64,000 nt of DNA from Heterostelium album PN500 (lineage: Eukaryota; Evosea; Eumycetozoa; Acytosteliales; Acytosteliaceae), in NCBI RefSeq assembly GCF_000004825.1, contig NW_008805072.1, positions 1,577,146-1,641,145 of the forward strand. The letters run 5' to 3'. The notes beneath the pieces are model-generated. The model did not search any database. It had not been told where the DNA came from and worked only from the letters and a program-made list of their open reading frames with translations. The position numbers and the translations under genes are program-made. This document shows, piece by piece, positions 1-64,000 of the stretch (positions are counted from its first letter, which is position 1; the number at the start of each line of letters is the position of its first letter).

Positions 1-594
1 TCTTGGGTGGCCAAAGCAGTGATACTTTTAAAAGAAAAAGAAAAGAAAAATTAGTCACGAATGAATGAATTAATAAAAGGAAATTATGTATAACTTACCC
101 TCCGGTCTTGATGGTACGGACGATCTTGGCAATGTCAATTACGATTTGGGTTGAACCACAGTCCTTGAGCAATGGGTAGATGGCTTCGAATCCGTTACCC
201 AACTCATCAATGGATTGGTTGACGACATCAGCAGAGACATTGGTGAAACCAATAGATAACAATTGGAATGCCTTACCAAAGTGTGATCCAACAGCATCGG
301 CTCTGATGAAACATTTTGAAGCATTTTGTGGGTTGACACCAACCTTTTAGGGTAAAGAAAGAAAGTGAGAAATAAAGAGCATTTAAAAATTAATTAGGTT
401 ATATAAGTTAATTAATAATTATATTTCTACTTTACCTCAATACCACGGAAAACACCACCCATAAAGGTACCAAAGTCATAAAAACTAAATTCAGTAGAGA
501 AGAGGATATCTTCCTTTTCTATTTTCTTTTCCTTTTTGGCCATGGTGCTGGCGACCAAAAGTGACATAATGAAAATGACTAATACTAATCTCAT
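1..594 (-). CDS. Putative secreted protein, C-terminus cut by window edge
   Basis: Three exons on the minus strand: 594-436, 343-99 and 24-1, with GT...AG introns (donors gtaaa and gtaag) and phases that join. The start ATG at 594 opens a hydrophobic stretch (MRLVLVIFIMSLLVASTMA) that looks like a cleavable signal peptide, followed by a Lys/Glu-rich segment. The mature part contains FSFYDFGTFMGGVFRGIE and later a region with two cysteines (ASKCF, LKDCG). I do not recognise the family. A secreted or endolysosomal protein is inferred only from the signal peptide. The reading frame continues past position 1, so length and C-terminus are unknown. It is divergent from the large 7TM gene at 2771, with about 2.2 kb between them. 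Confidence 0.75.
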
Positions 595-2770
595 GGTTGT
601 TTTTTCTTTAGATTTAGAAATATTAATAATCCAAGTTTAGGTGTTATAGTTGTTGTTGTTCTTGATATGAAAAGGATTGAAAACAATGATGAACCAAATC
701 AAAATGCTCCAGTATTTATAATTAACTTCTGCCATTATAAAAATATATTTTTAATATTTAAAATATGATTGGATTAATATTATTGATGTGATACTACAAT
801 GCATGCTGCAACACTCTAACATTGCATTATTTTTGCTCATTGTTATCCGGATGTGTTTGTTTCCTTCCTTTACAAAATACCAATTAATATAATGAGTTTT
901 TGATGATCATAATGAAAATGAACATCAGATAACTACAACTCATCTTTGGCACCACTAGAATATGCAGCAGTCTAGCAATCATTGCTTCATTTTTTTTTCA
1001 TATCAACATTAGGTATGAGTGTGTTAGCTCATTTTATTACTTTTTTTTTTTTTATATATATATATTATCACCTTTTCACACACATCCACACACACCTCAC
1101 ACCAAATAAATCTTCCAACCTATCAACAACAACATCGAACTAAATCATCTGATGTTTATAAAGTATAGCGCTAACATGCTTCACCCCTATATAAATAATA
1201 AAAACAATGCAATGCAAACGATTGAAAGAACAGTAATGAAAAAAGTTATGATGAAAAATAATTGTATTGTATAATATTATTATAAGTTTATATGATCAGA
1301 AGTGTTGAAGTTTAGAGTGAATACATACACCAATCATTATATCTTTGTTCATTACACTATTGTGTTGTTATTATTAAAGTAACTAACATTTAATATGTTC
1401 ATTCTGATGATACACATATTTTTGAACCTCTAATTCTTTTTAATTTCTCCACCCAATGAATGACATTACAAAATTACCATATTAACTATATTAGTGAAAA
1501 CAAATAGATATTGGGCAAATCTTGTTCATATAAAATTATTATTTTTGTAAATGTTTGTTCTACAATTAATTGTTTGTAAAGAGAGGTAAACACTTTTATT
1601 TAAATGCTTGATCTTTGAAAAAATAAACTTTTGACTGTAGGAGTACTGCGCCATTATAAACAGACGAGAAAAAGAGTTTTTGGAATCTCTAATTAGATTT
1701 GCTTGATAACTTTGTATAATTGAGTGGTGAACTGCGTAGATCTACGTTTTTTTCTTGTTTGGAACCGACTCTACCCACTTTGTGATAAACATTACAATTT
1801 TTTCAAAGGTCAGTCAAAGAAATAAACTTTCTTTATTGTATAACAGAATAATGAAGTTACTCTAGAGCATTATTCTAATGATTACCACTGCAATAACTAC
1901 ATTCTGATAGGTTGTCAGTTTTGATGAGGTTTTCGTAGGAAGAGTAGTAACAACACCTCCATATAGAAAATAACACCTTTCCACCAACAAACTCTACAGA
2001 AATATCCTAAAGGACCTTTTCCAAGTCAGTCAAACAGTCTAAATAGAGGTATTAATTTTGAAAGATCTGAAGCCTCTTCGCTGCAATTTCCGATCCAAGC
2101 GGGGTTTCATTCTCTCCCTCGCAACCTCATTTGTTACAACCAAATTAATCTTCAAAAAATAAAATAAAATAAAATAAAAACAACATCAAATTAAAAAAAA
2201 AGAGTAATCCTGACTTAATTAGAGGATTGAAAATTACAAAAAAAAACCACAAATTATTATAAATATCTTTTTATTTTCAGTAATGGGTTGCAATTTTGCG
2301 AGCAAGATATTTTTTAAGTAAAATTCTTGTTTAACGTAGTTGATATTTTTTTAAAGATTGATGAAGTAAGAGGGGCATAAAGCTTTAAGAAAAAAACAAA
2401 AAAAAAACAAAAAAACTAGAATCGATGTGTGTCAAAAAACACCAGTTACCACACACCAGTTTCATCACCAAATCTTTTTTTATTCTTAAAAGAAGGGTTT
2501 TTATTTTTTTTTTCTCTCGGACAAACAATGTTGGGATTTTTTTGATTCTTTTTTTGATTTTAAATCTATTATACTACAAATATCTATCAATATATACAAA
2601 TTTGTTTGGAGAAGTAAACCATATATTTATTGAAATATAAAAGTTTCTCGAGAGAAAAGAAAAATAAAGATAAATAGTTTTTTATTTGTTTTTGTTTTTT
2701 TTTTTTTGTAAATTTCCATTTTACAATAGATTCAATTTGCCAATTGTTTCTAAGAGTGTTGCATCGAGAA
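595..2770. other. Long divergent intergenic region, no gene seen
   Basis: About 2.2 kb between two divergent starts. It is AT-rich with T and A runs and an (AAAAT)n stretch near 2157-2178. The part from about 1614 to 2120 is less AT-rich and holds the 12-bp palindrome CGTAGATCTACG at 1735-1746, but I could not assign an RNA gene. The open frames on both strands around 2425-2870 are low-complexity (F/K/I-rich) and lack coding character. The region probably holds the promoters of both flanking genes. Confidence 0.5.
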
Positions 2771-5700
2771 ATGAATATACAAAGAATGTTGGTTAGGTGG
2801 TGGAGTTCTACTTTTATTATACTTCTGTTTTTGGTGTTGGCTATATATATACCGACACCTAGCCTGGCCATTGAAGTTCAGTCGTCGGTGGTCTCTGAGA
2901 AAAGTACAAATGTAGTTGGACTCGATATGAATTTTGCATTGATGGAGGTGACTTTTGACAGTGATCTCTACATGCTTCAATCGATAAGTTGCTCCAATTT
3001 CACATGTGAAACACCAGCCATCGATTGTACCTGCGACTACACTAGCACATCGCGATGTGGACAAACCGTGTCTGGCAATCCTTCGTGTCCTGCCTGTCCA
3101 ACCAACACCACTGCACACTATGGCAATGAGGAAGTTATATACCAACTGTGTGACTATGTCAACAAACCCTGGATACCAATTGAAGCCAACCGAACCTACA
3201 GCTATGAAAATATTCAAGGACCTCTAGCTTTCCGTTATAAAGCTAATACATCATATTGCGAGGGTATAAGAGTAATGTATCAAATTTCATATCGATTTGA
3301 ATGAAAATTAAACCAATTTTCTAATTAATTTATTATTACTGTGTTTTATTTTTAGTTATATGCATCACAAGAACAAGGTAGTTTTATTTTGTTTGCAAAT
3401 ACAGATAATACAGAAACTGGAAGAATGATTGGATATGAAAACCCATATCTAAATAATATTTTGAATATCTGTCCAACCGATAATGTCGACTGGGCCAATG
3501 TGTTGGTGTGGACCAACGATACTTATTTCATTTCTATAATTCCCACGACGCAATCTATTTCTTTTTCTTTGTCTATTTTTTCTGCGCCAATTTCAAAGCC
3601 ATTGCCAACTGCTCCAAAATGTACAGATCTCACAACCGATCACAAATGTATTAACGATGGAGAACTTATTACTGGCCAATCACATATTAGCGAACAGCCA
3701 AATTTCTACACATTTGTAGTGGACAGGCCAATGAATCTATCGATTGGTTGTCCAGCACTTCAAGAGGATATAGATTTCTTTATTTCCGATGATCCGAGTG
3801 AACCTTATCCAACAGCAATCTCTCAAAACATTAAATGGGTTTATAATCATCCAGGTAAGAAGAAAAGATAATCAACTTTTTCAAAAGTTATTTAGTTTGC
3901 TTTTTTCAACACAGAGAAGAAAATTAATTTTAATGTTATTTTTCAATATTTACTTAGTTGATGACTATGTTACTTTGGCTATTGGTCCCTATGAGAATGG
4001 AACTAAAAAAATATTATATATTTCGATTGTTCCGTATTATCCTTCTAACTATTCATGTTCTGTTACCAGTTCAGCACAGATCTGGCCAATATCGATTGTA
4101 AATAATTCACCGAGCGGTGGAACCTACAATATTATGGGCACAGCCAGACTGTTGTATCCCGATGGTTCGGTTACACGTAGTGACTATTGGGAGAATACCA
4201 GAGCATTTTTTGTATCCTATCCAAGAGTGAACATCAATCCATTGTGGCCAGTACCCTATGTACTAGAGTCGTTCGATCTCTTCAAAAAGATCAACTTTTT
4301 CGAAACTCTACAATTCAACGACAATCAAAATCCACCAAAGAATCACACATTCCAAGCCGCTTTTATTCTATCGTACCGTGAAGACTCCTTAGTTATTCAC
4401 AGTGATATCAACACAATCGTTGGATCGAAGCTTCAATTTTTAAATACATTAGTTGATTCCAAAGGAAATGTAAGTAATAGCATTGTTTCATGAATTTTAA
4501 AGACTCTACTAACAAACAAAACATTATTACATTTTAATTTATTAGCCAGTTGATATTACAGTTGGATTCCAATTGAATAATTCAAAATGTGATTATGATC
4601 AATTCAATCAGGTGTTGGATCTAATCAAGTCAACAGAGAGTCAGATTTTCAATTCGAAATCGTATGCAGAGGTATCGACTTTGAGATACATGATCGATAT
4701 CTACACACTTAGAGATGCTTGGGTTGGTTGTATGGGTCAAGCCAATGATCTTCTGCAAATAGAAACAGTGGACACCAATCAGCTATCGACTATCTGTACC
4801 TATACACCAAGCGATCCAGAGTATCAATTGGACCCATGTTGCAATTCCACTCGTCAATTCTTCCAGTGTTGTATACCACGTAATGTGACTGTGCCAACCA
4901 AGAGTTTCGTTGGTGTCTACAATAACTTGGTCGATCAACAGTGTTCCAGCTATGGTTGTACCGTATCGATTCTCGATGATTACTACAAGTCTTTGACCGA
5001 TGTGGAGGACGGTGCCTGTGCAATTAGCTATGCAGACTACCAGGAATTCCAATCGAGCATTGCCAACACACTGCGTTCTTGTAAATATGTATACGATCGA
5101 ATCAGTTGTGACAACGACTCGATGTGTGGAAACGGTACCACATGCAATCTATACTCTCGTTACTGTGAACCAAGTAGAATAAGCCAAGACTATGCTTACA
5201 TCGATTGTGTTTTGAATTCCAGTTCGTCTGCAACCATCTACTTCCTCAAGAGCCAAAATCATTGGTCGACAGTAGATGATCTTTACAATTCATTCTTGTC
5301 GGACGATTGTGTTTATCATTCTGGTAATTTCTATCGAACTAGATACACCTATGAAACAACAGCGAACATCTCGCTGTGCTATCCACCACCGTCATGTGTC
5401 GATGAGACTTGTGAAGTCGAACACGATGTCTGCTACGATGGTTACTACGGTGGTTATCGTTGGACCAAGAATCAATACTCTCCAGAGATGTGTGAGCTTA
5501 ACACTTTGTGTCCTTGGATAGAGTGTTTGAATGACGACCCAACTTGTGAACAACAATGTAATACAAAGACCCACTATTGTGGTCATTGTTCGAATAACCA
5601 GACATTCTGCCATTACATCCCCGATTACAATTCTGAAGCTACCTGTAAAGATAAACAGGTTTGTTTGTTGCCAAATGGTGACTACCAAGTTGGAAAGACA

Positions 5701-8121
5701 GCAACTGAATGTGCAGCACTAGGTAGATGTACTCAAGCTTGTGGAAAGAAGTGTGTTGGTCCATCGAAAGTTTGTATTGCACCAGCGATCACTCAAGCCA
5801 ATTGCGTGGATGCAAACGTTCCATTTGCCAACTGGAATTCAACGTTTGGTTATTGTTACAACAACTACACTCAGGCACAATGCACAGGCACCAAATTCAA
5901 GTGGTTAAACTGTCCTGCTTTGGCGTCATCTGAATGCAAATACCAAGTGTTAGGAAACGATATGTGTGCCGTAGAAGACATACCTTGTGCAACCGAGCAA
6001 CAATGTACATCGAAAGGAGGTTCATGTTCTGACAGCTACTTCTTTGACCCAGCGAACGTATTGAACTATCCACCTGGAATAGGTAAATGTGTACACGGAC
6101 ACTACGCCTACTTCAGTGAGAATACACTACCGACTTGTAACTATGAGAATGAACACGATTCTCCAAGAGGATGTTTCTCTGCAGTTCCTAAAGTCTATAC
6201 CAAAACGGATTGTTTGAAATTGGGTAATAACTATACATGGTGGGAACAATCTACAAACAAGACAACTTGTGAGTCGTATTTCGGTTGTAAGATACCAGAT
6301 GATGCGCCATTCAGTGCTCAGAATCAACATCGTTTCAATGAGATGACCGAAGAACAATGTGGTCATTGCGATAGTAATCACGAGTGGTCTAAAATGTTTC
6401 AATGGACACCGGCACGATGGTTGCCAGGTGTACTAAAGACTGTGCAATGGTTGCCTGCTGCACCTATCAACGTAACATCTTGGGAGCCTGCTTTCGACTT
6501 GGAAGCATTCTCGGAAGCTATGAGTAATGCTTACTACGGTCACGTCGTAGATCTTCTACGTTCTTCAGCTATGTGTAGAATGGAACGTCTGCAAGAAACC
6601 TTGAGTTCGATTGCCTGCAGTTGTTCAGGTCCTGGTGGTTCACAATGTTTTACATCGTCGGCAATCCTACTGGGTACAACTCAAGCGTGTGCTCTCGATT
6701 CATCTATATTCAAATTCTCGCTCGGTCATCTCATTTTCAATCCAGATTCCGTACCGAGTTCATGTAACAGTGTCATTGTCTCACAGATTAGTAAGCAGCT
6801 ATTCAAGGCAACGACAACCACCTCACTTAGTTCCGATTTCGTATCCTACAAGAAACCCGATAACTATGCAATCTATAATTCACACGGTGGATTAATTGGT
6901 TCGTTATTGAATGACGGTATCAAAGTGCAAGCTACCGGTGTCAATAACTACGGTGTGTGTCTTCAAGCCGGTGAGTTGTCTTCACAGTTCGAGTACTATG
7001 ACTTTGCTACAGAGAGCGTCAACGATTCCAGTGTATTGGTACCTGTAGATGCAGAGATAACTGCAACCATTAGAGAACCTGGTTCACCTGTAATGATTTG
7101 TGCCAACTTCTCTGCACCCTATCAATCGTATTTCCCAATTGTACGTGTTGCTAATTGGCGTGACGTTCAAAAGGAGATATTCGATCGATCGGCAACAGCA
7201 ATGATCTACACACTCGGTGCTATCTTTGCTTTGAACGCACTCTGGGGAATCATTCAACTTGGAATGGTACTCTACAAAGTGATTTACAATATCGATCGAT
7301 TCAAGCTGGTACACTTGTTAATTGCCACCGTTACTTTGTTCATAACGATTAGAGCGATCTACTTCTTTATGTTACCAAGTGGTAAACTATCGCAATCGGG
7401 TATTGCCGACTATATCTTGGTTGTATTGCCAACCTTTATTTACTTTACATCGTTCTCTATCATTGTTGTATTGTGGTACGTCATCGTAAGATCTAAACTC
7501 AGTAACAACATTCTCTCGAAATTCTCAACGATGATCGGTGTAATCAATATCATCCTCTACGTATTGTTTATCATTATTATATTGGTGTTTAACTTCTCGG
7601 AACGAAAGTATTCCAACGATTGTGGTGCACGTCTCGTCGTTGAGCAAACCAACACAACACCACAACGTATCGTATCGATATTCTATGCTGTGGTACAAGC
7701 TGTCATCTCGCTTATTATCGGAGCTGCATTCGTTTATCTTGGTGGTTCGATCTACTTGATGATGAAGTTCAGAAAGAGTGTAACCACCAGCGAAAGCGGA
7801 TCGGAACAACAACAACGTATCTTCTTGGTGACACACACCTGTTCGATTGGTTTCATCTTGCATTGCGTATTCGTATTGATCTTGGTCGCTGCCAACCCAT
7901 CGAATATCGTATTCAGCTTCGTTGGTCTCATAGTGACTGAGATCATCCCGGTCATGAGTATTCTCTACTCTTACAACCAAGGTCATCTCGGTGGTATCCG
8001 TCAGAGTACCAACACAACCAGAATGGCTTATATCACACCTTCGAAAGAGTCATTCACAACCCAAAGAGATACTTCAATGAAGAGCAGCAGCACAACATCA
8101 ATGTCATCAATGATGCGTTAA
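2771..8121 (+). CDS. Very large cysteine-rich ectodomain 7TM protein
   Basis: Four exons, 2771-3271, 3356-3854, 3958-4469 and 4546-8121, give 1,695 residues. The introns are 76-103 nt, AT-rich and end in AG. I chose the ATG at 2771 because it opens a signal-anchor-like sequence (WWSSTFIILLFLVLAIYI). The next ~1,350 residues form an extracellular-type region with many NxT/NxS sites and dozens of cysteines. From about residue 1387 there are seven hydrophobic helices separated by short charged loops, then a Ser/Thr-rich tail ending TSMSSMMR. This layout resembles the dictyostelid family of receptor-like proteins with a C-terminal 7TM module, possibly the THH1/TOM1/TOM3 type. That assignment is inference from topology; ligand and partners are unknown. 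A plasma-membrane adhesion or sensing role is plausible. Confidence 0.85.
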
Positions 8122-8442
8122 CCCAAAACAAAACAAAACAAAACAAACAGATATTTAAAAAAAAAATGTGTAATATTACATAAAAAAACTTATACATATA
8201 TATTTAACTCAAATTTTCAAATAAAGTATATAAACTAAACTCAACTCTCAAACTACTACTATAAGTTTGAGTTCTTAATTTATAATTAACAATTGTCATA
8301 AATTCTTCTATTTAAATTAGTTTCTCTTTTGCTAAATTAACTGTCACAAAAATGTTTTTAAAATTTGAAAAAAAAAAAAAAAAATATATTTGTTTGAATC
8401 ATTTATAAACTAATAGTTAGTTAGTTAGTTATTAATATAAAG
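8122..8442. other. Intergenic spacer between the 7TM gene and bud31
   Basis: A 321-bp AT-rich spacer with A runs and short TA stretches. The AAAACAAAACAAAAC run just after the 7TM stop is typical 3' UTR sequence. A (TTAG)n stretch lies at 8413-8429, just before bud31. No gene seen. Confidence 0.5.
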
Positions 8443-8950
8443 ATGCCAAAGATAAAGACAAAGAGAAAGAAGTATCCAGAAGGATGGGAAGAGTTAGAAC
8501 CAAAATTAGATGAATTTCAACAACAGATGAGAGAAGGTATGTAGTTGCTAATATTGATGTCAAAGTTTATTATATATTAATATAAAAGACGAAATTACTA
8601 TTTCAGCTGAAAACGAACCACACGAAGGTAAAAGAAAAGTAGAAGTATTATGGCCAATCTTTAGAATTCATCATCAAAGATCTAGATATATATATGAATT
8701 GTTCTACAAGAAAGATGGAATCAGCAGAGAACTATACGAGTTTTGTTTGAACGAAGGCTATGCCGATAAGAATCTAATAGCTAAATGGAAGAAGATTGGA
8801 TACGAACGTCTATGCTGTCTACGGTGTATACAAACTAAAGATCATAATCATTCAACTTGTATATGTCGTGTACCAAAAGATAAACTGGAAGAAGGAAACA
8901 TCGTTCAATGTGTACAATGTGGTTGTAAAGGTTGTGCAAGTGGCGATTAA
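8443..8950 (+). CDS. bud31: BUD31/G10 homologue, spliceosome component
   Basis: Two exons, 8443-8536 and 8607-8950, give 145 residues, almost the length of human BUD31 (144). The N-terminus [16 protein letters not shown] and the segment [18 protein letters not shown] are hallmarks of the G10 family. The C-terminal half carries the conserved cysteines ([30 protein letters not shown]) that bind a zinc cluster in this family. BUD31 is a nuclear subunit of the activated spliceosome (NTC-associated). The intron is 70 nt with donor gtatgt and acceptor tttcag. Assignment is secure from motif order and length. Confidence 0.97.
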
Positions 8951-9129
8951 CTAATAAATATGATAGGCTTTAAACATGTAGATTTTTTTGATATGTTGAA
9001 TACGATACAAACGACAGTATATTCAACTAAAGAGTTTAGTTTTATTATTATTTTTACAAATGTTAATAGTAGTTATCTTTACTTGGTATTGTTATAAAAC
9101 ATTCATTTAATAATTAATTAAATCTTATT

Positions 9130-10455
9130 TTAATCATTATCACACAGCATGTATTTAAGTTGATTTCCATGGAGAAGTAGTCTTTTCAGGTCGGAAGTCG
9201 TCATGAATCCACCGTCGTAGCAACCGGACAGCGCCAGTATATAGGGTTCATAGTACCGGTGGATTTCAATTGAACTATCGAATATCTTGATGATGGCGCT
9301 CGAAGGAATTGAATAGAATGGATGTAGTTTGATATATTTACGACCGAGCTTGATGTGTCTGACCGAGTCTGGTATCGATTTCTCTGGCAGCTTGATGATG
9401 TAGTCCTCACAGAACTTTAGCTTTTTCAACTTCTGTGGCAACACATTGGCTTTGATCTCCTGATTGAAAGAGTTACCAAACTTGAGATATATTAGTGATT
9501 GAGGCAGCACGTCGTACTCAATGGGTTGGTTAAAGTCACGGTCGAACCGCAGATAGACCAGTCCGTTCGGCAGACTTCCAGGCTCCAGAGGCTGGTTAAA
9601 CGATGCGCCAAAGCGAAGTGTTTCCAGACAGCTAGGTAACACGCCCGGCTCTATCAGTTGGTTGTAGTGGTCGGACAGCTTAAGATAGGTAATGGTATTG
9701 GGTAGAATGTTCTTTGCAAACGGTTGATTGTAGCGAGTTCCAAGGTCGAGTGTTTGGAGATGCGGTGGCAGAACATCTCTCTCAAACAACCGATTAAAGT
9801 GAAAACCAAACGTCAGATTCTTTAGATTCGAAGGCAGTGTATGAGGTTGTAATTCACAATCGAAATACCATCCAAACGTCAGATTAGTAATGCTACTGGG
9901 TAGAGTTCCTGTGATATCTTGATTGAATGTAAATCCAAACTGTAGTGAAACCAACGATTCTGGAATGGTACGTGGTGGAATATAATAATTAAACTTTGCA
10001 CCAAAAGTAAGATTTAAAACATCTCTTGGAATATTTGGTATCTTTCCAGTTGCTAAATTAATTAAATTTAATTAATTTCCAAACCTTTTTTTTTTTTTTA
10101 AAAAAATATAATAATACTATAAAACAATAAAAAACTTACATGGATCTAAAGAATTTACAATAAAGTTTGTTGGTTGTTCATTGTCTTTGCCCAGTATGAT
10201 AGAGAGTTGCGATAAAGATGGTGCACTCAGGTTAAGAGACTGTATGATTTGTTCAGAGAATGAATGTAGACTGTATTTATGTTGGTGGTAGTACTCTTTG
10301 GAGTGATAGACATTGGCAGTGTCCACAGAGAATATCAGATATTTGTCTCTATGTGAAAACAGAGTCTTGCACGACAGAACAAAACAAATCCTATCAGAGT
10401 TGTCCTCTATATTATTAATGATATTCTTTAATATTATATGTGGAAGAGATAACAT
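9130..10455 (-). CDS. F-box-like/FNIP-repeat protein
   Basis: Two exons on the minus strand, 10455-10140 and 10052-9130, give 412 residues. The N-terminus (LPHIILKNIINNIEDNSDR, then LSCKTLFSHRDKY) has the pattern of a dictyostelid F-box-like motif. After it come FNIP repeats of about 22 residues, each with an F-N-x-x-I/L-x-x-x-x-LP core (for example FGFTFNQDI, RYNQPFAKNILP, FNQPLEPGSLP). FNIP repeats form a leucine-rich-repeat-like solenoid and are hugely expanded in dictyostelids; their function is poorly known. If the F-box is real the protein could be an SCF substrate adaptor (inference). It is oriented opposite to a second FNIP gene at 11449. Confidence 0.9.
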
Positions 10456-10866
10456 TCTTTAATTAAATCTCTATCCTTCTCTCTATTCTATCTTTAGAGG
10501 AGAAAAAAAAAACAAAAAAATTAATTATTAATTTCATTTTTAAGATATATTTATATTTTTGGAATAAAATACACACAAAAATTAATTTAAAAAAAAAAAA
10601 CCAATTAAATTAAATAAATAATACAAAAAAAAATTCTCAAAAAAACTAGCATTAAAAAAAACACAACACTGTGAACTTATTTAATTAACATTTGCATCGA
10701 CTCAAGTTACAAAAAAACAGAAAAAAAAAAAGTTGTGTATTTAAAATCTCCAATCATATGATAATTAATTGAATAAAATATTTTATTGGTGTTTATATTT
10801 GTTAATAATAACCAACTTTTTTTTTTTATGGTGTGAGATAGAAGAATAGAGAAAAATATCAATATC
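10456..10866. other. Divergent intergenic region
   Basis: A 411-bp, extremely AT-rich spacer between a minus-strand FNIP gene and a plus-strand small membrane protein gene. It contains several A runs and AATTAAAT-type sequence. No gene or clear regulatory motif seen; it probably contains both promoters. Confidence 0.5.
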
Positions 10867-11346
10867 ATGAAATTAGTTTGTTCATATTTACCGTTGTCTT
10901 TCGGTTTGGCAATGTCTTTGACTTTGTTTGGTGGTAGATTGTATGAAGTTCTGATGGTCGATAGTAAGTGGAATAAGAAACCATCGCTCATTCAACCAAA
11001 GGCAGGTGGCATCGAAAAGAATAATATAATCACCAAATGTGGTACCGTTCTCTTAGAGGTCACAGTAATCTACTCACTTTATCTATATCAGAATCATAGG
11101 GATGTATTGATTCCACTGACTATCAGTGCAGTCAGCCATTGCATTGAACGACTGTTCGAACTACTCTATTTGACGCCCAAACTAACAGAGATTGAGAAAC
11201 TACCAGAGGCTGCCGTAACAGAGAGTATCGCTAATAAATACATCAAGAGAAGCAAACTAAGAATACCTCTTTCCATTATTACCAACCTATATTTAATGGA
11301 GTCATTGTTTGTTATTATAAAAAATAATTATAATAAATTAAAATAA
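10867..11346 (+). CDS. Small multi-span membrane protein, unknown
   Basis: A single-exon frame of 159 residues with an ATG preceded by AT-rich leader. It has about four hydrophobic segments: residues ~8-25, ~58-75 (VLLEVTVIYSLYLY), ~82-104 (VLIPLTISAVSHCIERLFELL) and ~135-152. The intervening loops are charged and the tail is lysine-rich. I do not recognise the family. Composition and codon use (mixed TTG, CTC, GTC) match the neighbouring host genes, which supports a real gene. It sits between two FNIP-repeat genes. Confidence 0.7.
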   Translation: MKLVCSYLPLSFGLAMSLTLFGGRLYEVLMVDSKWNKKPSLIQPKAGGIEKNNIITKCGTVLLEVTVIYSLYLYQNHRDVLIPLTISAVSHCIERLFELLYLTPKLTEIEKLPEAAVTESIANKYIKRSKLRIPLSIITNLYLMESLFVIIKNNYNKLK

Positions 11347-11448
11347 TAGATAACCAAAAAAAACTAAGAATAGTTTTCGTTTTCAAATAAAATTGAAATC
11401 TAGATTTCTTTTCTACTCTTTTTTTTGATAATAATAATATTTATAAGA

Positions 11449-13079
11449 ATGAATGATAAATCATTATTATCATTAAACTTTGTTACTATCCTTGATATAT
11501 TCAAGTTAATAAAGTCGAATGTAGATCAAATATCTTTATTGTTCACTTGTAAATACTTTTATTATCATAAAAGTAGATTATTAACTTTAAAGTTTTATTC
11601 ATCTCATTCCTTTAAACAACATTGTCTACTAAGAGATACAATTTCTATACTATATGAGAAACATGTAGCTGAAATAAAAACAAATGATGCTGCTAATATG
11701 TTTTCAATATACTTATCCAAAACATCAGAGGATGAAAAGTTTATTTTATCAAAAAGTATGTATTTAATACAAAGAAAACCATAGTAAACATTTGTCTAAT
11801 ACTATTGTTATATGTAGATGGTAGAAATAGAGTAACTGTATATATAAATAATAAAAATAATAATGATATGAAGGAAATAGAAACATTATCAAAGGTATAT
11901 AATACTCTAAAGATTAAGGATAACCTCCATTCCACATTGAAATCTTTGAACTCCATCGAAAATGCTGAGATCAGTAAAAGATTCACTGCTACCCTAACCG
12001 AAGGAATGTTACCATCGAATCTAAAGAAACTGTATATCAAAGAGAATACCGTCATTGGAGTAAACAGTTTACCAGAATCATTGCGATCTCTTCGATTGGG
12101 TGTTTACTACGGTCATGGATTAACAATTGGAATGCTGCCAAAGTATCTGACTACCTTGAGGCTGATGTCACCGATGGTGTTGGTACCTGGCCTACTTCCA
12201 CAGTCCCTTCAGAAATTTGAATACGATACAACCTTTAATATCACTATAAATAGATCCATTCTTCCAAACAACCTTAAAGTATTGATCGCAGGACTATCTA
12301 TGAAATTCGAGGCCGGCGCCATTCCATCATCAGTCAGGAAATTCGTAAGCTCCGCTCACTTTGATATCGAGGCATTTGAAAATCCCAATACCCTAGAAAT
12401 TTTACAGTTCTCACCATTATTTAACGATCCTATAGGGCCAGGTAGTCTACCAATGAATATCAAAGAGTTGATATTTGGCCGCTTCTTTAACCAACCAATT
12501 GAACGTGATGTCATTCCATCTAACACCGAAACCGTCATATTTCATTGTTTCCAAGCGAAAACCGTTCTCCACCCAAATATTTTTCCAAACTCTGTAAAAA
12601 CCATTGAATTTTATCAAGGTTTCAATGAACGTTTAACAAATGGAGTACTACCATCGACATTGCAGACACTCGATTTGGGTCAATGTTTCAACCAACCTAT
12701 TTTACCATTGTCTCTCCCGAATAGTTTGAAACAATTAGTGTTTGGAACCTCATTCAATCAGCCATTAGTACCACACTCTTTGCCGTCCAATCTTGAGTTG
12801 TTGAATCTAGGTGGCTATAATCATAGAATTATCAAGGGTACAATACCATCTTCTTTAACTCAACTCATTTTTGGTTATGATTTTACCGACTACAAAGAAA
12901 TGGTTCACAGTGTCAGATCGATTGCCAAGTCTTTACCAGAGAATCTCAATCGCTGGAAAATAGAATCATACAATCACGATGTTGTTATTCAAAGAATATC
13001 AAATAATCATTTATTACTTCAAACTGAAAGTTTGACTTTTGGTGGATTTTTAAAAATTGAAGATGATCAACTAGATTAA
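11449..13079 (+). CDS. F-box-like/FNIP-repeat protein
   Basis: Two exons, 11449-11755 and 11818-13079, give 522 residues; donor gtatgt, acceptor tatgtag. The N-terminus (FVTILDIFKLIKSNVDQ, then FTCKYFYYHKSRL) is F-box-like, as in the FNIP gene at 9130-10455. The rest is FNIP solenoid: repeats such as LFNDPIGPGSLP, RFFNQPIERDVIP, GFNERLTNGVLP, CFNQPILPLSLP and SFNQPLVPHSLP. Early repeats are more degenerate than late ones. The two genes share layout and intron position, so they are probably an inverted duplicate pair that has since diverged. Function unknown; an SCF adaptor role is only a possibility. Confidence 0.9.
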
Positions 13080-13293
13080 AACAATAAAGATTGTTTGGTT
13101 ATTATTTGTAAGGAAAAAAAAAGTGCCAACTATCAATGATTTTAGATTTACATTAAAGAATCCTTTCGTAATTCTCTTTTAAAATCTTTTTTTTTTATCA
13201 TCTGTTTTGTCGGCTGAGTGTTTCTGTTTAGTTTATTTGCGAAATACGAATATATAGATATATTATATAAAGCTGATAGCTGATAAAGAAAGA

Positions 13294-14883
13294 TTATTCT
13301 TCATCATCTGATGAAAATTGTTGTTGTTGTTGTTGGTGCTGGCTTTCTTCAAAAATACCAAATAAACAGTTTTTCGTTGTGCCTCTTGGTGGTGTCAGTG
13401 CATTAAATCGGTGTGCTTCTATAGAGGAGTTTAGTGAAGATCGGAGTAGTCCATGTTTCTTGATGGGTATTGGTGTTGACGAACTGTTTGATCCTCTCAG
13501 TTTGTTGGGTGAGGGTGGTGGAGCGTTTTCGATGCCGCTATTGCTGCTGGTGAGGTAGTTGCTGTTGCCGATGCCACTACTACTGCCGCTACCAGAGAGT
13601 GTAAGTGATCGTTGCAAGTCGGGTGTTGTGGCCAAGCTTGAGGTGTTGTTGATTTCGCGCGATTGCACAAGTAGTGGCGATGGTACTGATGAGAGCAAAG
13701 GCGATGGATCTTGCTGTACCTGTGTGATCCAACGATGTGACAATGCCTTTTTGGCAGTGAGACGCTTGGCTGGGTCGTGTTCCAGCAGTCCTCTGATCAT
13801 ATCCTTCACATCGTCAGAGTATTCGTGCTGGTTCGATGGGAACGACCACTTGCCGGTGGACACCAGCTTGTAGATCTCTGATTCATCGTTGTGATAGAAT
13901 GGCGGCTTGCCAAACAAAATAAAATAGAGAATGCATCCGCAACTCCACATGTCGACGCCCTTTCGATAGACCTTGTTGTTGTTGATCTCTGGCGCGCTGT
14001 ACGCCGGTGTGCCACAGGCCGACTCCATACCGACCGACTCTTCGTAGTATTTCGACAGTCCAAAATCCGCCAACTTGACATCGCCCTCCTCCGAGTTAAA
14101 TAAAATATTTTCAGGTTTAAGATCTCGGTGCACCAGAGATCTTTCATGGAGATAATCAACAGCGGAAAACAATGATTTCATTGTCAGCCTTGATTCCTCC
14201 TCTGTGAAAACTCCTTTCTTTACTATTCTATCAAATAAATCTCCATTTGGAATCCTATATAAAAATTTGTATGAATGAATGTGATATGATGATTAGAGTG
14301 TGTGTGTGTTTGTGTTTGTGTGTTTATAAAAATTTTGTTAATAATCTTTTTTGTTTCCCAAATGATTAAAAACAAATCCAATGAAATACCACATATATAG
14401 TATACATGTCGATATTCATTTTCATTCACTCATGTGTGTGTGTATATATCATATCACTTACCACTCAAGTACTAAACAAATGTCTTGATCCGATTCAAAA
14501 TGCTCGTAAAATTCAACAATATTTGGATGTCTACATTTCGAGAGAATCGCTATTTCCCAATCTACCATTTCTCTTCGCTGAGAATTATTTATACATTCTT
14601 TATCTATAATCTTTACAAGTCAAATGAATGATCAATTAGTTTGGTGTTGTTGTTGTTGTTGCTGCTGATGACTCTAATCATTTCAACATACCTTAACAGC
14701 ATATCTTTTACCTGATTTTCTATGTGTCGCTAAAGTAACAGAGGAAAATGTACCTCTTTAAATAAAAAAGTTAATTATTGAATAATAAAATAAATAAATA
14801 AATAAAAAAGTAAACTTTACATACTCTCCTATAATATCTGTTATATCGTAATCATCATATATCGAACTCTCTGTATTTGGCAT
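13294..14883 (-). CDS. Ser/Thr protein kinase, CAMK group
   Basis: Four exons on the minus strand, 14883-14825, 14755-14692, 14610-14462 and 14254-13294, give 410 residues. The kinase domain spans about residues 13-267: glycine loop IGEGTFSSV (18-26), ATP-binding lysine in YAVK (41), catalytic loop VHRDLKPEN (D135), DFG at 154-156, activation segment ending YSAPE, and WSCGCILYFILFGKPPF. LVHRDLKPENILF and the GKPPF element point to the CaM-kinase/Chk2-like group. The C-terminal ~140 residues are Ser/Asn/Pro-rich with a final polyglutamine run, so no calmodulin-binding helix can be claimed. All catalytic residues are present, so it should be active. Substrates are unknown. The first donor was chosen because only gtatgt at 14824 restores the glycine loop in frame. 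Confidence 0.93.
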
Positions 14884-15112
14884 CTTGTGATATAAATGTT
14901 TATAAAAATTAAATAAACTATTGAAATAGATAATAATAATAAAAAAAAACAGAAACAAACAACAACTAAACTAAATATCTATTGTGTATGTTTTATGAGA
15001 ATATCTACTTTATGTTTGTTTTTTTGAAATATGTTATTTAATTGTTGTTTGTCGTTTCTTAGAAAATTACTTTCGATTCTTTTTATCCTTACTGATGTTA
15101 TATTATTGTACT

Positions 15113-15161
<49 letters not shown>

Positions 15162-16283
15162 TATATTATATTGTATTGTATTGGTATTGTTATTGATATG
15201 TTATTGTATGTACACACTTTTAAATTGTATCATCGATATTAATTAGCGTAGCAGTTGCTAACTTGAATAAGTTTTTAAAAGTTATAATTATAATAGTTAA
15301 TGTAATTGGTTAGATAAGTGATGTACAAGAGAAATAGAAATAAAAGAAAAAATAGTATTACTTAAGTGATAAAAAGAAAACGAACTTAAATAAAATCTAA
15401 TACAAAAATAAAATAAAATAAAAATGATTAAAATATATTAATATAAATAAAAATAAATAACAATAAACGAAAGAAAAACAAAACAAAAAAAAAGGTAAAA
15501 GATTTATAAATATATAGATTTATTTTATTCAATAACAACAAGTAATTATCATTAAAAAACAGTCAACCTTTGATTTGATAGAATGAAAAAAAAAATGAAA
15601 AAAAAATACACAAAACAATAAAAATAAATAAACAATTACAAATTTTGAAAAAAAGATATGGAATTGGTGGTTTTGGTTGTTTGAGAAAGAAAAAATTCAA
15701 TTGAGTGAAAAAACACACTATTCTTAAAATTTTCAAACTTTGTTTTGGAAATAATAGTACCAAAATTGCAAAAAAAATAAAAATAAAACCTTTTAAAAAA
15801 TTTCAAAAATCTAAGATTCAATTGTTTAAAATAACTTCAACCTTTTTTTTTTTATTCATTTGGTTTTTTCAAAAAAAAAAAAAAAAGAAAGATGAATGGA
15901 TGATCTAAAGAAGATTAACCAAAACTGGAATCAAAGAAGTTATTTGTTTGAACTAAAATTAATAAATCAAAGTAAAAAAAAAAAAAGAGAATGAAAAGAT
16001 TATTTTTTTAAAAAAAATGAAAATGAAATTTAAAAAAAAACGTAATTACGTATTAAATTTAATATTTTTACATAGGTATTTAAATGTGCACATTCGGGAA
16101 TTAAAACAAATCAATGAAAATTCTGTTTAACAACCACACTCGAATTCCAATTGGTTAAATTTTTTTTTAGTTTATTCGTTTAAATATTACAGTTAGTTTG
16201 TAGTACACCTATATACATATTTATTTTATCATTTAAATTATTTATATTTATTATTATTACTATTATTAGAGAAGAAAAGAACA
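14884..16283. other. Gene-free, extremely AT-rich divergent region
   Basis: 1.4 kb between the kinase start and the rpe start. It holds a (TA)n microsatellite near 15116-15158 and many A and T runs. Open frames here are low-complexity and shadow each other on both strands; I see no gene. The last ~200 bp before 16284 probably contain the rpe promoter. Confidence 0.5.
15116..15158. repeat. (TA)n microsatellite
   Basis: An uninterrupted TA dinucleotide run of about 40 bp within the kinase-rpe spacer. Confidence 0.9.
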
Positions 16284-17156
16284 ATGACAAATAAAGAACT
16301 TCAACCAATTATATGTCCATCTTTGTTATCCGGTGATTTTGCATTCCTTGCTCGTGATGCAAACTATATGCTTGAGCAAGGTGCTGAATGGTTACATATG
16401 GATGTTATGGTATGTTAAGATAACAAAACAACATCATCCTCTATTGCTATTAACGATTAAACTTTTACTTTTAGGATAAGTAAGTAAGAAAGAGTAGAGA
16501 ATGGATGGAATCATGTGTAGATTTTTAAGAAAACGAAATATTAATCTTGTTGTTTGTGTGTTGCTTGTGTTGTTGTGTTTAATTATAGTCATTTCGTACC
16601 AAATTTAACAATTGGTGCACCCGTTATTAAGAGCTTGAGAAAGCATACTAAAGGACATTTGGATTGCCACTTGATGGTCACCAATCCAGAGTCGATGATC
16701 GATGACTTTAAGAATGCCGGTGCCGACGGTATCACTTTCCACATTGAGGCAACCGAGCGTGGAGACGGCCGTTCGATCACCAAGGAAGTGATTCACAAGA
16801 TCAAGTCGAGTGGAATGATGTGCGGTATCAGTGTGAAGCCAAACACTCCGATCGAATCGATCTTTGACTTTGTAGAGTCGATCGATTTCGTGTTGATCAT
16901 GACAGTCGAGCCTGGTTTCGGTGGTCAGTCGTTCATGACCCACATGATGCCCAAAGTAGAGACTCTCAGAAAGAAGTACCCACATCTACCGATCCAAGTC
17001 GACGGTGGACTCGACCCAAACACAATCGACGCCGCTGCCAAAGCCGGTGCAAACATCATCGTTGCCGGTTCATCTCTATTCAAACCCGGTCAAAACCCCA
17101 AAGACACAATGCAACTATTTAGAGATACCATTAACAAACATAAACCAAATTGGTAA
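16284..17156 (+). CDS. rpe: Ribulose-phosphate 3-epimerase
   Basis: Three exons, 16284-16409, a 5-nt microexon 16475-16479 and 16589-17156, give 232 residues (human RPE has 228). The enzyme interconverts ribulose-5-phosphate and xylulose-5-phosphate in the cytosolic pentose phosphate pathway. Family motifs are intact: CPSLLSGDF at the first strand, WLHMDVMD with the metal-site residues, HFVPNLTIG, HLMVTNPE, MTVEPGFGGQ and VDGGLDPNT with the second catalytic Asp, and VAGSSLF for phosphate binding. The microexon is required: joining the outer exons directly shifts the frame, whereas adding GATAA restores the conserved D-N-H-F sequence. Flanking introns are 65 and 109 nt. Confidence 0.95.
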
Positions 17157-18679
17157 AAATAAAACAAAAGAAGTAGTAGCAGTAGTAATAGTAGCAAAAA
17201 AAAGTAAATTAAAATAAAATAAATCAATACAAACTACAAAACAATGGTGTATAAATAACTTTTATTATAGTATAGTATATGTAAAATCAGTGATTATTAC
17301 TACTTTCGTAAAGTAATATATATTCTCGTAGTATGGACATTTAACAAAGCAAGTGTAATGTATACAAATACTGATACAATAATAATCTTGATCCAATGTT
17401 ATTTATAATGTCAATCAATCAGATAAAACACTCAGTCAGTTATTTATTATTTTATAAAAAATAACACATTAAAATAATAATAAAAACAAACAATTGTTTT
17501 TGTTATTATTATTATTAATAATATTACTCTCACAGTTTGTGGATTTTTAGTCGATGCCGTAGCTAGCGTTCAACAATCCTATCAAACAAAAGTAATGTAT
17601 CTACCCACACTAATCATCCGGATAATAATTATGCAATTGCACTGCAGCCAACACACCAACTATTATTTGTACTGAATTTCTGATCGACAGCACCAAATCA
17701 AACATTCAATAACATACAGCACATTGATTATTTTATGTTTATAACTTGACTAATTGGATTGATTTGTTTTGTAATTACATTTGGAATTTGGGTGTGAGAA
17801 TTGAATAGATAATTAACGCATTGTATTTTTTTTTTCTAACCTAAACTAAATAACAGCCAAAATCAAACAACACAAATAGACACACACACACAAACAAATA
17901 TCACACACATACAATTAATAAAATGTGGTAGGTTGTGTGTTAAGCATATACCATGGTCAATATGATATAGATATTGTTTAATTTTACTTTAACAAACTAA
18001 CTCACTTCATTTATCTTACTAATCTACTTTTACTATTTTTTCACACATCATTACACTCATTCACACTTATTCATTCAATAACACAAACAACCCAAAAAAA
18101 AAAAAAAAAAAAATATGAAAATTTTAAAAAAAAAATTGAAAAAATTAATTGTAATAAATATTTTTATTTTATTTTTTTTTTCAGCTCCTGGAATTACAAC
18201 ACAATAAAATCACTGTTATAACTTCTCAACCACATTTAAAATAAAAAAAAAAAAATTTTTTTTCAACGATCTCACTAATTTAAATTAAAAAAAAAAAAAA
18301 TTAATTGTTTTGGTTTTTTTGAGTTTGTATACACTCACTCTAATCTTTCAAATTTTGTTCTTTTTTTTTTTATTTTCTATTAACAAAGAAATAAATAATA
18401 ATCACTTTCATATTTATTTTTATATATATATATATTGTTTATTTTTTCATTCATTTATTTATAAATAATTAGTTTATTTATTTATTTATTTATTTATCAT
18501 TAATAATAATAATAATCATTTTTTTTGTATATTAAATTGAATATTAATAATTACTAGTAATTGAATATATATCAAATAATATAATATAAAATCATCAAAT
18601 AGTAAAAATATCTTATTGATAAATAAATAAAAAAAAAAGAAAAAAAAAGAGATAATTTGTTTTTATTTAGTATTTTTGA
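17157..18679. other. Intergenic region, possible long 5' leader of the BTG gene
   Basis: 1.5 kb of AT-rich sequence with CACACA tracts near 17880-17905. There is a GT-rich site just after an AAAATG at 17923 and an AG acceptor-like site (ttttcag) near 18184. Splicing there would give only a 13-codon frame, so this could be an untranslated leader or a tiny ORF; neither is proven. Several TTTA and A/T runs precede the BTG start. No other gene seen. Confidence 0.4.
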
Positions 18680-19732
18680 ATGACACCTTTTTCAGAGAGT
18701 AATGAAAGTGGTGGTGTTGGCGGTGAAAGTACGGTAGTAGATGGTAACGCTGACGGCGGTGGCATGGTGGCGGGCAATGGCAGCACTCTTGACATCGGCT
18801 CGTCGAATCAAGCTACCACTGGTTCGTCTTCATCGTCATCGACACCCATCAGTAAGCCACTCTCAATTCCATCGCCATCAGGCGGTGGCAGTGCAGCAAC
18901 CAGCTTAAACTCATCGACAGGAACACCCAACCCATCGACTTCGCCACCCCTCTCCGACATCGAGCAGTATCTCAGTGCCTACAGCTCGGATCTGCCAGAG
19001 CTGGTTGTAGCCGCCTGTTGGTGGGCAGACTCGCTCGCAAAGCTCAACAATCATATACCGAAAGACAACATCAGACGCTTCCGCAAAGAGCTGATCATAG
19101 GTCTCCGCGATCGCACCAAAGGACATTGGTATCCGGACAATCCAGAACGTGGCCAAGGATACCGTGCCGTCGTATGCGAGGAGACCACTGACCGCCTCTT
19201 AATTGATGCCGCCAAGCGCTCCGATATTCACGGTGAATTTAGATCTTTCTTTAAACAAAATACAACAATGTGGATCGATCCTGGCAATGTAACATATAGA
19301 CATGGCAAACATTATGAAAAGACATTATACCCATTCAACAGTAACAGTAGCAGTAGCAGCAGCAACATCAGCAGCTCCTCAATGCAATACAGCAACGGCA
19401 GCAACAACAGCAGCTCCTACACCAGTAACAATATAAATAGTAGTAATAGTAACATATATTTCGGTTCCAATGGCATCAATAATTCCATCTTGAACCAAGT
19501 CGTCAATCAGACACCTCCACGCCAGAATGTAACTAGAATCTCCTCTCCATCATTATCCTCCCTTGCACCCGTCTTTTCACCCTCCTCTCCATCTGTATAT
19601 CATCCCCACCTTTCACAATCACCAACTGTTTCGCCACCAACTTCACCAGCCAAAGATCTTCAAAACTCCAATGTATATTCTTCTTACAACAACTACACCA
19701 ACAGAGGTCCAATAAAAATTTACCAACCATAA
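18680..19732 (+). CDS. BTG/Tob-family antiproliferative protein
   Basis: A single-exon frame of 350 residues. A Gly/Ser/Thr-rich leader (residues 1-~92) precedes a BTG/Tob domain at about 96-220. Diagnostic segments are FRKELIIGLRDRTKGHWYPD (box A; KGHWYP is the family signature), GQGYRAV, and MWIDPGNVTYR (box B). The tail is Ser/Asn- and Pro-rich low complexity. In animals BTG/Tob proteins bind the CAF1/CCR4-NOT deadenylase and restrain proliferation; the same role here is inference from the domain. No PAM2-like motif was recognised in the tail. The 5' leader may contain an intron, but the ATG at 18680 is the first in frame after a stop. Confidence 0.9.
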   Translation: MTPFSESNESGGVGGESTVVDGNADGGGMVAGNGSTLDIGSSNQATTGSSSSSSTPISKPLSIPSPSGGGSAATSLNSSTGTPNPSTSPPLSDIEQYLSAYSSDLPELVVAACWWADSLAKLNNHIPKDNIRRFRKELIIGLRDRTKGHWYPDNPERGQGYRAVVCEETTDRLLIDAAKRSDIHGEFRSFFKQNTTMWIDPGNVTYRHGKHYEKTLYPFNSNSSSSSSNISSSSMQYSNGSNNSSSYTSNNINSSNSNIYFGSNGINNSILNQVVNQTPPRQNVTRISSPSLSSLAPVFSPSSPSVYHPHLSQSPTVSPPTSPAKDLQNSNVYSSYNNYTNRGPIKIYQP

Positions 19733-20064
19733 AAAAAAAAAAAGCAAAAACATCTAAAAAAAAAAAACAAAAGCGTCTCAAATTTATTTGATTTTCTTTA
19801 AAATTAATTTATTATTTTAAATGATTGATTGGTTGATTGCTCATCATATCACGTTCATCTCTCGGGAACAATCAAATCACCATACTTTTCATTAACACAC
19901 CCAAAGGGTTGAAATTTTATAATTTATTTTTTTCAATTTTTTTTTTTTTCAATTTTGATTTTCTTTAAAAAACATAATAGTTTGTTGTTACTTCATTGCC
20001 TTTTGATCAAATTACTGTTTTTATTTACACTATTTATTTATTTAGAAAGCGAAAATCTCAAAAT
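19733..20064. other. Tandem-gene spacer
   Basis: 332 bp between the BTG stop and the enoyl-CoA hydratase start. It has A runs directly after the stop (3' UTR-like) and a T run near 19926-19950. No gene seen. Confidence 0.5.
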
Positions 20065-21256
20065 ATGTATAAATCATTGTTCAGACAAAGCTCATCAATC
20101 AACTCTTTAGTTAGAACCAATATATTCAAGAATTCATTTTGTACTACCAGCAGTAAGTTGTCATCTGATTGACAGTCAATCTTAGTAGTGGAACCTGATT
20201 TATTGATTATGTTTTTTTTTAATATCAAATTATAATTAATTAAGCAACTGGATTCCAAAATATTTTGGTTGAAAAGAAAGGAAAGGTTGGTGTTGTCACA
20301 CTCAACCGTCCAAAGGCTTTGAATGCATTGTCAGACGGTTTGATCAATGAGATCAACTCTGCCGTCAAGCAATTCCAAGAGGACAAAGAAGTAGGTTCAA
20401 TCATTATTACCGGTAGTGAGAAGGCATTCGCTGCCGGTGCCGACATCAAAGAGATGGAAAAGAAGACACTCGCTGAAGCCTACAACACCGATATGTTGGC
20501 TCAATGGCACGATCTCACCTACATCCGTAAGCCAATCATTGCTGCTGTCAACGGTTACGCTCTGGGTGGTGGTTGCGAGTTGGCCATGATGTGTGATATC
20601 ATCATCGCCGGTGATAAAGCTGTCTTTGGTCAACCAGAGATTAAATTGGGAACCATCCCAGGTTGTGGTGGAACTCAACGTTTGATTCGTGCAATCGGTA
20701 AATCTAAAGCTATGGAATTGGTTCTCACTGGAAACAACATGAACGCTGTCGAAGCTGAAAAGGCTGGTCTCGTAAGCAGAGTCGTTCCAGCTGAAGAACT
20801 TTTGGCTGAAGCAATGAAAACAGCTGAAAAGATTGCCTCATACTCACAACTCACTGGTATGAAAAGAAAATCCACACAACTCACCACCAATTTAGAATCG
20901 ATCGAAAAACAAACAGAAAATAATTAACACACAACTCTCTTCTATTCTATTATTATTTTTTTTAATACTATAGTATCTATGGCAAAGGAAGCTGTTAACT
21001 CATCATATGAATTAACATTAAAGGAAGGTATTCATTTTGAACGTAGAATTTTCCATGCTACATTCGGAACTGTAAGTATTTAAAAACAATAATTAGCAGG
21101 ATATAATTAAAAAGTCCTGTCCATTTTATAAAAAATAGATTATATATATTAATTTTATTTTATCCATCTATTACTACCAATACAACACAGCACGATCAAA
21201 AAGAAGGTATGAGCGCTTTTGTCGAAAAGAGAACCCCAACATGGCATAACAAATAA
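20065..21256 (+). CDS. echs1: Mitochondrial short-chain enoyl-CoA hydratase
   Basis: Four exons, 20065-20152, 20245-20856, 20974-21071 and 21191-21256, give 287 residues (human ECHS1 has 290). The N-terminus is Arg/Ser-rich without acids ([19 protein letters not shown]), as in a mitochondrial presequence. Crotonase-fold motifs are present: [21 protein letters not shown] (oxyanion hole), [11 protein letters not shown] (first catalytic Glu) and [18 protein letters not shown] (second catalytic Glu). The C-terminus [11 protein letters not shown] matches the family. It hydrates trans-2-enoyl-CoA in beta-oxidation and in valine catabolism. The second donor (gtatga at 20857) was chosen because it joins SYSQLT to VSMAKEAV in frame. 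The first 36 nt of exon 3 would be lost if the frame were read through to the stop at about 20927. Confidence 0.96.
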
Positions 21257-21938
21257 ACAAATAAACAATAATCACACAAATATTTTTTTTCATCCATCTG
21301 TATATGCAACTTTCCATTATCATCATCATCTGATCATTCTTTAATAGAAATATTATTCAACTAACATCTCTACAGTGAAGTGACTATCTTTAAACTAATA
21401 AATAATCGGATGGTCAGTTATCACACAACATAGTTGATATTGGTAGATGAAAAAGTAAAGATAATCAAAAGTTAACACTTTTACACACTTAAATCACGCA
21501 AGCTAATTGTATTTTATTCACAAAAAAAAACATACACTTTTCTTCATTAAAATTGTTATCACGCAAATGTTCACACCACCAATCAGCAGGCGCTTCATTC
21601 TCAATATGATTTTTCATATTTGATTTTAATACACAAACCCAAATAATGATTTACCACATAACGAATTTGATCACTCATTGCAAAAAGAAAAAAAAATGTT
21701 AATATAAATGTTACAGTAATATATCTAATGGTTTTAATTAGTATATATTTATAAATAATCAAAATATTCCTCCCTCTAAAAAAAATTATAACTAGTAATA
21801 ATTAATTTATTCCAGATAAAATAAAACTAAATATAATAATATTTTAATAATAATTAAATAGAAAAAAATCAAAGCAATAATTAAAAGGTATTCAGTTTTA
21901 TTTTATCTTTTTTTTTAAATACATTAAAAATCAAGAAA
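21257..21938. other. Intergenic spacer, no gene seen
   Basis: 682 bp, AT-rich, between two plus-strand genes. A CATCATCATC stretch lies near 21321 and there is a little G/C around 21570-21600 (caccaccaatcagcaggcgc). Promoter of the downstream secreted protein is expected in the last 200 bp. Confidence 0.45.
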
Positions 21939-24791
21939 ATGGAAAACAAGATTTTTTTTATCTTGTTATTATTCTCTGTTTTTTATGTCTCCTCAGGAAT
22001 GTCAATTGAATATTTTAGATCGAAAACATTCAATATCTTCCAGCCACCTCTCTCGCCTATCACCACCTCTTTATTTGATAATTTTACAGATGTAATGTTT
22101 ACCCTCTATGGAGATGATATGAAGAATAATCCACCTATTCTTCTTGGTACCTTACTTCCCCAGTCAGGTACTGATAATCCACTTTTTCAAAACCTCTACC
22201 AAAACTCCCAATATATCAAGATGTTAGCCCATTTTAATTGTCCATGTGAAAAGGAAAGTTGTATTAAATTCAATTTCACAAAATCAGTCAAAGATCTTTG
22301 TTTGATGGTTGCATCGGTAGATGGTTACGATAGAGTATCAATTTCCACTTCAAACCTTGGTGAAGCAAATGTGATGAGCAATTGGACTATTATTTTGAAT
22401 GGTTCTATCTCCAATAGACTTCCTCCTGCTGTAACCCCGGAAATTAGACACGATAAGAATCAGATTCAACTTGGATGCTTTGAGGAGCCCATGGAAAACA
22501 TTAATTACGAATTGTTCCAACCAGATAATCCTTTTGACCAGATGAAACTATGCTATAAATCTTATGATGTTAGATCTCAATATGTTTATTATTCTTTCAT
22601 TCAATGTGCTGAAAACAAAGGAACACAATCCCCATATGGTGAAGAATTTGCACTCAGTGGTTTTGCATTTGTGGACAGAATGCACAACAGTCAGTTCTCT
22701 GCTGAAAACATTCCACTTGAAGGAGTAAAAGTTACTTTGTTATCAAATGGAGTGCAAACCTATGACAAGGATGGTTACTTGATGCAGCCTGTATATACCA
22801 ACAAAAAAGGATACTATTTCTTTCAAAATATTTATAGAAATATCTATACAGTTAAATTTGAATACTCCAATCCAGATTTTGTTAGTTTCTCAACAATCCA
22901 ATCAACAAATCAATCACAACCACTTACGAATAAAGTCAATCAACAAGGTATTACCATTCCACTTAGAGTAACAACTGCAGCTTTGGGAAATTTACAACTT
23001 GACGAATTGGAAAAGACCTACATTACAAAAGGAAAATCTGGAATTCTAAGAGATATCAATGCTGGTTTCATTTTTGAAACTGACGGTATGATTAGTGGTA
23101 CTGTTTTCATCGACTACAACGCCAATGGTATAATGGATACCACTCCTGGTCTACAGGCAATAGATATACCTAAACCCAACATTCAAGTTTTGCTCTTATT
23201 GTCATCTGATAATACCACACTTGTCTCCTCCCGGTTTACAGATGAAAATGGATACTTCTCATTTACCAATCTTTCTTACTCTTCTAAATACACGGTCGAT
23301 GTCAATTTGACTCTAGATTGGGTAAAGACTAAGCCACCTCCCGCTCCACCAGCCAATAAAGTATCAGTTTCCTACTACACCTCTATCTATCCAAGTGGAA
23401 ATGTTAATGTTGGTATCGTAAACTATGCAGGTTCTTGTCAAGATAATCCACCAATCGCACTTACCTGCTTCACCAAAGGAAGTTATAACGGTCCAAATGC
23501 TAACGACTCAGTTGTCATATCGTTCCCTCTCCATTCCAAACCTAATTTGTACAATGACACCAGCAACAAAGTTATCCATTGGGCAACTCATGGACAAATC
23601 GGTGCTGTCTATGGTCTTGGATTCCACAGAAAATCACAAAGTCTTTTCGTCTCTGCTTTCACCAAATACTTTACTTCATATGGACCTAGTGGTACTGGTG
23701 CCATCTACCGTATTATTATGAAGAGTGAAGTGGTAGATACTCCCTTTATCACCACTTTCTTTGACCTCAACAAAAAGGCTGGAGAAAACTATGCTGGTGA
23801 AGATTTACATCCTGCCAACATTACAAACTATGATGAAACCATCGACCAAGTTGGAAAGGCATCTTTTGGTGATTTGGATATTGATGATTACCAATTCTAC
23901 ACTATCGCATTGCAAACGAAAGAACTTCTTACTGTGAGCATCTCCGATCCAAACAAATACAATTTAACTCAAACCTTTAACCCATGCGAGAACCAATCAG
24001 ATTGGAGACCATTTGCCATTGGTATCAATAGTCTAGGTGAACTTCACATCGGTGGTGTATGCTCAATGGAATCTAGTGACTTGGAAACACCACCAGTAGC
24101 ATATATTCTCAAGGGCAATGAAACTGTCATCTCATTACAACTCGACTATCCAATGGGTTGCAAGATGTTTGGAAACGGTTTGTGTACACCTGGTCGATGG
24201 GTAAGATGGTCACCAGTCTACTATGATCCACAACCAATTATCTCGGATATCACCTTTGAACCTGATGATTCCAGCTTGATCATGTCTATCAGAGACAGAG
24301 GTGGTGATATGAATTTGGATGTCGGTATCTACGATATGGTGAAGGCATGCAAGAATCCAAATACCGGAAAGTATGAATGGGAATACTTAGGTTCCTGTGG
24401 AGGCAAAGTCGGTGCACACCCACGTCCGAGCGGATACCTTGGTATGCCAGATGGTATTGGTGGTGGCGAGTTTTTCGATGACAACTTCTTCTATCCACCC
24501 GATAACACCGGTCATGACAATTTGGCAGCAACCTCTTCTTTCTTCATTCCGGGCTATCGTTACTTGTTTGGTACCTCACTGGACATCGATAGGGTTGGTC
24601 AAGGTGCATTCAAATGGTGGGACAAAGATAACGGTACCTTTGCAGGAGGTCTTGGTGTTTACCTACTGGAAATGAATAAAAACTCACTATTTGGAAAATC
24701 CAATGGACTCGGTGATACAGCTGCACTCTGTGACTATGTGGGTGTAGGCAATTACAGAAAGAAGTATACGAATAATTTAAAGAAAATCTAA
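21939..24791 (+). CDS. Secreted SdrD/Cna-B-like domain protein
   Basis: A single-exon frame of 950 residues starting with a signal peptide (IFFILLLFSVFYVSSGM). Two segments look like SdrD B/Cna-B beta-sandwich modules: about residues 240-330 (FAFVDRMHNSQF, then LEGVKVTLLSNG and NKKGYYFFQNI) and about 384-460 (GTVFIDYNANGIMD, then DENGYFSFTNL). The D-x-N-x-N-G-x-x-D loop in the second matches the calcium-binding turn of that family. A long C-terminal region (SFGDLDIDDYQFYTIAL and ISDITFEPDDSSLIMSIRDRGGD) resembles the beta-propeller-like segments found beside such modules in bacterial surface proteins. Dictyostelids carry related colossin-type proteins. An extracellular matrix or slime role is inference. 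No C-terminal TM segment is visible, so it is probably fully secreted. Confidence 0.85.
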   Translation: MENKIFFILLLFSVFYVSSGMSIEYFRSKTFNIFQPPLSPITTSLFDNFTDVMFTLYGDDMKNNPPILLGTLLPQSGTDNPLFQNLYQNSQYIKMLAHFNCPCEKESCIKFNFTKSVKDLCLMVASVDGYDRVSISTSNLGEANVMSNWTIILNGSISNRLPPAVTPEIRHDKNQIQLGCFEEPMENINYELFQPDNPFDQMKLCYKSYDVRSQYVYYSFIQCAENKGTQSPYGEEFALSGFAFVDRMHNSQFSAENIPLEGVKVTLLSNGVQTYDKDGYLMQPVYTNKKGYYFFQNIYRNIYTVKFEYSNPDFVSFSTIQSTNQSQPLTNKVNQQGITIPLRVTTAALGNLQLDELEKTYITKGKSGILRDINAGFIFETDGMISGTVFIDYNANGIMDTTPGLQAIDIPKPNIQVLLLLSSDNTTLVSSRFTDENGYFSFTNLSYSSKYTVDVNLTLDWVKTKPPPAPPANKVSVSYYTSIYPSGNVNVGIVNYAGSCQDNPPIALTCFTKGSYNGPNANDSVVISFPLHSKPNLYNDTSNKVIHWATHGQIGAVYGLGFHRKSQSLFVSAFTKYFTSYGPSGTGAIYRIIMKSEVVDTPFITTFFDLNKKAGENYAGEDLHPANITNYDETIDQVGKASFGDLDIDDYQFYTIALQTKELLTVSISDPNKYNLTQTFNPCENQSDWRPFAIGINSLGELHIGGVCSMESSDLETPPVAYILKGNETVISLQLDYPMGCKMFGNGLCTPGRWVRWSPVYYDPQPIISDITFEPDDSSLIMSIRDRGGDMNLDVGIYDMVKACKNPNTGKYEWEYLGSCGGKVGAHPRPSGYLGMPDGIGGGEFFDDNFFYPPDNTGHDNLAATSSFFIPGYRYLFGTSLDIDRVGQGAFKWWDKDNGTFAGGLGVYLLEMNKNSLFGKSNGLGDTAALCDYVGVGNYRKKYTNNLKKI

Positions 24792-24993
24792 ATCTAAACT
24801 AAATTTTTAACAAAAAAAAAAATCAACCAACTTTAATCAATTTCTAATAAAATTTTTGAAATATTATTTATATATACATGTTAATATAATCGTACTGATT
24901 GCAATGATGATTGATGATGTGAGATCTATTATTTAATTATAACATATATCTAGTTTTTTTTAAGATTTTTATTTTATATTTTTTGAAATTATT

Positions 24994-25986
24994 TTAAATA
25001 AGACAAAGTTTCTTCTTTTTGGTTCCAGTTTTACTTGGTGTTGAGATGGTTACACCGTCACCCTTTGGTGCCTCTTGAATATCAGCAAGTCTATAGATTT
25101 ATGGTTACCAACCAGTTAGTAAGGATTACATTAGAATAAAGAAAAGAGAAGTGCTGCTATGATTCAATAAATATTTACCTGTTCTTAATATCTCTGGCCA
25201 TTGAACAAAAACATTCCTCTACGTTGGTGGCATTCTTTGCACTTGTTTCAATAAATGGAATACCCATGCTCTCTGCAAAACTTTTAGCCTGATTGGTATC
25301 GACAACCTTTTCGTTGACGAGATCGGTTTTATTTCCTACCAAGAGTTTGTTGACGTTTTCACATGCATATCTATCGATTTCACCCATCCATTGTTTAACG
25401 TTGTTGAATGAGTCTTGATCGGTACAATCATAGACCAAAATAATACCTTGTGCACCACGATAGTAACTGGATGTGATAGTTCTGAATCTTTCTTGTCCAG
25501 CAGTATCCCACTATAATAATTATTGAATAGAGAATAAATCATAAATATTAGTTATTCTACTCTTCTTTATGATTCGCAAGACCCTTCTCATCTTCACGTC
25601 TATCCAGAGAAGAAAAAAAGAATAAAAAAAACCTACGATTTGTAATTTAATAGTCTTTCCATCTAAGTTTAAGGTTTTAATTTTAAAGTCTACACCAATG
25701 GTACTGATATGAGTGTCAGTCCATGAATCGTCCTATTATATGAGTAGATTGATTGTTATTTCACTGGTAAGTAAACTATATAATATATTTTGTTTAGCCT
25801 GTAGGAAATAAATAAACTTACAGCAAATCTAAGTAAAAGACAAGATTTTCCTACACCACTGTCACCAATTAAAAGGATCTTAAAAAAGAAATCACTGTTT
25901 ATGATATGATATGAAATGATTAGTTAATTGTGATGACGATGATGAGATGATGTGTGAATGTTTAATATTTACTGTTCTGGGGCCAT
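24994..25986 (-). CDS. Rab1-type small GTPase
   Basis: Five exons on the minus strand, 25986-25973 (14 nt), 25894-25822, 25732-25637, 25510-25179 and 25090-24994, give 203 residues. All GTPase boxes are intact: GDSGVGKSC, effector loop [23 protein letters not shown] and ETSAK. The segment [14 protein letters not shown] and the switch region place it in the Rab1/Ypt1 group, which controls ER-to-Golgi transport. The second-exon acceptor was set to restore FFFKILL in frame with the short first exon. The C-terminus KKKKLCLI is unusual: the only cysteine is third from the end instead of CC, CxC or a full CaaX box. Either prenylation uses a non-standard site or this paralogue is not a fully working Rab. 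Confidence 0.93.
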
Positions 25987-28001
25987 CTTATTATAATTTG
26001 TTTTGTCTATCTATCTGATCTATATAAAGCTATATTTTGTTTGTTTGCTTTAAATTTATAAAAAAGTTAGTAACTCTGACAATTTGGCTGGAAAGAACTT
26101 TACATTATCAATGAACAGCAAACACATTAAAAAAAAATACAAAAATAAAAATAAAAAAAAGACAAACCAAACAGCAGCAGCAACAACAAATGTTCAAATT
26201 CAAACTTAAGTAAAGTATGAATGAAGCTAAGCAATAAGTTCTTTGTTTGGTTGTTTTTTTGTTGTTTTGATTAATTATTTTATTTGACAAAGAATCAAAT
26301 AAAAATAAAAAACTAAATATTTTCGAAAAAGAGAGATGGAGAGAGAGAGAAGAAGATAGTGGTATTTGTTTGTTGGTGATAGACAGTGGGATGGCTTATT
26401 GGTTGGTCAATGTAGTGTGTGCTGTGTTGTGTTGTGTTTGTATGTGGTAACAAAAATTGATAGTGCTCGCATTATTTTATTGCTTGTAATTAATGAATGA
26501 GTGAACTTGATTTGCAAAAACAAGCAAAGGTAAAAGTGTTGTTGTTTGTTGATAATGTGTTGTGTGTTGTCTTTTTAGTAAATCTAATGATTATTTTAAA
26601 AGTCGATTTCAAGTTGATATCAAAACCATTATTATTATACTACACCAATATTATTATTTACTATTATTTTATTATAGTATTAAACTTAAAAAAAGATTAT
26701 TAAAAAAACAAATGTACAATATAATATTATCTAATCTTTTGTCTTTTTTTTTGTTTTTTTTTGTTTTTATTTTTTTTTAAACTAAAGAAACATGTAAGAA
26801 TATAAAAATAATAATAATAAACCTACTTGTTGATTTGTTTTATTATTTAATTTTACAATTGTTGTTACTAGTGAATTGATCTTTGTTATTATGTTATTGT
26901 TTGTTTTTGGTTGTTGATTTATTGTTTTTATTGTTTTTATTGGTTTTTGTTAAATAACGATTATTACTACGACTACTAATATCAATAATTAATAGGCTTT
27001 GAAAAATGATTTGGGTATTTTAAAAATAAATAAATAAAATTATTACTAACTAAATGGATCGCAAAGTTAAGTTTGATTTCACTGTATATATAAACAATAA
27101 TAATAATAGCAATAACTACTCTATAATTAATAATATAATATCTAAAATGTGACCGGCACAGTGCGATATGATAAAAAAATTGCAAAAAAAAAATTTTTAT
27201 AATTTTTATAATTTATTGAATTTTTTTATGATAATGGACCAAAGTGGCACAAACTTTAAAGATGATCTGAAAAATCACCTAATTTGTGGAAAAAAAAATC
27301 ATCAAAAAAAAACAAAAAAAAACTAATTAGTCTTTTGAAATGGGTCATAGATAAGGAGTGTGAGCATGTTGTCAACAACGTTTTTTTTTTTTTTTTTTTT
27401 TTTTTATAAACATTATTTTAAATAATCTTGATCGAACCGGTTATTAATGTTATAAAACAAGTTTGTTTTCAAATTATAAATTCCGGTTAGAACACAACCT
27501 TTATTTATATCTATGATATCAAAAAAAAAAAAAAAAAATTAAAAAATTTAATTCAAATGATTTAATTAAAATTTGTTGTTTTTTTTTTGAAAGAATATAA
27601 TAAAAAATGATGACCATTTTATTGACAAAGATCAGCATTGAAAATGAGGGATCTTGATCAATGATCCCGAATTCCATCCAAATCAGTTCTTGAATATTCG
27701 ACTTTTTTATTTTTATTTTTTTTATTTTTTTTTATTTTTAGATATTTTATATCTATCTTAAAATATACAAGAGTAATTTAAATAAATACATCTAAACTTA
27801 TATATCATTATTAAAAAAATATACTAAATTGTTTTCAAAAAAAAAAAAAAAAAAAAAAAAAAAACCAATACCAATTAATTAAATTCGCACACATCATTTG
27901 CATTCGCAATCAAATTTCATCAAACAACTGCTCTTTTATTTTTTATTCCGTATACCATTATTATTCTATAGCTATATAACTATAAAAAAAATATATATTC
28001 A
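25987..28001. other. 2-kb AT-rich divergent region
   Basis: No confident gene. The region has a T run of about 25 at 27381-27405, an A run of about 28 at 27837-27864, and GAGAGA and GTGTTGTG stretches. A short coding-looking start (MSELDLQKQAK) lies at 26497-26529, followed by a good donor (gtaaaag), but I found no matching downstream exon. It could be the first exon of a gene lost from here, a small transcript, or chance. Confidence 0.4.
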
Positions 28002-30095
28002 ATGTGGTTCCCTTCTTTACATTCACAAACTCCTACTGTACAACAACAGCAACAGCAACAGCAGCAACAACAAACATCAAAGAATAATAATAATAGTGGT
28101 ATACCAAAATCAAGTAGTTCTACATCACTTGTTAATTCCGAATCATATGACTCTTTAGTTGCTATTGATAATCAACAACAACAACAACAACAACAACAAA
28201 AGAATGGCAATGGTAAACAAACAACATCAACATCTACACCGTTGAATACAAGCAGTGGAATGGAGAATGTAAGAATCGGAGGTGGTAATGGTATCGTCAC
28301 TGTAGAGGAGAGTGCTCGTGAAAAAGCAAGTTTCTTTACAAAACTAAAGAATCCTAAAGCATTGGAGATTAAAAAGAGTCTAAATAAGTATGTTTGGCAC
28401 AACTGAATAACATCATATGATATCATTATACTTATTGATTGATTGATCGATATCATATTATTATTATTATTTAGTTTTACACATCAATTTGCATCGAATG
28501 GACCAGGTAAACTTGAGGAACAAGGTCATACTGTTGTTACATATTCGAGAGAGTTGGAGAATTGGATACTTTCCAATCAATTGTGGGAGAATGCAAACGA
28601 TGCTGAGATCGAAGGTATCAGAGATGGAATTGAAAAGTTCATAATGACTAAAGTATTTCATTGGTATGTTCTGTTCTATATAATATATATAGTTTTTTAT
28701 AGGTTAAAGTTAAAGTTATTAACTTGATCATTGTAAAGTACATTTATGCCAGCTAGATTAGGAGGATTGGAAGCAAGTGATGGAAATATTGTACCGGAAC
28801 AAGGTTTGATAGCAACGGAAGAAGATTTAAAGATATACAAGCTGATTCTTACACTGTCATTCATTACACCACTGCACTTGGATATCCAAAAGTTTGTTCA
28901 ATCGAATGGCGCACTCATCGAAAAGTCAATGATTGAACTCAGAAAGATGAATACCTACAAGACACCGCGTGATAAAATGATTTGTATTTATAATAGTTGT
29001 AAAGTTATCTTTAGAGTAATGTATCATCATTGTTATTATTATTATTATTGTTGTTGTTTAAAACAATAACATTCCAATTCTATGACTACTAACATTCATA
29101 ATGATGAATATTTATAATTTATAGTTATTATCATCAATGAATAATACGCCCTCGGGAGCAGACGATTTCCTGCCTATTCTAATTTTTGTAGTTTTAAAAG
29201 CAAATCCACCAATGTTACATTCAAACATACAGTATATATCAACATTTAGAAATCCAAGTAGAATGTCAACAGAGACAGGTTGTTATTTCACACATTTGGT
29301 GTCGGCACTCACATTCATCGAGAATATACAGCCATCCGATCTGACCATCGAGGAATCAGAGTTTTACAGACTTAGAGAGCGTTGTGAGGCAGAGTTACCT
29401 ACTAAGCTGCATCCAGACGTTCTGAAACGAATGAACCTATTGAAGACACTCCAACAAAACAGCATGAATCAAGCACCGCTCTCCAATCAATATATAGCAA
29501 CAACACCAAAGCCAACAATGACACCAACAACACTAACACCAACACCACCAACCTCTATTGTACAACCGACACGCACACCACACCGACACACCAGACACCT
29601 CTCTATCAGCAGCACCCCAAACAGTACATTTTTCGACGAAGATTTCGATATCAGTGATGATCATCATTCTTTCGATGAGAGAGTAGGTTAAATTTAAATG
29701 ATTTGATTGCAATTGAAGAACTTGCTTATTTACATTGACCTATCAATTTCTAGAAATACGAGTTTATTAATTATAATGTGGATGATTTAAAGATTGGACA
29801 ATTACAAAAACTTTTAGATGACTACAAGAGATTGGCAATGGAAAACAATATACTACGATCAAAGATGTCAGGATTCAACTCGGAAGCATCATCACTTTCC
29901 TCATCACCAGCATTGAGCAGAATGCCATCTTGGACATCTTCTTCACCGTCTCTCTCTTTCTCAAATGCACCACCCCAAGCATTCACATCGACACTCACAC
30001 AGATCATGGAGAAAGTCGAAAGTCAACAACCACCACCACCTTTAACACCAACGAAATCATCGTCATCACCATCCAACCAATCTTTATTAGATTAA
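28002..30095 (+). CDS. VPS9-domain protein, putative Rab5-family GEF
   Basis: Five exons, 28002-28387, 28475-28663, 28739-29015, 29125-29682 and 29754-30095, give 583 residues. The first ~95 residues are low complexity with polyglutamine runs. A helical segment and a VPS9 domain follow, the latter roughly residues 200-350. Its core reads [19 protein letters not shown] followed by [13 protein letters not shown] and [15 protein letters not shown]. This matches the catalytic signature of Rabex-5/VPS9 exchange factors, including the Asp of the GADDFLP motif and the YF...L.SA.TFIE helix. A short coiled coil follows ([10 protein letters not shown] region) and the tail is Ser/Pro-rich. It probably activates Rab5-like GTPases on early endosomes (known for the family; substrate here inferred). 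No A20 zinc finger or ubiquitin-binding motif seen. Confidence 0.9.
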
Positions 30096-30159
30096 TATCA
30101 GTTAATTAATTAAAATATAATTATATATAAAATTTGTAAAAAAAGTAGTAATTAAGTAT

Positions 30160-31546
30160 TTATTTTTTACCAGCAGCTTTCTTGGCAGCAGGTTTCTTTT
30201 TGGAACCAGCGGCTCCAGGTTTTGCAACTGTTTTTTGCTTCTTCTTGGCAGAACCAGCATCTTCATCCCTTGGTCTCTTTATCATCGGAAAAAATGTATC
30301 GATTCTTGTTTGTACACCTGTATCTTTATATTTCTTTAATTTCTCAATTCCCTGTTGAACTCTTGTTTCATTGAAACCCATCTCTCCAACCAAATATTTA
30401 ATTAAACCATCAACATCTGGTTCTTTCCAAACGATCTTGATGATAGATCGATCAATTTAGTTTTAGTTAATTGATTATGTTGAATCTGATAATATAATAA
30501 CATACCTCTGGTAAATCTTGACATTTAATTACATCTGGATTCTTGAAAAGTTCACGAACCTCTTCGTATGGAAAAGATTCTGGAATTGGGTTTTTTGTGC
30601 GATCTATATTTTGGATGACGGTTTGAATGTTCTTGTGTTTGGTTATCATGTCGAAACTCTTCTTGGGACCGATTCCTTTGATGGTATCGCAATAGTCGCA
30701 ACCCAACAATATACAGAGATCAACGAATTGATCGTGTGTCAAATCCAAACCATCGAGCACCTTCTCCAGTTCGATCTCCATGATTGGCAGTTTTCTGGCT
30801 TCGGAGAACGTAAGACGACGCAACAGTATTGTTGTTCCGAGTGTGAGAGAATCCATATCCTCAGAGCCGGTTGCCCATGCTTTGCCTCCCTTACATAGCT
30901 CGGCACACTGTGCTTCCGCCTCGCATGGTGCCTGTACAATGGGGACACCCATCAACTCTAACAACTTCTTACACTCTTCATTTTGTTTTCTCGAAGCAGA
31001 GATAGTTCTCTTTTGAAACTTTTGAACGTCCTCTGAATTACCAACTTCGTTTGCCTCTTCCAACTGTTGTTCTGCTTCCTTTCTTCTTGCATATCTTTTA
31101 GCCAACTTTAATTATTAATAATATTTTAAAGGATTAATAAATGTTTATTAGTTACAAATATAGACTACACAGTATATAATAACCTACCTCACCACTCTTT
31201 AAAACCGGTGCTTTACCATCGAATACATAGATTGGTTTGATTCCACGTGTCATCAATTTGATTGTTCTATAAAACATACCTTGAAGATGACTGTTTAAAG
31301 ATACATATGTTAAGTTAGTTGAAAGTTAATAAAGATAGTCATTGATGGAATAACTTACCTTGTAGTTTCACCATTTGCATTCATAAGAGCAGCACCCATT
31401 TCTGTATTAATTGCAATAAGGAATTGATACATACTGGTGGAAGCATCGATTGCTACGATTCTACCAGAGTAACTCTTTAGATCATTAGATTTAATTGCAG
31501 AGGGTGCATTCTCCTCAATTAATGATGTTAGGTTTTTAATTCCCAT
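30160..31546 (-). CDS. fen1: Flap endonuclease 1
   Basis: Four exons on the minus strand, 31546-31359, 31290-31188, 31105-30506 and 30435-30160, give 388 residues (human 380). The start is [18 protein letters not shown], with the N-terminal Gly-2 used by FEN1 at the active site. Metal-binding acids are present: D34 (VAIDAS), D87 (YVFDGKAP), the EAEAQCAEL pair, SEDMDSLT and [14 protein letters not shown] in the helix-hairpin-helix. The tail carries a PCNA-binding box (QTRIDTFF) and a lysine-rich nuclear signal. It removes 5' flaps in Okazaki-fragment maturation and long-patch base-excision repair. A GC-rich palindrome about 125-138 bp upstream (31671-31684) may be an E2F-type site. Confidence 0.97.
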
Positions 31547-32019
31547 ATCTATACTACTATTAAAACAACAAATAAATCAAAACAAATAATTTAACTATTT
31601 AACAAATATAAACAAACATAGTATAATATTTTTTAAATTTTTGAGAACTGTCAATTTTAAATTTCTACGAAAAAGGCGCCTTTTCTAATTTTTTTTTGAT
31701 TTGAAATTTTCAAATGTTATATACAAATTTAAATCACTTTTAAAAACAACTCTGTGACGTTTTTTATTGATAATTAAAAACAAATCAAACATAATGAAAA
31801 AACAAAAAAATATATTATAACTATGATAGATTTAAATTAATTTGTCTAGACCTAAAGATTTTTTTAAATAATTTTTTTTTTTTTTTTCAGATTCTTTTGG
31901 TTTTTGGTTTTTTTGGTGGGACCAAAAATGAATGATCAATTTTTTTTTTTTTGTGTTGTCAATAACAATATACTTTTTTTAGATATATAATTAATTTATT
32001 CAGATTAGTTCAAAAGAGG
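31547..32019. other. Divergent promoter region of fen1 and PEMT-like gene
   Basis: 473 bp between divergent starts. The only strongly GC-rich element is the palindrome AAAAGGCGCCTTTT at 31671-31684. Long T runs lie near 31861-31890 and 31939-31955, and Inr-like AT sequence precedes each ATG. Confidence 0.5.
31671..31684. promoter_or_regulatory. Palindromic GGCGCC site, possible E2F-type element
   Basis: A perfect 14-bp palindrome, AAAAGGCGCCTTTT, 125-138 bp upstream of the fen1 ATG (31546) in otherwise AT-rich DNA. A related GAAAAAAGGCGCGA lies at 34527-34540, 117-130 bp upstream of RBBP4. E2F factors recognise TTTSSCGC-like sites in S-phase genes in animals and plants. Binding here is inference. 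Confidence 0.45.
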
Positions 32020-32778
32020 ATGGATCAGTTGTCAATGCAAACATTGTTGGAACTACCACACTATATAGATTTCCAAGAGAAATACTTGTGGTATACTATT
32101 TTAGTTATTACAAGCACTCCAACATGGTGGAACATCGTTGCCAGACGTGAATACAAAACTCACTTTTTAACCAAGTTGTGTGGAGGTGCCTACAAAGGAT
32201 GTTATTTCCTTGCATTCCTTATTTTCACATGTGGAGCATTGAGAGACTATTTGTATGTAACAAACAAAAAACACAACAAACAACACTTTAGAAAACTAAA
32301 CTAATAGAACTTTCATTATCAACTTGATTGCTGCTATTCGATTAAATCTATATATAGATTTGCAGAATCAATGAAACGTCAACCAATTCATCCATTACTT
32401 GAACAATTTTCACAAGAGTTACAAACTGTATCCTATGCATTGTATGCGATCGGTGGTATTTTGGTAGGTGCCACCTACTACCGTTTGGGTATCACAGGTA
32501 CCTATCTTGGAGATTACTTTGGTATTTTAATGAAGGAAAGAGTCTATGGATTCCCATTCAACGTAATGTCAAATCCAATGTACAACGGATCGACCATTTT
32601 GTTTTTGGCACACGCTCTTCACGGAAAGAGTGTTGCCGGTATCTTCCTCTCGTTGATCGTCTTTATCACATATCGTATTGCCCTCACTTTCGAAGAACCA
32701 TTCACCGCTCACATCTACTCGAAGCGTACTTCCACTGGAGGTCAAGAACAAAAGAGATCCGCCAAGAAGATTCAATAA
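32020..32778 (+). CDS. Phosphatidylethanolamine N-methyltransferase-like (PEMT/Opi3)
   Basis: Two exons, 32020-32252 and 32358-32778, give 217 residues (human PEMT 199). Four hydrophobic segments fit the ER-embedded PEMT fold. Family signatures are YRLGITGTYLGDYFG (the GxG motif), FPFNVMSNPMYNGSTILFL (AdoMet-binding region) and FEEPFTAHIY. The C-terminus is lysine-rich (KKIQ, dilysine-like ER retrieval signal). It should methylate phosphatidylethanolamine or its monomethyl derivative towards phosphatidylcholine with S-adenosylmethionine. Divergent from fen1. Confidence 0.9.
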
Positions 32779-32910
32779 AATAGCAACTAAAATTAAAACA
32801 ACAAAGCAAAACAACAATCTATCTTTCAATAGTTTTTTTTTAAATTAAACATATCACCTTTTTTTTTTCTTTTTTCAATCTTATTTTATTTAGCATTATC
32901 ATTATTATTA

Positions 32911-34518
<1,608 letters not shown>

Positions 34519-34526
34519 TTAAAAAT

Positions 34527-34540
34527 GAAAAAAGGCGCGA
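34527..34540. promoter_or_regulatory. GGCGCGA motif upstream of RBBP4 gene
   Basis: GAAAAAAGGCGCGA in an AT-rich 218-bp gap, 117-130 bp upstream of the RBBP4 ATG at 34410. It shares the AAAAGGCGC core and the spacing with the fen1 site at 31671-31684. Possibly E2F-type; inferred. Confidence 0.4.
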
Positions 34541-34628
34541 TATTTTTATATATGGGAGTGAAGTTCATCATGTTCAACAATTAATTGTTTATTAATATAA
34601 AAAGGATAGAGATAACTATATTTATAGT

Positions 34629-36009
34629 TTATTTCGTTATTATTAAATTATTAATTATTTCCCATTCATTGTTTTTCATCTTTACCAAAATCTTTTCAAA
34701 ATATTGATTTAGTTTATCATTTGATTTTAGTAATTTTACAAAAGTATTATTATTATTATTATTTGATTGTAAATATTGATTGAATTGTTTAATTATTAAT
34801 GATTGATTATGTATGGTATAGTCTGAGAATCTTCTTGACAATCCACACCATTTGTAAAAGGAATTCTGCAGTCGTTTCGAAGTACATTGTTCTTTGATGA
34901 CCTGTTGTTTCAACGATTTACCAGAGTCAAGGAACCCATTGATCAATCGATCGATACTCCCAACCAATCTCTTTATACTATTGAAATAACTTATATCTTG
35001 ATTCGAAGGTATCAATATATCGATATTACAATTTAATGTTTGATTGTTATCTTCTTCTTCTTCTTCATCTTCTTTTTCGTTCAATGAAATCAAAGGTTGA
35101 TTTAAATAGTCAGATAATAGCGCTTTATCTTTTTGCAGTACCAACTTTTCTAAATACCTTGATAGCTTGCTGTTTGATTCTATTGTTTTTTGTATCGTAT
35201 TGGTAGTTAGTTGTTGTGGATGAAATGATGGTGTTGTTGGTATTGTTGGTTGTATAGTATTGTTAATATGATGATCATTATTATTATTATCTTGTTGTTT
35301 TGTTGTTTTCAATATGATGGATAGTGACAGTTGAAATAAAAGATCGATAAAGTAATCTGGTATTTCGAAATAATTGATTTCACCATGTGATATTCTATCT
35401 CTGATTCTCGGTCCTTCTTGGTACATCAGAAGATCCAACAGTGCCAAAACAATGTCTTTTCCAAGAATTCGATACATTTGATTTTCAAATTCAATTAATT
35501 TACATTCATTTGTCTGTTCCTCCGTTACTACTTTTCCTTCTTTTCCTTCTTCTTGTTGTTGTTGTTGTTGTTGTTGTTGTGATAATTTACTATATTTTGG
35601 ATCTTGATATTTATAGTATGGTTTGGTGGTATTACCTTCCAAAGAAGACGATGCAGAAGAAGATTGTGAAATTTGAAGTTGTTGAGACTGCGACGATTCG
35701 TTTAGAGTAAGTTTGTCAGATAAGAAGATGTCAAGTGTAGTGTAGTAACTAAGATAGTCGGCATTCAGGAATCGTTCTGACAGCTTGTTACACTCTACAA
35801 ACAGACAACGAAGAGAATGTTCAAGTTGTGGAAGTAGCAAAACTAATGAGAAGTATTTATAATATTTAGAGTTGTCGTTGTTGTTGTTGTTGTTGTCTTT
35901 CTCTAATTGTAATTTAGACATTTGGTAATATTTGAATGATTGTAACCATATTGAATGTCTACCTTTAACTATGAATTGTTCATTCATTATTAGTAGTTTT
36001 TCAAATATC

Positions 36010-36058
<49 letters not shown>

Positions 36059-37062
36059 CGTTGATGAATATTGTTGTTGTTGTTGGTAGATTCTTAAATC
36101 TATTTTTAAGACTCAATAATGGTTTAATTGTTATAGTTTTGTTTGCTGGAGATGAAGATGAGGAGAAAGAAGCTATCTTTTGGTTGAAATCATCTACTAT
36201 TTGATAGAAAATGATGAATAGAAGAAGAATGAGTGACAGGTCATATTCCTCTGGCGAGATGAAACCATGCATTATGATATTTCGTAGATTGATTCCAATT
36301 GGTGGGCCAATGATTACTTTCAATAGCCATAGGAGATTCACACCGATTGCTCTCTCTAAATATCTATCTTCAAGTATATCTCTTAGCATTTTGTGATCTG
36401 CAGGTGCTTTAAAACTCTGGTATACCAACGATGATGATTCCATTAGATATTGTAATCTTATTATATTACCGAGAAGTCTTTCCATTATAGATGCTAAAAT
36501 CGATGAATACAATATAATATCACTGTTGTTATAGTTATTGTTTGATGATACTATTGTAGTAGTATTACTACTATTGGTGGATAGTAATCTTATTGAATTT
36601 GCAATGAAATCACCTATTTTATCAATGATAATTAACTAATATGATGTTAGTTATTGTGTGATATTATTGTTAATTTAGATATTATTGTTATAATTGGTTA
36701 AATCTAATAGTTACATCATCTAATATTGTTATATTGGAATCGGACCATCCTTTAAATGGAAGTTGATTCAGGAGTGAAGATGTTGTTTCAATTTCAATCG
36801 ATCGATTTATATCATTTAGAATTGTATCACCTAATGTTCTTAGCTTCAATGCAGTACTAAAATAATGAGTTACCAAATTGATATCTAACTCATTTTGATT
36901 ATTCTTTGTAAACTCTTTTAGATCGAATAAAATCAATTCTAATATTTCATCTTTAAGCTTAAAATTATTGTAATTGACTGATTGCTGTTGTTGTTTTTGT
37001 TGTTGTTTATCCAATAGAATTGATTTCACATATTCCGATAGATATGTTGATTTTTGGTTCAT
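34629..37062 (-). CDS. ERMARD-like (DUF4209-type) protein
   Basis: Two exons on the minus strand, 37062-36715 and 36635-34629, give 784 residues (human ERMARD 678). Two R/N-H-G segments are conserved landmarks of this family: INLRNIIMHGFISPEEY and GPRIRDRISHGEINYFEIP, each followed by a hydrophobic helix (LSLILLLFIIFYQIV and FIDLLFQLSLSIILK). The N-terminal and mid parts contain polyglutamine runs of up to about 17. ERMARD was linked to ER-associated RNA degradation in animals; the R-x4-HG motif resembles the R-x4-6-H of HEPN-type RNases, so a nuclease-like fold is possible. Function here is inferred. The exon-2 acceptor was set at 36636 because that frame (LIIIDKIGDFIA) joins the long frame without a stop. 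Confidence 0.75.
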
Positions 37063-37567
37063 TATTATTATTAATATTTTTAGATCTATGCGCTTGTGAG
37101 ATAAAATAAAAGTATTTTTTTAAAAAAAAAAATCAAAATTTATAAATTTTGATTCTCTGTCCTTATCAAGAAAAAAGAACATTTCTTTATCCCATATCGA
37201 TCTCTTTAAAATAATCTTAAATCAAATCAAGTGATAACAGAATATATTTTAATTAACTTTTTACTCTACAAACAAAACTATCTAAATTTTTATAGATTGA
37301 AAAAGTAATCCGCTCATCCTTGACCTTTAATATTTAAAAGGTTAAAATAAATTTGTAACATGACTTTTTTTCATTAGTTTTTGTTATGTTAAAAAAATAA
37401 GATCATAAAAACCATCACCCCCTTTTTAATTAAACACAAAAAATATATCATTGTTTTTTTTAATCAATCATGAGAGGTTCATCTTAACTTTTTTTCATTT
37501 TTATTGTTTTTAATATTAAATATTCATTATTAATAAAGGATAAGATAAAAGATCAGTAATAATTATA
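37063..37567. other. Divergent intergenic spacer
   Basis: 505 bp, AT-rich, between divergent starts. No gene or distinct motif seen. Confidence 0.5.
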
Positions 37568-37970
37568 ATGACACCTTATTTAAAACTTATAAGAATAAGT
37601 AAACATGGATGGAGTGCTTTAATATACTTTATCTATTTCATAACGAGATATGCATATGATTTGCTACTGAATCTACCATTGTCACATAGAATTCTCTTGT
37701 CTGTACTCTACATTGTCATACTAATGACTATGATATTCAGATACTTTTATGGTTCACCTGTTAAATATCTACAGGAATACTTTGGTAAGTTTAGATTTTC
37801 TCTCAATTCGATCATTGCAAATGAAAATTAATATCCACTTTATATAATCCATATATAAAGGTCAACTTCCAGGTGATAATTTTACTTCATTTCCTTTGAC
37901 GTCATTCACATTAATGTTGGCAGTGTCATCTCTGTTATTCTCTGGTATTGTAGTTCTCGATATTTATTGA
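37568..37970 (+). CDS. Small membrane protein, unknown
   Basis: Two exons, 37568-37784 and 37861-37970, give 108 residues. There are about three hydrophobic helices: ~14-34 (GWSALIYFIYFITRYAYDLLL), ~41-58 (ILLSVLYIVILMTMIF) and ~84-105 (SFTLMLAVSSLLFSGIVVL). The donor is gtaagt and the acceptor ataaag, and joining gives a clean frame to a TGA. The family is not recognised. It may be an endomembrane or mitochondrial small protein; no presequence is obvious. Confidence 0.7.
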
Positions 37971-39785
37971 TTATGATCAAGGTTGCTGCAACTGAATATT
38001 GATAAATTGTAAATAAATCACAAAATGTAAATATTGCTAATATTTTAAAATCAACACTATATTAGCTTGTACATATGGTAAAATAAACCAATTCAAACAT
38101 TTAATATCTTCACATTTTAATCCTCTATACGATAATTATTATCTTGATACTATTACCAAAATTTAATATTAAAATTAGGTAAATAGTTGTACAACTTAAG
38201 AAAATGTTTGACTCTTTTTTGAACATAGCTCCTAATACTTGGATACCTTTTTAAATTTTTGAAAATAATATTTAATTTAGTATTCTAATAATAAAACAAA
38301 TTAATTTTTTAAATGTATTTAATTAAAATAAAACAAAATAAAATAATATATGTATTAAAATTTGAATTAAACAAACTTTAGCCTAACATAGGTTTTCAAA
38401 CAACTCAGCTTGTATCACCAAGCAATAGAATGGCAAAAATTGATTGAAGCACTGGTGCTTCCAATCACAAACTCTGTAACTATAGTACATGAGATATTTA
38501 TGTTTGATTAGAGAATGGAATTCTGTGGCAATATGGATTTTAAGTTACCAAAGTTGTTATTAATAATAAAAATCATTACAGATAGAGTCATTTGGAAGTA
38601 GGTTATTTTTGTAGAGGTGCGCAACAAAATTATTATTTTCAATAGAACTAGATTTGATAAACACCAATCAAGTGATTTTTGTACAAAAAGTTAAATCCTT
38701 ACTACTATCGGTAATAAATGATGCAATTATTATCTCATTAATTAATTAATTAAAACAGTTCACCACCAATCAATTGATCTTCATAACAGGTATTATATAT
38801 TACACCTCTATGATTTTTAAAGAGTATTAATTTGAAAAGTAATTATAATTTACTTCTTTCCACGAATTGGTTGTGATCACTAATAATCTGAACATTTGTA
38901 ATTATTGAGTTATTGTTAATGATCTCATTCACATACTATTACCAATAACAATAACTTACAATATAAATTATTATTTCTTGTATTTAACCATTGGTCATAA
39001 TAAATGTTACAGATTATCTTATGTGTGTTATTTCATTTTATCGGTTGGGTTTATGTTTGCCACTAAATCTGTGCAAAATTTTTTCATTTTTGGGGGAGGG
39101 ATAAAATGAAATAATTACACTTGTTATAGTAATAAATTTCTTTAATTATTGTTTGTTGTTTAATTATTCTATTGACATTAGTGTCATTCCAATAATGATT
39201 TTAAAAATATAGAAAACAAAAGGGTAGTAATAATTTAAATTTGAACCATATATAGTGAAGAAATACAACATTTGTTTTTTTATTACACAATGCAAAACTA
39301 GCAATTATCCTGTAACATTTATCAAACTAAATAAAAAACACACTAATCATATTAACCCTTGTTAAAAACTTTTTAACACACCACTAAATCAACAAGATAC
39401 TTGATTAAATACAAAATGTATTTTGAGGTGGAAATTATTTGTTTTTTGGTGGTAACATTTTATAATTTTAAAAGATACCACCAATATACTTTTTGAAATT
39501 ATAAAAAAAATAAAGGTATTTTCCTTTAATCATATCTAATTTGAATGATTTAAGCTTAAAAAACCAATTTACTATATTGATGTTCAAAACAATACATCTA
39601 ATCAAATATACTATTTGATAAAAAATTCAGGATTAAATTAAGTAAAACACACGGAGTATATATTGATGAAGAAATCAATTAGTGATTATTATTTTTAATT
39701 TATTTTAATATATATTAAACATTTGCAACTTTTATCAATTGCAAATAAATAATAGTTTTAAGAATAAAGAATTTCTTTTTTAGAA
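37971..39785. other. 1.8-kb gene-free region upstream of the PKS
   Basis: Mixed AT-rich sequence on both strands without an open frame of coding character. It includes the tract ATTAATTAATTAATTAA near 38739-38755. It is probably the regulatory region of the polyketide synthase that starts at 39786. No tRNA or repeat unit recognised. Confidence 0.5.
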
Positions 39786-42700
39786 ATGATAGATAATATT
39801 AATTTAACATCTGGAAATGATGTTGCTGTTGTTGGAATTGGTTTACGTTTTCCTGGAAAAGTAAATTCACCCCAAAAATTCTGGGAGTCACTCGAAAAAT
39901 CATTTGATGGAATTGTAAAAGTCCCAAAAGAGAGATGGTCAGAGACTTTCCATGAACATGAATTAATTTCAACTGTAAATGCTGGTTTGGTGGATCTCGA
40001 TGAATGGAAAAAGTTTGATCCGTTATTCTTTGAGATATCACCAAAGGATGCTGATATTCTTGATCCACAAGAAAGAATAATGCTCACTCTTGCTTATGAA
40101 GCTTTGGAAGATGCTCAAATCCCAGTGAGATCTCTTAGATCATCAAATACTGGTGTATTTGTTGGTGTATCACTTATTGATTACCACCAATTACAAAATG
40201 GCCCATGCCAAATTGACACTGTACCAAAGGTATTATGCGATTTCTTCACACATTCTGTGATTGCAAATCGAGTTTCATATTGTTTCGATTTCAGAGGTCC
40301 ATCGATGTGTGTCGATACTGCATGTTCATCATCTTTGACAACAACAGATCTTGCAATCAAATACATTCAAGATGGTGAATGTGATGTTGCTCTGACATGT
40401 GGAATTAATGCTTTGTTTGATCCAAATACAACCAGATTGTATGATAATATTGGTGTTCTTGCAGATCATTGTCGTCCATTCGATCAAGACGCCAATGGAT
40501 TTGTTCGAGGTGAAGGATGTGGTGTTGTTGTTTTGAAGAAACTTTCGTTGGCTGAAAGAGATGGGAATCGAATCTATGCAGTCATAAAAGGAAGAGGAAT
40601 CAATACCGATGGTCATTGTAACAAGGATACAATGTCAACACCATCAAGTACAACTCAATCTGAGAATATCAAACAAACACTTCAAAGATCAAATATCGAT
40701 GCTTCACAAATCTATTATGTTGAAGCACATTCAACTGGAACTGTGGTTGGTGATCCAATTGAAGTGAATGCATTGATCAATGTATTCTCTTCAAATCATT
40801 CTCCAGAGAGACCATTGAAGATTGGATCTGTGAAATCAAATATTGGACATCTTGAAAGTGCTGCTGGAGTTGCATCACTCATCAAAGTATCATTGATGTT
40901 AAAGAATCGTAAACTTGTTCCAAGTATCAAGTTGAATAATTTCAATCAAAAGATTCCATTCAAACAATCGAATATTCAAGTTATCACTGAAACTGAAGAT
41001 CTTCCGGATGATCAATTGATCATGATGGGAATCAATTCATTTGGAATTGGTGGATCAAATAGTCATGTCATTCTTCAAGAATATAAAATTGATAAAAATA
41101 AATGGTTAGTATTTTTTAATTAAACAAATTAAATTAATGTTACTAATTAACAAATTAAAAATTTAGGAATCAAAATGATATTAAAAATAATGATAAATAT
41201 TATTTGATTCCAATCAGTGCAAATTCATCAACATCAAACGATAAATATTTTGAATCAATCAAAGAATATCAAGATAGAATATCATTGAAAGAATTTGCAC
41301 TTTATCAATCATTGACCAAGTCATTCCATTCTCAAAGAAGAGTGATCATTGCAAAAGATTGGAATGATTTCAATTCAAAATCAGTTGAGATTAATGGTCT
41401 ATCACCAATCAAAGATTCAATTGGAAAGAAATTGATTTTTGTATTTTGTGGACAAGGACCACAATGGAATCAAATGGGAATGAATCTTTATGAGAATGAA
41501 CCAATATTCAAATCAACAGTTGATGAATTAGATTCATTACTCAAAGAATATTCTGGATATAGTCTCATTGAAAAGATGAAACAAATTCCAAATGATTCAA
41601 ATGATATTCACAAACCAATCATTGCACAACCTGCGTTATTCTTGTTCCAAGTTGCATTGTTTGAACTTTATCGTTATTGGGGATTGAATCCATCAATTGT
41701 TTTTGGTCATAGGTATGTTTTTAAATTTATTTAAAGTTAAAAGAATACTTATTAAATTAAAAAAACTATTTTAGTTTTGGAGATATCACATCTGCATATA
41801 TTTCTGGAAATTTGACATTATCAGATGCAATCAAAGTTGTTCATTTGAGAGCATCATTCCAAAATGAAACAATTGGATCTGGAAGAATGTTGGTTGTTGG
41901 AATCAGTTCTGATCAGTTCGAAAAGAATTATCAAAATCAATTCCCAAATCTTGAGATTGCATGCTATAATTCTGATAATTCAATTGTAATCACTGGAAAC
42001 AATGATAATTTAAATGAATTCACAAAACAATTGAAACAATCAGATATCTTTCACACATTCCTCAGAACACCATGTTCATTCCACTCATCACATCAAGAAG
42101 TTATCAAAGATAAAGTAATCAATGAAATCAATGATTTGAAATCAAAACAATCAACGATTCCATGGTATTCAACTGTAACTGGTGATCTAAAATTAGATCC
42201 TATGGTTTCACAGTATATTTATGATAACATAAGAAATCCAGTATATTTCAAGAAGACATTGGATTCAATTGTCAGAGATCTCAAAGGTGATTTGAAAGAT
42301 TATGTATTCATTGAAATATCACCACATCCAACATTATCTGGATTGATAACACAAACAATTCCATCTGCAAAAGTGATTTCACCAATTCAAAGAAACAAAG
42401 ATGAACAATTATTATTCAAATCATCATTGGCAACACTTCATTGTATTGGTGTCAATATTGATTTCAAATCACAATTCAATCAATTTGATATTTCAAATCC
42501 GATTTGGAGAGATAATGTTTCAATTCTTCCTCGATATCAATGGGATTCTGATTTATATTGGAGAGAATCACATCAATCAAAATTCAAAAGATTGAATGGT
42601 CCTTCAACTTCAATTCTCGGAATAAAATCAGTTTTCAATGGAAATGAAAATTATATCTCGGATATTGATATTGAAAGGAAACCATACCAATATTTGAAAG

Positions 42701-45700
42701 ATCATCAAGTAAAAGATCGTCCAATTCTTCCAGGTGCTGCTTATGTTGAAGCAATCATTGAAATATTCCAATCGAAACAACAAGATATTCTAATTAATAG
42801 ATTAGAATTTATGGTACCATTCTTTTTAGAAAAGAAGAAAGGACAATCCTTAAAATTAGTCACTGATATTGAAAAGATATCGAAATTGGAATATTCAATT
42901 GATTTCTACAACAAGAATTCTGACTTTTATGATTTAGAAGATGAAATTTTCAAATCTGCTAAATCTAAAGTTACACTTCTTTCAAAATCAAACAATCGAA
43001 TAATCGATATTGAATCTTTCAAGAATCAATGTAATTTGACAACATTCACACAAGAAGAGTTGTACAAGAGAACCCCCAGAGTTGGATTGAGATATGGACC
43101 TGCATTCCAACATATTAAATCGATTTCCATTGGAAATCAAATGTCATTTGCAGTTTTACAAACGAAATCAACATCAAATACACCTTCAAAGATTCTCGAT
43201 GCGACATTGATTGATAATTGTGCTCACGGATTAATTGGTTTTCTTGACGAACGAAGACAATTCATTTTCAAATCAATTGATGATATGAGAATCAGTTATC
43301 AGAATCTTCAAGAATTGGAATCAAATCCTCCAGATCATTTATTCTTGTTGACAAGAATTGTTGATTACAATAATTATGAATGTATTGGAAATTGTTTACT
43401 TGTTGATCCCAATGGTAAATTAATTTTGGAAATGAAGAATTTCACAGTTGGAACAAATGAAAGATTGAAAATGAAAAAACTTAAATATCCAAATGATGAA
43501 CTTTTCGATACATTCTATCAACCAAAAGACTCAACACTTTCAAATCCAAATGATATCATTCCATCACCTCTCATTGAAGAATCATTGGCCTGTCTCGAAG
43601 TCAATGAACTTAGAATAGATTTTACCCAATGTTTTTTTGTAATGTTCATAAGATTAGTTCCAGAATTCAATCTTGAAGAAGTTTTGAATCAATCAATTGA
43701 AGAATCAATGATCAAATTCAAATTCATTTCAAATGATACGAATATCAAATTATTCTCAAGAGTAATTGAAATATTTAAAGATTGTAGGGAGTATTTGAAT
43801 ATAAGAGAGGTTCCAGAATCTATTTCCAAATATGATGCTTCTTTAAATGAAAATGCTTTCAAAGGAGGTCAACTAATCATTGAAACTTTGCGTGGAAATG
43901 ATGAGTATGGTGAACAATTATTCAGAGATGGTGTTATTTCGAATCTATACAAAGCTCCATTCATTCAATACTATTTCAAACAAACATCATTCATTGCTGT
44001 TCAATCAATTTTGGAATCAATTAAACAATCCAATTCTAAGAGAATCATCAAGATTCTTGAAATTGGAGGTGGAACTGGAACAGTAACAAACTATTTGATT
44101 CCACAACTCGATGAAATGTTATATTCTCTTGGTGATCAGAATCAAGTCGAAGTTATTTATACTTTCTCTGATGTTTCATCTTTCTTTGTCAGTCCAATGA
44201 AAGATAAATATTCAAATGAATACAAATTCAAATCAAATTTGAAAATGAAATTCAAAGTAATTGATTTGGATCAAGATTTAGTTGATCAAGGACTTTTGAA
44301 ATCATCATATGATATGATTCTAATGTCATTGGTTATTCATGTCTGTCCAAATATCAGATCTCCAATTTCAAATTGTCATCAAATTCTTTCACCAAATGGA
44401 ATACTATTATTTGCAGAACCTGCTTATAAATCTGTAACTGCAGATATATTATTTGGTGGATTTAAACAATTTTGGAGTTATAATGATGATATTCGTGATC
44501 ATTGTGCTCTCAAACCAAATCAATGGGTTGAATTACTTTCTGAAGATAATAAGTTCAAGAATACAAGAATTTATGGACCAAATGATTCAAATGGAAATCA
44601 ACTTTCACCAGATTTAGGACATATGTTTATCATTCATACTCAGAAATCATCAATCAAATCACTCAAAGTTAATAATATTGAAAAATTATCAATCATTATT
44701 GATGAGAACCAAACAATTCCCATTGAATATTTTGAAGGATATTCAAAAGAATCGATTTCATTGATTAAATCAAATGAAATTGAATCTCATTCGGATATTC
44801 TTCAAAATTCAACTCAAATTCTATTCCTTCCAACTATTGAACTTCAAATGGTAGATATATATCAACAAACTTTGTATTCATTGGTCCAATTATTACAATT
44901 GTTCACTTATCAAGACAAACAACCAAGAATCATTGCTGTTTCCAAAGATAGAGAATCATCAAATTATTTATCAAATTCCATTGTTGGACTTTTAAATACA
45001 GCTTTTGTCGATCATAGGGAATTAGATTTATTGATAATCGATACTGATTCCTCATTAAACAAAGATTTGATTCACATTATACTTAAACTGTCAGAACACA
45101 AAGAAATACTTGGAGAAAACAGTTATTTGATAATCAATAATGAAATAATGGTTTTGAGAGTAAGAGATATCAAAGATGATGTTTTCAAATATTCCAAAGC
45201 ATATGAAACAAATAATGAAAATATATTGACAATGGCAAATATCAATCTTGATTACAAACTAAAGAATAGAAGAGAGCTACAACCCAATGAATTGGAGATT
45301 GAAGTTAAATCAATTGGATTGAATTTCAAAGATAATTTATTCCATCTCAAATTACTTCCCCAACAAATGATGATTGGAGGTGATATCTATCATCCTTCTT
45401 TTGGACATGAAGCTACTGGAGTTGTTTCAAGAATTGGAAGTGATATCAAAGAATATAAAGTTGGTGATGAAGTTATTTCAGCACATACTTTTAATGGTAT
45501 GGCTTCACACTCTATCAATGATCAATCTTTCTTCTGTTTTAAACCAAAAGAACTTTCACATAATGAATGTGCTTCTGTTGGTGTAGTATATACAACAGTA
45601 TATCATTCATTATTTGAAGTTTGCCATTTCAATGCAGAGAGAGAAACAATTTTAATTCATGGTGCAACTGGTGGTGTTGGAATTGCAGCATTGAATGTCA

Positions 45701-47316
45701 TGAGAATGTTGAAATGTAAAAGAGTTTATGCAACTGCTGGATCTCAGGAAAAGATTGATTATCTCAAATCAAATTATTCTGATATCTTAATTGATGTTTT
45801 CGATTCATATTCCCACGAATTTTCAGATAAAATCAAAGAACAATGCAAAGGTGTCGATGTTCTCATCAATACATTACCTGTTGAATATATGGAGGAGAAT
45901 TTCAGGTCAATGGCACAATATGGAAGAATCATTGATTTAATTATTACTCATGTTCTCAATAATAATACTTTTGGATTTGGTCAATTCAAAAAAGACATTC
46001 AATATAGTACTTTGGATCTAAAATATTTATTCTACAATAGAATTGAGTATTGTAAAGATTTAATGTCAACAGTTTTCAATGATATTATTAGTGGTAAACT
46101 TCAATTGACCCCAATCAAAGTATTTGATGTTTTGGAAACAAAAGATGCATTCAATTATATGAAAGATCGAAAACAAATTGGTAAAATTGTAATTGATAAT
46201 TCAAACATTCAACAATCAATCCTTAAACCATTGATAGAATCAAAAGATAGAAAACCATTACCAAAGAATGATTTCAAACTTGATATTTCAAATACAATCA
46301 TTGTCACTGGTCAAAGTGGATTATCTCTTGAATTGGTTCCATGGCTTGCAAAAAATACATATGCATCTGATATTGTTGTTCTTTCAAAATCGACATTGAA
46401 CAATCGATTGAAATTAATTATCAATTCAACAAAATCAACAAGAATTCATTTCTATCAAACTGATATCACCGATATCAATGAATTGAAATCAAGAATTGAA
46501 TCAATTTCAAATTCAATGCCACCAATCGAGACAATTCTCCATCTTGCAATAATTCTTGAATCGTTCCCAATCAATGAAGTGACATTCGAAAATATCAAGA
46601 AAGTTCATGATCCAAAAGTTGTTGGAGCACATAATCTTCATACTCTATCGATTGATCTCAATTTACCATTGAAACAATTCATTGTATTCTCTTCGATTTC
46701 AGGATTTAGTGGTGAAGCATCACAACCTGGATACAACTCAGCATGTCTTGCAGTTGATGCATTATGTAAATATAGAAATGATACACTTGGATTAAAATCT
46801 AAATCAATCAGATTAGGTCCAATTCTTGGTGAAGGAACTGTTGCTGAATCTGCTGGAATTCAAGAATTCTTTATCACTAGAGGTGTTTATCCAATTCCAC
46901 TTTCAATATTCTTTGGAGGTCTTGAAATTATTCTCTCTCAAACTCTTTATTGTACTCCAATTTTATGTAATGTAACATCTGTTCGTTCATATGAAGTACA
47001 TCCTCACATACAATATAGTATTGATCACATGGTTGTTGGTGAAACTGGCAAATCAAATATTTCAAAGATTGAAAATCCACTTGAGATTATTTTAGATGGA
47101 TTTTCAAATTTGTTGTCAATTCCTAAACATAAACTCAATATGGAAACTCCTTTAAAGAATTTTGGAGTAGATTCATTGATGACTGTTCAAGTCAAATTCT
47201 TTTTAGATACGAATATTGAACAAGATATTTTCACAATCGCTCAAATTCCCAATCTTTCAATTAGTAATATTGAATCAACTCTAATTAATCGTAGAAATTT
47301 AAAGAAAGAAAAATAA
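39786..47316 (+). CDS. Modular polyketide synthase, KS-AT-DH-MT-ER-KR-ACP
   Basis: Three exons, 39786-41104, 41167-41712 and 41775-47316, give 2,468 residues. Ketosynthase: VDTACSSS with C180, EAHSTGT and KSNIGHLESAAG. Acyltransferase: FCGQGPQWNQMG and GHSFGD with Ser622, which is split by the second intron. Dehydratase: DHQVKDRPILPG with His932. C-methyltransferase: LEIGGGTGTVTNY near 1382. Enoylreductase: HGATGGVGIAAL near 1917. Ketoreductase: VTGQSGLSLELV near 2133 with a weak nucleotide motif, and the QPGYNSACLA site. Acyl carrier: FGVDSLM with Ser2422. There is no thioesterase or chalcone-synthase domain, so product release must use another enzyme or the protein is partly inactive. This is the typical dictyostelid fully reducing iterative PKS layout; the product cannot be predicted. 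Confidence 0.95.
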
Positions 47317-47849
47317 ATCATCAATTTTTTGTAAAATGCACCTATAATATCTAATTTCATTGTTTACAAAAAAGTTTATAGAATTTAATATGTTAGTTAA
47401 TATATTAAACGAATCTATCATATACGAATTTACACAAAATCTGTAATGAAATTAATATAATAATAGAATCAGCATATGTATCCTTAATAGTCGAATAGAA
47501 TAGTTGACTATATGATAGTCACAGCAGTTTAATCTTTTTTTTACCATCCCACATTAATTTTCGACTTCCACCACAGTAATTTTTCAATTTCAAAATTTTT
47601 TTCAAAGTTAACTTGCCAACACTCATATAAAAATTTCAAAACATTGTGTGACGGACATTGTGCAGAACATCGGCTGGGGATTGGTTTTTTCAAATTTGAG
47701 TGAGTCCAAGTTAGTTAGTGGCACGTTTACTAACTTACCCCTTCAGTGAGTTCATTACTTTTCAGTGAGCAAAAAAATGAAAATAATTGCAAATATTTTC
47801 ATTTTATAGATTTTAGAAAAAAATTAATTAATAAAATTATTTAATAAAT
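47317..47849. other. Spacer between the PKS and the truncated hAT gene
   Basis: 533 bp. It contains an inverted pair AAGTTAGT (47708-47715) and ACTAACTT (47729-47736), capable of a small hairpin, and direct repeats TTCAGTGAG near 47744-47768. These may be terminal or sub-terminal hAT sequence, but element ends were not proven. Confidence 0.45.
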
Positions 47850-48203
47850 ATGGATAATTTATTACTATTATCTAAATTAAATAGTATAAAAGATAAATCA
47901 GGTGAGGATTTGAAGCAAAACACACTTTATAGTGATGTTAAACAGTTTTTTACAAAAAAGAGCGAAAAAAACAAAAATATTTGTTTCTTTTGTAAAAAAG
48001 AGTGCACAGCAGATACAGCCCAGCATTGCAGAGAGCACTTGAATACAAAAAGCTGCAAATTGGCACAACAATCACTATTACCAAATAAACTCACAACAAA
48101 CTCAGACTATTTATGTTGTAGATATATAGTAATGTCAAATATTCCATTTTCAACTTTGGAGAACACAGAGTTCAAAGAGTTTCTTCAGTCTCTGAACTTT
48201 TAA
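47850..48203 (+). pseudogene. Truncated hAT transposase, BED-finger N-terminus
   Basis: A 117-residue frame with the usual order of a hAT N-terminus: a basic leader, a BED-type zinc finger (CFFCKKEC...HCREHLNTKSCKLA) and a helix SNIPFSTLENTEFKEFLQSL that normally leads into the transposase body. It then stops. No DDE or dimerisation region follows in the next 780 bp, which lead into the Polinton-like element. It is therefore a 5' remnant of a hAT transposon, or possibly a domesticated BED protein. The Polinton insertion may have removed the rest; that is inference. Confidence 0.7.
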
Positions 48204-48805
48204 ATGAGAGTCATTCTTAAAGGATAGCCATTATTTGAATTTTTTTTTCCTATTTTGTACTCGAACTTTTTCAAATTTGGTTATTTTTAAAAATTAATTT
48301 TAAATAATTAAATTATTAATTTTTTAATCCTCAAATAAGAAATCTTGTTTCAATATATAAAAAGATCAATATATATATCGTGTGTGTGTGTGTGTGTCAT
48401 ATATAGTCGCTCTGCTCCCTATATGTTGCTCTGCTACCTTCGGTTACGCTTCGCAAAATATTAACAGGTAACTCAAAAATGGATACTTTTATAACTTTTT
48501 AAGTTTTCCATAGTTTTCCATCTTACTTTTTTAACACTATTCCTTATTATCTCTTCACCTATCTATCACTATGGAAAAATTATGGAAAACATTTTTTAGT
48601 AACTTTTTAACTTTTATATTTTTATTAACTTTTCAACTTTTCCATAATTTTTCCATACCTATTGAATATTAAGAGAGGAATCGTTAAATCCATCGAAATT
48701 TAGGGTATGGAAAATGTATGGAAAACTTTTTAATTAACAAAAGTTTCCCTTTTTGAGAATACTCTTCATTTGATCTATCATTTGATCATTTGTCTGATTA
48801 AGAAG

Positions 48806-48868
48806 AACGGCCACGTAGTGCGTTGTGGGGGGAGCGTAGCGGAGGGAGCCACTGGTCGAAGACCAACA
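48806..48868. repeat. GC-rich island with hairpin TGGTC-GAA-GACCA
   Basis: About 65% G+C by hand count over 63 bp in a roughly 25-30% G+C context. It holds a perfect 5-bp stem hairpin (TGGTCGAAGACCA, about 48852-48864) and the word GGGGGGAGCGTAGCGGAGGGAG. The sequence CTCCGCTACGCTCC (its complement) resembles CTACCTTCGGTTACGCTTCG 400 bp to the left in inverted orientation. Candidate terminal or origin sequence of the Polinton-like element. Confidence 0.45.
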
Positions 48869-48931
48869 CAGATTATTTATCAACTTTATATCAAATAATT
48901 ATAATCATTAAAAGATGTGGGACAAGAACAA

Positions 48932-48970
48932 CATTGTATTAAACTTTTGAAAAACTATAATTATATAAAT
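48932..48970 (+). promoter_or_regulatory. Promoter-like repeat, copy 1
   Basis: GTATTAAACTTTTGAAAAAC followed by TATAATTATATAAAT, ending 17 bp before the small ORF at 48987. It is the most diverged of three copies (others 49191-49229, 52105-52143). Same strand as the downstream gene. Confidence 0.5.
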
Positions 48971-48986
48971 AAAAGTAATAAAAAAA

Positions 48987-49133
48987 ATGGGTAATGTTAA
49001 CTCAAAAGAACAAAGACAAAAATACCATTTCGTTGAAATGGTAGAAAATGAAAATGGTCAAATGGTCGAAGGGAAGGTTCACTATTTAACTTTAGAGCAG
49101 GCTAAAAAAATGTTTTTTGTATCAAGTTCATAA
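48987..49133 (+). CDS. Small ORF, putative N-myristoylated protein
   Basis: 48 residues. It begins MGNVNSKEQ, which fits the N-myristoylation consensus M-G-x-x-x-S/T. The rest is charged (YHFVEMVENENGQ, HYLTLEQAKK). Upstream is promoter-like copy 1 and a run of A before the ATG, so it is probably expressed. Downstream, 114 bp later, is the helicase. I do not recognise a family. A membrane- or virion-associated role is inferred only from the myristoylation motif. Confidence 0.55.
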   Translation: MGNVNSKEQRQKYHFVEMVENENGQMVEGKVHYLTLEQAKKMFFVSSS

Positions 49134-49190
49134 AAAATAAATTGATAAATATTCTTTTTTTAAGAGGTGTCACCTTGGTCGAGTTTGGAA

Positions 49191-49229
49191 ACTCGTATTA
49201 AACATTTAGAAAAATATAAATATATATAA
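49191..49229 (+). promoter_or_regulatory. Promoter-like repeat, copy 2
   Basis: ACTCGTATTAAACATTTAG then AAAAATATAAATATATATAA, ending 19 bp before the helicase ATG at 49248. It matches copy 3 (52105-52143) at 35 of 39 positions by hand alignment. TATA-like core at its 3' end. Candidate early-gene promoter of the element. Confidence 0.6.
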
Positions 49230-49247
49230 TAATATAGAAGAAAAAAA

Positions 49248-50921
49248 ATGGATACTGAAAAAGTTGTTGAATTATTCAAAAATTTTATCGAACAAAATAG
49301 AGAAATTTTGAACCCAATACCAGTACAGGAGGAAAAGATCACACACACAATTGTTGAAAAGAACTATGATTGGAATAATATTGTTGATAATTATGAAATT
49401 AATGATACTAATGAAAGATTAGAAAGTATCAATGTGAAAGCGGAGGTCGACCAAGAACGACAAGGATTATTTGGCCAATGTAACACTGTATTTGATCGAT
49501 CTAAATTAAGGGAAATGATTCACACTGCAAAAGCCAAGAATGATATTAAAGAAGTTAAGAAGTATATTAAAACCCACTTTATGAAGCTTCAAAACGGATC
49601 AAAACATATGATGTGGTCACCAACTGAAAATTGTTCTAACTATCTTACCAAGCAAGAGATTATTGATAAGCATTTAATCAAAGATCTAAAGAATAACAAA
49701 TTTTATTTCTCTGCTTCAGATTGGTTCTTTGAAGAAGATGATGAGTTTTATATTAGCGGTATGAATCCAAATAAACCATTGTATTATACTCAAAATGGCG
49801 CAAATATGTTTAATCTATTTGCAGGATATAAGTGGACAGATAGAAATTCATTTAATGTTAAAATGAATGAACCAGAGTATGCTGCCCGTATGAAACTATC
49901 AATTGGCGTAATTTTAAATCATATCCGAAAGGTATGGTGTAGTGATAATCAAGATCAATTTGATTTCGTTAAGTATTGGATTACTAGTGTAATTGCCGGA
50001 AGACGTCCAAAGCTTGCCATCTACCTACAATCTGGCCAAGGAACAGGTAAATCAATTATCATTGATTTTATTCGTGATCATGTTCTTGGTGAATCAATTG
50101 TATTCCAATCACAAGATCCATCAATCGTACAACCAGGATCATTTAATGGTCCGTTAGCGGGAAAGATATTAATATCGCTTGAAGATCTTCCAACAAGTTC
50201 TGCAGGTGAATGGAATAAAACAAGTAACTCTATTAAACATTTGATTACTGGTAGCAATATTGTGATTAATGATAAGTTTAAAACCCAGGTAACAATTGAT
50301 AATCATCTATCATTTATTATCACCAGTAATACATCAGCAATTAAAATTGAAGATGATGATAGACGTTATGCAATTCTAGATGTGTCTAATATTTTCAAGA
50401 ATAATAAAGACTATTTTGAATGGTTGGCAGCAAATCATTTAACTTCTGCAGTTGGTGAAGCATTCTATTGGTGGTGTGTTGATAATGTAGATCTTGTTAA
50501 ACAATTTAATCGTGTACCAGATACCCAAACCAAAACTGATATAAAATCTGATCATCTTCGACCACCACTACAATTTATAAAAGAAAATTTTGTGTTGCAA
50601 AAGAATGCATTAGAAATGACACTAAAGGAATTCTATGATAGACTTACGGAATACTGTACCAATAAGAAAATATCATGTCCAACAAAACCACAAACAAAAA
50701 AGATCTTGGGCGAGTATGGTATTGAAACCAAAGAGATGTGTCGTGGAGGTGTTAGCGGAAAGAATAATTGGTTTGTTTACACACACGATCAATTGCTTCA
50801 AATCTATAAAGTTAATAACATGATTAGCAGATTTGACACCTATGAAGATCTATCATTTGGAGAGTTACAAAAAATTAAAATGTTAGAAAAAGAAAATGAA
50901 GAGTTAGAAAAAAGAAAATGA
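49248..50921 (+). CDS. Superfamily 3 helicase
   Basis: 557 residues. Walker A is GQGTGKS at 263-269 (SGQGTGKSIIIDF). Walker B is ISLEDLP with E312-D313. Motif C is SFIITSN near 356-361. These mark the SF3 helicases of small DNA viruses, virophages and NCLDV-like D5 proteins. The N-terminal ~200 residues (with HMMWSPTENCSNYL and the FYFSASDWFFEEDDEFYISG segment) show no archaeal-eukaryotic primase motif I can recognise. The C-terminal ~120 residues (FIKENFVL, LGEYGIETKEMCRGGVSGKN) resemble the winged-helix-like tail of such helicases. It should unwind DNA for replication of the element. Convergent with the integrase remnant, 54 bp apart. Confidence 0.93.
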   Translation: MDTEKVVELFKNFIEQNREILNPIPVQEEKITHTIVEKNYDWNNIVDNYEINDTNERLESINVKAEVDQERQGLFGQCNTVFDRSKLREMIHTAKAKNDIKEVKKYIKTHFMKLQNGSKHMMWSPTENCSNYLTKQEIIDKHLIKDLKNNKFYFSASDWFFEEDDEFYISGMNPNKPLYYTQNGANMFNLFAGYKWTDRNSFNVKMNEPEYAARMKLSIGVILNHIRKVWCSDNQDQFDFVKYWITSVIAGRRPKLAIYLQSGQGTGKSIIIDFIRDHVLGESIVFQSQDPSIVQPGSFNGPLAGKILISLEDLPTSSAGEWNKTSNSIKHLITGSNIVINDKFKTQVTIDNHLSFIITSNTSAIKIEDDDRRYAILDVSNIFKNNKDYFEWLAANHLTSAVGEAFYWWCVDNVDLVKQFNRVPDTQTKTDIKSDHLRPPLQFIKENFVLQKNALEMTLKEFYDRLTEYCTNKKISCPTKPQTKKILGEYGIETKEMCRGGVSGKNNWFVYTHDQLLQIYKVNNMISRFDTYEDLSFGELQKIKMLEKENEELEKRK

Positions 50922-50975
50922 AAAATTAAAGAAAGGTAATTACCTGTCGCTATCAAATGTAAATAAATTCAGTCT

Positions 50976-52098
50976 CTAAATATTCAACACAAAGTCGTCA
51001 AATTGTTCATATTGATTAACAATATCTGGTACATCTTCCATCAACTTTGTTTTCAATTCCCATGTGTTATCTTTTGGATCATCATAACCACGCCATTTAA
51101 CCAGATAATACCATCTATTTCCAATCTTCTTTTTTGATAATATTTTTTCCACAATGTATTCATCTGGTTCCCCACGAATAGTTGATGGATGAGGTTTTTT
51201 TTCGCCTGGTTCTACTATCTGTAATTGATTGCGAGTATATGGTATGTATGGTGGTGAAATTACAAAGTACATTGGTGGCTTTCCTGGTTCTAATAATATT
51301 CTATCTATCTTTGTAGGTTTTGGATTCCATCGAATATCTGATGCTCTAAATCTACCTGCCAATTTGGTGGTTGTTGATTCGTTTGTAATCGCCGATGTTA
51401 ATGTAGCTGTAGTGACATCTATAGGTTCATCTAATTGTACTCTAACAATAGTACCTTCCTTTAATAAATCCTGACCGTCACCTAATGGTTTATCTGGTAC
51501 TTTCTTTTTTAATCTATCTCTTTCTTCTTTATCTCTGTTGTATCTTTCATTGATAGCTTCAATAACAAGCGGAAGATCTTCTACCCATGATATAGACTTA
51601 GTACCTGTTAGTAACTCTTCTGCAGTCATTCTCATAAAGAGTAACTTACCTATGATCTTATTACGTTGCTCAACCAGTGCTTGTTGGCGATGTCTACCAG
51701 GCCGACCATAACGAATATAAATACCTTTCTCATCGAAATATCTCTTTACTACTCCTTTGAACTCTGATCCTGGGTCTGTTTGTATCATCTTTGGTAAACT
51801 AATTATGCGACGTTCATAGATTTCAATAAATGCACTTTTCACTTTTAACTGCTTCTGCCGATTTTGCTTTTAGTGCTACTGCATCTGTTAATCTACTACC
51901 TAAATCAACTACTACTAATGCATATTTATAACCATTGTCAACTGGGAGAAATAATAAATCTGCTTGTTGTTTATCATTTTCTTTAAACTCTAAGATATGT
52001 GGTGTTGTTTTATTATTATCTTTTTTTGGTATCTTAAATAAATTTGATAATTCTTCATTCTCATCATTTTTTTTTAAATTCTTTTTATAAAAATCCAT
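50976..52098 (-). pseudogene. Polinton-type chromodomain integrase, frameshifted
   Basis: Two overlapping frames on the minus strand, 52098-51823 (91 residues) and 51842-50976 (288 residues), together encode an RVE-family integrase. The first has the opening Asp strand (QADLLFLPVDNGYKYALVVV). The second has IQTDPGSEF (second Asp) and ALVEQRNKIIGK (Glu) of the DDE core, then a linker and a C-terminal chromodomain (EYIVEKILSKKKIGNRWYYL, then VKWRGYDDPKDNTW). This order is typical of Polinton integrases. The frame breaks at an exact 7-bp tandem duplication, CACTTTT twice at 51833-51846 on the plus strand, so the enzyme cannot be made intact. No zinc-binding N-terminal domain is seen. Confidence 0.92.
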
Positions 52099-52104
52099 TT
52101 GAAA

Positions 52105-52143
52105 ATTCGTATTAAAGATTTACAAAACTATAAATATATATAA
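52105..52143 (+). promoter_or_regulatory. Promoter-like repeat, copy 3
   Basis: ATTCGTATTAAAGATTTAC then AAAACTATAAATATATATAA, 73 bp before the PolB ATG at 52216 and just upstream of the divergent integrase start. It matches copy 2 at 35 of 39 positions. The strand agrees with PolB, so it is unlikely to be the integrase promoter. Confidence 0.6.
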
Positions 52144-52215
52144 AAAGTTACAAGTCATAAACTACTACTTTAATATTAATAATATTTTAATTAAATAACA
52201 ACATACAACTGAAAA

Positions 52216-54291
52216 ATGAATAGAAGAATAAGAGGAGTTGAGCAACCAACTAATCTTGTAAGATTTGGTATGCAAATGAGACAGTATCGATATGTATCAA
52301 GAGGAGGTCCTGTTACCAGACAACAAATTGAGCAAAAGGCTCAGGAACTAAGCAATCGATTGCATGCAAGGGGTGAAAGAGGTGAAATTCAATTGGCACT
52401 AAGATTTGATGATAATTGGAGAAATAGTAAATTTACAAAATTAGGAAATAGAGTATCTTTGTATGTCTTGAATGATGAAAAAGGATCTGATCGAATGCTC
52501 GATGAACCAGACGATGGTTTTCAAGAGTTTACTTTTTATGTAATTCCTGACAGAACAAGAGCTGGAGGTGCCAAAAGCGGAAGAACGACCTTAAATGACT
52601 GCCTTTATGATTGCTTGAAAGAAGTCTATGCGGATGATCTCAAACTTACACCTGAACAATTTAAAGCTGAATTGGGTTTACAACGTAATGATCCTGTACC
52701 AATTGATCTTTTACACAAGGTTGAGGAATTATTACCAAAAAAACCTTCAATAATTGTTTCAGGTGACCATACCTATGTAGGTGAGTCAAAAAAATCAAGA
52801 ACAATTAGACTATCCCTCCGCAATGGTCATTACACTCTTGACAAAAGTAATCGTTTGAGTGCAAAGGGTATTTCGTTCAAAGAAAGAAAACCAGTTGCCT
52901 ACTTTAGACATCACGGCCGTGATGATGTTACTGTTTCATTCTATGATGGAAAATTATATCAAATTAATTGTTTTGAAGATATAAATCAAAATGACATCAA
53001 ATTTGATTTTGACTTTCATTTAAGTGAAACCTGTAAAACAATGTCTTCACCATATTTATTCATCAAGTGTAAATCTCTTGATGAGATGGAAGAAAAATAC
53101 AACTCATTTATAAGAGTTGCTGATATTATTAAAAAAGAAACTAAAGATTTAGTTAACTACTATAAGTATGGTAATGTAAGACAATCAGCAACTCATTTAT
53201 TGCTTAAAACACTTCCAAAAGATATTGAGATTGAAGATGTAAGTGCGGAAGAATCCTATTGGATAGAACAAGCAACAATGTCTGCGATGATATATTCAGT
53301 AGATCACTATGAAGGACCACTATATAAGTATGATTATAAAGCAATGTATGCGTGCATAATGAAAGATTACAGATTTCATATTCCAATTAAAAGAGGTACA
53401 TTCAAAAAACTATCTCAAGACGAATTTAATAATTTAAAATTCTATCAATATGGTATTTATCATGCATCAATCAATCAAGAGGTTGGCCAAGAACGACTAT
53501 TTAAATTCAATCAAAATGATTATTACACACACATTGATCTTACTAGAGCAAAAGAATTGGGTTTACAAATAAATATAATAAATGATAACAATGCAAATGT
53601 ACTAGAATGGGATCCTCAATCGAAGATTAGTTGTGATATTATATTTGGTAATTTAATTGAAAAAATATTAAATTGGATAAAGAATGCCACAGATGATGAT
53701 GTTAAATTAGAATATAAAATGATGTATGCTCAATTGTGGGGTTATCTTGTGAGAAAAAGAAAACAAACAATCTATGATCCAGGTATGGATAGTATGTTTA
53801 AGAAAGAAGATTCTATCAATAGATCATCAAACAAAAGTAGATCATTTGTAGGTGTGGATAACTATGAAGAGGGTGATGATTATCATATGATTGAGAGTAC
53901 TGTTTATATCTATAATAATCAAAAGATTGAAAGCATAGTACCACATGAACGATCAAATAAAATAATTTTATCATATACCGACAATGTGTATGAAACCCCT
54001 TTCGCAAGATTAAAACCATTTATAATAGCAAAAGGAAGATCGATGATCAGTAAAATTATGATAAATGGCTTACAATGTGAACCCAATGATGTTAATAATT
54101 ATATTAAAAGAGTTCACACAGATGGCTTTTATTCAACTAAAAAATTAAATTTTAACACCCACTCAAAAGGTAAATCACATGCGATTGATGATGTTCAAAT
54201 AGGTGTTGCACCAGGCGATCTAAAATATGAGGGTTACACAGAAAAAGTAATCATTGAAAAATTCAAGAAAGTTTTGGGAGAATTCAAGTAG
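52216..54291 (+). CDS. Protein-primed-type DNA polymerase B
   Basis: 691 residues. N-terminal region (TTLNDCLYDCLKEVYADDLK, SIIVSGDHTYVGESKKSRTI) resembles the N-terminal module of Polinton polymerases. Polymerase motifs: A, YKYDYKAMYACI with D373; B, KMMYAQLWGYL with K501; C, VHTDGFYST with D636, where the usual first Asp of DTD is His. I cannot find the three 3'-5' exonuclease motifs between about residues 230 and 370. At 691 residues it is shorter than typical Polinton polymerases (often about 1,000 or more). It may be a compact, exonuclease-poor enzyme or one that has lost part of the exonuclease domain. No frameshift is seen. It should copy the element by protein priming. Confidence 0.85.
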   Translation: MNRRIRGVEQPTNLVRFGMQMRQYRYVSRGGPVTRQQIEQKAQELSNRLHARGERGEIQLALRFDDNWRNSKFTKLGNRVSLYVLNDEKGSDRMLDEPDDGFQEFTFYVIPDRTRAGGAKSGRTTLNDCLYDCLKEVYADDLKLTPEQFKAELGLQRNDPVPIDLLHKVEELLPKKPSIIVSGDHTYVGESKKSRTIRLSLRNGHYTLDKSNRLSAKGISFKERKPVAYFRHHGRDDVTVSFYDGKLYQINCFEDINQNDIKFDFDFHLSETCKTMSSPYLFIKCKSLDEMEEKYNSFIRVADIIKKETKDLVNYYKYGNVRQSATHLLLKTLPKDIEIEDVSAEESYWIEQATMSAMIYSVDHYEGPLYKYDYKAMYACIMKDYRFHIPIKRGTFKKLSQDEFNNLKFYQYGIYHASINQEVGQERLFKFNQNDYYTHIDLTRAKELGLQINIINDNNANVLEWDPQSKISCDIIFGNLIEKILNWIKNATDDDVKLEYKMMYAQLWGYLVRKRKQTIYDPGMDSMFKKEDSINRSSNKSRSFVGVDNYEEGDDYHMIESTVYIYNNQKIESIVPHERSNKIILSYTDNVYETPFARLKPFIIAKGRSMISKIMINGLQCEPNDVNNYIKRVHTDGFYSTKKLNFNTHSKGKSHAIDDVQIGVAPGDLKYEGYTEKVIIEKFKKVLGEFK

Positions 54292-54310
54292 TGATCATCG
54301 AAAACAAAAA

Positions 54311-54350
54311 TCTACTAAGATCTACTAGAATCTACTAAAATCTACTTAAA
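54311..54350. repeat. Four tandem 10-bp repeats
   Basis: TCTACTAAGA, TCTACTAGAA, TCTACTAAAA and TCTACTTAAA lie head to tail just after the PolB stop. Iteron-like, function unknown. Confidence 0.85.
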
Positions 54351-54420
54351 AATTCCACTATAAAATGAAAAAAATTAAAAAAAAATTCCACTATAAAATG
54401 AAAAAAAATTAAAAAAAAAA
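54351..54420. repeat. Two tandem ~35-bp repeats
   Basis: AATTCCACTATAAAATGAAA followed by an AATTAAAA tract occurs twice in a row, with small A-run length differences. It follows the 10-bp iterons in the pol/zinc-protein gap. Confidence 0.8.
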
Positions 54421-54479
54421 TTCATACCATTTTTTTTGTTCTAAAAATATATAAATATTTTATTCCCTTAAGTACACAC

Positions 54480-54896
54480 ATGACACACTCCACTCAAACC
54501 AACTCTCTCCCACCTTATGTTGGTAAGACTCCAGTCGTATTTTGCCAACGACCCGAAGGTTGTGTTAAAAAACCTGCCAAAGGTTCAAAGTATTGTTCTA
54601 AATGTAAGCAAGTCATGAATGACAGGAAGATGAAAGCCGGACCCAAAAAGATCAAACAAGCAGTTGTCAAATTTGTAAGTGGTGTGCAAACAAAGTTATT
54701 AATGGAACGAACTCTGTGTGATGCCCATGTACAAATCAACGCGATGAAGCCATATATCTATCAAGCGAAATGTTTACAGTTGGAAAATAAGATTTCATTG
54801 GAGAATAGCAAGGGAGTACTCCCAGCCCCACTCCACGATGAATTGGATATCTCTTCTCTGAATCTTGGTAGCAACTATGAAGTGGACTCAGATTAA
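54480..54896 (+). CDS. Small zinc-binding-type protein, unknown
   Basis: 138 residues. Four cysteines with spacing CQRPEGC...YCSKC (residues ~22-43) may bind zinc, followed by a basic segment (KMKAGPKKIKQAVVKF). The tail is acidic (DELDISS, YEVDSD). I do not recognise the family. Codon use is less AT-biased than neighbouring virion genes, so it could be host-derived or a recently acquired regulator. It lies in the pol-protease gap of the element. Upstream is an AT-rich TATA-like stretch but not a good copy of the 39-bp motif. Confidence 0.55.
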   Translation: MTHSTQTNSLPPYVGKTPVVFCQRPEGCVKKPAKGSKYCSKCKQVMNDRKMKAGPKKIKQAVVKFVSGVQTKLLMERTLCDAHVQINAMKPYIYQAKCLQLENKISLENSKGVLPAPLHDELDISSLNLGSNYEVDSD

Positions 54897-55252
54897 AACA
54901 TAACATTTCAGCAAACTTTACTAAACTAAATTGTTCTTTGCCAAAATATTCGTATTGCGGCAAGTCAATCCATGTCATGTCTCTATTTCAATCTAAGCTG
55001 TCTAAACCGGTCAATATGTCGTCCATATCTGTAGTACCCATATTTGTCGTCCAAATCAGAAGCACTGTATCCAATCAATTTGTCATCATATCGGGAGTAT
55101 CATTTGTCATGTGTACTGTGGTGGTATCCAGTACTTAAGGGATTTTTTGAAATGCAAAGAGTGTACCTCCTCGTGGTGCATTTTGGTAACTTTGTTTTAA
55201 CAAAGGCTAAACACTCTAATCAATTAATAAAATATTTAAGCGTCGTTTCGCT
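54897..55252. other. Gap in the element with a short minus-strand open stretch
   Basis: 356 bp. The minus strand has a stretch without stops, about 54985-55110, reading a Tyr/Asp/Arg-rich sequence (RYDDKLIGY, DLDDKYGYYRYGRHIDR), but no ATG context or homology is clear. It may be a degraded gene. Similar frames on the plus strand look like noise. Confidence 0.3.
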
Positions 55253-56914
55253 TCAAATAAAACCAAATTTTTTATAATATGTTTTCATTGCATTGGCTTT
55301 TTTTTCCTCCACACTAATATCACTCCACCCTGTACAATCTTTAAATGGATGACCATTGTATCTGTTTATTAAAAACTTGATTGCATGATAACCGCAATTC
55401 GTTGAGTTTGATCTTTGATCGATAATTTTATTAACTTTAAATTTAAGATAAGTTTCAGGTTTAATCTTTTTAATAAGTTTATTTATTTGTTTCATGAAGT
55501 CATCAGTGGGTTCTTCGCCAAATGAGTCGTAATATTCAAGCGTCTTGTCACTTACTACGCTCCGATCTTTATCTTGGTGTGCGATACGGTCATCCCGACC
55601 ATCTATATAACATGCAACCCAATGACTACCTGGTTGATCTGATGGATCAAGATTCATTATGAACGACATCTTCTTATTTGCGGGAAGTGAACTAACCATG
55701 TCGCTTGGGATAACGCCAACAAAACCACGATCTTTATAAGGTGCCATGATCTCTTCAATCTGGTAATCATATAACCCTGAACCGTTGCGACGGTCTATCA
55801 CGCTTTCATCAGAAGAACTACCTTCTTCTAACCTCTTTTGATCATTCCTATCACCTTCGCCGATGATGGGTATCTCGAGATCTGGTTCATAGTATATAGA
55901 CATTCCACCTTGTTGTTGCGGTGGTTGAACAAGATCGACAGGGAGTGCTACATTCCTTGGTTGAGGTTGGAAGCTCATATAGATTTCCTTTAACATATCA
56001 TTTCGTCTGTTGTAATCTCTTGATCGTTCTAATTGACTATAAATATGCATGATATTATTAAAATTATCAGTGGTTAGTCGATTACTGAATGATTTGAGTA
56101 ATTGAGCAAATCCTTTTTCATTTTTCTTTGTTACACTACCTTTTTGTTTATCATTCATATCTTTAGTATAATATTGGAATGATTCAAATGGGTTATTTAA
56201 TGGAATGCTCGACAAACCAGTTATATTTTTTCTATTAATGAATTGATTTATCTGTTCTTTTATTTGCTCTTTCTCTACTTCATGTCTCGCTTCTATAATT
56301 TGTTTCTCAAACTTTTCTTTATTTACTTTCATTAAATCTTCAATAATAATAAAATTCTCTTCTGCTTCTCTTGCTTTTCTCTCTGCAACTTCAAACTTTC
56401 TTCGCCATTCATCATCATCTTTTTGATTAGCTTCTAAACTATTTAACTCCATCTTTGCCAATCTCTCATTAGTCAATGCTAAGTTTGCTGCCATCTCATC
56501 TCTTTGTTTTTGCTTTTCTGCTCTTGTTTGTATTTTTTCTAATTTATCATTATTATCAATATTTAATTTTTTGTTCATCGATGTTTTTATTTCATCCAAT
56601 TCTTTTTTTATGATAGGATCAATCTCCACTAAAATGGGTTGATCAATTTTTTTATCATCAATTGTTTTCCTTAAAACCAACTCTCTAAAGTTATTATCAT
56701 TAATCGATCTAATTAGATTAAAATCAGGCATCTGATCTTGTTCGAAGCGGCTAGTGAGCAAAGCACGTTTATAAAGCTCATTTATTATTTCATTATCGGA
56801 TTTCTTTGATTCAATGTATTTTTTGTGTTTACCATTTTTTATATACCTTCTATTTTTATAATCTTTGTACAATTTTGGAGGTCTCAAACGTTGTTTCCTT
56901 TTAGAACCTGTCAT
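55253..56914 (-). CDS. Adenovirus-type/Ulp1-like protease with N-terminal coiled-coil extension
   Basis: 553 residues on the minus strand. The C-terminal ~170 residues are a C48/C5-type cysteine protease: GSHWVACYID with H431, LEYYDSFG with D463, DQRSNSTNCGYHAIKF with Q500 and C507. This is the H-D-Q-C order of adenovirus and Polinton proteases that process virion proteins. The first ~370 residues are unusual: a basic start (KRKQRLRPPK), then a long charged coiled coil (KMELNSLEANQKDDDEWRRK and on), and a Q-rich linker. Polinton proteases are usually short, so this is probably a fusion with a scaffold or core-like protein; this is inference. It may self-process or position the protease in the virion. 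Confidence 0.9.
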   Translation of the reverse strand: MTGSKRKQRLRPPKLYKDYKNRRYIKNGKHKKYIESKKSDNEIINELYKRALLTSRFEQDQMPDFNLIRSINDNNFRELVLRKTIDDKKIDQPILVEIDPIIKKELDEIKTSMNKKLNIDNNDKLEKIQTRAEKQKQRDEMAANLALTNERLAKMELNSLEANQKDDDEWRRKFEVAERKAREAEENFIIIEDLMKVNKEKFEKQIIEARHEVEKEQIKEQINQFINRKNITGLSSIPLNNPFESFQYYTKDMNDKQKGSVTKKNEKGFAQLLKSFSNRLTTDNFNNIMHIYSQLERSRDYNRRNDMLKEIYMSFQPQPRNVALPVDLVQPPQQQGGMSIYYEPDLEIPIIGEGDRNDQKRLEEGSSSDESVIDRRNGSGLYDYQIEEIMAPYKDRGFVGVIPSDMVSSLPANKKMSFIMNLDPSDQPGSHWVACYIDGRDDRIAHQDKDRSVVSDKTLEYYDSFGEEPTDDFMKQINKLIKKIKPETYLKFKVNKIIDQRSNSTNCGYHAIKFLINRYNGHPFKDCTGWSDISVEEKKANAMKTYYKKFGFI

Positions 56915-56946
56915 TTTACTTAAGAAAAAATAATTATTAAAATAAA

Positions 56947-57372
56947 TTAAATTGTCTTTTTCCCCTCTAATACCAAAGAAAATCTCATTCTATAGTTAGT
57001 TGGATTGATCGGTTGATTGTTTGTATCAATTTCTATCAGATTAAAGTCATATGTACCATTTATATTTATATTACTATGATTTTGATATCTTTGTTTTGTA
57101 TATATATTGGCGGCAGTAAATTGTTCACCATCTCCTGTAACACATGGCAATGTAACAATTGAACCAATTCCTAGCAAATTTGTTTGAATAGAAAGTTGTG
57201 CGATAGGTGTATCAGCCCGATCTTCAAGATTTACTAATATATCATAGGATATTAAAGTTATTTGATCTGGGGTAAAAGGAAAGTTAATAGGTATGGACAA
57301 TGATGATTTATCATCTTCATAACTGCTAAAGTAGCCTGTAATTATCTTAGTTTGAGTTATTGTTCTTGTCAT
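56947..57372 (-). CDS. Small beta-rich virion-block protein, unknown
   Basis: 141 residues between the protease and the major capsid candidate, same strand. Alternating hydrophobic and polar residues (ITGYFSSYEDDKSSLSIPIN, ITLISYDILVNLEDRA, YRMRFSLVLEGKKTI) suggest a beta sandwich, possibly a minor virion protein or a single jelly roll. No family recognised. Position suggests co-expression with capsid genes. Confidence 0.6.
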   Translation of the reverse strand: MTRTITQTKIITGYFSSYEDDKSSLSIPINFPFTPDQITLISYDILVNLEDRADTPIAQLSIQTNLLGIGSIVTLPCVTGDGEQFTAANIYTKQRYQNHSNININGTYDFNLIEIDTNNQPINPTNYRMRFSLVLEGKKTI

Positions 57373-57464
57373 CGTTATCGTTCTTGGTGGATGACAGCTT
57401 TTCTTTGATATATATCAAAAAATAAAAATATTATTTTTTTATTTTTGCAATTAACCTTGATTCT

Positions 57465-58817
57465 TTATATTATTGCCAATCTTGGTTTTCCTCCGCTTCC
57501 ATCAGTTATAAATAGACGTCTTTTTGTTACCGCAACAATTTGATGTTGTAGATTATCAGCATGGCCAGCCACAAGATTGCAAGTAAAATCGAATTGTACA
57601 TCATTACCAGTAAGCGGAATACCTTTGTAAATGTTATCTAAGATTTCAGATGAAACTCCTTGACCAAAATCTTGAACCCAAGTCCAATTATAGTTATTAA
57701 TGTTTGGTGTTTGTATAGTAGTACCCTCAAGTAATTTACTATTCATATCAAAGTCATCGTATCTATTTGGATATACATTATAAATAGTCAATGGTTCATT
57801 ATTTAGAGATGTAGAGAAATAATCAATAAAGTTAGTGGCCAAATTATTGTTATAAACAGATAGATTAGGGTTTGCAGCATTATTTGGAGTAAAGATACTA
57901 TAATAGATTCTATCAAGTGTAATACCATTGCTTGCATTATAACGGGATTGGCATGATTGTGAGCTACCATTAGTAAGTTTATTATATGGTTGGGTATATG
58001 GAATTATCATTTGTAATCCTTGAGGTGATGCAAGTTGTTCTAGTAAATCATTGGTGATATTTTTGTTGGTTTCATTTGCTAAATGTATCTCCAATTTAGT
58101 AATATTGGATTGATTTAATTGAGCAGGATTTTCGGTTGGGTCATCTCCCGCATAGAAACCTATACATGAAAGTGGATTCCAAGTAAAAACAACATACATA
58201 TTTTCAGAAAAACATAGATCTTTGTCCAGAGCAAAAATAGAATCAAATATATCAGCAAAATAAATCTTTACATTTACCGTAGTGGGTTGGTTATTTGTGT
58301 CTGCAGCAATCAAATATGCAGGTTCAGTATAAGATCTATCACCATGTGAGTTATCATATCTTATATTTTGGTCAGCTGGTTTATTTGATGAAAAGCATGG
58401 TGTAAAAGTGATTTTATCACCAGCAGCATTTACTTGCAAATCACAATATCTACTTAATGTTTTTGAAAGTTTTCTATTAATTTTCATAGTCATCTTTGAT
58501 TGTATATGGGCCTGTTTAATGTCTGAGCAAAATGCTTGGGTTCCATTACCAAAAGTAATTTGTTGGAAGAATGAAATAAAGTCTGCAAATAAATAGGGCG
58601 ATAAATTATTTCCTCCGGCAGGAATAGTCAAGGTAAATTGCAACCATGATCTAGATAGATTAAATGCTGTATTGGGTGATAGAATAAAAGTGGTTGTATT
58701 TCCGCCTGTGTTTAAAAAAGTGGAGCTGCTATCTTGTGGATTTATTATTAAGTATTTATAAGATGGTTCTGAAACTCCCGCAGGTTCATAATTTATTTCA
58801 TTAGATACAGAATACAT
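57465..58817 (-). CDS. Major capsid protein candidate (double jelly-roll type)
   Basis: 450 residues on the minus strand, just after the minor capsid candidate. It has features of Polinton/PLV major capsid proteins: a start with Tyr/Asn-rich beta strands (YKYLIINPQDSSSTFLNTGG, FILSPNTAFNLSRSWLQFTL), a conserved aromatic-rich middle (YFADIFDSIFALDKDLCFSE, VFTWNPLSCIGFYA), and no predicted TM or enzyme motif. Length and position next to the minor capsid and near the ATPase and protease fit. A double jelly-roll fold is inferred from context and needs structure prediction. Confidence 0.75.
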   Translation of the reverse strand: MYSVSNEINYEPAGVSEPSYKYLIINPQDSSSTFLNTGGNTTTFILSPNTAFNLSRSWLQFTLTIPAGGNNLSPYLFADFISFFQQITFGNGTQAFCSDIKQAHIQSKMTMKINRKLSKTLSRYCDLQVNAAGDKITFTPCFSSNKPADQNIRYDNSHGDRSYTEPAYLIAADTNNQPTTVNVKIYFADIFDSIFALDKDLCFSENMYVVFTWNPLSCIGFYAGDDPTENPAQLNQSNITKLEIHLANETNKNITNDLLEQLASPQGLQMIIPYTQPYNKLTNGSSQSCQSRYNASNGITLDRIYYSIFTPNNAANPNLSVYNNNLATNFIDYFSTSLNNEPLTIYNVYPNRYDDFDMNSKLLEGTTIQTPNINNYNWTWVQDFGQGVSSEILDNIYKGIPLTGNDVQFDFTCNLVAGHADNLQHQIVAVTKRRLFITDGSGGKPRLAII

Positions 58818-58863
58818 TTAGGTCTTTCTTGAATGGTTCTCTTTTTTAATTATATATTATTTA

Positions 58864-58884
58864 TAAATTTATAAAATAAAAATT
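58864..58884 (-). promoter_or_regulatory. T-rich late-type motif before major capsid gene
   Basis: On the minus strand AATTTTTATTTTATAAATTT, about 47-67 bp before the capsid ATG at 58817. It resembles the sequences at 59737-59760 and 60937-60960. In AT-rich DNA this could be chance. Confidence 0.3.
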
Positions 58885-58885
58885 A

Positions 58886-59713
58886 TTATTTATTTCTTTC
58901 TTCCTCAATCTCTTTATGAATCTGATAGTGTATAAAATCTTTTTGTAAATCATAGTTATTATCATGTTTAAAAATCATCAAAGTAAAATTAAGATCAACT
59001 CCATTTAAATCTACTATATTATCATCTCCATCGGTTAAATAAAAATTAAAATAATTTTGTTTATTTGATTTTAATTTTTTACAATATGATTGAACATCTG
59101 TATTCTTCCAATAGATATATGAGTAATCAGGAATGCCACTTGATGCATAAATTTCTTGCAATATGTCATCATTTCCATTGGTACAAATATCGCTATGAAT
59201 ATAAAGAACATTATCTCCTTGAAGATTAATAACATTTAATGATTTTAAAATTCCACCTATAAATAAATTGCTTGAGTCTTTATTAAAACCTAGATGACGA
59301 TACATTTGATTTTTAAAATTAAATGATATATTTCCTTCTCCATTACAGGTAAAAACAAACTTTCCGTCGTTTGGTTGTTTTGATGTAGGCCAATTTATGG
59401 TGTATTTATATCCATTGGGAGATAGTTGATTTAGTAATTGAAAAAGGGTTTCCTGTAGAGATGTTCTTGAATAATTACCTATCGGGATTGATATTAAAAC
59501 TTCTTTATTTCTTTCTTTTAATGTAAAAGAATTTAGATTCTTTCTTATTGTGTAAAAAGATTTCGGAATGGTTGCTTGTGTTATTACAACTCTATCATAG
59601 TTCATGGTGGAAATGAAACCTAAATCTTCTAAATGATATTGAAAATTAGAACTACTACCATTTGTTCTATCTGCAGAATCAATGTAAAATAAAGTTTTGT
59701 TATTGAAATTCAT
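58886..59713 (-). CDS. Minor capsid (penton) protein candidate
   Basis: 275 residues. The opening LFYIDSADRTNGSSSNFQYH and IPKSFYTIRKNLNSFTL, a middle IPIGNYSRTSLQETLFQLLN, and the closing NFYLTDGDDNIVDLNGVDLN then FTLMIF are typical of Polinton/PLV single jelly-roll penton proteins (the VDLNG-x-x-x-x-FTL ending is a strong landmark). It forms the fivefold vertices of the virion. Divergent from the 128-residue ORF with a 64-bp AT-rich spacer. Confidence 0.85.
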   Translation of the reverse strand: MNFNNKTLFYIDSADRTNGSSSNFQYHLEDLGFISTMNYDRVVITQATIPKSFYTIRKNLNSFTLKERNKEVLISIPIGNYSRTSLQETLFQLLNQLSPNGYKYTINWPTSKQPNDGKFVFTCNGEGNISFNFKNQMYRHLGFNKDSSNLFIGGILKSLNVINLQGDNVLYIHSDICTNGNDDILQEIYASSGIPDYSYIYWKNTDVQSYCKKLKSNKQNYFNFYLTDGDDNIVDLNGVDLNFTLMIFKHDNNYDLQKDFIHYQIHKEIEEERNK

Positions 59714-59736
59714 TTTAATAGTATAATTTATTATTA

Positions 59737-59760
59737 AAATTTTTATTTATTATATTTATA
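59737..59760 (+). promoter_or_regulatory. T-rich late-type motif, copy A
   Basis: AAATTTTTATTTATTATATT, ending 18 bp before the ATG at 59778. Its first 15 bases are identical to copy B at 60937. A TTCTA also occurs just before both ATGs. Candidate promoter of the morphogenesis genes; AT-rich background makes it uncertain. Confidence 0.4.
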
Positions 59761-59777
59761 TAAATAGTAATATTCTA

Positions 59778-60164
59778 ATGATGGACAAAAGATCAATAAG
59801 TTCTTCTAAAAATTTAGAAAAAGCTAGAGCTGCAAAAGCTCAAAAAAAAGATACAATAATGTATTTGGATGACGATTTACCAGTTGATGAGAAAAATATT
59901 GAGAAACCTATTCCCGATAAAGTAGTTGTGAATACCAACATCCCAGATATGCTTGTTTTAGAAAAAAAACAAAAAAAAATAGAAAAGTATAAAGAAAAGA
60001 ATAACCATATTTTAGAAAAATTAGATGAAATATCAAATTTTATTTTCTCAAATAAAAAAACCCAAAATGAATCAGCTCCAAAAAGAAGATTTATTAAAAC
60101 CGATAATAATTGTGAAGACTTTAGTACTGTAGTACATTATAGAAATAATTTATTAAATAAATAA
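59778..60164 (+). CDS. Small charged protein, unknown
   Basis: 128 residues, two in-frame ATGs at 59778 and 59781. Lysine-rich with a coiled-coil-like centre (EKKQKKIEKYKEKNNHILEK) and an acidic start (DDDLPVDEKNIEKP). It ends 20 bp before the packaging ATPase, same strand, so the two are probably co-expressed. No family recognised. Confidence 0.6.
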   Translation: MMDKRSISSSKNLEKARAAKAQKKDTIMYLDDDLPVDEKNIEKPIPDKVVVNTNIPDMLVLEKKQKKIEKYKEKNNHILEKLDEISNFIFSNKKTQNESAPKRRFIKTDNNCEDFSTVVHYRNNLLNK

Positions 60165-60184
60165 AATTTGTTTTTCTTTATTAA

Positions 60185-60934
60185 ATGTATGTTTATAAAA
60201 AAAATAATATAATAGTAAAACCATTAAATAGTGGTTCTAAAAATAAATTACCAGTTTTAGGAGATGATCTTTTTTCTTTAAATTCTGCAAATATCTTTAT
60301 TTGTGCTCCAAAGAAATCTGGAAAAACAAGTGTTATAAATAAAATATTGGAAGAATGTGCTGATATTGATACCAAAGTATTTATATTTTGTGCTACCGCT
60401 TATAAAGATGATAATTGGATTACAATAATTGAAAGATTAAATAAAAAAAACATTTCAAATATAGTTTTTACTTCAATTTTTGATGATGAGAATAAAAACA
60501 GATTAAAAACTTTAATCAATAGATTAAAAGATGAAGATGAAGAAGATGAAGATATAAAAAAGAAATATGAATATCCGGAATATATCATAATATTTGATGA
60601 TTTATCAAATGAATTAAAAAATAAAATGATCCCACAATTAATGAAAATCCATAGACATTTTAGGATGAAAGTAATAATTAGTTCTCAAAATTGGAAAGAT
60701 ACTCATTCAGATATTCGAAAAGGAAATTTAGATTATATTTTATTATTTAGAAATATACCTGAAGATGTTCTTGAAACTATATATGATGAAAACCCTTCAT
60801 ATATTGGATATAAAAAATGGATAACTGCTTATAAATATTCAACCAAAGAACCATTTAATTTCTTTTTCTATGATAGAAATGATATTAAATTGGGTAAAAA
60901 TTTTAATGAAGACCTATCCTTTAAAGAAGAATAA
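60185..60934 (+). CDS. FtsK/HerA-type genome-packaging ATPase
   Basis: 249 residues. Walker A is APKKSGKTSVI (residues 41-51) and Walker B is YIIIFDDLS (132-140) with the two acidic residues. A following SSQNW segment (VIISSQNWKDTHSDIR) fits the sensor region. This is the A32/packaging ATPase of Polintons and NCLDVs, which pumps DNA into the capsid. Length is normal for the family. Confidence 0.92.
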   Translation: MYVYKKNNIIVKPLNSGSKNKLPVLGDDLFSLNSANIFICAPKKSGKTSVINKILEECADIDTKVFIFCATAYKDDNWITIIERLNKKNISNIVFTSIFDDENKNRLKTLINRLKDEDEEDEDIKKKYEYPEYIIIFDDLSNELKNKMIPQLMKIHRHFRMKVIISSQNWKDTHSDIRKGNLDYILLFRNIPEDVLETIYDENPSYIGYKKWITAYKYSTKEPFNFFFYDRNDIKLGKNFNEDLSFKEE

Positions 60935-60936
60935 TT

Positions 60937-60960
60937 AAATTTTTATTTATTTTATATTTT
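60937..60960 (+). promoter_or_regulatory. T-rich late-type motif, copy B
   Basis: AAATTTTTATTTATTTTATA, ending 24 bp before the ATG at 60984, with TTCTA shortly before the ATG as in copy A. Candidate late promoter. Confidence 0.4.
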
Positions 60961-60983
60961 TCAAAGATATACACATTCTAAAA

Positions 60984-61172
60984 ATGCCACCAAAAAGAAC
61001 TAGACGAACACAACAAGGAGATGGTTTCCTTGATTGGATTAAAAAAGGAAATCAATGGTTAAAAGATAAAAAAGTAATTTCAACAGTAGCAAATGCACTA
61101 GGTTCTCAAGGAGCAATACTCCTAAATATAATAAATAAATACTCAACTCAAATATTAAATTTGAATATTTAA
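60984..61172 (+). CDS. Tiny basic peptide, possible virion core or membrane-lytic peptide
   Basis: 62 residues starting MPPKRTRRTQQGDG, then an amphipathic-like stretch (FLDWIKKGNQWLKDKKVI) and a Gly/Ser bend (ANALGSQGAILL). It resembles in layout the small basic core or membrane-lytic peptides of adenoviruses and related elements; this is inference. QQGDG is close to the adenovirus-protease cleavage pattern (x)xGx-G, so the neighbouring protease might cut here. The stop is followed by AT-rich DNA; it is probably the last gene of the element. Confidence 0.55.
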   Translation: MPPKRTRRTQQGDGFLDWIKKGNQWLKDKKVISTVANALGSQGAILLNIINKYSTQILNLNI

Positions 61173-62161
61173 TATTTATTATAAATATATATCAAATATA
61201 TTTTAATATAAATATTAAATAAATATAAACTTTATTAAATTTATAGATCTATAAATTAAATAATTTTCTAAACCTCGATCGGTTATATCAATAAAATTAT
61301 TATTAAATGTTAATATAACAACACTATGTGAATGAATTGAAGTACGATATAATTGAATTGAATTATTTAATTTTATAATAACACTAATTAACACATTTTT
61401 CACTTTGACATACAAAAATACATATGTATATATTCATATTTGTATGATTTTTTTGAAAAATACAAATAAAACAAATTATTTTTTTTTCATATACATATAG
61501 TTCATTGACTGTTTATACCATTATAAAAGGATCAAGATATTAAATGAATGTTTAGGAGTTGAATTGATTCGTGGTGCGTTGTACTTGTACGGAATTTAAT
61601 TGGTTAACTTAATCTATTTGAAAAACATACCAGTGTGTAGAAATTTCAAACTACATATGTCATACTATATGTCATACAGTCATTGACTAATTACATATAT
61701 AATAAAATAGTTATATCACAGTCTGTGAGACTATATAGTAGTCGGTGTATAGTATTTAAATTGCTAATACACCAAAAAATACATAAAGTCAAGTGATTAA
61801 AATCAAAAAACGTTTTATAAACTATATATGATATATGACATACATATTCACATGTGAAATGTAGTATAAATTTTTTAATTTCAATAGTATTACTGATATT
61901 ATTTGATTTATTATTTAACTCTTGTAACTATTTGAATAATATGTTTTCAAACACTAACTTTGATCATAAATTTGGTATATGTGCGATGGGGAGGTAAATT
62001 CAAGATTTTGAAAAATATTTATCAAATATTTAACAATATTTATGAATTTTTTTTAAATTTATTTTTTGATTTCACATTTATTACAATTATAAATTTTTGA
62101 TTGATTCAGTGTTAGAGTTTTAGAATTTATTAATAATAATTAATTTTATAATAGTTATAAA
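61173..62161. other. Right flank of the element, with short repeats
   Basis: 990 bp, AT-rich, no gene seen. Direct repeats of TATGTCATAC (about 61656-61679) and TCATTGACT (61502 and 61679 areas), and a nearly inverted TATGACATAC near 61836-61846. A CAGTG at 61631 could be a hAT-type terminus. Neither a Polinton terminal repeat nor a target-site duplication could be confirmed by eye. Confidence 0.45.
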
Positions 62162-63930
62162 ATGAGTGAAAAATATCACCCTTATAGTTCATCTGATAAA
62201 GAAATAAAAAAAAGATCCAATAAATATAATAGTTCTATTTATGAACACTTTTTTAAATTTATAGATTCGAATGATAAGAATTTAATTAAAATGAAGTGTA
62301 AATACTGTCAAGTATTTACTTTTAAATACGATAAGGTAGACAAAAAATCAGTGTCTAGTGGTTTAGGATGGGCACATCTTGAGAGTAAGATTTTTAAATT
62401 TAACAAAATAATAACAATTTCAAGTGATCTGATTGTCCTATTATATTTCTTTCTCTATAATTTTTTTATAGATGTGAGATTATCTTGCCACAAAGAAAGT
62501 GAAATAGATTGGTCGTATGTCGCAGAACAAAAAAGGAAAAAAGCAGAAACACTTGCACTTGCTATATCAAAACCTTTTAGTCAAGGTGTATCAGAGTATG
62601 TATATATGATCTTAAATTGAATATTCAATTATTAACTATATTAAAATAGGGAATTATTAATAGATTTAGTAATCAAAAAAAATCTTCCCTTCAACTTAAC
62701 AGAGGATGAGAGATTTAAAAATTTTATTTCATCGTTAAGACCAGAGTTCAATTTAGTTGGTGGAGATACTATTAAAAATAGAATAATAAAAAGATATGAT
62801 GATCAAGTTGTACAACTCAGAGAGTATTTCAAGACTATGGATTCCAAAATCAGTTTCTGTTTCGATATCTGGAGTGTCAAGGATATCTCTTTTTTGGGTG
62901 TAACTGGTCATTGGATCGATAGTCAATTTAAAGCTAGAAAGTGTTTGTTAGGAATGGAGAGCCTAAAAAGCGATAAAACAGGTAGGTATTGTAAAATGAA
63001 TTTTTAATTTACAATTTATTAATTCAATCAAATATTATTTTATTAACATGATTCAGGTATAACTCTATCAAAACTTTTTTTTGATGTTATAGAAAAGTTT
63101 GATATCTCCAAAAAGATAATGTGCACCACTTCTGACAACTGCTCGAACAACCACACTACAGTGGAGAACATTGTCAAAAACCAAGATCCTTCCAATGATT
63201 ACAAAGGATTCCAGGGTGGACATATTTTATGTTTAAACCATGTGATTAATTTAGGTAAGTGAATATAATAAAAATAATACATTAGCTATTCAAGTTGTAT
63301 AAAAATAAAAAAAATATTAAAATATTAATATTTTGTTTTAAACAAACAATTTGTTCCTATACATCATTGAATTTATTAACCCTTCTTTTTCAGCAATAAA
63401 AGCATTTATAGGAGATAAATCAACGAAATATCTTTTCGATAAAATTCACTCCTATGGTTCAAATTTAAGAAACTCCAGTAACCAAACAGATGCTTTTTTT
63501 GGGTAAGAAACACAATTATAATTTTTTTTTTTACATAATTAATAAAAAATTTTAAAATTTTAGAATTTTCGAAATTCTAAAAACTGAAAAGAAGGACAGG
63601 TTAAAGCCAAAAGTATTGAACCCAATCCGTTGGTCATCTGCTTTTCAGATGACTAGTAGATTCATCAGGATCAAAGATGCAGTTGATTACGACATTAAAT
63701 ATAAGATTACGAAACATGATATCCATCTCACTACCGATGAATGGGATATCATCAAACAAATCAATAAATTCTTGGATGGTGTGGATTTTATTACTTTGGC
63801 ATTACAAGGAGCTGATGTTAATCTGTCTTGCAGTTTACCTGTGTATGGTCGGCTCTTGGACATTGGAGAGGAATGGAAAACCAATAAGATTCTCAAGACT
63901 GCTGCTGAAGCCTTTTGGAAAGAAATAGAT
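62162..63930 (+). CDS. hAT-family transposase with BED finger, 3' end beyond window
   Basis: Six exons visible: 62162-62384, 62472-62595, 62650-62981, 63057-63254, 63394-63502 and 63564-63930, giving 451 residues. All introns have GT...AG ends and a continuous frame. BED-finger cysteines are MKCKYC, then HLE...SCHKES. The DDE fold shows ISFCFDIWSVKDISFLGVTG (first Asp), CTTSDNCSNNH (second Asp), HILCLNHVINL and NPIRWSSAFQM, the usual hAT landmarks. The final Glu and the dimerisation domain would lie past 63930, and the last visible donor (gtatgt at 63931) shows the gene continues. It looks intact so far, so this may be an active or recently active element. It sits about 1 kb from the Polinton-like element. 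Confidence 0.88.
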
Positions 63931-64000
63931 GTATGTAATCATATTTTATTAACATTTGCATTTTCAAATTTGAAGGTTTTTTAAAAAAACTTTTTTTTTT

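What the first reader, a model, noticed from the sequence alone, without database searches (positions are those of the whole stretch)
48204..61250. Polinton/Maverick-like element with a full virion gene set in a social amoeba
Integrase, protein-primed-type PolB, protease, penton, major capsid candidate and packaging ATPase all occur in one 13-kb block without visible introns. This is the virus-like gene set that defines Polintons, here with an added SF3 helicase and several unassigned small genes. The left-replication/right-virion layout is clear. It is the strongest candidate for an undescribed system in the window.
Basis: partly seen in the sequence, partly recalled or inferred. Interest (0 to 1): 0.85.

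Follow-up and report, generated by a model that had tools for sequence, protein, structure and literature searches.

The report
Broken Polinton-type virus in social amoeba
A small DNA virus with a full set of shell genes once inserted itself into the chromosome of a social amoeba and is now interrupted by another mobile element; the element was already reported in outline, and what is added here is its full extent across two scaffolds.

Summary
The host is Heterostelium album (Polysphondylium pallidum) PN500. A "Polinton" of this host is in Yutin 2013, Paez-Espino 2019 and Bellas & Sommaruga 2021, the last giving it a VC20-type capsid. I add the anatomy. The element starts near 48381, not 48204. 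At 61113/61114 a hAT-like transposon with near-identical copies elsewhere cuts it, and the scaffold ends inside that transposon. The missing right end opens scaffold C25: transposon end, the same 8-bp target duplication, the in-phase rest of the cut core-like gene, a fibre-like gene, a GIY-YIG-like gene, and the right inverted repeat. Together about 14.75 kb, with ~594-nt repeats showing two one-base gaps and no substitution. Capsid and penton models match double-jelly-roll capsids and virophage/giant-virus pentons. Seven genes searched have one full-length place each. The integrase is in two frames. A promoter-like motif precedes replication-side genes only. Relatives occur in Cavenderia, Acytostelium and a Dictyostelium discoideum assembly. 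This copy is a young, probably defective provirus.

The parts
48381..48974 (+). Left terminal inverted repeat, 594 nt; partner is C25:1881-2476 inverted (596 nt): 0 substitutions, 2 gap columns
48936..48960 (+). Promoter-like motif copy 1, inside the repeat, so also ahead of the GIY-YIG-like gene on C25
48987..49133 (+). Small ORF, 48 aa, unknown
   Evidence: read; no family over cut-off
49195..49219 (+). Promoter-like motif copy 2, ahead of the helicase
49248..50921 (+). SF3 (D5-like) helicase, 557 aa
   Evidence: Pfam DUF5906 4.1e-19; phrog_1156 DNA primase 6.1e-22; SF3 name recalled
50976..51788 (-). rve integrase, C-terminal part: second D and the E of the DDE triad by eye, chromodomain
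   Evidence: Chromo 1.4e-11
51823..52098 (-). rve integrase, N-terminal part, in another frame than the C-terminal part
   Evidence: rve 0.0038, 17.9 bits against cut-off 32.6
52109..52133 (+). Promoter-like motif copy 3, between integrase and PolB, pointing to PolB
52216..54291 (+). Family B DNA polymerase of the protein-primed type, 691 aa, catalytic residues kept
   Evidence: 18 rows incl. itself, 4 of 18 carry PF03175; D373, K501, T635-D636 invariant in 16 sequences (motif names recalled); no Pfam hit of its own over cut-off
54480..54896 (+). 138-aa ORF, Cys-rich N-terminal part by eye, unknown
   Evidence: no family over cut-off; the stretch 54292-55252 has only two short 80% hits elsewhere in the genome
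55253..56914 (-). Cysteine protease (Ulp1/adenain type) with long N-terminal extension, 553 aa
   Evidence: Peptidase_C48 9.7e-7; in PDB only weak matches, ASFV S273R 0.2 behind synaptotagmin 0.019
56947..57372 (-). 141-aa ORF next to the MCP, unknown; virion protein candidate by position
   Evidence: no family
57465..58817 (-). Major capsid protein, double jelly roll, 450 aa
58886..59713 (-). Penton (minor capsid) protein, 275 aa
59778..60164 (+). 128-aa ORF, unknown
   Evidence: no family over cut-off
60185..60934 (+). Packaging ATPase (A32-like), 249 aa
   Evidence: Pox_A32 1.7e-4, 21.6 bits against cut-off 22.8; phrog terminase 1.5e-5
60984..61113 (+). First 43 codons of a small basic core/pX-like protein (name by eye), cut by the transposon
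   Evidence: the rest lies in phase from C25:455
61106..61113 (+). 8-bp target duplication of the transposon, identical at C25:454-461
61114..64000 (+). hAT-like transposon, left 2887 nt of about 4.9 kb, runs off the scaffold end
   Evidence: 99.9% copies on C32 and C25; 100% over 1048 nt at several places; 8-bp duplications and inverted ends; no hAT Pfam hit for two ORFs tried

Best explanation
A single integrated Polinton-type DNA virus (PLV group VC20 by its capsid, as published), about 14.75 kb, lying across scaffolds C11 and C25. Inferred life cycle from gene families: the rve integrase inserts a linear genome; PolB copies it by protein priming from the inverted repeats with the help of the SF3 helicase; replication-side genes share a promoter-like motif; MCP, penton, protease, ATPase, core-like and fibre-like proteins build and fill an icosahedral particle. 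This copy inserted recently (repeats without substitutions) and was then probably disabled by an integrase frameshift and a transposon in the core-like gene. Shown here: gene content, folds of MCP and penton models, repeats, transposon junction, one copy found. Inferred: replication mode, particle formation, loss of function, recency.
For: Gene families; MCP and penton folds; inverted repeat pair across scaffolds; C25:1-453 is 100% identical to the right end of complete copies of the same transposon, followed by the same 8-bp target duplication as on C11 and by a frame in phase with the cut gene; one full-length place for each of seven proteins; relatives in other dictyostelids and unnamed sequence sets; published reports for this host.
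Against: No target duplication of the element itself was seen, and the genomic repeat broken at the left edge does not resume beyond the right edge, so a later rearrangement, or two copies, is possible. The rve and ATPase hits are below Pfam cut-offs. The MCP model is of low confidence. The integrase frameshift could be an assembly error. There are no expression or particle data.
Confidence: 0.88

Rival explanations
1. Two separate copies: the C11 element lacks its right end and the C25 piece is the end of another copy.
For: The flanks outside the two repeats do not match and no target duplication of the element was seen. The transposon is multi-copy, and another contig (C22) also begins near the same transposon end.
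Against: The transposon's 8-bp target duplication is identical on both scaffolds and the cut frame continues in phase; no second copy of seven proteins was found; only one other place carries the inverted repeat.
Confidence: 0.08
2. A virophage in the strict sense (depends on a giant virus), i.e. a mavirus relative in a social amoeba.
For: INT and PolB group with Mavirus-type virophages in print; the order helicase-INT-PolB is as in mavirus (recalled); the penton's six best Foldseek rows in PDB are mavirus.
Against: The MCP is published as VC20-type PLV; by VIA-align the penton is as near or nearer to PBCV-1; a profile of the MCP family found no virophage MCP by sequence in PDB at E up to 10, which is inconclusive. 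No giant virus of this host is known to me; one paper calls Dictyostelium a potential giant-virus host.
Confidence: 0.15
3. An element long reduced to transposon life, in which the virion genes are no longer under selection.
For: Integrase in two frames; transposon in a virion gene.
Against: The large virion frames are open and the inverted repeats carry no substitution, so the damage looks recent.
Confidence: 0.07

Closest known systems
Heterostelium album and Acytostelium subglobosum 'Polintons' with VC20-type MCP (Bellas & Sommaruga 2021, PMC7805220)
   Same: Same host; MCP with PolB and RVE within 10 kb; by the one copy found here, inferred to be the same element
   Different: The passages I read mention no inverted repeats, transposon, second scaffold, fibre or promoter motif for it; I did not see figures or supplements
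Mavirus and endogenous mavirus-like elements (EMALEs)
   Same: Helicase, rve integrase, PolB, protease, ATPase, penton fold; INT and PolB grouped in print
   Different: MCP published as VC20-type PLV; dependence on a giant virus unknown; one copy found
Classical animal Polintons/Mavericks
   Same: PolB, rve integrase, protease, ATPase, double-jelly-roll MCP, penton, terminal inverted repeats
   Different: MCP 'highly diverged' from known Polinton MCPs in print; GIY-YIG-like gene by eye; target duplication not found. The SF3 helicase is not a difference in kind: some Polintons have one

Membership tests
Polinton/Maverick (by gene content) | Protein-primed type family B DNA polymerase | tested here: met
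   Relatives with DNA_pol_B_2 in 4 of 18 rows, key residues invariant in 16 sequences; the window protein itself has no Pfam hit over cut-off
Polinton/Maverick (by gene content) | rve (retroviral-type) integrase | tested here: met
   Weak rve 0.0038 (below cut-off) and chromodomain 1.4e-11, three acidic residues by eye; the frame is broken
Polinton/Maverick (by gene content) | Cysteine protease and A32-like packaging ATPase | tested here: met
   C48 9.7e-7 over cut-off; Pox_A32 1.7e-4 just under cut-off; phrog terminase 1.5e-5
Polinton/Maverick (by gene content) | Double-jelly-roll MCP and jelly-roll penton | tested here: met
   the MCP model is of low confidence
Polinton/Maverick (by gene content) | Terminal inverted repeats of some hundred bases | tested here: met
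   594/596 nt, C11 and C25
Polinton/Maverick (by gene content) | About 6-bp target duplication (recalled) | tested here: inconclusive
   None seen; the ends lie in a GT run and the flanks look rearranged
PLV, VC20 group (by MCP) | MCP of the VC20 clade | not tested
   No VC20 sequences at hand; stated for H. album in PMC7805220
Virophage (Lavidaviridae) | Virophage-specific MCP | tested here: inconclusive
   No virophage MCP by sequence profile in PDB; by fold Sputnik and mavirus match as giant-virus capsids do
Virophage (Lavidaviridae) | Dependence on a giant virus | not testable with these tools
   needs infection experiments

The most novel reading that the evidence does not exclude
Dictyostelids, including Dictyostelium discoideum, carry a recent, lineage-wide family of hybrid viruses that joins a mavirus-type replication block to a VC20 capsid block, with a two-class promoter programme (a shared early motif before the helicase, INT/PolB, the GIY-YIG-like gene and a small gene, none before virion genes), and some copies still answer an unknown giant virus of social amoebas.
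Probability: 0.2. Interest if true: 0.75.

Novelty: already known. Interest (0 to 1): 0.4.

Why it matters
The element is on record, so its existence is not news. The added anatomy shows how a transposon split a published 'Polinton' between two scaffolds and hid its right end. It gives inverted repeats without a substitution (a recent insertion), a fibre-like gene and a promoter-like motif found exactly only in this element. Capsid and penton relatives on D. discoideum contigs of one length, if part of an intact element, would put such viruses in a genetically tractable host, where dependence on a giant virus could be tested.

Tried and rejected
Inverted repeats inside the window: (44000-64000) showed no pair joining the element's ends; one search compared 47316-49250 with 60931-64000: best inverted score 44 (60 shuffles: mean 34, maximum 41), an AT-rich 57-nt match at 47796-47852/63534-63590, outside the element, not taken as its ends. 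Pfam DNA_pol_B_2 in the own genome rang nowhere, nor in the 14 controls: uninformative. IMG/VR scans with the MCP and PolB alignments confirmed no relatives (patterns may miss). Phage records: no PolB match. PDB by sequence: none for MCP or PolB profiles. Penton tree: six dictyostelid rows need two changes, 28% of bootstrap trees one; one origin not excluded. H. album pairs with D. discoideum (95/90), but that row is a long branch and a partial model. Fibre-like and GIY-YIG-like names rest on reading the sequence: Pfam supported neither. NCBIfam added nothing.

Promoter-like motif: the exact pattern is in 4 places of 32.9 Mb, all in the element; one further place at one mismatch and 25 at two; the reversed control gave 27 at up to two mismatches against 30. 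The pattern was drawn from the element itself, two of the four sites are the same repeat, and for the window 2 of 100 shuffles reached 3 matches at up to 3 mismatches. Suggestive only.

Full report
Where it is. The MCP search returned PPL_12645 of Heterostelium album PN500 with a longest contig of 1,641,145 bases, the length of the window's contig. The window is the last 64 kb of that scaffold (C11).

What is in the block. From left to right: 48-aa ORF (+), SF3 helicase (+), rve integrase in two frames (-), PolB (+), 138-aa ORF (+), cysteine protease (-), 141-aa ORF (-), MCP (-), penton (-), 128-aa ORF (+), packaging ATPase (+), start of a small basic core-like protein (+). PolB keeps residues that are invariant in 16 aligned relatives. 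The integrase halves are in different frames, so it is broken or the assembly is wrong there.

Ends. No inverted repeat pair at the element's ends exists in the window. DNA searches of the flanks explain why. From 61114 on, the sequence is a multi-copy repeat with copies at 99.8-100%, a hAT-like element of about 4.9 kb, of which 2887 nt lie here before the scaffold ends. The only other place found for the left-end sequence 48369-48974 is C25:2489-1881, inverted, 99.0%. C25:1-453 is 100% identical to the right end of complete copies of the same transposon. Then come the same 8-bp duplication as at window 61106-61113, the rest of the cut core-like frame in phase, a 343-aa fibre-like ORF (591-1622 +), a 93-aa GIY-YIG-like ORF (1600-1881 -) and the repeat. 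As controls, a complete transposon copy elsewhere on C25 has a perfect 8-bp duplication and the C32 copy has none. The repeat proper, 48381-48974 against C25:1881-2476, shows 0 substitutions and 2 gap columns in 596. Without the transposon the element is about 14.75 kb (12,733 + 2,015 bases, own arithmetic).

Against this: left of 48380 a 178-bp genomic repeat is broken off, its expected continuation is not found beyond the right repeat, and no 6-bp duplication was seen. The flanks have probably been rearranged, or two copies are involved.

Copies and relatives. Seven proteins were searched in the genome; each has one full-length place, itself. Penton relatives: 18, of which 5 are dictyostelid (Cavenderia 3, Acytostelium 1, D. 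discoideum 1); the other 13 come from unnamed jgi, lgn and ena sets, which I labelled metagenome. D. discoideum ACTFIT_008971 (penton) and ACTFIT_008973 (MCP) have the same longest-contig length, 2,224,335; the PolB search listed no D. discoideum protein. Listings for Dictyostelium with Polinton or PLV (4 papers, 24) show no title on a D. discoideum element; I read passages of only some of them.

Promoter-like motif. A 25-place pattern occurs exactly four times in the genome, all in this element: before the 48-aa ORF, before the helicase, between integrase and PolB, and in the right repeat before the GIY-YIG-like gene. In the window no further match appears at up to 3 mismatches, so no virion gene there has it. 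Limits are told under Tried and rejected.

Literature, as seen. Yutin 2013 (PMC3671162; passages and section 6), Yutin 2015 (PMC4642659; passages), the rumen virophage paper (PMC4409740; passage), Paez-Espino 2019 (PMC6905037; passage), Bellas & Sommaruga 2021 (PMC7805220; passages), the cryptophyte PLV paper (PMC12220804; passages), an amoeba genome paper (PMC11702301; passages), Bellas 2023 (PMC10120064; passages: 0 occurrences of Dictyosteli-, Heterostelium or slime in the main text), the virophage taxonomy paper (PMC9952930; passages), and the Cafeteria EMALE paper (PMC10945749; passages). The last suggests that retrotransposon-interrupted endogenous virophages can still reactivate, so the transposon alone does not prove this copy dead.

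Verdict. A real, already reported Polinton-type provirus with a PLV-type capsid. What I did not find in the passages read is its complete extent, its interruption and its motif.

Noticed in passing
window 57465-59713; P0001, P0027: The public gene model PPL_12645 runs penton and MCP together as one protein with pieces skipped; the Cavenderia model DFA_02942 also runs penton into MCP.
   Followed up: partly
window 61114-64000; C32, C25, C12, C14, C10, C39: A hAT-like transposon family of about 4.9 kb with near-identical copies, so recently active in this genome.
   Followed up: partly
window 47682-48201 and 48202-48379: Two further genomic repeats abut the left end; 48202-48379 has 95-98% copies on C7, C25, C2 and C3 that continue differently.
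   Followed up: partly
window 48472-48757: The terminal repeat holds an internal inverted repeat, 46-nt arms, 78% complementary.
   Followed up: no
Dictyostelium discoideum ACTFIT_008971 and ACTFIT_008973: Penton and MCP relatives on contigs of one length in a D. discoideum assembly.
   Followed up: no
window 41887-47316: A large ORF (1809 aa) that looks like a polyketide synthase by eye lies left of the element.
   Followed up: no
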